Source of the DNA: Panopea generosa
Lineage: Eukaryota; Mollusca; Bivalvia; Adapedonta; Hiatellidae
Assembly (NCBI GenBank): GCA_029582155.1
Contig: CM055898.1
Coordinates: 19,990,229 to 20,054,228 of the forward strand
Length of the DNA stretch: 64,000 nt
Reading direction: 5' to 3'
Both the position numbers and the translations under genes were made by a program. The notes under the pieces are model-generated. The model saw only the letters and a program-made list of their open reading frames with translations. It had not been told where the DNA came from and searched no databases. Positions within the stretch are counted from its first letter, which is position 1. Every line of letters starts with the position of its first letter. Of the stretch, positions 1-64,000 are shown piece by piece.

Positions 1-484
1 GACTACCTTCTGAGTGAAAAATAATTATAGATATTAAGTCTATCGTCTAGATATCAAACTGCCGTACGAAATTATTTGGGAAAGGTTTAGCAGTTTAAAC
101 ATACTTAATTTTATTGAATTGGAGTTAGATTTATCTTCAACTCTCTCCCCAGGATGTAACAAGTTTACAACATAAAACATGCATGGAAACAGTGTATGAA
201 TGGTATGAAATTAGAATTTTTTTTTTTTTTTTTTTTTTAAATAATGTTCGAATTAAAACAATTAAAGAAGTTAACTTGAAGGAGTTTTATCACATATCCT
301 TTAATGTTATGAATAAAAACAACACTACACATTGTTAATTCCGTCAGGATTTAATAGATACTTCTTTGAAAGCGAACAAAATAAAAGTATAACACGCACG
401 TAAATATTACCTATATGTACATCTTTACATCATTTGGTGAATGAATATACATGCATCGATTTATGTTAAAACTAACAAGATTTG

Positions 485-725
485 ATTTTCTTTTATTGGG
501 TTTAACGCCATTTTCAACACATTTCAGGTTATATCTGCCATATCCACTTTATTGGTGCAGAAATACCTCAAAATGTTTCCGAGTAGAATCACCGTTTTTC
601 CACAAGTAACTAACAAACTTTCTCTCATAAAGTTTTTGGAGCGAGAGGAAATCTAACCTTAGCCCTACCCAGTGAAAGGATCTTGAGACAAAGCCTTAAA
701 CCACCCGGCCACGGAGGACCCTTAC
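485..725 (-). mobile_element. tRNA-derived SINE (family 1)
   Basis: Read on the minus strand it starts gggtcctccgtggccgggtg gtttaagg, a Leu/Ser-type tRNA A box, and ends cgttaaacccaataaaa. It shares over 200 bp with 14708-14936 and 34010-34240 (for example agtaac...aaactttctctcataa and cacatttcaggttatat). Confidence 0.8.
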
Positions 726-867
726 AATAAAACCTTCGAATATATTAATTAAAAATTGTTAAAATAATGTTGATGGCTGGTGCTATCAATCTGGATTGTA
801 GATATCTACTATGTATGAAGACATCAATATTGAAAATGTTATTTTAAATATTTTAAATAACAATAAC

Positions 868-995
868 TGTTCAATAACCATAGCTGTTCAAAAACCATAG
901 ATTGTCAATAACCATAGTTGTTCAATAACCATATAACCATAGCTTGTCAATTACCATAGCTGTTCAATAACCATAGCTTTTTAATAACCATAGTT
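868..995. repeat. Short-period tandem repeat ttcaataaccatag
   Basis: Seven or so copies of ttcaataaccatagctg with a period of about 18-20 bp and small indels. Confidence 0.85.
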
Positions 996-2594
996 AACCT
1001 GGTTAATATATAATAAATATATATATATATAATATAACATGGTTAATAACAATTGCATGTTTTGTGTGTGTCAAATCAAATTTTCACACTGAAGTTATAT
1101 ACGACAAATTGACATTTCATTGGAGTTTTTTTTATCATACAATAAAAACTAAGAAAAATAAAAAAATATTATATTTTACTTGTAGATAAAACGCCAAGCG
1201 GCTGAACGGCCTAGAGTGCTCGCTATTGAAATCTTTCCTGTCAGGGCTGAGGACATTTGCTCGAATCCATCTCAGTTCAAAAAATGTATGTGAAACAACT
1301 TTTCTATACAAATGCATCTTTGAATACTCTTGCAATACATATAACAATAATAACTAATACACTTTCATATTTTGGTATATCTGCACTGAAACATTTTTGT
1401 TTAAGACGCCGTCTAGTCACCTTTTATCTGTAACGGCTGAGGACGTTGGCTAGTACCCAGCTTGGTCAAAAACTGTATGCGAAAAAGTGTGTCAGTTGAT
1501 TGTGAAAGAACGTTGGTTCTACTTAGATTCATTCTGAGATCTTCATCCATCAATCAAACGGAATATGCCATATATATCCTGTCATGTGTTGAAAATAGTG
1601 CTGAACAATACTAAAAACATTATATGCGTACTGTATTATTAAATGTTGATGGTGACTTAAGCAGCATCGGGAAGTAATATTTGTGTTCATATGGGCGTTT
1701 AAACATAATGTTCCACTCCTAGTCAAATACCATTTCTGTATGCTTATTAAAACATAATGTTGTTTTCGAGCTCCGTTCAAGTTTCAAATAACACACAACT
1801 TATATTAGCATGACATAAAACTTGGTTTAAATCTCAACTAACGGAAATATTAACTTTACTCAATTGTAGTATGAAATGCTGCATTATTAATAATTGTTTT
1901 ATTCAGTTAAGTAAGTAAGTATGTAAGGACATTTTTATTTATGTCGGCAAGACAATAATAGCAATAGCATACACTATACATTGCTTTGATGTGATGTATA
2001 TTCGTATCGTTATTTATATGTGTGTGTTTAAATTAGGGACAACTCTTTCATGAATTCATAATCACAAGTTTTGTAAAATACATGTTTGTCTCCCTTTATT
2101 CAGTATTGTTACAATAAAGTAGTTTTTATCATATAGTTATATAATGAAAAGTAGTATGTGCAGTTTATTATATACTGGACGGAACAGCTAACCCGCCACG
2201 TAACATTTATGTATTTTCTCAAAAAGTATCAACACGTTGAAAATAAGCATTTCGTGCCAAACAGATGCGCCCGAGTAAATATATTGAATTTCGCCATCAA
2301 CCTACATGTATGTAATGCCAATACAAGTTGTAATATCCCTACTTAATATTCTGACGAAATATATATCAACCACTCTAGAAAATTTGTATATATTTTCACG
2401 AGATCACACTTGTAAAAATTAAAAGTTATTTTATTTGTTAACAGCTGATGTCGTTTTAAATGTTATTTTTTAAACTGTAAGGGAAGGGATGAATCAAATG
2501 TTGGAAGAACTTGTGATCTAACCGCACTTCTGTATATATAAATAAAAACAAAATGTTTAAACCAGCATTCATTGATAAACTAACGTAATTGTTG

Positions 2595-2745
2595 TGTTCA
2601 ATTAGCGCAATTTTTGTATTTAAATAACGCAACTTCTGTGTTCAATTAACACAACTTTACTTTTGTGTTAAAAATACGCAACTTCTTAGTTCAATTAACA
2701 ATTTGTGTTATCAATTAACGAAACTCTTGTGTTCAGTAACACAAC
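2595..2745. repeat. Degenerate tandem repeat, about 30 bp
   Basis: Copies of ttgtgttcaattaacgcaac-like units, five or so, with variable spacing. Confidence 0.75.
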
Positions 2746-5700
2746 ATTTTTATTTCAACGTGCCAGCAAATCATCTATTTAGGAAAACTCATATTGGTCA
2801 ACGCATGCTACTCGGCTTTTTAAACGTCTCAATAAGGTATTTTATAATAGCACACACATATATAGTGTTTTGTCGTCTATGACTAGTAAACTATATGAAG
2901 CAAATCGAATTTTCCATTTAACAGTCTCAAATACAATAGTTTGATTATGAGTGTAATTTAGATTTGGACTCCCTATTCCCTCAAATTGCAAAAGGGAAAT
3001 TTTAACACTATTATTAAAACATCCTGAAAGTGTTGTACCATCGTTACCAGGATAGTAAACACAGTGATAATACAATACTTGTAGTTTACCCAAAGCGTTT
3101 GGTTGTACACGTTCCCTTAATACTTTAATTGTTTAACATAATTCACTTCATGAATTTTTAAGAGAGTGTTGAGAAGTTACAAAGTTACAAAAGAAGATGA
3201 TAATTGAAATACTAATCACTTAACATTAAACAATTGGAAATAGTACAAACATACTGATAGGTGTCAAAAATGAATAAAACAACATTTTTATCAATCTGTT
3301 ATCTTTTATAACATGTACAATGGATTTAATGAGGTTAAAACATTGTATTAAAAGAAATAGAATTTTAATACACCATTATATATATGATATTACTTAGTTA
3401 AGTTGTAGTAAAATGACATTTTCATCTCTTTGAACACAACGTAATATATTTATTACACCATACAAACAAATAAACGTGTATATACAAAGACTCGGTGAAT
3501 CAACGTCAGTCAGCTTTTTTAAGGATTTTTCAGGATTTAAATCTAGCAGAAATGTTATTGTGCCAGTTATAAAAGTCACATAAAAATGTTGTATAAATGA
3601 AAGTTATTGGAGCTGTTTGTTATACTTTAACAGTGGTATTTCTGTACATATTATTTATACTAGACATTGTTTATGATTCGGAGGAAATCGCTATAGTTAC
3701 CTAGGTAATAGAGAGAATGTTACCTTAAAACATAGGAAAAGCACTCGTCACATGAGATGATCACTGAATCCTTTCTGGGCATATAACGAAGCGAATGAGT
3801 GTCTGGCGGATTTCACGAGGCTACAGCCTATTTCTATTACTTTAATTCAATCATAAATACAGTAACTGTTTGAATTTAAAATAATACAATTGCAACTAAC
3901 GTGTTTTAAGGGTTTTTATCTGGGTTGTTAGGGCTTTTTCAAATTTTAAGTCATTATTGGCAAATTGTGCGCAAACATGGCTTATTATTAAAATAATGAT
4001 ATCTTGGTTGTATGAAACTTTAACGAATTTACGACTGTGTTAAAAGAATGCAACTTCAAATGTAGCATCAATACTCAACTGAGAAATTGTTCACGCCAAA
4101 ACAAATTTATATAGAAATATAACGAGGACACTGTGTGTTTGTGTTAGGCTCGGTTTTGTTTCGGGAAAGAAAAATTTTGAAATTTTAGTTAAACGGAATT
4201 ATATTTATTTTGATTAAAATATGAACGCCAATGTAACATTCCTGCATAATTTAAATCACTTGTGTTATGTGTTTATGTGGCACATTACTTTGAATAATGT
4301 ATCATTGATGTGTAAATGCCCATGCAAAATATTAACTTTTTTCGAGTTTAGTTACGAAGTTAAGCTTTATAATTTCATTTTATAATTAGAGTTTTAGTAA
4401 TTCCACTACTTCACGTTTAACATTTAATCCGTCGAGCACCCATTGAACTTAATATGTTTCGGTTTGTTTTAAAGATTAAATAAAGAAATTGTCTTACATA
4501 GTAATACTTTTAAGTTTTGCCATATCATTTAAAATTTATTTAAATACGGCAGGTTGTAATGTCTCAACTCGCGACTATGATTGCTAGTGTGCGACGTGTA
4601 TGTTATTTGGTTTCTTGGTCATTTCTATGTGGGTTTCAATGAGTGTTTTATTCCATTACAATATTAATATATACGCGGTGTAAGCTAATGATGTACTAGT
4701 GGTAGCCCTTATTTAACATTCTTGCACCGTGAAATCTCATTGTCTTTTATTGTAGAATGCAGTAATACTTGCTAGTTACCATTTTACCAATCAATGTCCA
4801 ATCGAATTTGAAAACTAATTTTGATTAATATTACTATTTTCGTTAATATGTGTTGTTATTCAAGTATCCAAGGGAGCTTCATATGCCATTTTTTAATTAT
4901 CAAAATAACTTACACATCTAATCAAATATCTGTTTATGTATACTGATTACAGTGGATTTTTCCAATAAGACAATTAAAAAAATTTCTGATTGCAATAGTT
5001 AAAATAGGGATTACTAAGATTACTAGGCATCTACACTTAGTCATGTGTGTAAAGACATTGAGATTCTCACTGTGCAAACCCATGTATTTGATCGTTCTTT
5101 TATATGTTAGATCAAACTGGATGATTTTACTGACTTTTTATATTTCTCAAATCCTTTATTATAACTAATCTCATTATAAATTATATGCGCATTATACCGT
5201 GCAAAAACATTGCATGTATATAACAGAACAGAACCCTTAACTTTAACAACAGCTTTAGCAGTTTTTTAAACAAAGCCAGTGATAAATAAATGTAGGTTTA
5301 ACTGATTGACAATGTAAACTATATTATGAATGAAAATGTAAATGATGGAAAATCATAACTACTAAAAGTAGAAATACTGGTACGATTATTATTTTCTTGG
5401 TCAAATATATAAGCAAATGAAAGGATAACGATTAATCAGAGGTTATTAAGCATGATCATGCCATACAAAACAAATGTTTAAATGACACACAAAGGAGTAC
5501 TGTAATAAGAAATGGGCAAATAATTAGAAGTAATGATGATTTACACTTTTAGATAATTCATCATGTCCATTTAAATTAAGATCATGTTAGAATTAAGGAT
5601 CATATTTAGCAATTAATTTTATAGAATCAGCAAACAAATAACATGTTGATAATACTCCGTGATTATACAATAACACAGCTTACGTAAACAATGTACCATG

Positions 5701-6752
5701 ACACTATGTATTTATAATAGGAAAATAACTATACAATTATAAGAAGACACAACAATCAAAGCAGCATGAACATATATGGAATACTTAAACACGTACAATA
5801 AAAAAACTAGATAAGAAACGTTAAAAGTGGTCACCGCCTTGAAATGTTCAGTAGAAAAAAACGCATTTGGGGAGCTTAAACCTATTTATTTATTAAGTAT
5901 CGCTCTACCCTCGTTGTCGTTATATTAGACGAGACAATGTAAGTAAGACAATCACCGCCAGACGGCAGTATGCCCATGCGTATATTGCCGGTTTAAATAT
6001 TTGTAAATAAATGTCTTAATATCGTTATACGCTCAATGGTGTCAAGATCGAATTGATGTTTTGACATTAGTAAAATCGATTTCAAGATTGTCATGTGTCC
6101 TTTCAAATAACGCAATGATATCAAGTGTACGATGTTTACGTCTGTGTCATATCTATCTGAGTACTGGAATCCTAAATTATACTAAGAAATAATATTGACT
6201 TTGTTGTGGTTAGAACTGAATGCAGTTTTATCATACTAAACGTCTCACACACCAATTAACTTTGTACTCTTCTACATATAGAGACATGCACTTCTGGAAC
6301 ACTGGATATATTACCAATGGTTCTAAAAGTGCCTTATTTCCATAGATGGTCCTCTGTTGGTCCAAATATTCAGAAAAAAAACATGGGGTTGACAAAGTTG
6401 CTTTTTCACAATTTCGATGGTTTGATTGCATCCCTTTATTTTGACAATTCTGCCCATTTGTTGCAGTGTATCACTACGCATCTTTAAACTGTTATAGCAT
6501 CATCAAACAGTTCACAATGTCACCCAAACTTTGCAGAAATCATGAAAATGTTCGAATGTTTTTATGTGCATAAAGAAATATACCATTTTATGCATTTTTA
6601 ACATAAAAAAATGCCCAACCGCTTTATACAGCTCTAATTTCTTTGGTGTAATAATCTTGCTACTGTCATGTAAGGGAGATTATTTCCCAGTGAGACCTTA
6701 AAGCTTATTAGTCAACTGAATATTAAATGTCGGTAACCTCTTATAACTTGTT

Positions 6753-6754
6753 GT

Positions 6755-6786
<32 letters not shown>
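6753..6786. repeat. (TG)n microsatellite
   Basis: About 17 uninterrupted TG dinucleotides. Confidence 0.95.
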
Positions 6787-6787
<1 letters not shown>

Positions 6788-7476
6788 TATTTAGTTTATG
6801 TATGTCATGTTTATGCTGCTTCAGCTTTGTCTAATGCTAAATGCCTCGTCATCTGATTTAGATATTATTTTCGGTTCAATTATTTCTTTTAGTTAAACTA
6901 TATAATATAAAACAATGAATAGATAAAACAGGACACTGTTCAAATTAACAAAAGTTGACACTATTTAACACCGACGAATACCATATATGTATTGTTATCT
7001 GCTTATTGAAACTATAGTGGGATAAAAAACTAACTGACAAGGAGCTATGACATTACTGTAACTTTTAACGTGTTTTTAACACTCGTATAATAATGTATTT
7101 ACATACAGAACAACATATAATTACATGTTTCAGAAAGTGTATATGTTATACATATACCGGCAAACGAAATACTGTTTATCTCTATCTAATAGTAAAAGTG
7201 AATCGTAACTTATTTCATCTAAGACTGTATCGAAACCTGATTCGATATAATGTTTCATATTGCATATTTTGTTTAAATGGTATATGTCCATCTCGTTTTC
7301 TCGTTGTCTTTATTGAATATTTAAACAACACAGTTAGTCTCTGGTAAATGCTGTATTTTCATAAACATTTTCAGTGTCGAAATTGGTGTTCTCGTAGACA
7401 GCTGTAATGAAATAGTGATGATAATAATAATAATAAAATTCCTACATTTGGTATTTAACCTAATGCTACAAGAGAA

Positions 7477-7479
<3 letters not shown>

Positions 7480-7526
<47 letters not shown>
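7480..7526. repeat. (TG)n(AG)n microsatellite
   Basis: About 19 TG units followed by a short GA run. Confidence 0.95.
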
Positions 7527-7775
7527 AATATTTAGTTTATGTATAATTAAATTGTAAATAAGTGGTTTTATATTAATTGACTTGTAAATGTATATATTTC
7601 ATTGATAGTTATATGGGTACAGTTACAATCACTGTTGCATTAATTTTTTTTCATTATTTGAAATTCTCAAAACTTTATACAAATGAAATTATAAATACTA
7701 TGTTTAACTTACATATAAATATACCAATTTCGTAACTGCAGTTAAGCAAAGCAGATATGTTTTCCCAATACTTAC

Positions 7776-7857
7776 GATCGTCCATGTCGTCTTCGTCTTC
7801 TTCATCATCCATAGTAATGAAGTCTCTCAAACAGTCATGGATATACACATACTGGTC
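7776..7857 (-). CDS. RPTP exon 24: end of phosphatase domain, acidic tail
   Basis: An 82-nt exon, phase 0 in (attgtccag) and phase 1 out at a consensus donor gtaagt. It reads DQYVYIHDCLRDFITMDDEE then DEDDMDD. D-Q-Y-x-Y-I-H-D-C-L completes the Q-loop and last helix. The run of Asp and Glu after it is an acidic tail. If the donor is ignored the frame stays open for about 35 more codons before a stop. The next exon below 7776 was not identified. Its acceptor lies inside a 117-bp triplication. Confidence 0.9.
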
Positions 7858-8205
7858 CTGGACAATATATTAGCAGAGTAGTTTAATTACCGGTATAGAA
7901 ATGCATTCATTACGACATTCGTGAGTGCATATAAAACGGTCCTGATTAACATGTATAGTATGTACATACTGGTCCTGGACAATATATCAGCAGAATAGTT
8001 TAATTACTGGTATAGCAAGGTATTCATTATGACATTCGTGAGTGCATACAAAAATGTCCTGAAAAACATGTATAGTATGTTCATACTGGTCCTGGACATT
8101 ATTTTAGCAGAGTAGTTTAGTTACCGGTATAGAATCGTATTTGTTATGACATTTGTGAGTGAATACGAAACCGTCCCGAATAACATGTATAGTATGTACA
8201 TACTG
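7850..8205. repeat. 117-bp tandem triplication spanning the exon 24 acceptor
   Basis: The motif actggtcctggac recurs at 7851, 7968 and 8085, with a fourth remnant at 8202, an exact 117-bp spacing. Copies differ by scattered substitutions. Read on the minus strand each unit carries gtccag followed by gaccagtat, that is the acceptor and the first bases of exon 24. The true exon is the copy at 7851-7860, and the other two are decoy acceptors upstream in the intron. Confidence 0.93.
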
Positions 8206-8646
8206 TTTGGAAATAGTTGATTATATTATATACGATAATATGTGTAATATCAAAAGCAAGTTATATGTTATAAAGTATTTTCTTATTTATGTAAATGTTG
8301 GTGAAGTTCGGCACTGTGTACGACGAATACAAAATACAAATACGCAATAATGAAAACAAAACCAGTGTTCACAATTTTGTTTATAATTAACCCAAATAGA
8401 TGTTAATTAATAATTAAAGACCGGACAAGTGTGAATTAATGAATCGTGTTAATAATCATCAAAACTGGTGTACTCAATCATAACGCGAACATCTTTTTTA
8501 CAAAGGGTTTCTGTATTTTGATAAAAAGTGTTCCGGAGACAACTTAATTGTTTTTCTATGAGATATGAACTAAACTCAAAATCACAAAGGTAAGCCATTT
8601 CTGATTATTACTTTAGAATACATTGTTTAGCAAAGCATGGTATTAC

Positions 8647-8782
8647 CTCCGTTTGTACCATATTACATCTCTGGTTCCTCATTGACAAAACTAGATTGTA
8701 TATGTCCACCTCGTCATGGTCCCGAATATGCTGTAGGAGGTGGTCCACGGCTATAAAGGTTCCCGTTCTACCGACACCAGCA
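8647..8782 (-). CDS. RPTP exon 23: phosphatase P-loop and Q-loop
   Basis: A 136-nt exon, phase 2 in (accaacag) and phase 0 out (donor gtaata). It completes HCS and reads [40 protein letters not shown] and MVQTE. It holds the phosphate-binding loop A-G-V-G-R-T-G and the start of the Q-loop. Both versions of exon 22 join to it in phase. Confidence 0.96.
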
Positions 8783-10709
8783 CTGTTGGTAATATCATCG
8801 CAACAAAAGTTAAATTAATATATCAATGAGAGTATAAAAAAGGTTAGTATTGTTAGGTATGCAATTATCAGGATTTAAATGATAATAGTTAGCATAGCCA
8901 TAGTGGTTTATTTCTAATGATGAGATTCAGAATGGTAGTTAAACGTAATCGAAGACTTGTTCAAAATACTTGATCATGTTAGATTTTTAAATGTGTTCTT
9001 AATATATAAAACTTGTTTAAACATTTCTAATCAGTTTGTTTAAGGTATTTCATTACAAATATTAAAATTAATAAATATTCATAGGAAGAATAGCTGAACC
9101 CTGATCGAAGGTCATCATCTGAATGTCCTAGCATATAACTTAGGTTTGCAATGCACCATCTTCATTGTGCACTGTTATTCTTTCATCTGTAACAATATTA
9201 CAGAGCGGAAATGGCAATAAAATAACAGTTAACGAAATACCATTGATCGTTGATGGAAGAAGATGGAACTAAAACCAGACCAATCTATTCCGTATGCAGT
9301 ACAAACACGAAATCACAACATTTGACCGCTAGTTTAACAGCAGCGATATCATTAACAGATAAAAATGGAACAATTCACCCTGAAGCCGTTTCTGTGTGTA
9401 AAATACGTTCTTAAAATCTCCTTTTTTAAAATAACCGGCTATATTAGAAAGTACAATGTATATAATTTAACATTCGATCGTTGTTCATGACTTGACTGCA
9501 TGAAATTAATTAATGGTTACATAGCTACCAGGCGGACAGGACATTAATACAATTTTGACTATCACAATTGACGCAACATGTATACCTAAACTTTGACACT
9601 GCAACTATACTGAGTACCAAAAGTTTTGTCAGATAAAATACATGGGAAATCCCATAGGGTACATTTAAAGCGGATGTGTGTCTGGATATGGAATTGATCT
9701 TTTGAAGATGCAGTCTGAAATTGAATTTGGATTTGTAACAAACAGAATCGGTGAATAAATCAAATATGCCAACTTTCATTCTGGTGATATCTACCATTTT
9801 TAATCATTATTTTTTCAATGTAAAGGGAGGTAATTTACCGACTTCATAACTTTCAAGAGGGAATGCATGTACAGTGATGACATATTATGCATTGTTTTAC
9901 AAGTTTATATTTTCTGGTGTTTTATCTCATCATTAACACAGTTTCAGTTGTTTGATTAGACAAGCACTATGCTTTTATTTGACAAATGTTTTACACAAAG
10001 GGGCAATAACTTTCAATCAGACCATAAAATAAATCCAAATTCTGTTGATGTTGCTCTTAGTACTTTGACAAATATAGTTGAATTAAAAAAAATATCAAAA
10101 TCATTTTTTGTATTATAGTTAAACTTGCATGAAAATACCGACAAAACTTTTGGAACTCAGTAAACTTACACTACCTGTATTTGTTATATACCTCGGTATT
10201 CATTTCAGTATACACAATGTACAAGAGAAACAAGGACGGACGGACAAATATACATATGAACTAACTCAATCTAGGGCAATAGCTGTATCCTGTGGTAATT
10301 TATTCGGATTGTGGATAAACCACACATATCGATAAACCAACTATAAGCACATGCTTTGAAATGGAATGATATATATATACTATGAGCAGTTATCTAGTCG
10401 CAATCAGATTGACATTACAGATTTATATGTTGTTTTAATATGCTAGTTGATGTATTTGTTGACAATGCTGGGAACATGCTTATACACTAGTATTGTACGC
10501 ATGCTCTATGTTAACTATGTAAACTTTAATTTGAAAAAAAGAATTATATTTCGTACGTTATTTTATTCAGCACCACCAAATTATGTTATTTTAAAACACA
10601 CCGTATACCAGTGCCAAATAAAACAATGTTTTATTTCATTTATATTGCACTTAACAGTTTAGCTTTATTCATAAATTTGGTTGTGCAATATCAGTCCATG
10701 AATACTAAC

Positions 10710-10867
10710 CTGCAATGCACAACCATTGGACCAGTTCTGTCTCTCACATCGTTGGAGTGTTGTCTTACAGCTTTTACAAAATCCAAAAGTAGTGATGGAC
10801 TATCTGGACATCCCATATCTGGCCATTTAAGGTATGCAAAATGTCGCACCAATCTCCTGGTTTCTTT
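10710..10867 (-). CDS. RPTP exon 22B: alternative WPD-loop exon, WPD version
   Basis: A 158-nt exon, phase 0 in (acceptor atgttatag) and phase 2 out (donor gttagt). It encodes KETRRLVRHFAYLKWPDMGC then PDSPSLLLDFVKAVRQHSND and VRDRTGPMVVHC, with AG completing the Ser of the P-loop. It contains the general-acid Asp of the WPD loop and the catalytic HC, so it builds an active enzyme. A cag acceptor 11 nt further in is possible, but it would shorten the segment and change the phase. The chosen start aligns position by position with exon 22A (10 residues to H-F). Confidence 0.88.
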
Positions 10868-12466
10868 CTATAACATGCATAACATACTGGGATCATAACA
10901 TGAGGTTGTACAATATCATGCATGTGTCTGAAAATGTTGGTAAAATCTGTCTGTATACGATGAGGTTTCGAAGAACAGAAATAAATAAGACAGAAAGACC
11001 AGTAATTCCTTCGACTTATACACATTTAACATATAACTGAACTTAACATTGCTTGTCAACATTGCTTGTCATGAATATTATTCCCGCTTAACTAGAACAT
11101 GGTCGTGTGATGACAATAAGATACATTTTCGTGATTAACATTAAGTTGATCCGTATTAAGACATGGTGAACATAGAGATGTGCTTATGTAAGGTAAATAT
11201 TTAGGAAGAATTGCCCCTTGCTTGAGCAAATATGGTTATGGGGTAAAAATTACTCCCTGTTTTATGTTCCATGTTTCAGAAAGGCAGTTACGTAAAAGGT
11301 GTATTCTTGCTTTACAAAAACAAGATGGCTAAGTACTGGAATGTGAAAACGATGTACCATTGTCTTCACAGGATGCTTTGGGATATAAAGGTTTGTGATT
11401 ACAATATATCGTTTTGAAAATGGCTGATTGCTTCCTTTATATTTGATAGACTTGGTCTCCACTAAAACAAGTAACTATGTAATAAAGACGGTTCTAAGCT
11501 TAAATGTTGTTATGTAACAAATACTGATCACGCACTGCCTTCAGAACAAGATGACAATGAGATAGATAATGGTCGTTGCTGCTTAGACATGATTGGTATG
11601 CTGTAACGATGGATCCTCACAATAATAAGGATAGAACGCAGTTGTATCTCTCTTGTAATGTATAAATTAAACTTAACATTTACATCGGTTAGTGTAAGTA
11701 TCACATGGCAAAATGTTATATAATTCATGTAGTTCTCGCTTTCATTTCTCTTCCAATGTTTATGTGTTGTTTAATCTTAATGTTACTCTAGGTATTGGAC
11801 TGCTTTCATTGAAATGTTTATTTATTACTGTTACAAAATCAAATTTGATTTAAACATTACCATGTTATGCTATAAAAAAGGTACATGTTGAAAACCCATG
11901 CATCAGTTTGAAATAAAATTAACGAGTTCTTCTAATGCTATAAAAGAAAACTATATGATACAAACACATATATTAGTTATAAATTAGATTAAAGTCTATT
12001 AAAAGTATCCCCTGCAAACATTAAACACATCCACGAGGAAAAAGTATCAGAGTTTGGTTTTATTCAGTCCATGAGGGACAATGCAATATCCCACACCTCT
12101 CCTGTCCGTAGATTTCTATGATTTCAAAGAACCAGTAATAATAACAGAAACTGTAAAACAACATGAAATACATAAAAAACATCATCAAAAGAAATATATA
12201 TGTACTTGAGTACCATCAATCAAAGAATCAAAATAAGAAGCAATATCTATACATATATGCATAATTACAAACATATATCTATCTATCACATAAAATGCAA
12301 ACTAAGATTATATATATCTCAATTCATTATTCATGTGCAATACAGATCTCTACATCTTAACAAGCATAAACATTTGTTTAAAACTAAAACATAACATCTA
12401 TGGAATAGTCACTATCCACCATGTCACGGAAAATGTTCACCATTTATGATTGAAGCATGCTTATAC

Positions 12467-12618
12467 CTGCAATGGGCCAAAAGAGGGCCGCTAGGAAATG
12501 GAGGTCGGTACTGCCTCACCATGGCTATAAAGTTAACAACGGGCCACGTTCTACTTGGACAGCCAAAGTATGGCCATTTTAGGAAGTGAAAATGTTTCAC
12601 TCGCAGTGTTTTGCTGCC
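12467..12618 (-). CDS. RPTP exon 22A: alternative WPD-loop exon, WPY version
   Basis: A 152-nt exon, phase 0 in (acceptor cacacgcag behind a T-rich tract) and phase 2 out (donor gtataa). It reads GSKTLRVKHFHFLKWPYFGC then PSRTWPVVNFIAMVRQYRPP and FPSGPLLAHC, with the last two bases AG completing Ser with exon 23. It is homologous along its length to 10710-10867, but the catalytic Asp of WPD is Tyr. It is open throughout with intact splice sites, so it does not look like a decayed copy. No second P-loop exon follows it before 22B, so it is not part of a separate D2 domain. Used instead of 22B it would give a domain with an intact [10 protein letters not shown] but no general acid. Confidence 0.82.
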
Positions 12619-12771
12619 CTGCGTGTGCAAAAATCAAGAAACAGAAAACAAATTAGCAATCATTATAGAAGAAATGTAAATTTCACTTCGATGCGATTAT
12701 TTTGACATTAATGACATCTTGAATAATGGACTTGAATTATTAAAAAACAGAAATGCATACAGATAACTTAC

Positions 12772-12894
12772 CAACTTAACTTCTATAATCCTAATTGTAT
12801 AATCAGACAAGTTTGACTCCGACTGTATCGAAACGACGAGATCTCCATAGCACAGCGGTTCGTTTAGTTCTGGCCAGTATTTGTTGCATTTAGC
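12772..12894 (-). CDS. RPTP exon 21: phosphatase domain, KCxxYWP
   Basis: An exact 41-codon exon, phase 0 in (ttttag) and phase 0 out (donor gtaagt). It encodes AKCNKYWPELNEPLCYGDLV then VSIQSESNLSDYTIRIIEVK and L. The K-C-x-x-Y-W-P motif and the following beta strands are standard. This exon is the common upstream partner of the two alternative WPD-loop exons. Confidence 0.95.
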
Positions 12895-13410
12895 CTAAAA
12901 TGTAAAAACAACGAATTAAAAAAAGAACAGAGGACATGGAAGAATGCATCCCGCATAATACGTAAATATGTGTCAACAGACGTAGAATTTAAAAGAGACT
13001 GCCACAGCAATATGATACAATAAATACATAGTATTAATACAATAACGGCAATAGAAACATTTAGAAGAAATGAAACCTGTAGTAAGCTTATTTGAACGAC
13101 CAGTAACAGAACCGTCATATTAGGCAATCATTTATATACTTTATGATCATGAGTGTGCCTAAATGAACTGAACTGCTAGTGATGAAGGAGTGCACGCTAA
13201 CTGAAATACAGTGTGGATGTAAACTGACATGCAGAATGGACGGGAAAGATACATCAACTGAACCTAAGAAATGTTATGTAATTATTCTAACGTATGTTCA
13301 AACCAAATACTTTTAAAATTATAATAATTAGTTTCACTTGTAGATTTTGTATAAATCATTTGTCCATCAAAAAGAAAAATATTTGGCTCAATTGAGCCAG
13401 TTTGTACTCA

Positions 13411-13695
<285 letters not shown>

Positions 13696-14077
13696 TCATA
13701 GTCTACTTTCTGTAAAACATTGTCTTTGGATTGTTCACATAAAACATTCATCAATTTACCCAAAGTTTAAGCACTATTTGTGAGTTGTAAGCATCTAAGT
13801 TATGTTTAAAAACTACAAACAAAGGATTGCCAAAAAATATTTAAGTATAACTATTATTTTAGATTAAATAAAATATATATGATGGTCTTACTGTCTCCTT
13901 CACTTCGATTACGACGGCGACGATTTCATACAATTTAACCAGTCCAAAGATGGTGCGTGATTTAAACTTTATGGAAATATGCCGGATTGTTTAACAATGT
14001 TTAATTATAATTATATAGTTTGCTTTTCAGAAATTGTTAAACTTTATATTAAAAGCTAATAAAACTGAATATCTTAC

Positions 14078-14154
14078 AGGTATGTAGTTTGCATTTATAT
14101 AATCAGACCCTATCTCATCGTCCATTGGTAGTAACTTCACTCTAGAATGGTCAA
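14078..14154 (-). CDS. RPTP exon 19: phosphatase domain, DHSRV...YINANYI
   Basis: A 77-nt exon, phase 1 in (ttgcag) and phase 0 out (donor gtaaga). With the T of the previous exon it gives F, then [20 protein letters not shown] and ANYIP, two signature blocks of classical tyrosine phosphatases. Confidence 0.95.
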
Positions 14155-14707
14155 CTGCAAGAATATACGTTTTCATTTTAGATATGTGTGAGGACATATC
14201 AGATTTATATACAACTGTATTGTATTAGGAGACGTATATAAAGTATTATAGTTTTCCTTGGACTCATACCAGGCACTGACAGAATAAACATACAACCGAT
14301 GATGGAAACAAAGTATAAACACGTTTATTATAAATAATTTTAAGTTTAGCTTATATGCAGATATATGGATAATGCCTTCCTAAATCGAACGTAGTATGAC
14401 TACATAGTCCATACTTTGACTCAGTTTTGTTAGTCAGTTAGATCCGTTGGAATTCTTGAATTAAAAGACTATTATTTAAACCGATGATAGGGGGGTTGCT
14501 TTTAACATTACCTTTAAAGATCAAATAAATGATAAATAAAACCGACCTTATTTTCCTTTCTTAGTTGCACCTTTTGCTTTAAAACGATACTTTTATCTGA
14601 TACTGTAATCAATATTATGTTACCTAATTGTAAGTGCCTAAGATACAACATGTGCTGCCCCTAGTTGTGTATAATTGTATCTTCTTTATCATGGTTATTT
14701 GTTGTTG

Positions 14708-14936
14708 TTTTTTTATTGGGTTTAACGCCTTTTTCTACACAGTTCATGTTATATATGGCATATCCAGTTTTATGTCGGGCGGAAGACCTCGGAATGAATC
14801 TGAGTAGAACTTCCGTCCTTCCGCAAGTAACTGACAAACTTTCTCTCATAACGTTTATGGGTCAAGTGGGACTCCAACCTGCGACGTAAGAGGTGAGAGG
14901 TAAGTGATCTTAAGAAGGCACCTTAGAGGGGACCCC
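14708..14936 (-). mobile_element. tRNA-derived SINE (family 1)
   Basis: Same element as at 485, same orientation, in the intron between RPTP exons 18 and 19. Matching blocks include ttattgggtttaacgcc, catatccagttttat and ccgcaagtaactgacaaact. The tRNA-like head at the high-coordinate end is more decayed here. Confidence 0.8.
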
Positions 14937-15354
14937 TTATGATTTGTATATATTTTAGCTGAGTTTACTGTGTTCTGTGCATGCTGGACATTTTGTATTA
15001 TTTATTTTGTTTGATTGGTTTGGTTTTGGGTGTTGTTATACCTTATTTATAGTTTTAAGTATTCTGAATAATGATTAAGATTGTGTCAACTGATTGTAAC
15101 TTTTAAAGATAAAATATGTATTTCCCCTACTTGTGGGTGATTACATCGTCCTAGTTCTAAATATATAGATGTGTGCTTTAAGGTGACTCCAGCTAAACAT
15201 GTGTTTTCAATTGCGTGTAATTGTTGTTGTTTGTTACATGTCACATGCAAACTTATTTATGTTTAGATATTCTGGATACTACTCACGTGTTGTTGTTGTT
15301 GTTGTATATCATATATACACTTATTTATATTAAGATAATCCGAATACCACTCAC

Positions 15355-15445
15355 ATGCCAAGATATTCGTATATCTATTTTTAGGTCTGCAGGTCTGCTG
15401 TTCGGCTGCAGTTGTCGGATTAGCTGGACTGTTTTCTTTTAGCAT
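15355..15445 (-). CDS. RPTP exon 18: phosphatase domain, pTyr loop
   Basis: A 91-nt exon, phase 0 in (acceptor cgtag) and phase 1 out (donor gtgagt). It encodes MLKENSPANPTTAAEQQTCR then PKNRYTNILA. The K-N-R-Y-x-N-I-L motif is the phosphotyrosine recognition loop. An internal cag could serve as a cryptic acceptor but would break phase with exon 17. Confidence 0.93.
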
Positions 15446-16439
15446 CTACGATTACAAAACAATTTCCTTTGTTATTACTAACCGTGTCATATAGCAGACA
15501 GTAATCACAAGACCTACATTTATTGTTTAAACGTACTCAAATGCGGTAAACCTATTATAGTAGCAACGTGTTTTCACGGATTTCTACAATTGATGTTACC
15601 TATAAACGTTGTTTCCAATTAAATAATTAATCTACAAGAGGTATAGCTTCAGTATGTCTCAATGGTAAATGTAGACGTCTGGACTTCTTATTTTTCTTTC
15701 CTTCTTCCAGTTTACAACTTGAGAAAGTCACAATTTGTTTTGTATAAAATTCTGTACTTCTGTATTTTCATGGGGATTATCTATTTACTTTCATTACATT
15801 GTAATACTTGTATGTAGTAGTTATTTAATGTTATATATCAGTGGCGGGTCAAAGCAGTACAGTTTCACTGCATCGTTGTGGGAAATATACAAAGATAACT
15901 AAAATAAAGTTGAAACTGCGTCTAACAGTGTCACACTATAAAATCATAACTTAGTTTTCACACTTTGGTATGACGTCTCTGCACCAACTGCTATATGCTG
16001 TTGCGTGTGATCCTTGTTAAGTTACCATATGGAAACAATAGCCTGTTTATGTGATTGTTTCTTTGTTTTGGATTTTACTCATTTTGCAACAGTGTTATAG
16101 TTATATATCGGTGATCAGTACACCTAATCATCATTTTTGAGATTTTCAAGGCGGTATTGGACACACCTAGAATTTTTAATTTATTGGTTACCTCCACACA
16201 TATTCAGTGGTGGGAGATTTAATGAATGCCATGGAACAAGTTTTATGGCCTATCATCATATGACTGTGGTCGATTTGGGAAACTCTCGATCGGTATAATG
16301 ACAGCTGGCTATTTGACATCGGTACATAGTTAATACGCACAACCTGTAAGTATCTAAATATTGTGAAAATTTGTATCATTATGTTAAGATGCTTTCATTT
16401 AGCATTACAATATGATTGATTTACATGAACCATGTTTAC

Positions 16440-16527
16440 CTTATATGCATCTGCAAACAGTAATCCGCTATCATTTTTCAGTGTTTGAACAAATGTCGGG
16501 AAATCTGCAAGTTTAATTTGTCGCGGT
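16440..16527 (-). CDS. RPTP exon 17: start of phosphatase domain
   Basis: An 88-nt exon, phase 2 in (tttttccag) and phase 0 out (donor gtaaac). It reads PRQIKLADFPTFVQTLKNDS then GLLFADAYK. This is the alpha1'-alpha2' region that opens receptor phosphatase domains (R-P-I-x-L-x-x-F ... F-x-x-E-Y in relatives). Confidence 0.92.
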
Positions 16528-16963
16528 CTGGAAAAAGCATGAACAAAACAAAGATTTCATAGAATATGAGAAAATAAAAGTTTTATTTAATTTGTATGAT
16601 ATATCCTACATTATGTTTTGTTAATATGAATTGGTATCTTTATACATTTTATTGCGTTGCTTTAACGAATATATTATTCAGCAGCACCAACATCCATTGT
16701 TTGGTGTAAAATGTAAGTCGATAAACAAATTTATCTATATATGTATGACATTCTTACATATCTTACAATATAGTATCCAGTGGTTCGATTTCTTATAGTA
16801 ATATTATTTATAATTAATCCATTTTAAAAGAAATGTTCATACAAATGATTGAGCTAAGATGTTAATAAATACACAATTTTCAATTTTGACAATGCTCGTC
16901 TGGGTACCACTTTATCACTGATCAAAGTACAAATAGAGTGTTAACTATAAATACTATACTTAC

Positions 16964-17074
16964 ACAAAGCCGTATGGCTGCTTCGATGTAGTTCTTGTGT
17001 CCTTCATTTCAGTGTCCATCGAATGTCCTGACCGATGTGTAGTTTCAAAATCATCATCACCTTTAGCAAAACAG
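16964..17074 (-). CDS. RPTP exon 16: juxtamembrane segment
   Basis: A 111-nt exon, phase 2 in (ttccag) and phase 2 out (donor gtaagt). It encodes CFAKGDDDFETTHRSGHSMD, TEMKDTRTTSKQPYGF. It is polar and acidic, rich in Ser and Thr, with no secondary structure suggested. It ends in G-F-V, where V is completed in the next exon, directly before the catalytic domain. Confidence 0.88.
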
Positions 17075-17365
17075 CTGGAAAGCGAATATTGTCTAATACA
17101 TTCAATGTAGTTTTGTGCTTTTGTATGTTAGATTCATTGGTGTTGGCTTTAATTAAAAACATGCCAGCGCCGTTCTTCCTGGCTAGTTTAACAGATGAGT
17201 TATTATAAGTATTTTAAATTCTGACGCTTTTATGAATTTTTTCTTGCAGAATTATCACGATTATGTAGAATATGTAGATTGAACTGAAATTTGATGATAT
17301 ATTATATCAATATAATAATTCAATGACAAGTGATATATAAACATTGTTTTATTGGGGACACCTAC

Positions 17366-17465
17366 CCAGCCTGTCGTCTTCTCATGAAAAATATAACACC
17401 ACCAACCGCAAGGACCACTATCAATCCAGAGACCAAGCCAGCAATTATGGGAGTTAAGTTAGGCT
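17366..17465 (-). CDS. RPTP exon 15: transmembrane helix
   Basis: A 100-nt exon, phase 1 in (ttcag) and phase 2 out (donor gtaggt). It reads KPNLT, then the hydrophobic stretch PIIAGLVSGLIVVLAVGGVI followed by FFMRRRQAG. The run of about 21 nonpolar residues ending in F-M-R-R-R is a single-pass helix with a positive-inside stop-transfer signal. Confidence 0.93.
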
Positions 17466-18934
17466 CTGAATAAACAAATAATTGGCTTATGTGAGTTTTC
17501 TATTTTTCGAATTACATATATATGCGTACGCGTTTGCATGCATGTGTTATCAAGTATATATTATATAACTGATATTCAATTATGTTTCGTAGTGATTCAA
17601 AGTATAATCAAAGCAATTATATTAACGTTTATGTAGATAGTTGTTAAACGATTTCATTGTGTTTTTTAATCATAAATAGATTTTACACAATACTATACAA
17701 CTAAATTATAAATAGATTTTATATTATGCTATACAATTATATTTGTTATGCACTTTGAAACTGTAATTTATTAAATATATAAATGAGGTCAATTCAACCA
17801 AGCAAAAATCATCAACGTATTTGTTTCACAAAGCAAATCTGACTAACACATAGTTTTAATAATAATCATATTCTCTATAACAAACATGTATGCACGATGT
17901 AAAAACAGAGGGCACTCAAATGAATTTGACAATCACAATCTTATATCAAGACAGTTTTCTTGAAAGAAGAAATTTATTTCATGTGTATTATTTACAGGGA
18001 ATAGAAAAATAATAGAAATATAAAAGAGTAATATTTCACAGGCAATATCTATGACAAAAAAGTTAATGCGTAAGATATTATTTCAGATTCTAACATAACA
18101 TAAGAAACAATACGCATTGGTACATGTATATGTGTGGCTTTTACAAGTGATTGGCTGTTAGTTTACAATACAGTGCTTAACTTCAAATAACTAAACTAAA
18201 ACGGTTTAAGTCCTCAATAAGGGCATTCAACAATATACAATGTCTCGAGCAAAGGGCTTCTGTAAAATTAAATGAATCGAACATTAAATGCAAGCATTTT
18301 ACAAACTATGCGAGTTGTGTTCAATTTATAATGGTGATGGTCTTTGCAGACTATTTTCATTTTCAACCGTTAAATGGATTGATCATTGTTAGCTATGTAG
18401 AGTTTTAACCTTTCAATCCAATTTTAGAATGTATCTTTATAATCGAATTTATGGATACCCAAGATATACCGAATAACAGAGTAAATAGCTTTTCTAGAGG
18501 AATAACGCCGTGCAGACATAATTCGTGCATGTCTTGGGAATAGGATATGACCACATACTAAAATCGTACGTCATGTTCTGTATGTGAGGAGTAGAAGAAT
18601 GTTTCAAATTTTTAGATTATTATTGGATGAATTGTAAAAGTTGTTTTAATATAAATCATAAACAGGCAAATCCGCTGAACTGACATCCTTCACCAAAATA
18701 TTGTCATTTGATTACTACGGATGCCTTTAAAGTGATTATAAATGGTTTATTAATATTATTTTGTATAATATACATGTAATTTGTAAGAAGCTTGATAACT
18801 ATGATATTAGGATCTGTGTATGAAAAAGGATAATATGTTCTTTAATGTTAACAATAATTAATGTGATACTTATCAATGCTTATGACAAGTTACTGAATAT
18901 CCCATCCACAGTTAATCAAACTTTCTGAAAGGGA

Positions 18935-19055
18935 TATGAATGACTAGGATTGGGCTGGATGATGAGAGGATATGTATGACTGGGGTGGGGGCTGGATGAT
19001 GAGAGGATATGTATGACTGGGGTGGGAGACGACTGGATGTCGAGAGGATATGTTT
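18935..19055. repeat. About 50-bp tandem repeat, 2.5 units
   Basis: Two near-identical units contain ggctggatgatgagaggata then tgtatgactggggtggg, with a third, diverged unit. G-rich on the plus strand. Confidence 0.85.
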
Positions 19056-19464
19056 AGAAATTAGAACAACAACGTAAAGTAACACATTCAACATTAAAAG
19101 GTTTAGCATTACTTGCTTAGTACAAACTATAAGTAAGTGTCGTTATTGTCAAATTTTACATCACACCAAGGCAATAACTATTGGGTTACTATGGCCTTTC
19201 TTGGCGGGTGTCTTCGTTAAAAAGGTAAATTCATTTTAGCTCGATTGCAAAGAAAGCTTAGCGTTCATATGAATTGCTCATAAATTCACTTCCAGGGTAG
19301 AACAAATATTTGTGCTTCTTTAATTAGAAGTATCAGGTATAGCAGTAAACGAAACCGCCATCTCTGGCGTCAGCGGCCATTAGAAAATCGTCCAACTTAG
19401 TTGATTAATTGTATTAACATCCGACTAAAGTAATTGCCCCGGACGGATATGTAAATGTAAGCAA

Positions 19465-19655
19465 GGCGGTAGAGCAGCAGATAAAGTGTAGGCAGCTCAC
19501 ACCAGGTGTCGCTAGTCAATTCCTGGTTCGACCAAACGGTCTCTCAAAAACTTACTACTGTTTGTTTCCCTGAAAACGGCTAAAAGTAATTTAAATAAGC
19601 TCTGAACTTTCTCAGCAAGCGAGTGAAAGATTTGTATAAATAAAAGTCCAGTTTC
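19465..19655 (+). mobile_element. tRNA-derived SINE, decayed, family 2-like
   Basis: Contains ggcggtagagcagcagataa and the B-box-like cctggttcgacc, then aaacggtctctcaaaaactt. The arrangement follows the 35570 copy, but the match is weaker. Confidence 0.55.
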
Positions 19656-20396
19656 ATCAATTCAAGTTAAATAATTCTCGAGTTAATTGTAAAACCTCAT
19701 CGGGCTATGGATATAAATATTTTTACCAATTGTTCTTAAAGTCCGATCATCTTATACACAATAATTGTCTTGGACGGTCAAAATGTCGTATTTTATATAT
19801 TAAAGGACAGTTACTGTATAAATCATGACAGCGATTCTGTCAAATTATGCAGTATGTTACATTGGAGTAAACATATGTACCAAATGCCTTGTCAACAAAC
19901 TTATGAATCAATACTTCTTATAATATGTTTAGAAAGCATGCACGTATTTATAAAATAAAATAATGATAAAAGATACAAATAAAATATACTAGAATATTTG
20001 CTTAAACATTTCTAATCCCACAAAAGCTTTACGTACATACATTATCCCCTCAACTCATTTCAAATAACCCACATAATCGGGAAAAACATGAGTGTCAAAA
20101 GTACAAACAGATAATCCACAATGTACCTGGTTAGCTTGGACACACAGTCAGACGTATTACACTGAAGCAAATTCCCTTCACCTTTGGTGATAGATGATAA
20201 CAGATGTGAACATAGCTATGTGTATAAAAACACATATTTTATATGTTAAACCGTAGTACTTTGGAAATAATAAAGCATGTTTCCTAATATTTTACATCAG
20301 CCAAAAAAAAGCAAATTCACACAACACTCTTTTATTGACATTTCTATCAATTCCGCTTAACATTAAACCAACCTCAACCTTCATATATCAGCAATT

Positions 20397-20975
20397 CTTA
20401 TATAAATAAATGAAATCTGATTGGCCAGAATGATCCCTAATTGAATAAAATACTATATGATATTGAACAATTTTTACTTTCAGTTTTACAAAACTGTGCA
20501 TAAAATTACAATATAACACGGTTACTAAAAATAGCCCCTGGGAATTCCGAAAGCAACGTCTAAAACCGAGATGTTCCGAATGCGGCGTTGTTTTCAAATG
20601 GCTGTTTACAAGAGATTCGCGTCCGATTTCAGCAAACTAATCGACAATAAAGATGCCGAAAGACAAAAAAGTGCAACTGTTCAATCAATTTATATATGTC
20701 GCAATTATTTAAGAGAGAAACAATTGAATGATTAGTTTAAATATAAAGATAACAAACATTTATCAAGATGTGACTGTGACTGAGTGGTGTTAAGACGTAT
20801 GAATTTTATCTAAGTTTTTTTTCCGCCATAGTTCGAATCCCACCCGGGAAATTATTTTTTCAATAGCTTTTATTAAAATGGATTTAATTTCTTTATCTAA
20901 ATACTATTCTTACATAGAATGTAGTGACTTATTGTCATATTGCACAGCTGAAAAGTCCATAATTGTACACTAGAA
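20397..20975 (+). repeat. Long interspersed repeat with embedded tRNA-like sequence, copy 1
   Basis: Matches 37510-38235 in reverse orientation. Shared blocks in order: tataaataaatgaa, ttggccagaat, ttttacaaaactgt, gggaattcc, gagatgttccgaat, gttttcaaaatggctgt-like, gattcgcg and gatttcagc. Then a tRNA-like part follows (gactgagtggtgttaagacg and gttcgaatcccacccggg at 20775-20855) and finally attgcacagctgaaaagtcc. No coding frame is seen. Confidence 0.78.
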
Positions 20976-21717
20976 TATACGTACCAGTAAATTCGTCTTA
21001 ATAAGGCAAATGGAAAAGAAATTGATTGAAACAAGTGCCAAGAACCAAAATTATAGATTATATTCTAGTGAGAAAACCTGCACAATCACATATTGAAATA
21101 TTATAAAGAATATGTATGCAATCACTTCCTATTGTGATTTGTTCGGCATGCAATTATATCTAAATACTACTGTGGAATATGGATTAGCTATACGAAACTA
21201 TAAATAGATACGAATGGTCTGAACCTAAGCTAAAATCGTATTTAAATGTGGTATGCGACATTATAGTTTCTATTACATGCTAAACATATAATTTTATAAA
21301 TATTCAAAGAAATGTACACGTGCAAAAGATTAGCGAATATGCACATCCGAACCGAAATTACCTGATATTATGACTTTGGCTTAAATGTACAAGCCAATCA
21401 AATACATTAAATATAACATGGTCATCTTAAGTGTTGGATAGATATGAATATTTCCTGCAATTTTACCTTGACAATATATACAGTGATAATTGCATTGATT
21501 ATCTTTACTCTCAATAATTTTAAGTTTATAATGCAGTAACGAAATAAATTTCATTTAAATTACTTTTATGTCTTCCTTCAAATTAGTTACACTGATATTG
21601 TAATTAATTCTTACAAAACAACAATTTTAGCAACAAGATAATACCTAAAGAACATTGGGTTAGCGACTTTCCCTACAACGTTTATCATTTGCAGCATGTA
21701 GAACGTCGGTTTGTTGC

Positions 21718-21882
21718 ATTTTAAAGCCTCACCTAACACATTTTATAGTCTCACCTAACACATTTTGTAGCCTCACCTAACACATTTTGTAGCCTCAGCT
21801 GACACATTTTGTTGCCTAACTCAACACACTTTCTAGCCTCAACTAACACATTTTATAACCTCACCTTACACATTTTGTTGGA
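21718..21882. repeat. 22-bp minisatellite, about 7 units
   Basis: Unit gcctcacctaacacattttg ta, repeated seven times with substitutions, in the intron between RPTP exons 14 and 15. Confidence 0.9.
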
Positions 21883-22179
21883 AACCAAGTACTAACCTAG
21901 TACTTTCTATGTCACCATAAACACCATACAGTATGTATATGACATCGATTAACCGTAACTCATGTGAAATTCATATATGCTGTATGATACAGAAAATATA
22001 CGTATTTCTTCTTTACATTTCCTGTATGATTAATCTTTTTAAACATTTTAATATATGTCGCATTTAGTATGATTGGTGTTTTTAATACAATTATCCTTTA
22101 AAGTATCTTCCCTTTCTGTTACTTGATGTTATTTGTTGTATTGAGACGTAAACGGTGGTTTATAATTTTAGTGTTAAGT

Positions 22180-22375
22180 GAACGGACATCGGACCCAGCT
22201 TCGTAAGGTCGAGTGAGTTCCGTTCTCCACATCGAATATAAGTGGTGTCCTTGAGCAAGACATTTTATTTATACATACTTAATTTATACTTAGTTTTAAT
22301 TCTACTAGGACGATTTCGAGCGTGATTTGTCAAGGTTGTAAGAAATTGTTCAATCAATCAATATTAGATAAATGA
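22180..22375 (+). mobile_element. SINE (family 3), 3' part
   Basis: Contains ggtgtccttgagcaagacat and tttcgagcgtgatttgtcaa followed by ggttgtaagaaattgtt, matching the body and tail of the reverse copy at 60700-60872. The tRNA-like head is strongly decayed. Confidence 0.7.
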
Positions 22376-22858
22376 ATTAGATTGCTCTAGAAACAATCGT
22401 TATGTTTTTTAAGCAAAAATATATCTCTTCAAAATTTATCAAACGAAAAGAGATGTAGTTTTAATGTTACATTTAATCAAGTATAAATGTGTCAAACTTT
22501 ATAGAATATAAGGTTGTATCGAAATGCAAATCATGTCATTAAATACAATAAAATGTATTACAGTAGAGATAATACATGGAACAAAACTAACCAGGTGGAT
22601 TAGCATATTCGTTATTTCTACAATAAATTATAGAAATAAAGGCTACAAGTATGTTATTTTAAAGTAAAACCGTCATTTTAAACTATATCACACAATTTTA
22701 AGGACAATCGTGTAAATGTGGTTTTATAACTTTAAACCATAAACAATGTTCCAGAAAGACTGTATTAAGGAAACTTTTCATTGTTTTTTCATTGCATAAT
22801 ACTGACAAAATATGCATAATGTAGTTGAATCCATTTCTATTTTTAAGTGAATACTTAC

Positions 22859-22926
22859 TTGTTTCTATCGGTTCAGAATATTTAGTTTCTGTGCAACCTC
22901 CTGAAGTACATGCGAATGTCTTTACT
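22859..22926 (-). CDS. RPTP exon 14: end of ectodomain
   Basis: A 68-nt exon, phase 2 in (ccacag) and phase 1 out (donor gtaagt). It encodes VKTFACTSGGCTETKYSEPI then ET. With the previous exon it forms Y-K-V-K-T-F-A-C, the last FN3-like strand. The Cys pair C-T-S-G-G-C lies just outside the membrane. Confidence 0.87.
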
Positions 22927-24163
22927 CTGTGGAGAAAAAGGTTAACATTATAACGCGGTATGATAATGGACTGTGTTTAGTTTCCTTCAGTATAGAAATA
23001 TTTCAATCCACGATTCAGCGAAGCTCAACTATTGTCTTCACGTGCTTAATAACACACACGAAATATAATAGGGGCTTTAAAGGTATTACAGTGTAAATAA
23101 ACAACTATACAGGGTTTAATGCTATTTCCAACACATTACATGTCATACAATGCGTGTCCGCTTTTCGGCAGGGCTAAGATGTGCAATCTCAGTGATGAAA
23201 GGAGGATGATGCTGAGACCACAATTAAAGTTAGAACTGTTAACCAGGTGTACACTAACTAAACAAGTTTTACATTGTAAGACGAGATAAAGAATGAAATA
23301 ATGGCACAACTAGATAAATACACATCAGGCAATAAATCGTATTCTTAGTCTAGATATAGATACAGCTTATATATAACGTAGTTTAAGTGTAGAGTTATTT
23401 TGAACGGTCATTACTAAACGTTTAGTGTTAATACTTCAGTAGTTCTTCGGGATAATTGGGCTATAAACTGTGTCTCAAAAATAGAATACCGATTACGCCG
23501 GTGCTAGGGGAGGTTGAAGGAGGTTTTATGTACCATTACCGATTATTTTCTTTTTCTTTTCTCGGTTGCTTTATATACTAAGAATCTTCTATTCATATAT
23601 AAAAAGTATATATATATTCATTCATATAACAACATATGATTAAAGTGTAAAGCGTGAATACCCGTCATTGTGTGATTCTGTATTTTACAAAAAAGTTAAG
23701 TGCATGCTGTCACATTTTTAAGAGAATAACTAAGCAAAGCACTTCAGAAATTAACTAGACAGGCAGGTAGCATTTGCCCAACACAATTTTGAAGAGGTGC
23801 ATTGTTTAACTAAAATGTATTACCATGTAGACTAATAAAACAAGTAAACAAAATAATCAAAACAATTACTACAGAAATCATCATCAAGCACCTGTTAACC
23901 AAAATAACCTTTATTTATTTGTTTTACTGTAGGTTCTTTGTAAGTGTTTCCCTCTGATTTATATTCTATGTTGTTGTTTTTGTAAACGAATACCTACTGT
24001 TATGAGAGTGTTCTGTTATAGTGTGCGTATCTGTGCGTGATAAGGATAAATTTATTTCATAAAACATTATATAGCACTTAAGTATGGTATGATAATCATG
24101 TAATATAGCATTACTATTAGTAACAATGTATAAGTCCATAATCCAAGTTGTAATAAAGCATAC

Positions 24164-24293
24164 TTATATTTTCGTCCCGGTTGCAACTCGCCATTGCAGT
24201 ATTTATCGCGAGGTATTCCTGAACAATCTCCATCTGAACCTATCTCGTAATCTTCTGTCAGAGCAACATCAGCTGACCGTCGGCGACGTCCTC
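24164..24293 (-). CDS. RPTP exon 13: membrane-proximal ectodomain with RRRR cleavage motif
   Basis: A 130-nt exon, phase 1 in (attatag) and phase 2 out (donor gtatgc). It begins GGRRRRSADVALTEDYEIGS. The four arginines (codons at 24277-24288) followed by Ser match a furin-type R-x-(K/R)-R site. It continues GDCSGIPRDKYCNGELQPGR and KY; the final L-x-P-G-x-x-Y looks like an FN3 F strand completed in the next exon. Cleavage would leave a stub of roughly 60-65 residues before the membrane. Confidence 0.88.
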
Positions 24294-24858
24294 CTATAAT
24301 CATTAAATGATCGTTGTGTTTAGTATTAAGGACTTTCTGCCCATGCTTTAACAAACACAGCACTATTCTTACACATTACACACACTGCATCAAACCATTG
24401 TTCAATTTATGGTCGGTGTATTCATAGATACTCGTCATAAAACCAGACACACACACATAACTATGATCACCCTATTTTTCTTAAAATAAGTTTACAATAA
24501 GGTTATACATTATTATTCAAATCAAACACATCCATCTAACCGTTTTTTAAAAAATCCATTATTGCGATATTCATGTGTAATATTTATAAATAAACAAACG
24601 ATATCTCTATAACAACTTCGAGAAGAGGAATTCCTGATAATCCTCATTTGCTGTGACGAACTATGAATCTTTCAATATGAGTCCATTATTATTTTATCCA
24701 CAAAATAAATTCATTAATTTAATGGTAACGGTATTCATTCATAATGCATGTATCTACATGCATAACAACTTACTGAAAGCATGCACCCTTTAGACATTGC
24801 GTCACCATAACATGTCGTGTAAAATGTTACTCGTCTTGATGTAAAAGTGAGTATTTAC

Positions 24859-25005
24859 CATTGTGTCTTGGACACTTAGGTTTCCAATCTTTCCTTGTAG
24901 CAATGTACGGCTTTATAGAGTCCGAGTCTTTCACGTCAAACCAATTTTTGTATTGAGACTTTATCTTACTCTGAAAGTCGCTTAGACTGCCAACGAACGG
25001 TGTAT
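24859..25005 (-). CDS. RPTP exon 12: membrane-proximal ectodomain
   Basis: A 147-nt exon, phase 1 in (ttttag) and phase 1 out (donor gtaaat). It encodes DTPFVGSLSDFQSKIKSQYK, NWFDVKDSDSIKPYIATRKD and WKPKCPRHN. No catalogued domain is recognised. In R3 phosphatases this place holds a conserved membrane-proximal segment with aromatic and charged residues. It joins in phase both to 33588-33767, across the satellite- and LINE-bearing intron, and to 24164-24293. Confidence 0.86.
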
Positions 25006-26024
25006 CTAAAATATAGAGTCATCGAAGTACAATGTTTGTGTCTAATAAAATAGCAAAGTGTATTTTTGAGTGTAATATTTACATAAAATAAAGAATATCA
25101 AGTATCAAAATATTGGAATACACAAGAACACTGCAAACAGTTTTTTTTTGTAAATCACTCAAAATGATTATTTTCAGGGATTTTATTACCGATTTATTTT
25201 TGCTGGCCAAGTAAATTGTGAATATTTGCCCACTTTTTTCCAACTGCAATGCAGTTTTTTGTTTGTTAAAGATTAATTGTTAACATTATTTAACAGTGTT
25301 ATAGTTTTACTCATCGAATTTTGTATTTGACATGTTTTAAAGCAGTAAAGCAATATACTATCGTTAGTATCTGGTCAATATATATATATTATATATATAT
25401 TATAAGTGTGTCAACACAATAAGCTACATTAACATTATCGCATATATCGATATTTTTGTCCAACTAATTTCATTTGTAAATCTAGCGTGTTCTAATACAC
25501 AAATACAAAAAACTTCAGCTTTAAACTCTATGGCTATAGATCGTCTAATGCAACGAACTGTTATAAATCCGATCCACGGTTTATTTATTTGAAAATTTGC
25601 TTTGTGCTTGTTATTGTAATGATAGTTCTCGAACTGAAACAGCTAGATGTAAATATAATGTGGCAGGTCGGGGCATCACACAAAGCATCAGCTGATATGC
25701 TAGTCTGGTAATGCCCTGAAAATGCTTTAAGTTTTAACGGTTGTGATTGAAGTTTTGATCCAATTAACGGAAGAAAATTTGACTCATGCTCAAAATCGTT
25801 TTCAGATGTATGTTAATATATGGTTTCCCTCAAGTTTTCCCGTAAAAATAATCTCTTTTTAACAAAAAAGTATTACTCTGCACTTAATCAACCAAGGTTC
25901 AGTATTCAAGAACCATTTCACAAAGTAGTTTTCTTAAGTACTTAAGTAGCCCTTTTAGTTTTACTATTAACAAAATGAATGACTACCGTAGCTTCATTCT
26001 TTCCTGTGATTTATTTTATATAGC

Positions 26025-29000
26025 TGTATACAGACATTTATATCTGACAATCTGTCGCATCGTTCTTCTATGATACTGTTGCTTTAAGTATAGTTTTACG
26101 TACACATTTATATATGATTACCTGTCGACTCGTTCTCCTATGATACTGTTATACTAAGTATAGTTGAATGTACATATTTATATATGATTACCTGTCACCA
26201 CGCCCACATGTGATACTGTTACTCTAAGTATAGTTGTACATACATATTTATATATGACTATCTGTCGCCACGTTCACCTGTGAAATTGTTACTCTAAGTA
26301 GAGCTGTACGTACAATTATATATGATTACCTGTCGCCTCGTTCTCATATGATACTGTTACTCTAAGTAGAGTTGTATGTACATATGTATATATGACAATC
26401 TGTTGCCTCGTTCTCCTATGACACTGTTACTCAAAGTATAGTTGTACTTACATATATATAAATATATATATGACAATCTGTCGCCTCGTTCTCCTTTGAT
26501 ACTGTTACTCTAAGTAGAGTTGTACGAACATGTTTATATATGATTATCTGTCACCACGTTTACCTGTGATATTGTTACTCTAAGTGTAGTTGTACGAACA
26601 TATTTATATATGATTACCTGTCGCCCCTTGCTCTTATGATACTGTTACACTAAGATTAGTTGTACGAACATATTTATATATGAATACCTGTCACCACGTT
26701 TACCTGTTATACTGTTACTCTAAGTATAGTTGTATTTAGATATTTATATATGATTACCTGTCACCACGCCAACATGTGATACTGTTACTCTAAGTATAGT
26801 TGTACATACATATTTATATATGACTGTCTGTCGCCTCGATCTCTTGTGATACTTATACTCTAAGTATATTTGTATGTACATATTTATATATGATTACCTG
26901 TCACCTGTTTCACCTGTGATTCTGTTACTCTAAGTAAAGTTGTAAGTACATATTTATATATGATTACCTGTCACATCGTTCTCCTATGATACTTTTACTT
27001 AAAGTATATTTGTACTTACATATTTGTATATGAGTATCTGTCACCATGTTCACCTGTGATTCTGTTACTCTAAGTATAGTTGTTCGTACATATTTATATA
27101 TGATTGCCTGTCACCCCGTTCTCTTATGATACTTTACTCTAAGTAAAGTTGTACGTACATATTTATATATGACTATCTGTCGCCACGTTCACCTGTGATA
27201 CTGTTACTCTAAGTATTGTTGTACGTACATATTTATAAAAGACTATCTGTCACCACGTTCTTCTATGATACTGTTACTCTAATTATAGTTGTACGTACAC
27301 ATTTATATATGATTGATTACCTTTTGCCTCGTTCTCCTATGATACTGTTACTCTAAGTATAGTTGTACGTACATATATATATATATATATGATTACCTGT
27401 CGCCTCGTTCTCCTATGATACTGTTACTCTAAGTATAGTTGTACGTACATATTTATATATGATAATCTGTCATCACGTTCACATGTGATACTTTTACTCT
27501 AAGTATAATTTTACGTACATATTTATATATGACTATCTGTCACCACGTTCTTCTTTGATACTGTTACTCTAATTATAGTTGTACGTACACATTTATATAT
27601 GGTTAACTGTTGCCTCGTTCTCCTATGATACTGTTACTCTAAGTATAGTAGTACGTACATATATATATATATATGATTACCTGTCACCTCGTTCTCCTAT
27701 GATACTATTACTCTAAGTGTAGTTGTATGTACATATTTTATATGATTACATGTCACCACGTCCACATGTGGTAATGCTACTCTAAGTATAGTTGTACGTA
27801 CATATTTATATATGACTCTCTGTAACCTCGTTCTCTTGTGATAATGTTACTCTAAGTATAGTTGTATGTACATATTTATATATGATTACCTGTCACCACG
27901 TTCACTTGTGCTACTGTTACTCTAGATATAAGTATACGCCCATATTTGTATTTGATTACCTTTCACCTGTTTAACCTGTGATTCAGTTACTATAACTATA
28001 GTTGAACGTACATATTTATATATGTTTACCAGTCTTCTCGTTCTCCTATGATACTGTTATTTTAAGTATATTTGTACGTACATTTTGTATATGATTATCT
28101 GTCACCATGTTCACCTGTGATTCTGTTACTCTAGGTATAGTTGTACATACATATTTATATATGATTACCTTTCATCACGTTCACCTGTGATTCTGTAACT
28201 CTAACTATAGTTGTACGTACATATTTATACAGATTACCAGTCACCTCGTTCTCCTATGATACTGTTACTTTAAGTATAGTTGTACGTACATATTTATATA
28301 TGATTACCTGTCGCCACGTTCATGAGTGATACTGTTATTCTAAGTATAGTTTTATGTACATATTGATGTATGACTATCTGTCGCCTCGTTCTCCTATGAT
28401 ACTGTTACTTTAAGTATAGTTGTACGTACATACTTATATATAATTACCTGTCACCGCGTTCACCTGTGATACTGTTACTCTAAGTATAGTTGTACGTACA
28501 TATGTATATATGACTATCTGTCACCACGTTCACCTGTGATATTGTTACTTTAAGTTTAGTTGTACGTACATATCTATATATGATAACCCGTCACCTCGTT
28601 CTCCTATGATACTGTTACTCTAAGTAAAGTTGTACGTTCATATGTATATATGACTACCTGTCACCTCGTTCTTCTGTGATACTGTTACTCTAAGTATAGT
28701 TGTACGTACATATCTATATATGATTATCTGTCGCCACGTTCACCTGTAATACTGGTACTCTAAGTATAGTTGTACGTACATATTCATATATGACTATCTG
28801 TCGCCACGTTCACCTGTGATACTGTTACTCTAAGTATAGTTGTACGATTATATTTATATATGACTATCTGTCAGCTCGTTCTCCTGTGATAAAGTTACTC
28901 TAATTATAGTTGTACGTACATATTTATATTTGATTACCTGTCGCCTCGTTTTCCATTGATACTGTTACTCTAAGTATAGTTGTACGCACATATTTATATA

Positions 29001-29270
29001 TGACTGTCGGTCGCAACTTTCACCTGTGGTACTGTTATTTTAAGTATAGTTGTACGAACATATTTATATAAATATCTGTTGCCTCGTACTCCTACGATAC
29101 TGGCCCTCTAAGTATAGTTGTACGTATATATTTATATATGATTACCTGTCACCTCGTTCTCCTATGATACTGTTACTCTAAGTATAGTTGTACGAACATA
29201 TTTATATACGATTACTTGTCACCACCTTCACATGTGATACTGTTACTCTTAATATTGTTGTAATGAGCTT
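26025..29270. repeat. 70-bp satellite array, about 46 units, seeded by an exon-donor junction
   Basis: Units run gattacctgtcgcctcgttc, then tcctatgatactgttactct, then aagtatagttgtacgtacat and an AT-rich spacer. Spacing between successive gatactgtt motifs is 70 bp (for example 28608 to 28678). Counting the motif preceding gtc I find about 46 units, diverged by substitutions and small AT-length changes. On the minus strand the unit matches the last about 25 nt of RPTP exon 11 plus its donor. About 19 units keep the donor GT; others read gactatctgtc and have lost it. Confidence 0.95.
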
Positions 29271-29274
29271 ATCA

Positions 29275-32200
29275 AATAATTATTAAATATGTTTTGGAGA
29301 AATATTAGTTATATTGTTTAAGTAGCCGTTAAGTTTAAAAATATCGTTAAGGTCTTGCCCCGAAAGTACTTTATCGATTTCATTAAAAGAAACCACCTGA
29401 TGTGAATATGATCCCTGAATATTTAAATTTATCTACACTCTCGATGTCTGTATCATTATATTTAAATCTCAGGTATTTTGGTAAACTTCCTCCCTTTTTG
29501 AACACTATAATTATAGTTTTTGCCGCATTAACTGTTTATTTCCACCTAGTAAAATACTCTGCTAAATCATTTAATGCATTTTGTAAATCTTCTGCCGCCT
29601 TTGCTAACAAAATAATATCATCAGCATATAACATAAACATAGATTAAACATATAATTACCGACATCAATTCCATCAATCCCTTTTTGTATAAATTTAATT
29701 CTAAGTCATTTAAATTCATGCTAAACAGAAAGACATTCACCTTGACGGACTCCGAGATAACACGATAATTCACTGCTTAATGTATTCATATATTTTACTT
29801 CTGATTTTATACATTTATACATGGATTTAATTACCTCCAAAATTCCCCTCGAACCCCTAATTTAATCAGTTTATTTTATTATCTACAAAAGAAACAGTCA
29901 AGAGTCACTCGTTAGTTTAAAGTAAGTGAAATAAGCCTGTGTAAAACAAAAATGTTGTCTGACGTGCTCATACCTTTTCTAAATCCTGCTTGGGCCTCTA
30001 CATAAACTTGATAATTTTCTGCCCAATATATTGATCTGTTATTTAGAACTCTTGTCAATAGTTTGTCCAAGATATCTTATAAAGTAATCCGCTATAATTG
30101 CTTGGATCACCCATTTAAAAAAATATTTAAAAATAGGAACTATATGACATTCGCTCCAACTATCTGGAAAGTAGCCACGCGCAAGAGAGGAATTAAATAG
30201 TTTGTTTAAATAATGTAATGACACATTTGAACCGTTCTTAAAGAATTCATTTAATACTAAATCTGGACCACCTATTGAGCAATTCCTAAGCTGTTTTATT
30301 GATTTAAGCAATTCATCATCTGTTATTTCAAAATCTATTTCTTCAAACATAGTTTGAAGTTCGCCATTTATGTACCCATCATTAAAATATGAAATACGTC
30401 TTGATCTGGTTGATGAAAAAGGCTCTCATGATTATTTATAGCCCTAACATAATGCAAACGAGTCAGCTGAGGCTGTGGTCAAAGTTGAACCAAAAGAAAC
30501 ACCTTTCAATAGTATCCAATTATCCTTAGCATTTGATAATCTGTTTGACTTTCAAAACGTTTTTTTTTTCTTATATGTTCATATTCCGACCTCGCTTTGC
30601 ACATGTGTATCCTATTTGTATCACTTTTACATTTCATGTATGTATTTAAATAATCAAAAAAAAATATCCCTTGCAGTCTAACATTTGTCGTCAAACCAAG
30701 ATTTTTTGTTTCAATATTTTTGTCATGTTTTAAGTCACATATGTTTTTTTTCTGAAACAGAGGAGAACATATCTCGTTTATAATATCAGTAAAATGTTTT
30801 ATATTTTCATTGACATTTTTATTACTGCTGTCGTTGATGTCGTTTATCAAGTAAATTATTTGAATTTTAATTTTCTATTTTGACATTCCCACTGCAATCG
30901 ACCTAAATGAACTATACAGATTTACTGCATTTCATTTTCCAATAAAAAATAGTTGCAGATGGGTGGAGCTAAAAGGACCAGTGTGCAAATCATTGGTTGC
31001 ACGATTGTGTGTTGCTGGTGAGACGCAACGTTGCCGTCAGATTCACGTGACGTTTGCCTTAAGTTGTGCTACAAATGCGTGCATTTATTCAGTATGTTGA
31101 CAACGTCGCCGTTACATTCATGACATTGGCTTTGCGGTTTAGTGCATATAATAACGTTTTATATTTCCATTGATATTTTTATCACAGCTGTCGTTAACGT
31201 CGTTTATCAAGTAATTTATTTAAATTTCGTCACAGTTTATTTTGTCTATATAAGAATCTTTTATGTCAGACGACCATTTATAATTAAAATCAATATTTTT
31301 CTGTCGGTGTATTGCAAGTGTTGGCGTCACTTGTATTTCTTGATGTTTACATTGGTGTGCTCATTGAGAACTCAATTGCACAAAGGTCGGATAAGATATT
31401 GGGTTCTTTAACTGCGAATCTACCATATAATATACACATAGTGTACAACGCTATTTCTTAACGACCCGACAAATGTATACTTCCCGATATTACCATTCAG
31501 ACCTACCCGTACATTTAAGATTATTAAACAAGATTCTAACATCAACCTTTTAATACATTTTCGTTTTGATTTGTGAATTTTTATTCAGAAACTTGTGATA
31601 ATGGCAGGTCTGGCTGGTAGTCGTCCGGATGTACATCAACATGCATAGCAATATAATCGTCTTCTACTTAATATTTTAATTGTCCAATACGGCTATTTAG
31701 ATATCTCAGAATCATAAAAGCACTTTGTTCGTTTATAAAAATGGTAATGAATACCATTTTGTTCAAAGTTCTAGTATAAACATCTGTTTTAATGAAAGCT
31801 TCCCTGGAGCTTTATCTTGGAACTACGTAACATAAGCAAAGATATACGTCACGGTCCGAATTAAAAAATCACCTTTGCACCGTGGCATAAACTATCGTTG
31901 CTATCACTTTCTTAAAAACAGGCAATACCACCGGAATCGCGTTTGGTATTTGATTTTTTCTCAGTTCTATGCAATTTAAATATATGAAAACCGTCAAAAC
32001 ACATATTTGTTGATTTATTTTACCAAACTTCAGAAAAACACAACATATCACTTTTTTTTTTAAAAAATAAATCGTTTAGTTCAGGCGTCTCCAGCTTATT
32101 AACGTTTTTTTGTCACTAATCCCTGCATTTTTTAAAGTACACAGTTTAAGGGTACCTCCCATTTGTCCTATTTTCTGATAGTGTGGATAGCACGTACAGG

Positions 32201-33430
32201 ATTACCGCTACCCGTCGGCGTGGGCGTCGATGTACGAAGCTGCTCGCTTGTGCGCGAATTTGTTTGTCCGTTTGAAGGGTCTCCTGCGTTAGTTACGGTT
32301 GGCCATTTTAGCTTTGATTACCGTTATATGGAAGGCGGTGAATGCGTAGGCGTGATGTTTTGATCCCCGGTTGGATACTGTGTGTCCATGCGATATGGAG
32401 ACACCGTTATACTGGCATTGGACACAACATGCAGTATAATTGTTGGCTGATATGCTCTAACTGGTTGTTCAAATATTGAACAACGATCAATGTTCATAAT
32501 TTCATGCCACTCGGGGAATTCATCAGCTTTCACTCGTCCGTTTACTATTAATTTTGCTGCGTAAACAAGGTTTACACCAAACCTTGACTTAGCATTTTCA
32601 AGTTTATATTGAACCCATATACTTTTCCTGGTCTCTTAAATTTCTTTGGGGTAATATCGATCTTTTGCGAACCTAGAGTTTTGTAATAAATGTTCCTCCT
32701 CCAAAATATACTCAGTGTCCCTGTAATCTCGAAATGCGGATATAGTAGGTCACCGCTGTGTTTGGGATGTTGACCTGGCACGATGTATAGAACCTAGTCT
32801 ATGTACTCGTTGAATACACATCGCAGACAAGTCAATATTTAGGTTTAATTAAAAAACCGCTTGTAATATTTCGTATGTTTCCTCGTTGCTACTGTCTGCC
32901 AGTCCATAAAATATAATATTTCCTTCTCGATCTGGCTTCGACATCTATGCTATGGTATGATAACTGTTTTGAAAAACATTATGCTGTGGTTGACTTTTCG
33001 ATTTTATAAAGATTTTGGTCATTACTATTTAGCCTGGCGGCCACTGACATATTTTGCTGGTCGTTTTTTTTTTTCAAGGCGTTCAATTTTGGCCAATATA
33101 ATTGAGTTTGCCATCCAATGTTAATGTGTTTTGAGAAGATTGTGACAACTGACCTGATATCACTGGCTGTTTTACAAAAGTTTCACAGTTTTTAGGATTT
33201 TGTCCATACCCCTCCCGCTCTAACGATGCGTACCTGTTCGCTGTGGGCTCTCCAAATGTCACATTTTGGCGTTTTAATCCATTATTTTGTGATGTCACCA
33301 TACATGTAAACACTTTCTAAATACTTTGTCCGATAAATTTCAAAAAAAAGGTTTTTATTACATAAATAACTTTAAATCTAATTTTTATTACATTTCTTCA
33401 CCTCCCGCTAAAACGTCAACCGCCATTTAT
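29275..33430 (-). mobile_element. Decayed LINE (ORF1 and ORF2 remnants) inside the 70-bp array
   Basis: Minus-strand remnants in LINE order. An ORF1-like region (33313 down to about 32420) contains FRDYRDTEYILEE, YYPKEI and AAKLIVNGRVKADEFPEW, blocks typical of LINE ORF1 RNA-binding proteins. An endonuclease-RT linker remnant lies at about 30890-30510. RT fragments follow: IGGPDLVLNEFF with YFPDSWSECHIVPIF (30350-30120) and MLYADDIILLAKAAEDL (about 29645). There are many stops and frame changes. It appears to have inserted into the satellite, since array units flank both sides. It is non-autonomous now. Confidence 0.82.
30770..31235 (-). repeat. Partial internal duplication of the LINE linker
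   Basis: About 80 bp at 30791-30870 recur at 31143-31230 with substitutions (both contain gtcgtttatcaagtaa on plus). The translated minus strand gives YLINDINDSS in one and YLINDVNDSC in the other. Either two overlapping LINE fragments or a local duplication about 350 bp apart. Confidence 0.7.
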
Positions 33431-33441
33431 CAACACGTGAC

Positions 33442-33443
<2 letters not shown>

Positions 33444-33475
<32 letters not shown>

Positions 33476-33600
33476 TACCTGTGATACTGTTACTCAGTGT
33501 AGTTGTACGTACATATTTATGCACCACGTTCTCCTGTGAAACTGTTACTCTAAGTTTAGTTGTACGTACGTATTTATAAATGATTACCTGTCGCCTCGTT
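33444..33600. repeat. Proximal remnant of the 70-bp array with an AT run
   Basis: After an (AT)n run at about 33448-33471, two degenerate 70-bp units follow (gattacctgtgatactgtt, then gttctcctgtgaaactgtta), and the series ends in the real exon 11 junction at 33582-33600. This ties the distant array at 26025-29270 to the exon. The two parts are separated by the LINE remnant. Confidence 0.88.
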
Positions 33601-33767
33601 TTCCTGTGATACTATAAGTCCCCACTTAGTTGGTTCACCATTGCTCCTATTACAGAGAAATTCGGTCAGTGGAAGCTTGACAGCTATCTGCTTCTGATCA
33701 TCATTAACTGATATCGTCGCTGGCTGCATTAATAATGTGCCACTGGATTCTTCAATATTAATCGGAG
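33588..33767 (-). CDS. RPTP exon 11: membrane-proximal ectodomain
   Basis: A 180-nt exon, phase 1 in (ttccag) and phase 1 out (donor gtaatc). It reads APINIEESSGTLLMQPATIS and ends EPTKWGLIVSQENEAT. It resembles the degenerate membrane-proximal region of R3 phosphatases (a W-x-L-I-V strand) more than a canonical FN3. Its last 25 nt and its donor are the seed of the large 70-bp tandem array in the following intron. Confidence 0.85.
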
Positions 33768-34009
33768 CTGGAATGTATCGGTTAATACATACACGCTTTT
33801 ATATGACTTCATTATATTATATCCTTTAATTGTTTAGAAACAAATCGACACTAAATACAAAAATATTTCTCTTGCAGAGATTTCTTTTATTAATTTAAAC
33901 ATGTACATTTCAAATCATCTAAATAATTCAGTACACCTCTCTTCTGTTCTTAATTATGCAATAGTCGACGACTATTGTTTAGCAATTAATAGTATTGTTT
34001 TCTTGTGTG

Positions 34010-34240
34010 TTTATTGATGGGGTTTTGATCGCCATTTTCAACACATTTCAGGTTATATATTGCATATCCAGTTTTATTGGTGGAGGAAGACCTGAGGTTG
34101 AATCTGAGTAAAACCACCATCTTTCCGCAAGTAACTGGCAAACTTTTTGCACTTTAAATTTTTTTTAGGGAGAGAGACTCGGTGAGAGGTAAGTGGTCTT
34201 TAAACGGAGTCTGAGAACACTCGACCACGGAGGACCCCCA
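34010..34240 (-). mobile_element. tRNA-derived SINE (family 1)
   Basis: Third copy, same orientation, in the intron between RPTP exons 10 and 11. It matches through ccattttcaacacatttcag, gttatatattgcatatccag and tttccgcaagtaactggcaa, ending in the tRNA-like head at ctcgaccacggaggaccc. Confidence 0.8.
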
Positions 34241-34364
34241 GTAGTATTATAAATGGCTATAAAAACAGTGAAATATACCCTATACAATGATGAAAACTGT
34301 AAGATGTCACTTACTATCACTTACTGTCAAGGTGATTAACAGGATACAAATCTCTCCTACTTAC

Positions 34365-34431
34365 CACCTGGATCAAGGGTAGTACTGGCGGACAACTCAG
34401 TTCCATTGCCAACACTGGTTGTAGCAAATAC
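34365..34431 (-). CDS. RPTP exon 10: FN3-6, last part (5' boundary uncertain)
   Basis: Ends at donor gtaagt in phase 1. The phase-0 reading uses acceptor atttaag and gives YYIIT joined to VFATTSVGNGTELSAST, a textbook FN3 F-G segment ending TTLDPG, 67 nt long. A longer reading of the same frame extends upstream through YIKAAYQYEFKVFATTS to acceptor ttattag at 34472, which needs a phase-1 donor before it. A possible 31-nt microexon at 34724-34754 would supply it. The 3' end is firm and the 5' end is not. Confidence 0.75.
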
Positions 34432-35135
34432 CTTAAATTCATATTGATATGCAGCTTTAATATATTTAGTCCCTAATAAAATAAATGTATACGACTTAAC
34501 TATGTCACATTTAGCACTGGATAGAGAAATTAAGAATGTGTTAATATATTTTTGTACATGCAATACCTAATTAATCAATTGTAAATAAACATAAGTGACA
34601 TTTTCACTGTGTGAAGTAATAAACAGTTAAATGTGTTTAATTTCTACACAGTACAGGAAAAGCAATGACTGAAAGTAATCGTTTTCCGTAACTGGGCAAA
34701 ATATTTTGGCTCATTCGACTTACGCGATGTTGTTGGTGAGATTATAACAAACAACTGTATGGTATATTTTTTTTATTTTATGATATCTGATATTCTATCC
34801 ATCAGGAAAAGGACAAAAGCTACAGAAATCGTCTTAAAGTCGACTAAAGGGTTAAAAAAAGAACAAATGCGTCGCACAGGATCGCAAAATACTTAAAAAC
34901 AACTTCATTTAAGCATGTAATCTACTAAACCTGGGTACGGGTGTTGGTGTCTATGATTATTTTATATGTTATTTCTATGCTGTTATGGTCCATTGAATGC
35001 TACGTCTGCTGTTGGACAAATTGTCTTAGTTTTCATCATATGATGCATCTAATCGTAGGGTTGGCCATTCTACGTGTTCATATGAACAACTAGAAATATT
35101 AATTTTATAAAAGTACAGCATATATTAAATCTTAC

Positions 35136-35219
35136 CGTTATAATATAATAACCCGGCTGTAAATTGGTGATTACGAATTGGGTTGTTATGTTATTGGTCT
35201 TCTTGCTTCCTAAAGCTAC
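35136..35219 (-). CDS. RPTP exon 9: FN3-6, middle
   Basis: An exact 28-codon exon, phase 0 in (ctacag) and phase 0 out (donor gtaaga). It encodes VALGSKKTNNITTQFVITNL then QPGYYIIT, the E strand and L-x-P-G turn of the FN3 repeat opened by the previous exon. The exon ends inside the F strand. Confidence 0.86.
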
Positions 35220-35569
35220 CTGTAGTTGACAAAGTCTTTAGAAGTAATTCTTTATCAAAGAAACAACTTTAAATAATAATACTCATCTCATCATGAACAT
35301 TCAGATACTATAAGTCATTACAAATGGTTAATAGATACATCTGCGACTTGCGTTTATATACATACTAAAGATATGATAGCCAATAAACTTTAATCAATAA
35401 AATGAGTATTTCTTTATAATTTCCACTAATCATCTGTAACTAGCCGATGGCTCTTAAATCTCTAAATATAGCTCAGTTAAATCATTACTGTTATTACATC
35501 ATTGATTTATTAACCTTTATTTTCAAACGTATTTATATTGCTAATTTTATCTTAAATAAATCCAATTAC

Positions 35570-35740
35570 CGGGTAGTACTGCAGTAGAGTGTTGGCCGCT
35601 CTCGCCAGAGGTCGCGAGTTCAATCCAATGTTTGGCCCGATCACCTCTCAAACACAACAATTAGTACTAGTTCCAGGTAACTGACCCGTGAGTGATTAAT
35701 ATAAGCTTTACATTTTGCAATCACACAAACTGACTTACGT
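35570..35740 (+). mobile_element. tRNA-derived SINE (family 2), RPTP intron 8
   Basis: tRNA-like head with gcagtagagtgttggccgct and B box gtcgcgagttcaatcc, followed by attagtactagttccaggta, the body motif of the family. Confidence 0.72.
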
Positions 35741-35798
35741 ATGCATTTATTTTTCAATTTATTTTCCAAATTTGAGTATCTGTATACCATGGACTAAC

Positions 35799-35947
35799 CT
35801 CATTTGCAGTTGAGTACTGTACGAAGTAGTTTGTTATTATTCCATGGCTGTCCCTCTCGGTTGGTTTCGTCCAGGATACTTGTATTGTTCTTGCTTTAGT
35901 TACGTTAGTTTCTGCTTTAATTACTAACGCAGCTATATTACCAGGCC
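35799..35947 (-). CDS. RPTP exon 8: FN3-6, first part
   Basis: A 149-nt exon, phase 1 in (attcag) and phase 0 out (donor gttagt after AAT GAG). It reads RPGNIAALVIKAETNVTKAR and TIQVSWTKPTERDSHGIITN, ending YFVQYSTANE. Reading on past the donor meets a TGA after about 12 codons, so splicing here is needed. It joins to 35136-35219. Confidence 0.88.
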
Positions 35948-36662
35948 CTGAATGCAGAACACAATATCGGATGAACTCAACCAAGACAAATGAACCAAGT
36001 ACAGACTCGGATTCTGTTTTAGAGGTGTCATTAAGTGTAATATGTCTGTCATTCCCCTAGTACCAGATTATTTTTTTTTTTTATTTCATGAAACATTGAA
36101 TGATTGCCATCATTCAAGAAAATCAAAGATAAAACAAAACATAAAATAAGTCTATTTTTAACGACCACCACACAACACGTAATGATTATGTTGCAAGTAA
36201 ATAAAAACACGCTAAATGTTGTTGGTGATGTATCAGTCCAGTACAACAAGTATAGTTTGCAATCTAAATTATGTAATATTTATGTAAAATTCAGCAAAAC
36301 GTTTTGATACATATTTAAAAAAAATCCTCAAAATCATTTTATAAGACTTATTATATCATACTGTTGCTATTTCAAACTGTTTGCAATGGACACTATTTTA
36401 TAAATGAAAACATGTTTATTGTTAACGCAATTATATTGACGCTTTACTCTTATAGTGTGTTAAATAATTTAGTATATATTTTGTATCATGGACCGGATGC
36501 CTACAGTGTTTGTTAAAGAATTGCCATTGTCACTGTCAATCAAATTTGCCCTTATTTTAAACTTTTGCCAATATACCCGTATGAAAAGGGTGAATAAATA
36601 ATTAAATTTAATTTTGAAACACTATACCGATAACATTATTAAGCTTTTCCAATAATACTAAC

Positions 36663-36809
36663 TTGATTCTCCTGTTCTTTTTATTTTATTTATGGGCGAC
36701 GACATCTTCATAAACTTGATGTCTCCTTTCTCTGTGATAGCCGTCACATTATAAACATAGATCGTATATGGATGTAAACCTGTTAAGGTACATTCTGTTT
36801 CCAGGGAAT
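36663..36809 (-). CDS. RPTP exon 7: FN3-5, second half
   Basis: A 147-nt exon, phase 1 in (tttacag) and phase 1 out (donor gttagt). It encodes DSLETECTLTGLHPYTIYVY and NVTAITEKGD, the E to G strands of an FN3 repeat, then a lysine-rich linker ending TGES. The L-H-P-Y turn is shared with FN3-2, suggesting related repeats within the gene. Confidence 0.88.
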
Positions 36810-37509
36810 CTGTAAATTTGAAAAGAAATCAAAACAACTATTTCAGTGCTGGATTTAATGACATGCCATAATTCGACAGAATGTGACAAGTGTCGATTCG
36901 AATAATTCGGATATTTAGTTTAATGTACATGTGGACAGAATATATATTTGTAATCGTTTCATTTTCTTTTTGTTAAGGGAAGCGATTAAACCTATTTATT
37001 TTATATCAATTGTGAAATTATTTTTTATAGCTTGATATCGTCTTCGGTAGAATCTTTGCAGATATAGCGTATTGCTCAAGGACACAACACTTAAATATGG
37101 TTGGGGATTCTAAATAAGATGCTCTGCGAAATATGTGTTACTGTAAGTAAGGTTTTACCCGGAACTCATTAATCTTCGTCACTATCCAGGCGTTTAAACG
37201 CCTTCTCCGTGCAGTTATTCGTGAGTGCGATATATGTAATTGTATGGGTTTATCAACAGTTATATCACTATTTGCGTTCGTACATCGAAAATTAATTTAC
37301 GGATATAGAAGGAATATTCAGAGTTCCAGGTAGAAACTGCATTTTTAATTGAAATCACAAGAACTGCCAGTACAATGTTACACCAGGCAATAAAACGTCC
37401 TAGTTTACCTAGAACGTGGCATATAAAGCAGTTTCAATCAGAAAGTAATACACATTTTCGAAGAATATCTATATATTATATAAAATTATGGACTTTTCAG
37501 CTATGCAAT

Positions 37510-38235
37510 ATGATGTGCTATGCATCAGAAAAATAATATTTATGTTTTTTTCTGCTGCATAGCACTTACTATTGCACAGCTCAAAAGTACATAACTGTTT
37601 TCTTATATAATCTATAAATAAATAAATTCTAAGCCTTTACTAGCTTTTCGTATAGGCAATGACAGAAAATCAAGAAGTTAAGATGATACATTTTATATAA
37701 CAATAGTATTAAAATAAACAAATGAAATCAATTTAATTTAAAACAATGTTATTTAAAAAAAAATCCCCGAGTGGGATTCGAACCATGGCGGAAAAACAAA
37801 AAAATTACATATTTCAACGGTTTAACCACTAGACCACGGACACATCTTGACACAATATTTGTTACTGTTATATTTAAACAAATAATTCAACTGTTTCTCT
37901 CGTAAATTATTTATAATGGCAAAATATATTAAATGACTGAACAGTTGCCTTTTTTGTCGTATCGGCACCATTATTATCGATAATTTTGCTGAAATCGTAC
38001 GCGAATCTGTTGTTGACAGCCATTTTGAAAACAAAACCGGATTCGGAACATCTCATTTCATCGTTGCGCTCAGCTAACACTTGGAATTCCCACCGGCTAA
38101 TTTAAGTAACCGTGGCATATCGCAATTGTATGTACAGTTTTGTAAAACCAAAAGGAAAAACTTTCAAATATCATTTAGTATTTTGTTCGATGAGGGATAA
38201 TTCTGGCCAGTCAGAATTCATTTATTTATAGGTCA
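37510..38235 (-). repeat. Long interspersed repeat with embedded tRNA-like sequence, copy 2
   Basis: Reverse-oriented copy of 20397-20975. The tRNA-like segment (minus strand, about 37850 to 37765) is better preserved: gtggtctagtggttaaaccg, a stretch of T, then catggttcgaatcccactcg. The copy has an extra inverted segment near 37500-37590 where tgctatgcagcag and its complement flank an AT core. It lies in the intron between RPTP exons 6 and 7. Confidence 0.78.
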
Positions 38236-38718
38236 TATAATAAAGCCATCTAAGATCCCGACAATAGCAGTTTTAGATGTTTAGATTTATACATACCAGT
38301 TTTGTTGATATTTAATACAAGAAGTCGTAGTTATTAAGCAGGAATAATTATTGCAAAATAACATGTGTTTTGTAATTCATGAGCTATAAAATCATTAAAG
38401 GGCAATACGAAATCGCCTTACCGTTAATATAATATGTATTTCATCACTACCCAACCTAATTAAACCGTCTTAAAGAATTCAAAATAGTTTAGTTGAGACT
38501 AGCTTGGATGTACGAGCACACTCCTTCAAGTACACACTACCACACATTAATATCTATTTTTGCGAAGACGATGAATAATTTACATAAATGATGCAGCGTG
38601 TACAACATGCAAATAACGAAGATGGAAACTTTCAACAGAATGGAGAATAACTACAAATACACAGTTTTGGGTAAAGTTTGTGTTAATATTACAAGTAAAT
38701 AACATAAAAGACAAATAC

Positions 38719-38892
38719 CTGCCCAAGTAGCGTTATCAGTTGCACATGTATGCAGTGATTTATCAAATGTGTCTCGGGCATTTACTTGGTATCTGGTTGG
38801 TCCCGTGAATAGCCCAGGTACTGGAATATCCCATCTAACAGTTATGTTATGCGCAGCAGATGTTGGCTTGCGCAATTTCGGTTCCTTTGGCG
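38719..38892 (-). CDS. RPTP exon 6: FN3-5, first half
   Basis: A 174-nt exon, phase 1 in (acceptor tcaag) and phase 1 out (donor gtattt, weaker than consensus). It reads APKEPKLRKPTSAAHNITVR then WDIPVPGLFTGPTRYQVNAR, the A to C' strands of an FN3 repeat. It ends ATDNATWA and joins in phase to 36663-36809. Confidence 0.88.
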
Positions 38893-39839
38893 CTTGAATT
38901 GATAGAAAAATTATATAATTTAGTAAAAACAATTTACTATACACTGAAGCATATAACACTATAAATAAGTCAATAATCTCTTAATTATATATTAAATCTT
39001 CAGTAAGGGAGAATTTATAAAAAAAAACGCCTACTTAGACATTGTTGTTAATCATAGTTTATACATGTAAAATCAACGAGTACATCAGAGCAATTTTTAT
39101 CACTACAAAAAAACTGTCATTTCTCACTCCTGTTGCATTATTTGCTAGGATACTCATATAATGGGGTTTATTATCAAAAATACATTTATATTCCTGACTT
39201 CACTCTGTCAATAATTCTAATTGGTGGATACAAATTAGTGATTCCTACATCGTAAACGTTCATTGTAATATTGTGTCGTATAGTTTACAATTAACATATC
39301 CATGTGAACACTCTCGTATATGTAAGAGATTTGCGGAGATATTTACATTATCTTGTCTTATGATATGACGACATGGGAAGAGTCATGTTGAGTATACCCG
39401 TAAACCAACTCCACAGTATTGACCGATTGTTATTGACCGATCAAAGACGGTGACTAGTGTTGCTATTTCCAATCTATGTATGTGTTGCACTTAGTATAGT
39501 TATTCCTCATTTTGATTGTGTCCATGCTGCTATTGTGACTGTATTAATTGACTATCATGTTTTTCTTCTGTTGATTATATATTTTCATTTTTATAAAAAA
39601 TGCTTTTCCGAGATTCTGTGATATACAACGATTACTTAATCCTTTACGAAAAATGTTTCAGGCGGATTCCACCCGGGATCCAGGCGGACAATCAAAAATT
39701 CCAGGCGGATTAATGTCATGGTGAATACAACTAGGTTGACACGGACTTTAACTTTAGTAACATTTATATAGTAAAATCGACGAAATTAGTCCGGGTTATG
39801 TATCCAATTCCAGGCGGAATTCTACAAAGTTATTCCACC

Positions 39840-40115
39840 CGGAAATGTTATCCAGATGGAAAAAATCCAGGGCGGACTTTTGACATGTCCGGGCGGACCT
39901 TTAAAATGTCTGGACGGACTTTTACATGTCCAGACGGAATTCTAAAATGACCAGGCGAACTTTTCAAATGTCCAGGCAGACTTTTAAGATGTTCTGGCGG
40001 AAATCTAAAATGTTCAGGCGGAATTATAAAATACCCAGGCGAATTTTTAGAATGTCCGGGTGGACATTCGTAATATCCGCACAGGTTTATAAAATATCTA
40101 GGCAGTTGTCTGTTA
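39840..40115. repeat. 21-bp minisatellite, about 12 units
   Basis: Unit like ccaggcggacttttaaaatgt, repeated with substitutions. Looser copies of ccaggcgga also occur from 39658. The minus strand reads as PGHLKSS-type 7-residue repeats. It is GC-richer than its surroundings. Confidence 0.88.
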
Positions 40116-41689
40116 AAAAAGATTCTGGCTATGTTTAAACTTAAAATAATGGACGGATAAATTACCATGAAATATACTTTTTCAAATCTATTGCTGAACC
40201 AAAAGTAAGATCATATAATTGTAACCTATAACATTTATTAATGTTATTAATTATTATTTTCAGTCCGGCATATAATTATTCTATATATGTCAATCTGCAG
40301 GTCATTCTGCAGGTATATACATTCCATACAAGATTTTAAATCTCATCCCTTAAAATTAAGGTATCATCTGGCATTCATGAAAAGAAAAGGACATAAAATT
40401 AAGAATTTTTGTAGGTTATAAAATGTATCAATCTAAACGACAATAATATAGCAAAAGCAATTCCTCAAATAATTAATTAATTTCAATCCTGGTTTTATAC
40501 TACAATTATATATATACAATGATTTAAGTTGTACTGATGGAGCATTAAAACAATTACATTGATAACATTGCTTTTAGAAAATCATCATCTTTAAACTAGA
40601 AATCATATGTCCATTGGAAACAGATGCCACCTCCCGACTGTGTTAGCAAATTTTCCCAAAAATTAAGTAGAAAACTGGCCTTGACTCATGTAAAATTGTA
40701 TCGCTGTTAGCAAATATTAAACTTGATCTGTACTTTATGATTGTACATCGAACACTAAAATCATTTAATGAAATACATTAACATGGACCCTTTAAAAAGT
40801 TATTGATTTGTGACCCTTATTTTACAGAAATTAAGTCAATCTTGAGAGCTGTCGGAGAACAACATTAATAAATTTTTGAGGTATAAGGCTTACTATAAGT
40901 TACATCCTAGTTCCATTCACATTCATGACTAAGTAAAATTCACATTTAACACAATTTAAAGAAAAATATATGACATTTTGACCCTGCAATATGACCTTGC
41001 ATTTAGGAGCCAAAACCTTGAACATACACTCAAATTTTAAAGCAGGTGTGACACAGACCCCAGGCCAAGTACAAAAACTCCCCTACTAATAGATAAGTCG
41101 AACTATAAAGTAAAACTGATTATAGTTAAATTCGACTGATGTTCACAAATGCATTCATCCTTTCAGAATTTATTGATTAGAATCCAATTTGATATTGGCA
41201 GGATAGGCGAAACAATTTGATCCTACATGTCAGACATACAGGCCAACAATTAATGCCCTGTCAATACTCTTTGAACAGTGGCATAAAAAATGCATTAATT
41301 AATTTATCATAGGAACTGTTTCATTGTTAAATATTGATTTTGAGGAGCAGTAAAAATGAAGTTATGTCACTAGTTTATCAAATTAAATCCATTCATTGTA
41401 ATTAGTACTAACTACATTGCAAGCTAAATATGAAATATTTTACAGAGCTAAATGATACACAGTATAATACAGTTTATTGTGCACATGTAGTCTCCCATTT
41501 AAAAAAAAATAAGTCACCTTTCCATGGTTGAAACCATTGTTAATGCATTGATGTACATCATAATGGCTTTACTAATTCTTAAAACTTTCATAATATAGTT
41601 TTATTGTATTGTCCGACTCTTCTCTAACACAGTTCTAATCCTGCAGGTGAAATCTCCTTTGCACTCATCCAAAACTGATTTCATATCAT

Positions 41690-42310
41690 GTCTCGGTTGT
41701 CATCTGGCAGAGTTATGTTATTCAATTAAATATCTTTCGACCTTGCTGGTCATCTGGCAGGGTTATTGTTATTCAATTTAATACACTTCGACTTGCTGGT
41801 CATCTCATAGGATAACTGTTTTTTATTAAATACACTTCAACAATGCTAGTCATCTGACAGGGTTACTGTTTTTTATTAAATACACTTCAACCATGCTGAT
41901 CATCTGGCAGGGTTACTGTTATTCATTAAAATACACATCGACCTTGCTGGTTATCTGGCAGGGTTATTACATTTTAATTTAATATACTTCGACCATGCTG
42001 GTCATCTGGCAAGGTGACTGTCATTTAATTAAATACACTTCAATCTTGCTGGTCATCTGGCTGGGTTACTGTTTTTCAATTAAATGCACTTTAACCTTGT
42101 TGATTATCTGGCCGGGTTACTGTTATTCAATTAACCACACTTCGGCCATACTGGCCATCTTGACGGGTTACTATTATTCAATTAAATACACTTCGACCTT
42201 GCTGGCTATCTGGCCGGGTTACTGTTATTAATTAAATACACTTCGATCATGCTGGTCATCTGGCCGGTTTACTGTTATTCAATTAAATACACTTCGATTT
42301 TCCTGGTCCC
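41690..42310. repeat. 50-51-bp minisatellite, about 12 units
   Basis: Unit ctggtcatctggcagggtta, then ctgttattcaattaaataca, then cttcgaccttg. The 51-bp units keep one frame open on the plus strand for a stretch (17-residue repeats), which explains an open reading frame at 41995-42231 without implying a gene. Confidence 0.92.
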
Positions 42311-43375
42311 TTTTCATCATCAGTGACAGCTAAAATATTAAGAAAATAAACAAAAAACAATAAATAAATAATGGGAAATGTTGTAAGATGTTTTTCTTGG
42401 ATGAATGAGTAAACGGAACTCCAAATTTTGTCTTTCTGAACAATAAAATAACTCAATAATTTACAAACTAAAGACGTTTTTCTTACTGCCAATGTTAATC
42501 GGTTTTTTTTATTATTTTTTTCATTTTAAACAGCTGGTCTTATCAAGCTGTGAATACATTGGTGGGATTATCAAAACAAAGGCAATTAAGGGATATCTGA
42601 GGATTTATGAAATTATTAGTTACAAATCTGAAGGCATGTCGTATCCGATTTTTGTAAAATCACTTAGAGTATGAAAGTATGCATATACTTGAAACAAATG
42701 TAATTCATTACAATTAAATATAACTAACCTGAGCTAATTGCTCATTTCATGCATGTGTTTCTTCCCTGGTGGATGAATCATGGTTACATGTTTTATGGCT
42801 ATGCTGGTGGATGGCGATATCCTGACGTGATCTTTAAACTTTAACATATTTCTGTGAAACTTCCTTGACCACCAGATAATTTATCAACATAAGCAGTTGG
42901 TCCACTAGTGTCTTGCCATATCCATATTAACACAATCCTTATTATGGCCACATAACACAAACGTTGTTGTTTCAAAATTGCTCAATACAACTTCTCTTTC
43001 AGTTTGAATTACAACAGCTATTCCTTTGTATGCGACAATCCGATTGGTTGAATTTCATGAGTATGACCAATGAAATAAATTGTTACAGGTCAAAGCTAGT
43101 GGCTGTGAATAGGGCTAATTTTAATCTAATGAGTTTGTTGTTGTCACAACATGGTAAATAGAGCATTTAGAGTAGATAAGGTACCATGTGATGTATTTGT
43201 AAGACAATGGTTAAATTATTGTATAATAAGACATTCAATATTATATGATTATGTAAACTGGATATGAAAATATAAAGTATTAAATTAGTTTTCTTATATT
43301 TAGGCATAATTATAAGAAAATTTGTTTTGATATCGAGTTAACACAATCATATTGAAAGTCGATAGGCATAACGTA

Positions 43376-43795
43376 TATGTATGGCCAAACAATGTAGATG
43401 TAGACTGAGAGCCAAACAATGTAGGTGTAGACTGAGAGCCAAACATTGTTGATGTAGAATGAGAGCCGAACCATAAAGATGAAGACTGGGAGCCATACAA
43501 TGTAAATGGAGACTGAGACCCAAACAATGAAGGTGGAGACTGAGACCCAAACAATGTAGATGGCGACTGAGAGCTAAACAATGAAGATGTAGACTGAGAA
43601 CCAAACACTGTAGATGGAGACTGAGAGCCAAACAATGTAGATGGATACTGAGAGCTTAACAATGAAGATGTAGACTCGAAGCCAAATATTGAAGATGAAG
43701 ACTAGGAGCAAAACAATGTAGATGGATACTGAGGCCCAAACAACGTAAAAGGAGATTGAGAGCTAAACAATGAAGATGCAGACTCAGAGTCATTA
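43376..43795. repeat. 27-bp minisatellite, about 15 units
   Basis: Unit gccaaacaatgtagatgtag actgaga, with starts at 43384, 43411 and 43438 giving an exact 27-bp period. Because 27 is a multiple of three, the minus strand stays open for 120 codons as a 9-residue repeat (GSQSPSTLF-like). I read that as a by-product, not a gene. It directly abuts a LINE 3' fragment. Confidence 0.92.
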
Positions 43796-44209
43796 AAAAA
43801 TGGACATATGGACCTTCTTTTTATTTAAGTTTAGAAAATGTAAAATATAGAATCACTATAACTAAAATACGGTTATCATCACATTGACTAGCTATAGAAA
43901 TAGGACGACATCAAAATATTGCAAGAGTTCAAAGAAAATGTTTATGTTGTGACTTAAATGACATTAAAGGCGAATACCATTTCATACTTATTTGCCCATT
44001 TTATAATGATCTGAGAACATTATATTTACCTAAATATTATTCAATTCATTCAGGTATGTTTAAATTTTTTAACCTTCTCAATATTGACAAAAAATCAATT
44101 TATTATTGTATTATATATAACTTATTGTATTAAGGGTTTCAAACTCATGGATTCTCAGTTTAATGTAGAATATATTGTACTGTAATTCAAATTTGTATTG
44201 AGTTCATGC
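43795..44209 (+). mobile_element. LINE 3' end fragment
   Basis: Plus-strand translation gives LENVKYRITITKIRLSSH, a stop, then LAIEIGRHQNIARVQRKCLC and EYHFILICPFYNDLRTLY, the conserved post-RT tail of LINE ORF2 (I-E-x-G-R, C-x-x-C, E-x-H-x-L-x-x-C-P). It ends at a stop near 44132 followed by an AT-rich 3' UTR. The 5' part is missing, and the fragment abuts a 27-bp minisatellite. The 3' UTR is cut by the TTAA element at 44210. Confidence 0.82.
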
Positions 44210-47135
44210 TTAAAGGGTACCGCATGTCAGAATATAAATGGCCATTTATCGTTAAATAAACATGTAACTTACACAAAAATCAACAAATTTTAATTGAACG
44301 AAATTTATCAAGTGAGAAAAACGATATTAAATATCATGATTTCAAGCGTTTCCTATATATCATGGGCGTCGCCATTTTAAAGCTCTTTTATGTTGGAGGT
44401 TTTCGGTGACGTCATAGCTGCACTTCCGTTCTAGTTCTCGCGAAAATTTTATTGTGTCGTTAGTGACTGCTCTCAACTGATACTCTTTTGTATATACACT
44501 AATTCACGTAAACAATTGATAGACAGATATACAGTACATTAGTGAACATCGAAGAAAGACAATTAAACGCGAAAACTATTCTGAATTGAAGGATTTAACC
44601 ATAAACATTGTTTTCTTCAGCGGAATAAGTGAGTGGAGTAATGCGATATGTATTGTGGGCAGCGTTGATTTTAGTTTTCCTAATATGTGATTTCACATTG
44701 CCTCAGTGTCAAGCTTCTGGTGACATCACGCGCAAAACGCCTTTATACTTTGGGGTAGGACTTTAGATTGCAGAATGAAGCGTACCAATGCCTTGGCGTA
44801 CTACTACCCAAGCATACAATTTTTGATGATTTCAGTACGAAGATGACCATATGCGACATACGTATAGACTTAGTGTATATTATCCAGTGGGAAGCTCTTA
44901 AAAATGTGCTAATAACATATAGCTCAGCTGATTTCTGAAATTTAATTTGTAATTTTATATACTCTTCCAAAATATTGCGAAATTGATATAGCAAACTTTC
45001 ACAATCTTATAATTGCAGGCTGTTTAAACAGGTGTGATAATCCAATTAGCAATAAAAACAAGAGGTTAATGCCAAAACATAAGGTGTGAAAACGACATGG
45101 TATCTAAAAGTTATTATTTAAAAACAAATTAAGGCCAATTAATTGTGAAAGGCCCGATTAGCTCAGTCAGTTACGTGTCTAACTATCAATCCAGGTGTCT
45201 CGAGTTTGAATCCCCACACGGCGACAGTCTCTGTGATGACTGACATACAACATTGTGTCTCAAAAATTTTTTGTCTCTCACTGCTGATTCGAGTGGAAAA
45301 ATAATCAGTTACTTGCGGTTGTTGGGTGTGCTCGAGTACTGGTTAACTTTTGCAGGAAACTGTGGTTAGGTTAACTGAACATCTGTACAGTAAACCCTCG
45401 ATGGCAAAAAATGATGCTAAATATTCAGTCAACCATTAATTGTTCATAAACTCATTTTATTAATTGTATAATTAATAGGCAATTTAGTTTATTGATATAT
45501 GGCTTTTTCACAGTCAACTAGGTCATTATTCTTGAATAGACATTTGAACTACCGCTACTTCGTAATGAAAAAAGATAGAGTAAAACCTTTGTTCCTTTAT
45601 TTATTCATTAATACATGAAAAGTTTGTTTTACTGTTAAAATAGTGTTCTGGTATACAATTTATGAAAAATATTCATAAAATCATATAACAAATTTTTTTA
45701 CGTGTAAGTTTGCATTGATATTGAAACCCTAATTAACTGAAAATGTTTAAATAAGTAATAAGGCATAATACTTTGTGATATAACATCCTGTCATAAACCA
45801 TGGGGTCATTAAACCTGGGATGATTACGCTTATTAGGGTACAATATGCACACTGTGGCAGGGTATTTGTCATTACCACATGGTGTGAATGTGGTGTGGGT
45901 GAATTATGAAAGCTCAGCAGGGTGCTAGTAGCTGGACAGTAACATACACTTTGTGCAATATGCCTGTAGACATTATATTCCATATGACACTCCCTATAAG
46001 GAGACACATTCATATATGTTCAGAGAACTGGTAGAATAGATAATCATCATATATCAAATTGGGTAGTAACACCATTTGAATAACCAAAAGACAGTGCCAG
46101 TTATGTAAAACAACACAAAAAAACCAACTCATTCATGCTTCATCTAAATTTACTAAAAAGGGTATGAAATCAAAATTTTATCAGCCATTTCTCAGTACGC
46201 AACAATGGCCGCACCAGCTAAACACGATAAGAAAAGAGATATAATATTATTTCTTATTCTCTCTTAGACAGGTAAATATATGTAACAAAACATTTTCCCT
46301 TAAATTCCATTCCTGGTCTAATATGTGTTTTTTTGATAATGTATTGACTGAGTAGCAAACAGTATATACCCTGATAGTACAGCATGAATGTGCTGGCTCG
46401 CCTGGATCTACATCAACACTGACGGCAATAATTACTTTTTTTATCAAGCTAAGGGTAATTTTACTATTTTGAAAAATTCAATCATCAATGTCAGGCTTCA
46501 TGATAAGATGTCAGAGTCGTGATTGATGGGTTTCGGGTTTGATCTCTGGTTCATGATCGGTGTGACTGTTTAACAGTTATCATCTTTTTGGGTGAAAACT
46601 TCATAAGACATTGCTGTGACATCTCTGTATTATTTCTGTGATTCATTCTGAATCTTCTATATTTTCGTATTTTCGTCAGACGAAAGCATCATTACACAGT
46701 TTCCGCAGCTGCAAAAATCTTTCACATGTGTGAACAACTGTGCCGTCTCACTATTTCTCTCGTCTTCTAATTAATTTAACTCAACTTCTGAAAATTCTGG
46801 TTCAAAGTTGTAGGCCACAAGTCCTTCTCCGTTAATAAAATCCATTTTATTATTCTTGCGAGTACTTTTGCCGGTGACTATAATTGCACGTTTCTATATC
46901 TGCTGTAGCGTATAAATCAATTATGTTTTAAACCGGAAGTGCAGTTATGACGTCACGCAGGTATCAAATATGGCGACTTCCACCACAAAGTCGATGTGCG
47001 AAAGTGACCGTTACAAAACGAGCTGATATATCTTTATGGATTCGAATTTATGCATAATAATATTATTAATAGAAAGCTGAACTCATAGCTATTCATATTA
47101 TCCTGTTTTATACACAGGGTTGCGTTCCCCTTTAA
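44210..47135. mobile_element. 2.9-kb TTAA-flanked inverted-repeat element, non-autonomous
   Basis: Left end TTAA-AGGGTACCGCATG; the right end read in reverse is TTAA-AGGGGAACGCAAC. The short ends match at about 9 of the first 11 positions. Subterminal inverted segments also match: gtcgccat ... gtgacgtcatagctgcacttccg at 44370-44432 against its reverse complement at 46930-46985 (gaagtgcagttatgacgtcac). The TTAA at both ends suggests a TTAA target-site duplication as made by piggyBac-type transposases, although the tips do not start CCC. No transposase reading frame is seen. A SINE is nested at about 45149. Confidence 0.7.
45149..45450 (+). mobile_element. tRNA-derived SINE (family 2) nested in the TTAA element
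   Basis: Starts with a tRNA-like head: ggcccgattagctcagtcag (A box TAGCTCAGTCAG), then gtgtctcgagtttgaatccc (B box GAGTTTGAATCC). The body carries gagtactggttaac, shared with the other copies in this window. Not a functional tRNA, since the stems do not pair. Confidence 0.75.
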
Positions 47136-47432
47136 AATAATTTTTGTATGATTGTTTCTAAATATCAAGATAACACTCTCACAAATTATCATGTTAATAA
47201 AACGGTATTCCACCTTATTTCAACGTATGTATTTATTTTGTATATATGCTTAAGTTCAATTAAATATATGTTCTTTTCTGTTCTGTATGATGTTACATCG
47301 AAAATAAGTAGTCCCGTATAACACAATTACACATCAGCTAAACGCATGGACGAACATAGTGATTATTTCAGTTAGGTGTTTTTTTTTTAATTACAACAAT
47401 TAACGGATAGTAAAAATTCAGAAAATATTTAC

Positions 47433-47729
47433 CTGCTATGGGTATCTCAATATATTCCTCATTTGAAAAGGGTCCTTGCCCAGCAGACGTTTCAGCAGCA
47501 ACCTTTACTGTGTAATTTCTATATGGAAGAACATTCACTGTAGTTTCGTTTACGTCAATGGTGAAGTCATAGCATTTGTACGAGTGTATTGCGTGCTCGG
47601 AGTTATTGGCGATACAAACATTGTATTTGGTCAATATTCCATTTGAGGGACAAGGTCGTTCCCAATTGATATTTACTTTATCCGCTGTGATGCCCGTATT
47701 TACTGTGACATTATCTATCTGACTAGGTG
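47433..47729 (-). CDS. RPTP exon 5: FN3-4
   Basis: A complete FN3 repeat in a 297-nt exon, phase 1 in (tttgcag) and phase 1 out (gtaaat). It shows APSQIDNVTV, KVNINWERPCPSNGILTKY with the core tryptophan, and LPYRNYTVKVAAETSAGQGP, the canonical F-G region. Cysteines at PCPSNG, VCIANN and YKCYDF are extra for an FN3 and may form a domain-internal disulfide. Confidence 0.92.
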
Positions 47730-50700
47730 CTGCAAAGGATATATGCTTGTTTAAATACCGAGTGTCTCTACGATTTGGTGAATATGTGGAAGACATAAAT
47801 AGATACAGCTTAAAAGTGGAAATATAACTAGAATACTTCACTGCTTTAATATAATTATATGTATAATAAAACTTGTTTTCATTCATAATTTAAACAAATT
47901 AAGGAAGCCTATACTTGAAACAGAACACTTCAGAATGACCGCCGATGCGTTCAACTCAACTTATAACAGAGTCTACTTGGTGTGATGGTATGAACGCACT
48001 GAAACAGAAGGCGCAATCACTTGAGTTTTCAAATAAGTAATAAATAAATAATAGTAGGTACATAGTAGGTAGTTTAATGGGCTTGTAAATGAAAACACTA
48101 CATGAACAATTTGTATATGTGAAAGACTGAAGTCTGTCTGATTGCTAATCGTCCATGTTAATGTTTTTCTTCCAAAAACAATTAAGTTTTATCGTTATAC
48201 TATTTTGATTAACATATTGTTCTTGAATGTTTTATACTAAATTTGATATGGTCAGACAACACTATAACTAAAAGTCTAGAGTATTAAATTTTCTATTTTA
48301 ATTAATATTTCAATATAATTATGCTTTTGCTGTTTTGAGATTCTCGACTATAAATAATTTAAATAACAATATGTTCATGATGGACCATAATCTCTCACCT
48401 GCGGCAGAGGTGCAAAGAAAGCAATTTTCTATATTGCAGAAGCCATACTGGTCAGTTGACATACCAAAGATAATTAACTACAGTAACTGTGATGAGGATA
48501 AAATAAAAACTGTACACGAGTACACACACACTATTAAATAACGCAAGTTCAATCAATTTAAAGGCGATAGCTCCAACTATTCTCGTAAAAGATAGTTTGG
48601 GATTGCACACGACATCAAATACACGCATAATTACTACTACACAAATATTTTGATATGGCGAATTCAAGAGCTTGTTCGAGATGTTATGACTATATATAAC
48701 TAAGTGTAAGTTTGGCGAAAATTAAAGGAAAACGACAGGTGCATTAATACACACAACGTCAAATAACGCAATGTGTGGATGATTCTAGAATCATAACTCT
48801 GATTGTAATCATGCAATTGGTCAGTTCAAGATTTAATTCAATATATTAATTATCACTACAAATGAAAAAGTTAGACGAAGTTCAAATGAAAACTACGAGT
48901 GCTAAAATAAACATGACAAAACCTTTACAGACAACGGACACAGGGCGATCAGATTACTAAAAGACCATCTAAAACTTTATAGTGCTGCTATTTGACTAAT
49001 GAAGTACTATAAATACCTGTTGTGGATATAGACATATGTTTCATTTTATTAAAGTATTAATCTGGCGTTTGTAGAGTCGTTAAATCATTCCACAATTTAA
49101 ATCATAAACGACAAGGACGGACAAGAACAGTAACCTTACACACATTAGGCAAGGCCAGGATTTTATCAATGATATTGAGATTTAGTAATGGTCTGTCAAC
49201 GTAAGATATCCATCGTGTATACTATTGATATTGCGCTTATAACAAAGCATTCAACATCATGTATATTTTGGCAATTTTAGGGCACATGAATCAACCAATA
49301 ATATGTTTATTTTAATTGTTCAAATATGTTATGTTTATTATTACAGCGTAAGTCAATTCTTTATTTATAGAGGGTGATTAGATTGAACAAGTTGGCTGCT
49401 TTTATTAAGGATAAATGATGTAACAGAGTGAATGAAGATGTGAGTCAGGGGTTGTCCGAAATATGCTTGTTTAATGGTGTAAGATGCAATATTTGAGTGA
49501 ATACAGGAAAGATAAAAACAACTGCGCACCGGGAATTAAATACACGGGTGATACCACACCCGATCTGGTTCCAGCTGACCCGGTCAATTTCCATCTGCAG
49601 GGAAAAGACTTATATGGTGTGTTAAAAGTAGTTATGATGTTTAAATGCATAAATCTGAATCATTATGCATTTGCATTTGCATATTCACTAAAAAAATATC
49701 TGAAAAAAAATGTGTCATGAATCTTACCTAGTATATTTCCAAACTTGTTTACTGTAATGTTCTATAAAACTAACTTTTGTGAAAATATATTTTTTAGATT
49801 AATTTGTGGATATATATGGATTTTTATAACGCGGTGAATGCCACACCGGTAAAACTAATTTATGAAAATGTATGTCCTTTGTATCTATTAATATAAACAA
49901 TTGTAGCTTTTTTATTTTGTTATTATTTTCATTGTTATGGTTTCAGGATATCATAATCATTGTAACAGTTGATTAAAAGCATGGCTATTTGAAAATAATT
50001 AACATTAACTCAGCGGGAATTTGTCAATTTGTAAAAAAAAGATTTCAAGGCCTAGATATGTTTTATTTTATTTTTCAATAGTAAATTATTTATTGACAAT
50101 GCATAATGATTTCAAATTAGTGCATTAAAACGCCACAGAGTAATTATAAAACACACCGTATTTGCCTTTTAATTGCAGCCGGAAAATGGCCGGTCAGCCG
50201 GAACCTGGCATGGTTTTAAGTACCACCCTAATCCCATAACGCACTAGTTTGAAAAGCAATGGAGACCTCGTTATTGCGAATCGCGCTTTAACACATTCGA
50301 CGCATTACATCAACCTTTATCATAGGCTACGGAATACTTTCAGCTTCACGTGGCTTTCCAGTCACATGATCATTGCCATTTAAAAATGGCTTCCACGCCA
50401 TTGACAACAACGCTGGTCAAATGTTTTGGCTGTACAGCAAACTACAAACCCTTCCCGTATCCAACAGGTAAACTCACAATACATTTCTCTTTCAGCTCGC
50501 CAAATTTATATTCCTTAAAACAGTATTTTCATAAAAAATGAAGATTGTGTTGATTTATTCCATGTTTGTTTACATTTGCGTTATAATAAGTAAATCAACA
50601 AGAACGTAGTTCATCATTTATTCCTGTAATTTATTCCTGTTTTTTTTTTGTCCTAATGGTAAATGTGATGAATTGTTTCTAGTTTTGTTGTCTGGTTTTT

Positions 50701-51992
50701 ACAATATGCTTATAATTGCATAAACTGTAATAACAAAGTTTAGTAAAAAAATCCTGAAATTTAGCCTGTTGCAGAGGTGAAAGTGTGTAACGAACGATAA
50801 CTCTGAGAAGGTGTTTGATGGCGAATGCAAATGTTTTTCAACATATGATCGTGACGTTTCAATATGGCAGCGCTCACAGTCAATTTCTAAAGTGGCCCTA
50901 AGGTAGGGTTCGGTCGCTCATGCAATGCCCTCTTTAACACATCATACATCATATTACAAACTTGAACAGAATTGTTACGTTATGTTGTATGTTTTAATTG
51001 TTTTGTTATTAGTTTTAAAATATTGCTATTCTCTGTTAGAAATTTTAGTTATTATATCAGAATATTTGTTATACATATTTATAGAAAAAAATCATCTTAG
51101 CTTTTAATAAATTAACACCAATTATTACCAGATTTTTCGTACGTCTCATACGAACCATGCAACCAGTTAACAGCGTGTCTCACAGTAATAAACCATAAAA
51201 AAATTGAAAACATAGATGGCTTATCCATTTTATCTTCTGTAACAGTATCAGAATTTTACAGAAATCACTACGTGACACTATCACTGATGTAATTGTTGAA
51301 AATCCTTGACTTAAACAAACAAAAATAGTGTATACGGCTTTATTAGCTGGTAAATGTACTGAGACATAGTTTAATGCATCAATAAGAGAGGTATATTATT
51401 AAGTAACAAATGCAAAAGTGAAAACATAGCGTACTAACCTGCATTTGAAATATAAGTGTGATCTACCTTTGCATTACTTGACCATTATTCTCATTGAAAG
51501 AGGAGAGATGCCATTACATAACACAGATAGATTATTAATATTATATTGTTTTGTTAAATAGGAGATATATTTTTATTAAATATAACATAATATATTATTA
51601 TTAAAAAGGAGAAATATATCAGTGTTCAATAGAAGAGATATACGTTACTATCTCGGACAAATAATTCGATATTAAATAATAAATATATCCTTATTGAATA
51701 GCATTTTGTGTTTAAATCTAATATTTCAATTTTACTATTAAACAAGAAATACATGTATATCATTATGTAATAAAAAGACACAATTAAAAAGGTGAATTAG
51801 TACATTAGAAGTATGTGAAACAAAGCAAATAATCAACATATTATATCGACTGACAGAATACGCCGCGCAAAATAGCATGAAATCATGACTATCTATAACG
51901 GAAAGGGAAAACACCAGTAGGTGATTCCGAACATCGTATCGCACTGTAAATACCGTGTAGAAATGGTTTATTATCAATAAAAAGTGATTTAC
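47730..51992. other. Intron 4 (exon 4 to 5)
   Basis: AT-rich, with one GC-richer patch at 50190-50490 (candidate exon) and another at 50760-50930. No domain-coding sequence is seen on either strand. Confidence 0.6.
50350..50500 (+). other. Candidate short coding exon in a GC-richer patch, unassigned
   Basis: From ATG at 50389 the plus strand reads MASTPLTTTLVKCFGCTANY then KPFPYPT and meets a good donor (aacag|gtaaac) at about 50467. The region 50190-50490 has more CG dinucleotides than its surroundings, and the ATG context (aaaATGG) is acceptable. I recognise no family and found no second exon. It could equally be a transposon fragment. Confidence 0.25.
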
Positions 51993-52325
51993 CTGATTCA
52001 AGCGTCCTAATAGAATTAAACGTAAATGGACTGCCTTCTCCAACAGATGTATGAGCAGTAACAGAAAATGTGTAATTCCAGTAAGGTAAAATACTAGCGT
52101 TGATTGTTATTTCAGTAGGGGGAATCAAATCTAAAAGTACAGGTTCAGTTATGGTCTTTTCTTCTCCTTCAATGGTAATACGGTTCTGGCACAGTTTATT
52201 TTTAAATGTGTATCGTATTGTGTAAGCTGTTATAACACCATTTCTTTCAAACGGTTGTTTTATACTCAGGCTAACAGTATTATAAGTGTAGTTTGTGATG
52301 ATGCTTCCAACTGGTATTCCTGGTA
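51993..52325 (-). CDS. RPTP exon 4: FN3-3
   Basis: A complete FN3 repeat in one 333-nt exon, phase 1 in (tttcag) and phase 1 out (gtaaat). It reads IPGIPVGSIITNYTYNTVSL at the start, has the N-G-V-I-T-A-Y turn, and ends with YWNYTFSVTAHTSVGEGSPF and RTLES. The core B-strand position reads SLSIKQP where most repeats have tryptophan, so this repeat lacks the usual Trp. It has several N-glycosylation sequons. Confidence 0.9.
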
Positions 52326-52933
52326 CTGAAATACAACAACACGAAATATAACACAACTATTACTACCTACTATTTAACTCTTTTGACATATCATTATTAG
52401 ATTAATACACTTGCTGTGTGGTTTACTGAACTTACTGTTGTTGTTTTTTTTTCCTGAAAAATATCCTTGTTATTCGCGAATGTGATATCACGAGTGACAT
52501 AAATTACATTTCGTATAAAATTGATCCGTGTTGCTTTTATTTTTTTATTGAAAAACTTATTTTCAATGCTAAAATATATTTATATTCGTCTTTATAATAT
52601 CACGATGTCGGTCCATAAACATAATGACGTTGACGGTGACAATATGCTCCGGTGTGAAATTATCCTCTGAGTAGTTACAAATATTTCGTCAAAGTCAGTG
52701 AAATCTTTAATTTAAGTAATTGGCCACTAGAAATGTTTTAAATACTCTTCACAATATCTTCATACATGTATGCTATGCAAAAACGATTTTTAATTTAATA
52801 TGAGTTACAGTATTATTTATTTCATTATCAATCTATTTACTCATTTTTATATTATCAATAACTGACTGTTTTCTTTCCAAACAATATTTAAAAATAATAC
52901 AGTAAATAAAACTCGCATCGGTAATTAACTTAC

Positions 52934-53132
52934 TATTTTCTAATGTCTGGACTGTTTCATTATTTTCTTCTCCTGATACCACTGTTTGTGCAATGATTAG
53001 ATTTGTATAGTTTCTGTATGGATGCAGTCCGGTGACGTTATATTGAAATACATCTTTGTCTACACTAAATACTTCGTATGAAGTATTTCCTGAATTGCAT
53101 TCAGGTCCAAGGGATATAGACGAGTCCATTCC
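52934..53132 (-). CDS. RPTP exon 3: FN3-2, second half
   Basis: A 199-nt exon, phase 0 in and phase 1 out (donor gtaagt). It encodes YNVTGLHPYRNYTNLIIAQT, the E-F part of an FN3 repeat, ending VQTLEN. The acceptor is read as cataag followed by GGA ATG. The pyrimidine tract is modest, so the exact start is slightly uncertain, but phase 0 matches the donor of the previous exon. It carries N-x-T glycosylation sequons. Confidence 0.83.
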
Positions 53133-53469
53133 CTTATGCAAATGTAAGAAATAAATATATAAATACAGAAAACTTTACATTAAAATAGTTTTAAGATATT
53201 TTACATGTAGAAACATCTTTCCAACGGTTTGAACATAAACAATATAAATGCAAAATCGTTCTACATTAACGTCCAAAATAAGTCATGTGCAATTATTACC
53301 TAATAAAGAAATGAAACATTTACTTTTAGATAAGTTGTTAAACACGATTAAGAAAAAATAATAATGATATTTCGGTTATTTAATTATAACCCCTATATTT
53401 AACTTGTCACATATTCATTACAAAATAAATGTTCAACTACTGTACGTTAGTTTATATTAAATTATATTA

Positions 53470-53645
53470 ATAGCTCGATTGCCAAGTAAACCCAGAGCCT
53501 ATATGACCAGCTCTCGAGCTTGCCTCCCGTGTAGAACCAGTACTGTGTTTTGTTTTTAGAGGACATCGTAACGAGCTGAGGATCAACCCGTAGCCTCAAA
53601 CGTGAGCGGCCAACACTCTGTCAATTACAATATTGTCGCGCTGGA
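53470..53645 (-). mobile_element. tRNA-derived SINE (family 2), reverse copy
   Basis: On the minus strand: cagagtgttggccgctcacg, then gctacgggttgatcctc as a decayed B box, then agtactggttctac. It matches the copy at 35570 in head and body. Confidence 0.7.
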
Positions 53646-54099
53646 TTATAAATTACTGAACGTCTGAAAAAATACGACAATTAATGCTGTAATGTATGTA
53701 TGTACGTATCTTCACGATATAACTATACAGTGCCAGTGACTTTAATAGTATATATTGGTTAGGACTTTCCGCAGTGTTCAAGTGGGAAAACATCGCTGTA
53801 TTTTAGTTTCTACTCAATCTATCGCTTCTTCCACATGAAGAAAAATAAGATTTTATTTCTTCGACATAGGTCATCCCCAATTAACCGTACAAAGTTTCAT
53901 ATACATTTGTGCATTAGTCACAAATGACCATGATGAAACTGATAACATAATAACAATAATACAAATATGCGTGTGTTCGATGGCACGCGAATTTAAACCT
54001 ATTCCTGTGTCAAGAAACTTTCCCCAAATGCTATTTTAAGCTAGACATATTTTATACTTTAAACCTATTCCTAAACAAATAATACTTTTTTTGTCATAA

Positions 54100-57000
54100 G
54101 TTTTAATCTGATTTTCTGTTAAACTTTAAATCAACACACAACTTTTACAACAGGAGAGTGTTGTTAATTTTCAAAAATGAATGTATTTCTGATATCAAAA
54201 CTTTGAATTTTTGTGTTGATAAGTTTTTAATCAGAGTTTTGTTATCAGATTGTAATAAATCTACGGTCTTGTACATGCTGTGGTTTCTTAAAAAATATGA
54301 TTTTAGGTACTGACATCTTATGTTATTATATGCACTGCATTCAAATAAAAAAATTAATTCGTCCGCCAAGATATAACATATTCTGCATTTTCTGTTTTCT
54401 TTGGGAGTTTTTATTGTTGTTTTTTTTCCATCGTTCTGTTTCTATTTCTACCCTATGCGCAGATACTCTAAGTTTTGTTAATTCTTTTAATTTTGGAATG
54501 TTCACTATTTGTTAATATAATTGAAAATTCAAGGAGAAATAGCCCTGTAAAATGTTGCCCATGAGGAGCTATTTAATCGTTCATCAATTTTTGAATATGA
54601 TTATCTCCTACTCTTTGTTTGAATGTTGAAAAAAAACATTTATATCACCCACTCCTTGTGCTAACGACACTCAATACAATCCTAATTTACATAATGTATC
54701 TTTGACAAGCGTGGCCTAATTAGTAATATTTGGTGATTTTTTCTATATCTTTTAACATCATTAAGTTAACATGGTGAAAATATTTTCGATTATTACTATT
54801 CAATACTTTGAACCAGTATTTCATTATTATATATATTCGCTTTTCATAGTAATTTGTTCTATCTTAATCGCTGTAGATAAAGTCATTTTGCGCCGATAGT
54901 TCTACACCTAACAACGATTTACAATTTCTATTTGATGCGCTTGAACATACACCCAAACTTCGCTTGCATCATATAGGAGTGACTAGTTTATCACAAACAT
55001 CCAGAGCATGTTTTTGCGATATATTAACTTTTTTTTAAATTAAATATAGCTTTTAGCTTGGCCGGCCAAAGATGTTTGAACATTGCTAAATGATCCGCCC
55101 GTAGTGAAAACAATGCCTAAGTTCGAGAATTTAATGACTATTTCCAGTTTTATATCATTAAAATAAAACTCCATGCTTCTCGATACCGTGCCTCCTTTTC
55201 TAAAGATCATAACCTTGGTTTTTACTGTGCTAAGTTTCCATCTATCACAATATTCATTTGAAATATTAAGACCTTTTTGTAACTTTTCAGCATTTGGCGC
55301 GAAGATTATAATATCATCCGCATACAATAATAAGAATACTTTTAGTAGTCCTATATCCAACCCGGCACTTCCTTTTAGAAAATATTCATTTTCTTAACCA
55401 TTTAAGTACATTGAAAACAGGAATGGCGACAAACATTTACCTTGGCTTAACCCTAGATAACATTCAAAACTATCACTGAAGGTGTTATCAAATGTTAACC
55501 TTGACCTTACATTTCCATACATTGAATTGATGATATTCAAAACCTTTCCTGTAACCCCTAATCTAATTAGTTTATACCGAATATGTTCTCTTACGACGTA
55601 ATCAAAAGCTTAAGAAAAATCTACCATGGTAGAAAAATAGCTTGTAACCATTATTTAACATATAACTAATAATACCGTGAAAAGAAAAAAATATTGTCTG
55701 TCGTTCCCATGTTTTACTTTATTCCCGCTTGTGGTTCAACATAAATGTAATATTCCTCTGCCAACTTGGTTAATCTGTTATCTAAGTGAATAATTTGTCT
55801 AAGGTACTAAGTAAAGTGATACCTCTGAAATGTCCAACCTAGCTTTAACTACCCTTTTTATGAATAGGAATAATATAATCATCTCTCCAGCTATCCGAGA
55901 AATAACCTTGCTTAAGGATTTTATTAAATAACTTTGTAATATAGTGAGCTAAATAATTCACTTCATGAATATAAAATTCATTTAGGACCATGTCTGGGCC
56001 TCCTGCACGACCATAACCTAATTCAGAGACTGCTTATCTCACTTCTGATTAAGATATAGGAATGTTCAGTTTATCAATCCATTATTTGTATTTCAGAGTT
56101 CAAAACAGTTTCGTTAAAATACATAACGTCCTCGTCCGCTTAAAAATGGATCTGTTGGGTTATTGATGGCCTTGAAATATTCTACAAATGTTTCAGAGAT
56201 TCTTTAAGTAATTTCCAGTATTGTTTAACTTTAGCATTTAACAGTTCTGAAGTTTTAACTTATCCTGTTGAAAATGAAAACTTCGGACGTTTTTTTCTTG
56301 TATACTGATCGGGCATTGACCATGTTTTCCTCTGATTTTTCTTTACAATATTCATTTAAAAACTTGTAATAAGATTTTCTAAGTGTATAACACTCATTAT
56401 TTAGAAATGAATTACTTCTCTTTGACTGCAAACATTTTCTGTTAATAATTATGATCTGACCACGATCTCTTTTCAAAAAGGGGTATAAGCACTTCATCGA
56501 TATTGTTTATAAAATTCGATATTGATGTATCAGTATCTTCTTTAGAATGAATATTATCTAATTCATTACTTAAAATATAAATGCCAGTTTGAAATTTCTA
56601 AGGCGATAGCTTATGCTTATATAAATCTTTCTTTAGACTATCCCATTTATAAAATGGTTTTGCATATATCCGATGCTCTTTCCTGTGCGGCGGATTTGTT
56701 TAATTTATAATTAACAGGTGTGCTAAATGAGCTCGCCAAAGAAAATTCAATTAAACAGTGATCACTTTGGATATTTAGTCCATTAATACAAAATGACATA
56801 AAAATGGAAGAATGTCAGGATTAACAATACAATGACACTACACTTTTTCCAGAACTACCAACATAGGTAAAATCTCCAGTATTTTTATCCTCACATACCC
56901 TCCCATTTGCTACCCTAAGAAAATCAAGCAATTATTGCCCATTTGAATTTACAATTTTATCAAATGATTTACGTGGCAATTCTATATCAATTACATAATC

Positions 57001-57230
57001 ATCGGGAAGTATATCTGCATGAAAATTGTTGTCAGTGGCAACATAATCGAACTGCTCACCTATTCTGGAATTATAATCCCCTACTAGCATAAAGTTACAC
57101 TTGTCATTTGTTAATGTTTGTTTATGTTTAGTATTTGCGATAATTAGTCTGAGATATTTAGGATTAGAAGGCAACCAACATTTATAAATATTGTATGATC
57201 GAATATTTCGTTTGAATTTTGTAGTTGTTG
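54100..57230 (-). mobile_element. Decayed LINE: endonuclease and reverse transcriptase
   Basis: Minus-strand order from 57.2 kb down: endonuclease block CNFMLVGDYNSRIGE and LPRKSFDKIVN (57170-56930), the endonuclease end with a Q-S-D-H-C motif near 56770, a linker (56500-56250), RT finger and palm fragments at about 56000-55800, the YADD catalytic motif in LLLYADDIIIFAPNAEKL (about 55330), and a C-terminal region FLFECSAYNNIRCQY (54369-54145). It carries frameshifts and stops. It resembles the element at 29-33 kb in its RT text but is a separate insertion, in the intron between RPTP exons 2 and 3. Confidence 0.85.
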
Positions 57231-57731
57231 TGTGTGTTGTTTTTTTTTTAGAAATACTTCTACACGAAAAATATAATATATTATGTGTGAATTATATTTT
57301 AAAAATATCAATTCTTCGAGAAAAAACAATCAAAGTAACGTTTGAGATTTTATTACCTGTTTTGCACGAGAATAACTTTAGTATTATGTTTCATGAGAAT
57401 TTCTTCCAATGAATCGCATATCAAAGAAATTATTGTTAGCAATAATGTCAGATTCTATGTTAAAGAATTTGAAATTTTTAAAGAAGATCTGCATATTTAG
57501 AGTGCATTTACACAACATATATATATTCATGCACTGAGGCCAACATTAATTAGCTTTTCGACTAGTTTTATATTAACATGCTACTGTTATTTTGTTCATG
57601 ATTGGAATCTTTAAGAATCTAACACATTTGGTTAGTATTCGCATTGTAGTTCCGATGTATGCTAAATGGTAAAACAATTTTTAGCATATTATGCTACTAT
57701 TAATTAAAATAATGATTAAATTACTACTTAC

Positions 57732-57907
57732 TTGATCTGCCAAGCAATTAATACAGTTGAAAATAATTTTCTGCTGACAGGTGCCATTCGACACAATTAC
57801 AAAATAGTGCCGTATGATCCCATTTCTAATTTGAGGCTTCGTCCATCTAAGCTGAATTGATTTCGATGTTTTGGCGATACTTTCAAAAGTATCTACTTTC
57901 GCAGGGG
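57732..57907 (-). CDS. RPTP exon 2: FN3-2, first half
   Basis: A 176-nt exon, phase 1 in (acceptor tatag) and phase 0 out (donor gtaagt). It encodes APAKVDTFESI, then SIQLRWTKPQIRNGIIRHY, the A to C strands of an FN3 repeat with the core tryptophan and the N-G-x-I-x-x-Y turn. It ends with a cysteine-bearing CINCLADQ. It joins in phase to 52934-53132, which completes the fold. The intron between them holds a decayed LINE. Confidence 0.87.
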
Positions 57908-59369
57908 CTATAACATAAAACAAACATTTCGATTTCATGTAACTTTTTTTCTTTTCTATACTAGAACGATTTTGTTGAACTGGCCTTTTGCTAAATCATA
58001 TAAATAAATAAATAAAGTTCGATTTAAAAAATATTAGGCTTGTCCTTTCATCTATATCATCTGTGTTTAGCGCAATTTTCGATATATAAAATGTGTATTA
58101 TGACATTTATTTTATTTTGTTGAGAAAGACATATGCATATGACAAATACATATGCATGATTCTTTGATTATTACTGCATGTATATACTTCGTATATAAGT
58201 ATCTAATGACGAACTGAAGTGAAAAATATAACTGGTCACAGTTTGTTCTATTATCATTCGAAATATCGGAATACAAGAAATATATATTTTATCATTATTA
58301 GTATTTGCAAGCATCTCGGATACCGTAATGCAACAGTATGATACTATATCAATGTAAAAAGACACAATTTCACTCTTTATTAATACTAGTCATCAGATGC
58401 AAACTTTAAGTGGGGAAAAGTTCGCATGAGGCATTGACTTAAACTCCTCTATTAATTCAAAACTCTGTGATGTTCAAAACGATTTCTTTAAAGTGTACGG
58501 CATAAAGTTATGAAAAGTGTCGAGTTTCTGTTTAGTTCCATTTTCCCAACACTGAAAAGAATGCACATAACTATATTTTGTCAGTAACAACGAATTTGAT
58601 GTTGACCCAAGTGACATAAAAATTTCATCTTAAGCTATATTCTATTATAAGAAGCATACCCACAAGATTTTATCGCAATGTACTAAGGAAACAAAAATTA
58701 TTATTTGGAGGAAAGCATTTTTGCTCTTTTTTAAATATGGACCATGACCAAAGTGACCTGAAACAACACAAAGCCAAGTATACTTTTATCATAAATGTTT
58801 CAACTGATATAGAGACATGTAATATATATATATACGACAAAAAGAAATATATGTCAAATTATAAAATCTAAAGGTTTCATAAATTCAGAGAGACTCGATA
58901 TTATATACATTGTCATTAATTTGGTTAACAGTTTTTACTAACGCAACAAATACGTCATATTTATTTTAAGCAAAAAAACTATATAAACACTATTGTTCGG
59001 CATGAGGCAAAATCAAAAAATTCTCATCATATTTGATTATTACTTATGTTAATTTTAAATCTGTTTTTTTCCTGGCATTTCAAATTATATAGAAATTCAT
59101 ATTGAAATTAGGTTTCTATTCTTAATTTTGACGGATTGTTTGTTGTTTTGCTTTTCATTAAGGGCTGTTGGTTATATGATAAATTATATAAAAGTATAAT
59201 ATTCATCTTCATACATGTTCAAAACTGTAGATATGTATTTCAAACATCGAATGCTTAGCACAAAACTACCCTATCTATCTTCTATGTCTAAATGGAGTAA
59301 GACGTAAAGTTTGCATTAAACTATCGATATTATTAAAAAAACGTTATTTTATGTACATATATGCTTTAC
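57908..59369. other. Intron 1 (exon 1 to 2)
   Basis: AT-rich sequence without a recognised element. Confidence 0.65.
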
Positions 59370-59666
59370 CTGTTTCATGAGTGCTTATCGATATGTTTTG
59401 GTTGATAGTTGGTCCGGTTTGGTTACCAAGTGTAGCTCGAACTGTTACAGAACAAAATGTCCCGGGATCCAGACCAGACATCGTCGCCGAGTTGTCAGTT
59501 GTGTTGTAAATGTGTGTACTTATACTACCGTTGCCATTTGGGCTGGTACACGTGAACTGTACATGGTAAAATTCGACATTTCCTTCTGGCTTTACCCAAT
59601 GTATCTTCATTGTCGAACTATTGAGTTCAGGTATAACTGGCAAAATGTTGCTGACGGGTCCCGGTT
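59370..59666 (-). CDS. RPTP exon 1 (first visible): FN3-1
   Basis: A whole FN3 repeat in one 297-nt exon, phase 1 in and phase 1 out (acceptor ..taag, donor gtaaag). It starts EPGPVSNILPV and shows the B-strand tryptophan motif MKIHWVKPEG, then MSGLDPGTFCSVTVRATLG, the E-F region with the usual L-x-P-G turn and a V-x-A-like strand. Several N-x-S/T sites suggest a glycosylated ectodomain. Its phase-1 start requires an upstream exon, which I do not see before 64000. The acceptor aag is less typical than cag, but it restores a full FN3 start. Confidence 0.85.
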
Positions 59667-60699
59667 CTTAGATACACAAAATATGTTTTAAGTTATCAAC
59701 TGATATATAAAACAAATATCAGCTTATGTGTTCAAGGGATACAAATGTCGCCACTTATTGTTTAGACCGTGAAAACAAAAGTAAGTCAAAAGCATTTTAA
59801 CCATTGTTTACAAATGAAAGAGGCTGTTTCATAGTTAACATAATTAACAAAAAAGGAAACCTTAGTTACTGAGTGGAAACCAGTTTTATATTGTTAGTAA
59901 CAATGACCTTAGCCATAACCAATATACACAAAATAAACAATATCAAGTTTTATTTCCATATCAGAAACCTTTGCACAAAATAGTAAATATCTTAAAAGAA
60001 TCTAATTATTTTAATAACTGTGACATTGACTGCATTATATCTTATTTGTAAAGTCAATTAATATAGAGTTTTATTTGTTATTTTACATGGTGTCAGAAAA
60101 TCTAGGATCATCGAAAGAAATACAGTAAAATACGGGGAGATATTACAGGATTTGATAGATAAGTAACCAAGGCTGGCAAAGCAATCAAGACCATACTGGA
60201 CTATTTCAGACATTTCTCAAGAGTTATCCGATAACTGCCCCTGTGCAGTTTGATGATAGTGTAGATAAATCCAATTACTTCCCTTAGACCGCGATAAAAC
60301 ATACAGGTATCGTTCCGCTCTGACACTAAAACTAAGTATGCGTGACGTATCATGCCCTAGGGTACAATTTGACAAGGTCTTATATATGTCTTTGTTTTGA
60401 TATGGGCGTTTTGGTGATTTTGATATGTACTATAAAATTTTTTATTGAATTTGACTTAAACGCTAAAATCATTTGATAAAGTTTAATGTGTAAAAATATA
60501 ACATAGATTAATGATTTCAATGATTTTTTTACAAATTATGATATACTTTGATATAGTTTATTTTATTATAGATAAAGATTGATTATTTTGTGTTACTATA
60601 AATAAATAAAATTATTACGGCTAATTGATTATATAAACTTATAAAAGAGACAGAATGACAATGAGACATTATGTCTTTATTTTTTAAACTTATTTATTT

Positions 60700-60872
60700 T
60701 TCTTCGATTGTGAAACAAATTCTTACAACTTAGGCAAATCACACTCGAAGTCTGGTATGACCAGTACTAAGTATATGCGGAAAAGGTGTCTTGCTCAAGG
60801 ACACCACACATAGCCGTAGCAGAGGATCGAATCCACGACCCTCCGATCATTGGTTCGGTGCTTTATCACTGG
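60700..60872 (-). mobile_element. tRNA-derived SINE (family 3), reverse copy
   Basis: On the minus strand: cttagtccagtgataaagca (A box), gtcgtggattcgatcctctg (B box), then ggtgtccttgagcaagacac and cgagtgtgatttgcctaagt. The GTCCTTGAGCAAGACA block is shared with 22183-22370. Confidence 0.75.
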
Positions 60873-60975
60873 ACTAAGCGCTCCACTATTCACAGAGAAT
60901 AGTGCCGGGTGGGGATTCGAATTCACGACCCGAGGGTTGATAGTCAGACTCATTTCTTTCTGAGTTAACGGGACA
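60873..60975 (-). mobile_element. tRNA-derived SINE head (family 2), adjacent to the family 3 copy
   Basis: On the minus strand: gagtctgactatcaaccctc and gaattcgaatccccacccgg, closely matching the head of the SINE at 45149 (taactatcaatcc, tttgaatccccacacgg). Two SINEs of different families therefore lie head to tail here. Confidence 0.7.
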
Positions 60976-62837
60976 AGTGCACTGATATTCAAATGATATT
61001 TTAAACTTGATATTGTTGTTTCTAAAAGAAAATTATTACGGTTATATAATTATATAAAATTTTGTTTGAAACGGACATCTGTATATTAGCGTTTTTAATA
61101 AAGCCTAAAACGGTATTTGACCATAATTCTTTTTTAGCAATTTCTTTTAAGAACCTCGTGTTATAATATCTTATTGATTATAATGCTACAACAGATTAAA
61201 ATGTTTTGCATACCACTTCAATATACGAGTGAATCATTTTTGAAAAAATTAAAACGGTAGGTAAGTTAAGAAAAATATTAAGTTGTTTAAAGAATTATTG
61301 CCAATACATTTAATTAATAAAGTCATCGCATAATTAAGAAATACATACATTTGAAAACCGCTAACATTTTTCCTCCCGTTCTAATATCTGTTTATAAAAT
61401 TTGAATTTGTTATCAATTTATCTGAATATCTATGTTAAATCAAATAGCTAATTTTCAAAAAAAATGTGTGATGCCAAACTTGCGTTGAAATATAATTACT
61501 CAACTACATCCTAACAAATTATATTATAACCCCCCAATAAAATTACAAGTTTCGCCTCCGGGCAGGGGTAGTCGGTAATTAAGGTCATAAAAAACGCTGG
61601 CTTATTCCATTGTTTGAGATTTGAAAAACAGACAGGCGTGGGGCGGGGGTTCTCTGTTGTTTTTTTTTACAAGGATTATTAGATTTCCATATTGCTTTAC
61701 TGATCTAAGATAAACGTTTAAATACAATATGCTGTAATATTTATAAACATTTTATATTGGTTTATCATAACGAACTTGTATTTAGTTAATTACACGATAT
61801 CAATGCGATGTCTATAAAACAAACATAATAATACACAAAATAAAACATGTTTGCAGTTAAAATATCTATTTCGGATTACTAAACTTAATGAAGTAATCTC
61901 AGTACCTTTATATTTCTTTAAATAATTTTATTTTTGTTCCGCTAAACACCATTCATTGCATAGTTATTATCTTTATTTTTGTCTAATCTATATACACGTC
62001 ATATAACAAAACAGTTTTATGAACGTTTAAACTTGTACAAAGCCATTCGAAAAGAATTTTGAACAAAGCCATTCTCAAAAAAATTATAAGATTGATTGAT
62101 TCATTCATTCATTCTTTATGCATATCAATGCAAAGCACAATTATTTTACACGATAAAAGTCTTTGTAAAATATTGCTAATCTTTATACTAAAAGCTGCAA
62201 TCAACCAAGTTTTGAATTAAAAGCTAAAGAAGAAAAAGAGCGCTATTGCGCATTTTTTAAATTATCTTAAAAAGATCATTAAATTGAGTAATTCAAAACA
62301 ATGATATGCTAATTATGCTGTATTAACATACTTATCAACCAATTACATTATCAAATCTCTTTGTTCAATTAATATGCCTCGCGTAAAGTATTGTTGTTAT
62401 TTAGTCACTGGTTTTGATCTTTATTGATTTTCTTTCTATGTCCACTGAATTGTTTCATAACAAAGACATTAAAACATATATTTGTGCGAAAGAAATACAC
62501 CATTAAATAATGAATTGGTTTACAAAAGAAATGTACTTGAATTGGAAGTTTGTTGATGGTTCTTCAGTTAAAATATGAAATTAATATAAATCTATTCTTT
62601 AGAATATAGGTAAAATACATAAATAAAAACAACACTTTAAACTACACATAACTTGCAATATCACTATGTGTATATAAACATGTCGGTACTGACCAACATC
62701 TGCCGGCTGATATAGCGACATACATGCTGTATTTAATTGGGTACTGTAATATGCTGTATTGGGTTCAATAGTACGCTCTATTGAACATACAGAAAATAAA
62801 TCAGAATTACATTTTGTCTCATTTTCAAATCAAAATG

Positions 62838-63150
62838 GAAGCAAGATGCAATTATCATATTTTCTATATCAAAATATCATCGTAAAGAGAATTTTATTTG
62901 CAATGAACGTATACGTTGTAATAGGTTGGTAAAAAATCACAACTAAGGTTTATAAGACATTAAAAGTGGCCGAAAACGTGTTTGGAGCATATATGCTGTT
63001 ATAAAATCAAAAAAGGAAGCAAAAAGGCGTAAACTTATTTTAATTTTTATTTCATCATGATAAAGGTTATATTTTTAACTTAATGGCTAGACGTTGTAAT
63101 AGGTTGGTAAAATTTGATAATGAAAAAGTTATAACGATAAAATTAAATTT
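62838..63150. repeat. Diverged direct repeat, about 160 bp apart
   Basis: cgttgtaataggttggtaaaa occurs at about 62913 and 63091, each preceded by an AT-rich stretch that starts with ggaagca. It lies just upstream of the gag remnant. Confidence 0.6.
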
Positions 63151-63250
63151 CTCCTATATGTTTCTATGTAAACCAAATATGACGGTTTAGCCAGGTAAGT
63201 AGTAAAAACCGCCGATATCAAGGGGTAACTTCTCTCGATAAGCCAATGGG

Positions 63251-64000
63251 ATGTCTGAAATAGTCCCACATGACTTTACCAGAATTTAACCCCGTCGGCC
63301 AAAATATTTGTATGCAAGAATGGCAATTTTACAAGCGAGATTTCTTGGTGCATCTATATGCTTTAAGATTGGATGACAAACCAGGAAAACGAAAGGTAGT
63401 TATGTTGCTAGCCAATATGGGACGTGATGCTATTAAGATTTACGATTCATTTACGTGGGCAGAAGCTGTAGTCGGAAATAAGGAACATGGCATAGTAGGG
63501 CACCCTGGCAAAGACCGGCACGATTTATAAACTGTATTTGAGAAATTTGACAGGCATTTTGGTGTGCACAATTACCGTAATATTAAACGGCAAGAGTTTT
63601 TAAATATAAAGCGAGGTAAGAACACTATCATGGATTATATTTCTGAATTGAAACACAAAGCAGAACATTGTCAATAAAGAGACCAGAGAGAGGGACTTAT
63701 ATGCGATATGATTATTAATGGTGTTGATGATAGGAAGTGTTCTGAAAAACTCACGGAAATACCGGCAGCTGAATTAACTCTTGATAATGTTATTCAAACA
63801 TGCCGTCTAGTTGAACTTACTGGTGCACATTTAAAAACACTTGATGCTGAAAACCCGAACGTGAGTTATACGCGTCATTCACATCAACCGAGAAATAACA
63901 CGAGGAATGGACAACCGAGAGCAGGTTACCAAGGCAACTACAAATACTGTAACAGGTGTTGTAAACATCGTGCATTTCGAAAGTGTCCCGCTTTCGATAA
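63251..64000 (+). pseudogene. Ty3/gypsy-type retrotransposon gag, decayed, runs off the window
   Basis: One plus-strand frame from 63270 to the window end encodes a gag-like protein. It has a capsid-type region with W-x-x-Y-x-x-x-F and E-K-F-x-x-H-F ... R-x-x-F-x-x-x-x-x-G-x-x-I-x-x-Y motifs, a basic segment, and a zinc-knuckle-like cysteine cluster of the C-x-x-C...H...C type near 63948-63985. Two in-frame stops (63528-63530 and about 63675) and a probable frame change near the first ATG at 63251 show it is broken. Polymerase genes would follow beyond 64000. It sits upstream of the RPTP gene or in one of its 5' introns, in opposite orientation. Confidence 0.75.

Follow-up and report, generated by a model that had tools for sequence, protein, structure and literature searches.

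Two homologous exons for the same catalytic segment of a receptor-type tyrosine phosphatase lie in tandem in a gene of the bivalve Panopea generosa, and the locus raises the question of whether splicing could choose between them and what such a choice would do to the enzyme. The gene lies on the minus strand of the window, by which we mean the whole analysed stretch of 64,000 nucleotides (assembly GCA_029582155.1, contig CM055898.1, positions 19,990,229 to 20,054,228). An earlier note on this DNA had proposed that the two exons, 22A and 22B, are mutually exclusive and would switch the WPD loop between WPD and WPY, that is, between an active receptor and a catalytically impaired one.

Anatomy of the exon pair

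Exon 22A (12467-12618, minus strand) is 152 nt long, and exon 22B (10710-10867, minus strand), which encodes two residues more, is 158 nt long; both lengths are 2 mod 3. On the minus strand, 22A has the acceptor ACACGCAG and the donor GTATAAGC and reads in frame 0 from GSKTLRVKHFHFLKWPYFGC to GPLLAHC, and 22B has the acceptor TGTTATAG and the donor GTTAGTAT and reads in frame 0 from KETRRLVRHFAYLKWPDMGC to GPMVVHC. Each is flanked by AG/GT splice sites, entered in phase 0 and left in phase 2. Joined to the single P-loop exon, either one leaves the frame open through to the same stop; a join of 22A to 22B, or one that skips both, runs into early stops. When the whole genome was searched with 22A, the query matched 22B of its own locus (E 8.6e-5), a homology beyond chance, and the genome-wide matches of both exons rule out that either is a chance open frame. 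The description of the pair in the earlier note is borne out by the sequence and the genome-wide match in its homology, its phases and its good splice sites, and WPD in 22B and WPY in 22A of the window copy are also as described; joined translations confirm that either exon alone restores the frame and that both or neither shifts it.

Several features that can accompany mutually exclusive exons were looked for around the pair. Incompatibility of U2 and U12 splice sites is an optional mechanism for such exons, not a requirement, and was not found: the donors of ten exons are GT and, by eye, of the ordinary type. Donor strengths of -7.2 kcal/mol for 22A and -7.7 kcal/mol for 22B do not separate the pair from constitutive exons, the other eight exons ranging from -4.3 to -9.5 kcal/mol. 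A scan of 3989 bases gave 13 inverted repeats, counted without a chance control, and docker/selector pairing between the introns around 22A and 22B was not demonstrated by it. The 50-base windows adjoining the two exons are 90-100% conserved between two subgroups of the paralogues described below; other intron windows are as conserved (for example, 96% at 11501-11550), so the flanks are not clearly special.

A receptor phosphatase gene with one catalytic domain

Upstream of the pair, read along the minus strand, come a transmembrane exon (17366-17465), recognised by eye from its hydrophobic stretch, a juxtamembrane exon (PRQIKLADFPTFVQTLKNDSGLLFADAYK, 16440-16527), exon e0 with the KNRY phosphotyrosine-recognition loop (15355-15445), and the constitutive phosphatase exons e1 (DHSRVKLLP...NANYIP, 14078-14154), e2 (13531-13665) and e3, also called exon 21 (AKCNKYWPELNEP...IIEVKL, 12772-12894), which exits in phase 0. 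Downstream on the same strand lie the single P-loop exon (SAGVGRTG...QTE, 8647-8782, 136 nt), common to both isoforms, the C-terminal exon p2 (DQYVYIHDCLRDFITMDDEEDED, 7776-7857) and the last coding exon p3 (7334-7401), which carries two YENT motifs and the stop. From the transmembrane exon to p3, AG precedes every exon and GT follows every one except the last. For the ectodomain, all three open frames given to Pfam contain a fibronectin III domain (fn3; minus strand, 59347-59667 with E 2.4e-8, 51892-52356 with E 1.1e-7 and 47371-47889 with E 5.8e-7), and further FN3-like open frames exist.

The gene has a single PTP domain. Pfam returns Y_phosphatase (PF00102) as one stretch, with E 3.4e-82 for the 22A form and 3.7e-86 for the 22B form, and a scan of the minus strand over the full window finds the P-loop motif AG[IVM]GR[TS] at one position only, 8781. 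A P-loop exon between 12466 and 10868, which the earlier note had named as the sign that 22A belongs to a separate domain, was found neither by tblastn nor by the motif scan; over the A-B introns of six paralogues, no tblastn match was better than E = 1.1. The best single-domain structure matches are 3s3e, 2pi7, 2g59 and 2ahs. Ptp10D, CRYP-2, PTPRO and PTPRB lead the single-domain relatives, after ten tandem-domain entries whose scores, ranked above those of the R3 members, add two domains. A search with residues 1040-1230 is dominated by tandem-domain proteins of the LAR type (among the best 120 of 7839 matches), and the best named protein relatives are molluscan (Tegillarca, Dreissena, Solemya and cephalopods). 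By its predicted domains, an FN3 ectodomain and one PTP domain, and with R3 members as its closest single-domain relatives, the window gene is an R3-like receptor tyrosine phosphatase, and the one P-loop motif, the fn3 domains and these relatives support the same classification made previously.

Other observations concern the window at large. No Rfam family matches the window at gathering scores. At 54148-57291 and 30042-30874, several open frames that lie between FN3 exons resemble by eye pieces of reverse-transcriptase-type elements. Within the intron between 22B and the P-loop exon, about 0.5 kb (9651-10150) has no counterpart in four sister copies (windows of 0% identity) and is possibly an insertion; gap columns between the window copy and those four copies, which all carry WPD in 22A, come to about 1.3-1.4 kb in all.

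Six sister genes on one chromosome

Genome-wide searches covered 1.47 Gb in 39 contigs. Exon 22A gave 48 matches, six of them at 92-100% identity (the five other 22A loci at 92-96%), and exon 22B gave 137, six of them at 94-100%. Pairs of 22A and 22B stand at six places on contig C5 (20.00, 20.21, 20.38, 20.57, 21.07 and 21.51 Mb), spread over 1.5 Mb; the six paralogues are the window copy and the loci L029, L030, L031, L032 and L033. In every one, 22A precedes 22B across an intron of about 1.6 kb, and e1, e2, e3, 22A, 22B and the P-loop exon follow one another in the same order. Because the same A-then-B pair recurs in five further genes on the chromosome, a mutually exclusive pair is the best reading, and we consider it probable, on the gene structures, that six sister R3-like genes share a two-exon mutually exclusive cluster for a conserved exchange of the WPD-loop cassette. 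What had been claimed for one gene would thus extend, as a tandem pair built for exclusive use over the WPD loop, to six; the active/dead role claimed with it does not extend to them generally.

The pair is not universal: in two further loci, L034 and L035, the only exon of this kind is B-type, with 60% identity to 22B. They align with each other in two BLAST pieces (97.6% and 99.5% identity) over most of 10 kb and may represent one block present in duplicate.

At its phosphatase end, the window copy has L029 as its nearest relative (3.4%). Window positions 18000-20500, in turn, resemble the L030 region at 93% and the L031 region at 91% along their full length, and match the L029 region in pieces only (81-88%). 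This comparison rules out that the window copy and L029 are plain haplotypes of one locus. Judged from these alignments, the gene array is a mosaic of paralogues, so one tree fails over its full length. In L032 (C5:20208501-20218500), a one-base difference in e1 breaks the frame, which counts against the pair reading; it is either a recent loss or an assembly error, and the private changes counted in the other phosphatase exons of L032 are silent.

Phosphatase-domain exons are clustered on C5, C14, C19, C1 and C3, with at least 170 matches (best 150 of 860 candidates scored), and by this measure the phosphatase family is heavily expanded in the genome. On C3, L049 (1085-1613; C3:29577885-29578413) and L050 (986-1519; C3:30225286-30225819) show three near-identical tandem exons of the P-loop type, about 197 bases apart. 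AG precedes all six and GT follows five of the six, and one L050 copy has an in-frame stop. This array could be a recent tandem exon duplication, in which exon choice would be possible. In another locus, L048 (3355-3712), SAGIGRTGYFVIYD or a close variant occurs as four short minus-strand copies, with a spacing of 62 bases among three of these.

The general acid of exon 22A

Codon 17 of exon 22A reads GAC (Asp) in L030, L031, L032 and L033; L029 has AAC (Asn) there, and the window copy has TAC (Tyr). The replacement of the acid is therefore not conserved across the related genes, with WPD in four of the six paralogues, WPN in one and WPY in one; the general-acid codon of 22B is GAT (Asp) in all six. 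In the window copy, WPY stands in 22A while the Cys and Arg of the P-loop stay and the phosphotyrosine loop is intact.

A search limited to the 22A segment yielded nine proteins from 12 candidates, all nine with LKWPDFGC. One is from Solemya velum, one from Acanthosepion, one from Octopus bimaculoides, four are from O. vulgaris, which come from one contig and so are not independent, and two are from other sources; acid-less relatives could be under-represented among them, since the query carried WPD and candidates had to share short exact words. Tegillarca P0002, a gene prediction without e3, reads HFLKWPDFGC. From WPD in four of six paralogues, in all nine proteins and in Tegillarca P0002, it follows that 22A with WPD is very probably ancestral. 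Exon 22A looks like the ancestral molluscan cassette, with WPD as its probable starting state; 22B looks like a second cassette, also WPD-bearing; and WPY, private to the window copy among the sequences compared, looks like a recent change there. In the same segment of other phosphatase genes, WLD, FPD and WTD occur (L037 3057-3209, L038 5715-5861 and L047 4884-5012).

With the change from Asp to Tyr confined to the window copy, an active/dead switch is unlikely to be what the pair has long served for; it would be at most a property of the window copy and one relative. The 22A isoform of the window copy, if made, is predicted to be strongly impaired and possibly substrate-holding. The proposed alternation between WPD and WPY may hold for the window copy and is not supported as a general mechanism.

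Constraint on the two exons and alternative readings

Changes were counted by parsimony on a fixed tree and compared with intron rates (3907 ungapped intron sites). Among the four WPD copies, exon 22A has one change against 13.2 expected (P 2.6e-5) and exon 22B has six against 13.7 (P 0.017). On the branch between the subgroups, the counts are about 1.7 against 9.2 for 22A (P 0.005) and zero against 9.6 for 22B (P 7e-5). At the window tip, 22A shows about 2.7 changes where 2.6 are expected, and 22B one where 2.7 are expected; at the L029 tip, the figures are 0.7 against 2.2 for 22A and five against 2.3 for 22B, so that constraint on 22B is not visible there. These counts indicate that both exons are under selection, with strong constraint on 22A in the four WPD copies. 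In the window copy, constraint on 22A is not detectable, which counts against the pair reading, as does the pN/pS of 2.84 for exon 22A over the six copies (pN 0.0167, pS 0.0059); four other exons measured have ratios of 0.09-0.15, with pS of 0.07-0.10. Exon 22A has few changes in total over the six copies, mostly protein-changing, and its low silent divergence would fit internal splicing signals, the numbers being small.

Protein-changing (N) and silent (S) changes were sorted by hand for each codon. Summed over six phosphatase exons, the changes are 12N:12S for the two tips, window and L029, and 4N:21S for the rest of the tree (Fisher p 0.016); with the first Asp change assigned to the time before window copy and L029 split, the counts become 11:12 and 5:21 (p 0.065). 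The per-site N/S ratio is 0.31 for the two tips and 0.06 for the rest of the tree. Taken together, the two copies are not neutral (12 of 24 changes N, p 0.006, on 593 N and 181 S sites), and nor is the window copy alone (6 of 13, p 0.017). The lineage in which the acid was lost is probably, though not certainly, under looser or altered constraint.

The alternative that survives best is that 22A, or the whole window copy, is decaying, the exon being little used or unused and the loss of Asp an early sign. We take this as a serious possibility, although short of a probable one. It agrees with a window exon 22A that changes at the intron rate and with N:S counts of 6:7 at the window tip and 6:5 at the L029 tip, against 4:21 elsewhere, and sister copies could cover for the window copy. 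However, window exons e0 to e3, 22A, 22B, the P-loop exon and p2 show no stop, frameshift or splice-site loss, and the distance of 12N:12S from neutrality means that some constraint still acts on the domain taken as a whole.

A second alternative is that the loss was selected, and that splicing would choose between an active receptor (22B, WPD) and a dead or substrate-trapping one (22A, WPY). We regard this as unlikely, given that WPD is kept in 22A of four of the six paralogues and in all nine proteins with a 22A-type cassette, and that protein-changing substitution tends to be commoner in the copies without the acid (p 0.016 or 0.065, by the two counts above). In its favour are the intact phosphotyrosine loop and P-loop that accompany WPY, the equally acid-less WPN of the nearest relative, L029, and the intact frames and splice sites of 22A in both copies. 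PTPRU, described in the available part of its report as a receptor pseudophosphatase that binds substrates of active relatives (PMC7320164), also speaks for it. We further offer, as a doubtful conjecture, that the array holds a splice-selectable cassette converting stepwise from Asp (four genes) to Asn (one) to Tyr (one) and gaining a built-in pseudophosphatase isoform; if true, the six genes would form a natural series in which a decoy receptor can be seen arising with no separate gene to encode it.

Tandem-domain receptor phosphatases are common, but it is highly improbable that 22A and 22B stem from two domains (D1 and D2), a reading we reject on the one phosphatase exon set and single P-loop exon of the window gene and on the A-B introns of six copies, none of which holds a P-loop exon, or from a broken or misassembled duplicate, as the arrangement repeats at six places and the window copy and L029 are not simply two haplotypes.

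History of the pair

A tree of exon 22 was built from 20 chosen segments of 50 residues each, a length that accounts for its moderate supports. In it, Solemya falls with the A copies (UFBoot 77, FastTree 0.79), as does Tegillarca, less clearly so (UFBoot 47, FastTree 0.89); P0001, Dreissena P0003 and L034 fall with the B copies (UFBoot 76, FastTree 0.86). A tree of the rest of the domain, with eight sequences, groups the window gene with L034, apart from Solemya, cephalopods and fish (support 97). The simplest reading would be an exon duplication before the split of the window gene and L034, followed by loss of the A exon in L034; an exchange of 22B between genes is a possible alternative history.

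In P0001, a JGI contig of 1420 bases, a 22B-type segment is joined to the P-loop without an intron, and in P0242 and P0244 (contigs 5024 and 4933 bases long, from the source lgn, which we take to be Logan assemblies) an A-type segment is joined to the P-loop. All three look like cDNA. This suggests that each cassette type is used in some mollusc-like organism, and does not imply both in one gene. Among the sequences retrieved, no locus with both exons was seen outside this genome, which counts against the pair reading.

Proposed mechanism

Under the reading that we prefer, mutually exclusive cassette exchange in six sister genes, the spliceosome would join exon 21 to either 22A or 22B, and that exon to the single P-loop exon. 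The swap would exchange one structural cassette, presumably, as the known fold suggests, the segment of beta-strand, WPD loop and alpha-3 as far as the HC of the P-loop, and would leave the phosphotyrosine loop, the P-loop and the Q-loop fixed. Products of double inclusion or double skipping would be removed via their frameshift (NMD), a backstop to splicing regulation of the kind described for mutually exclusive exon clusters in the accessible part of one article (PMC6071210).

Since the general-acid Asp is present in both cassettes in the ancestral and majority state, the exchange would likely be one of tuning rather than on/off, with its effect on WPD-loop dynamics (turnover and pH response) and on the substrate surface. 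WPD-loop differences are held to drive the rate differences between PTP1B and YopH, according to the available text of PMC8031367. On that view, the choice between two cassettes that both carry Asp would adjust rate or specificity, and cassette exchange probably tunes catalysis or specificity. In the window copy and its closest relative, 22A would have moved away from this state by losing Asp, to Tyr and to Asn respectively. In PTPRK-D1, turnover falls about 115-fold when the Asp is changed to Glu (PMC7320164, available part), and the Tyr form is for that reason expected to be badly impaired.

Comparison with known systems and significance

The gene is like the R3 receptor phosphatases (PTPRB, PTPRO, PTPRJ, Drosophila Ptp10D and the molluscan PTP10D/PTPRQ-like proteins P0241-P0249) in having an FN3 ectodomain and a single PTP domain. 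The nine molluscan-type proteins retrieved have the A-type cassette only, as the query selected for that type. We know of no alternative catalytic exon in R3 receptor phosphatases. The closest precedent is ACP1, a small cytosolic low-molecular-weight PTP that belongs to another PTP class, has an unrelated fold and is without a WPD loop. To our knowledge, no acid is lost between its isoforms. As in the candidate pair, tyrosine phosphatase isoforms arise in ACP1 via the choice of one of two exons: IF1 and IF2 use the mutually exclusive exons 3 or 4 and differ in activity, in the portion of the source available (PMC3785452).

PTPRU and D2 pseudophosphatase domains are receptor phosphatase domains that likewise lack the WPD acid, and substrate competition has been proposed for them (PMC7320164, accessible part). 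There, however, the loss is fixed in the gene and not chosen by splicing, the motif is WPE rather than WPY or WPN, and in PTPRU further changes lie in other catalytic loops. Tandem homologous exons with a frame-restricted choice are also found in the Dscam, 14-3-3zeta and Mhc clusters (PMC6071210, in part); unlike in these, it is a catalytic loop that would be swapped in the Panopea generosa gene. Open-access titles and the openings of abstracts, which represent part of the literature, gave no mutually exclusive catalytic exon in receptor phosphatases. PTPRS is named among human genes with mutually exclusive exons, their location in the protein being unstated in the excerpt available (PMC5740500).

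Differences in rate between tyrosine phosphatases are attributed to the motion of the WPD loop, and a family that swaps its WPD-loop cassette by splicing, most members having the acid in both versions and two having lost it, would give natural loop-swap enzymes on a constant scaffold. Such an exchange could let a receptor behave differently as a catalyst from one cell type to another, with no need for a second gene.
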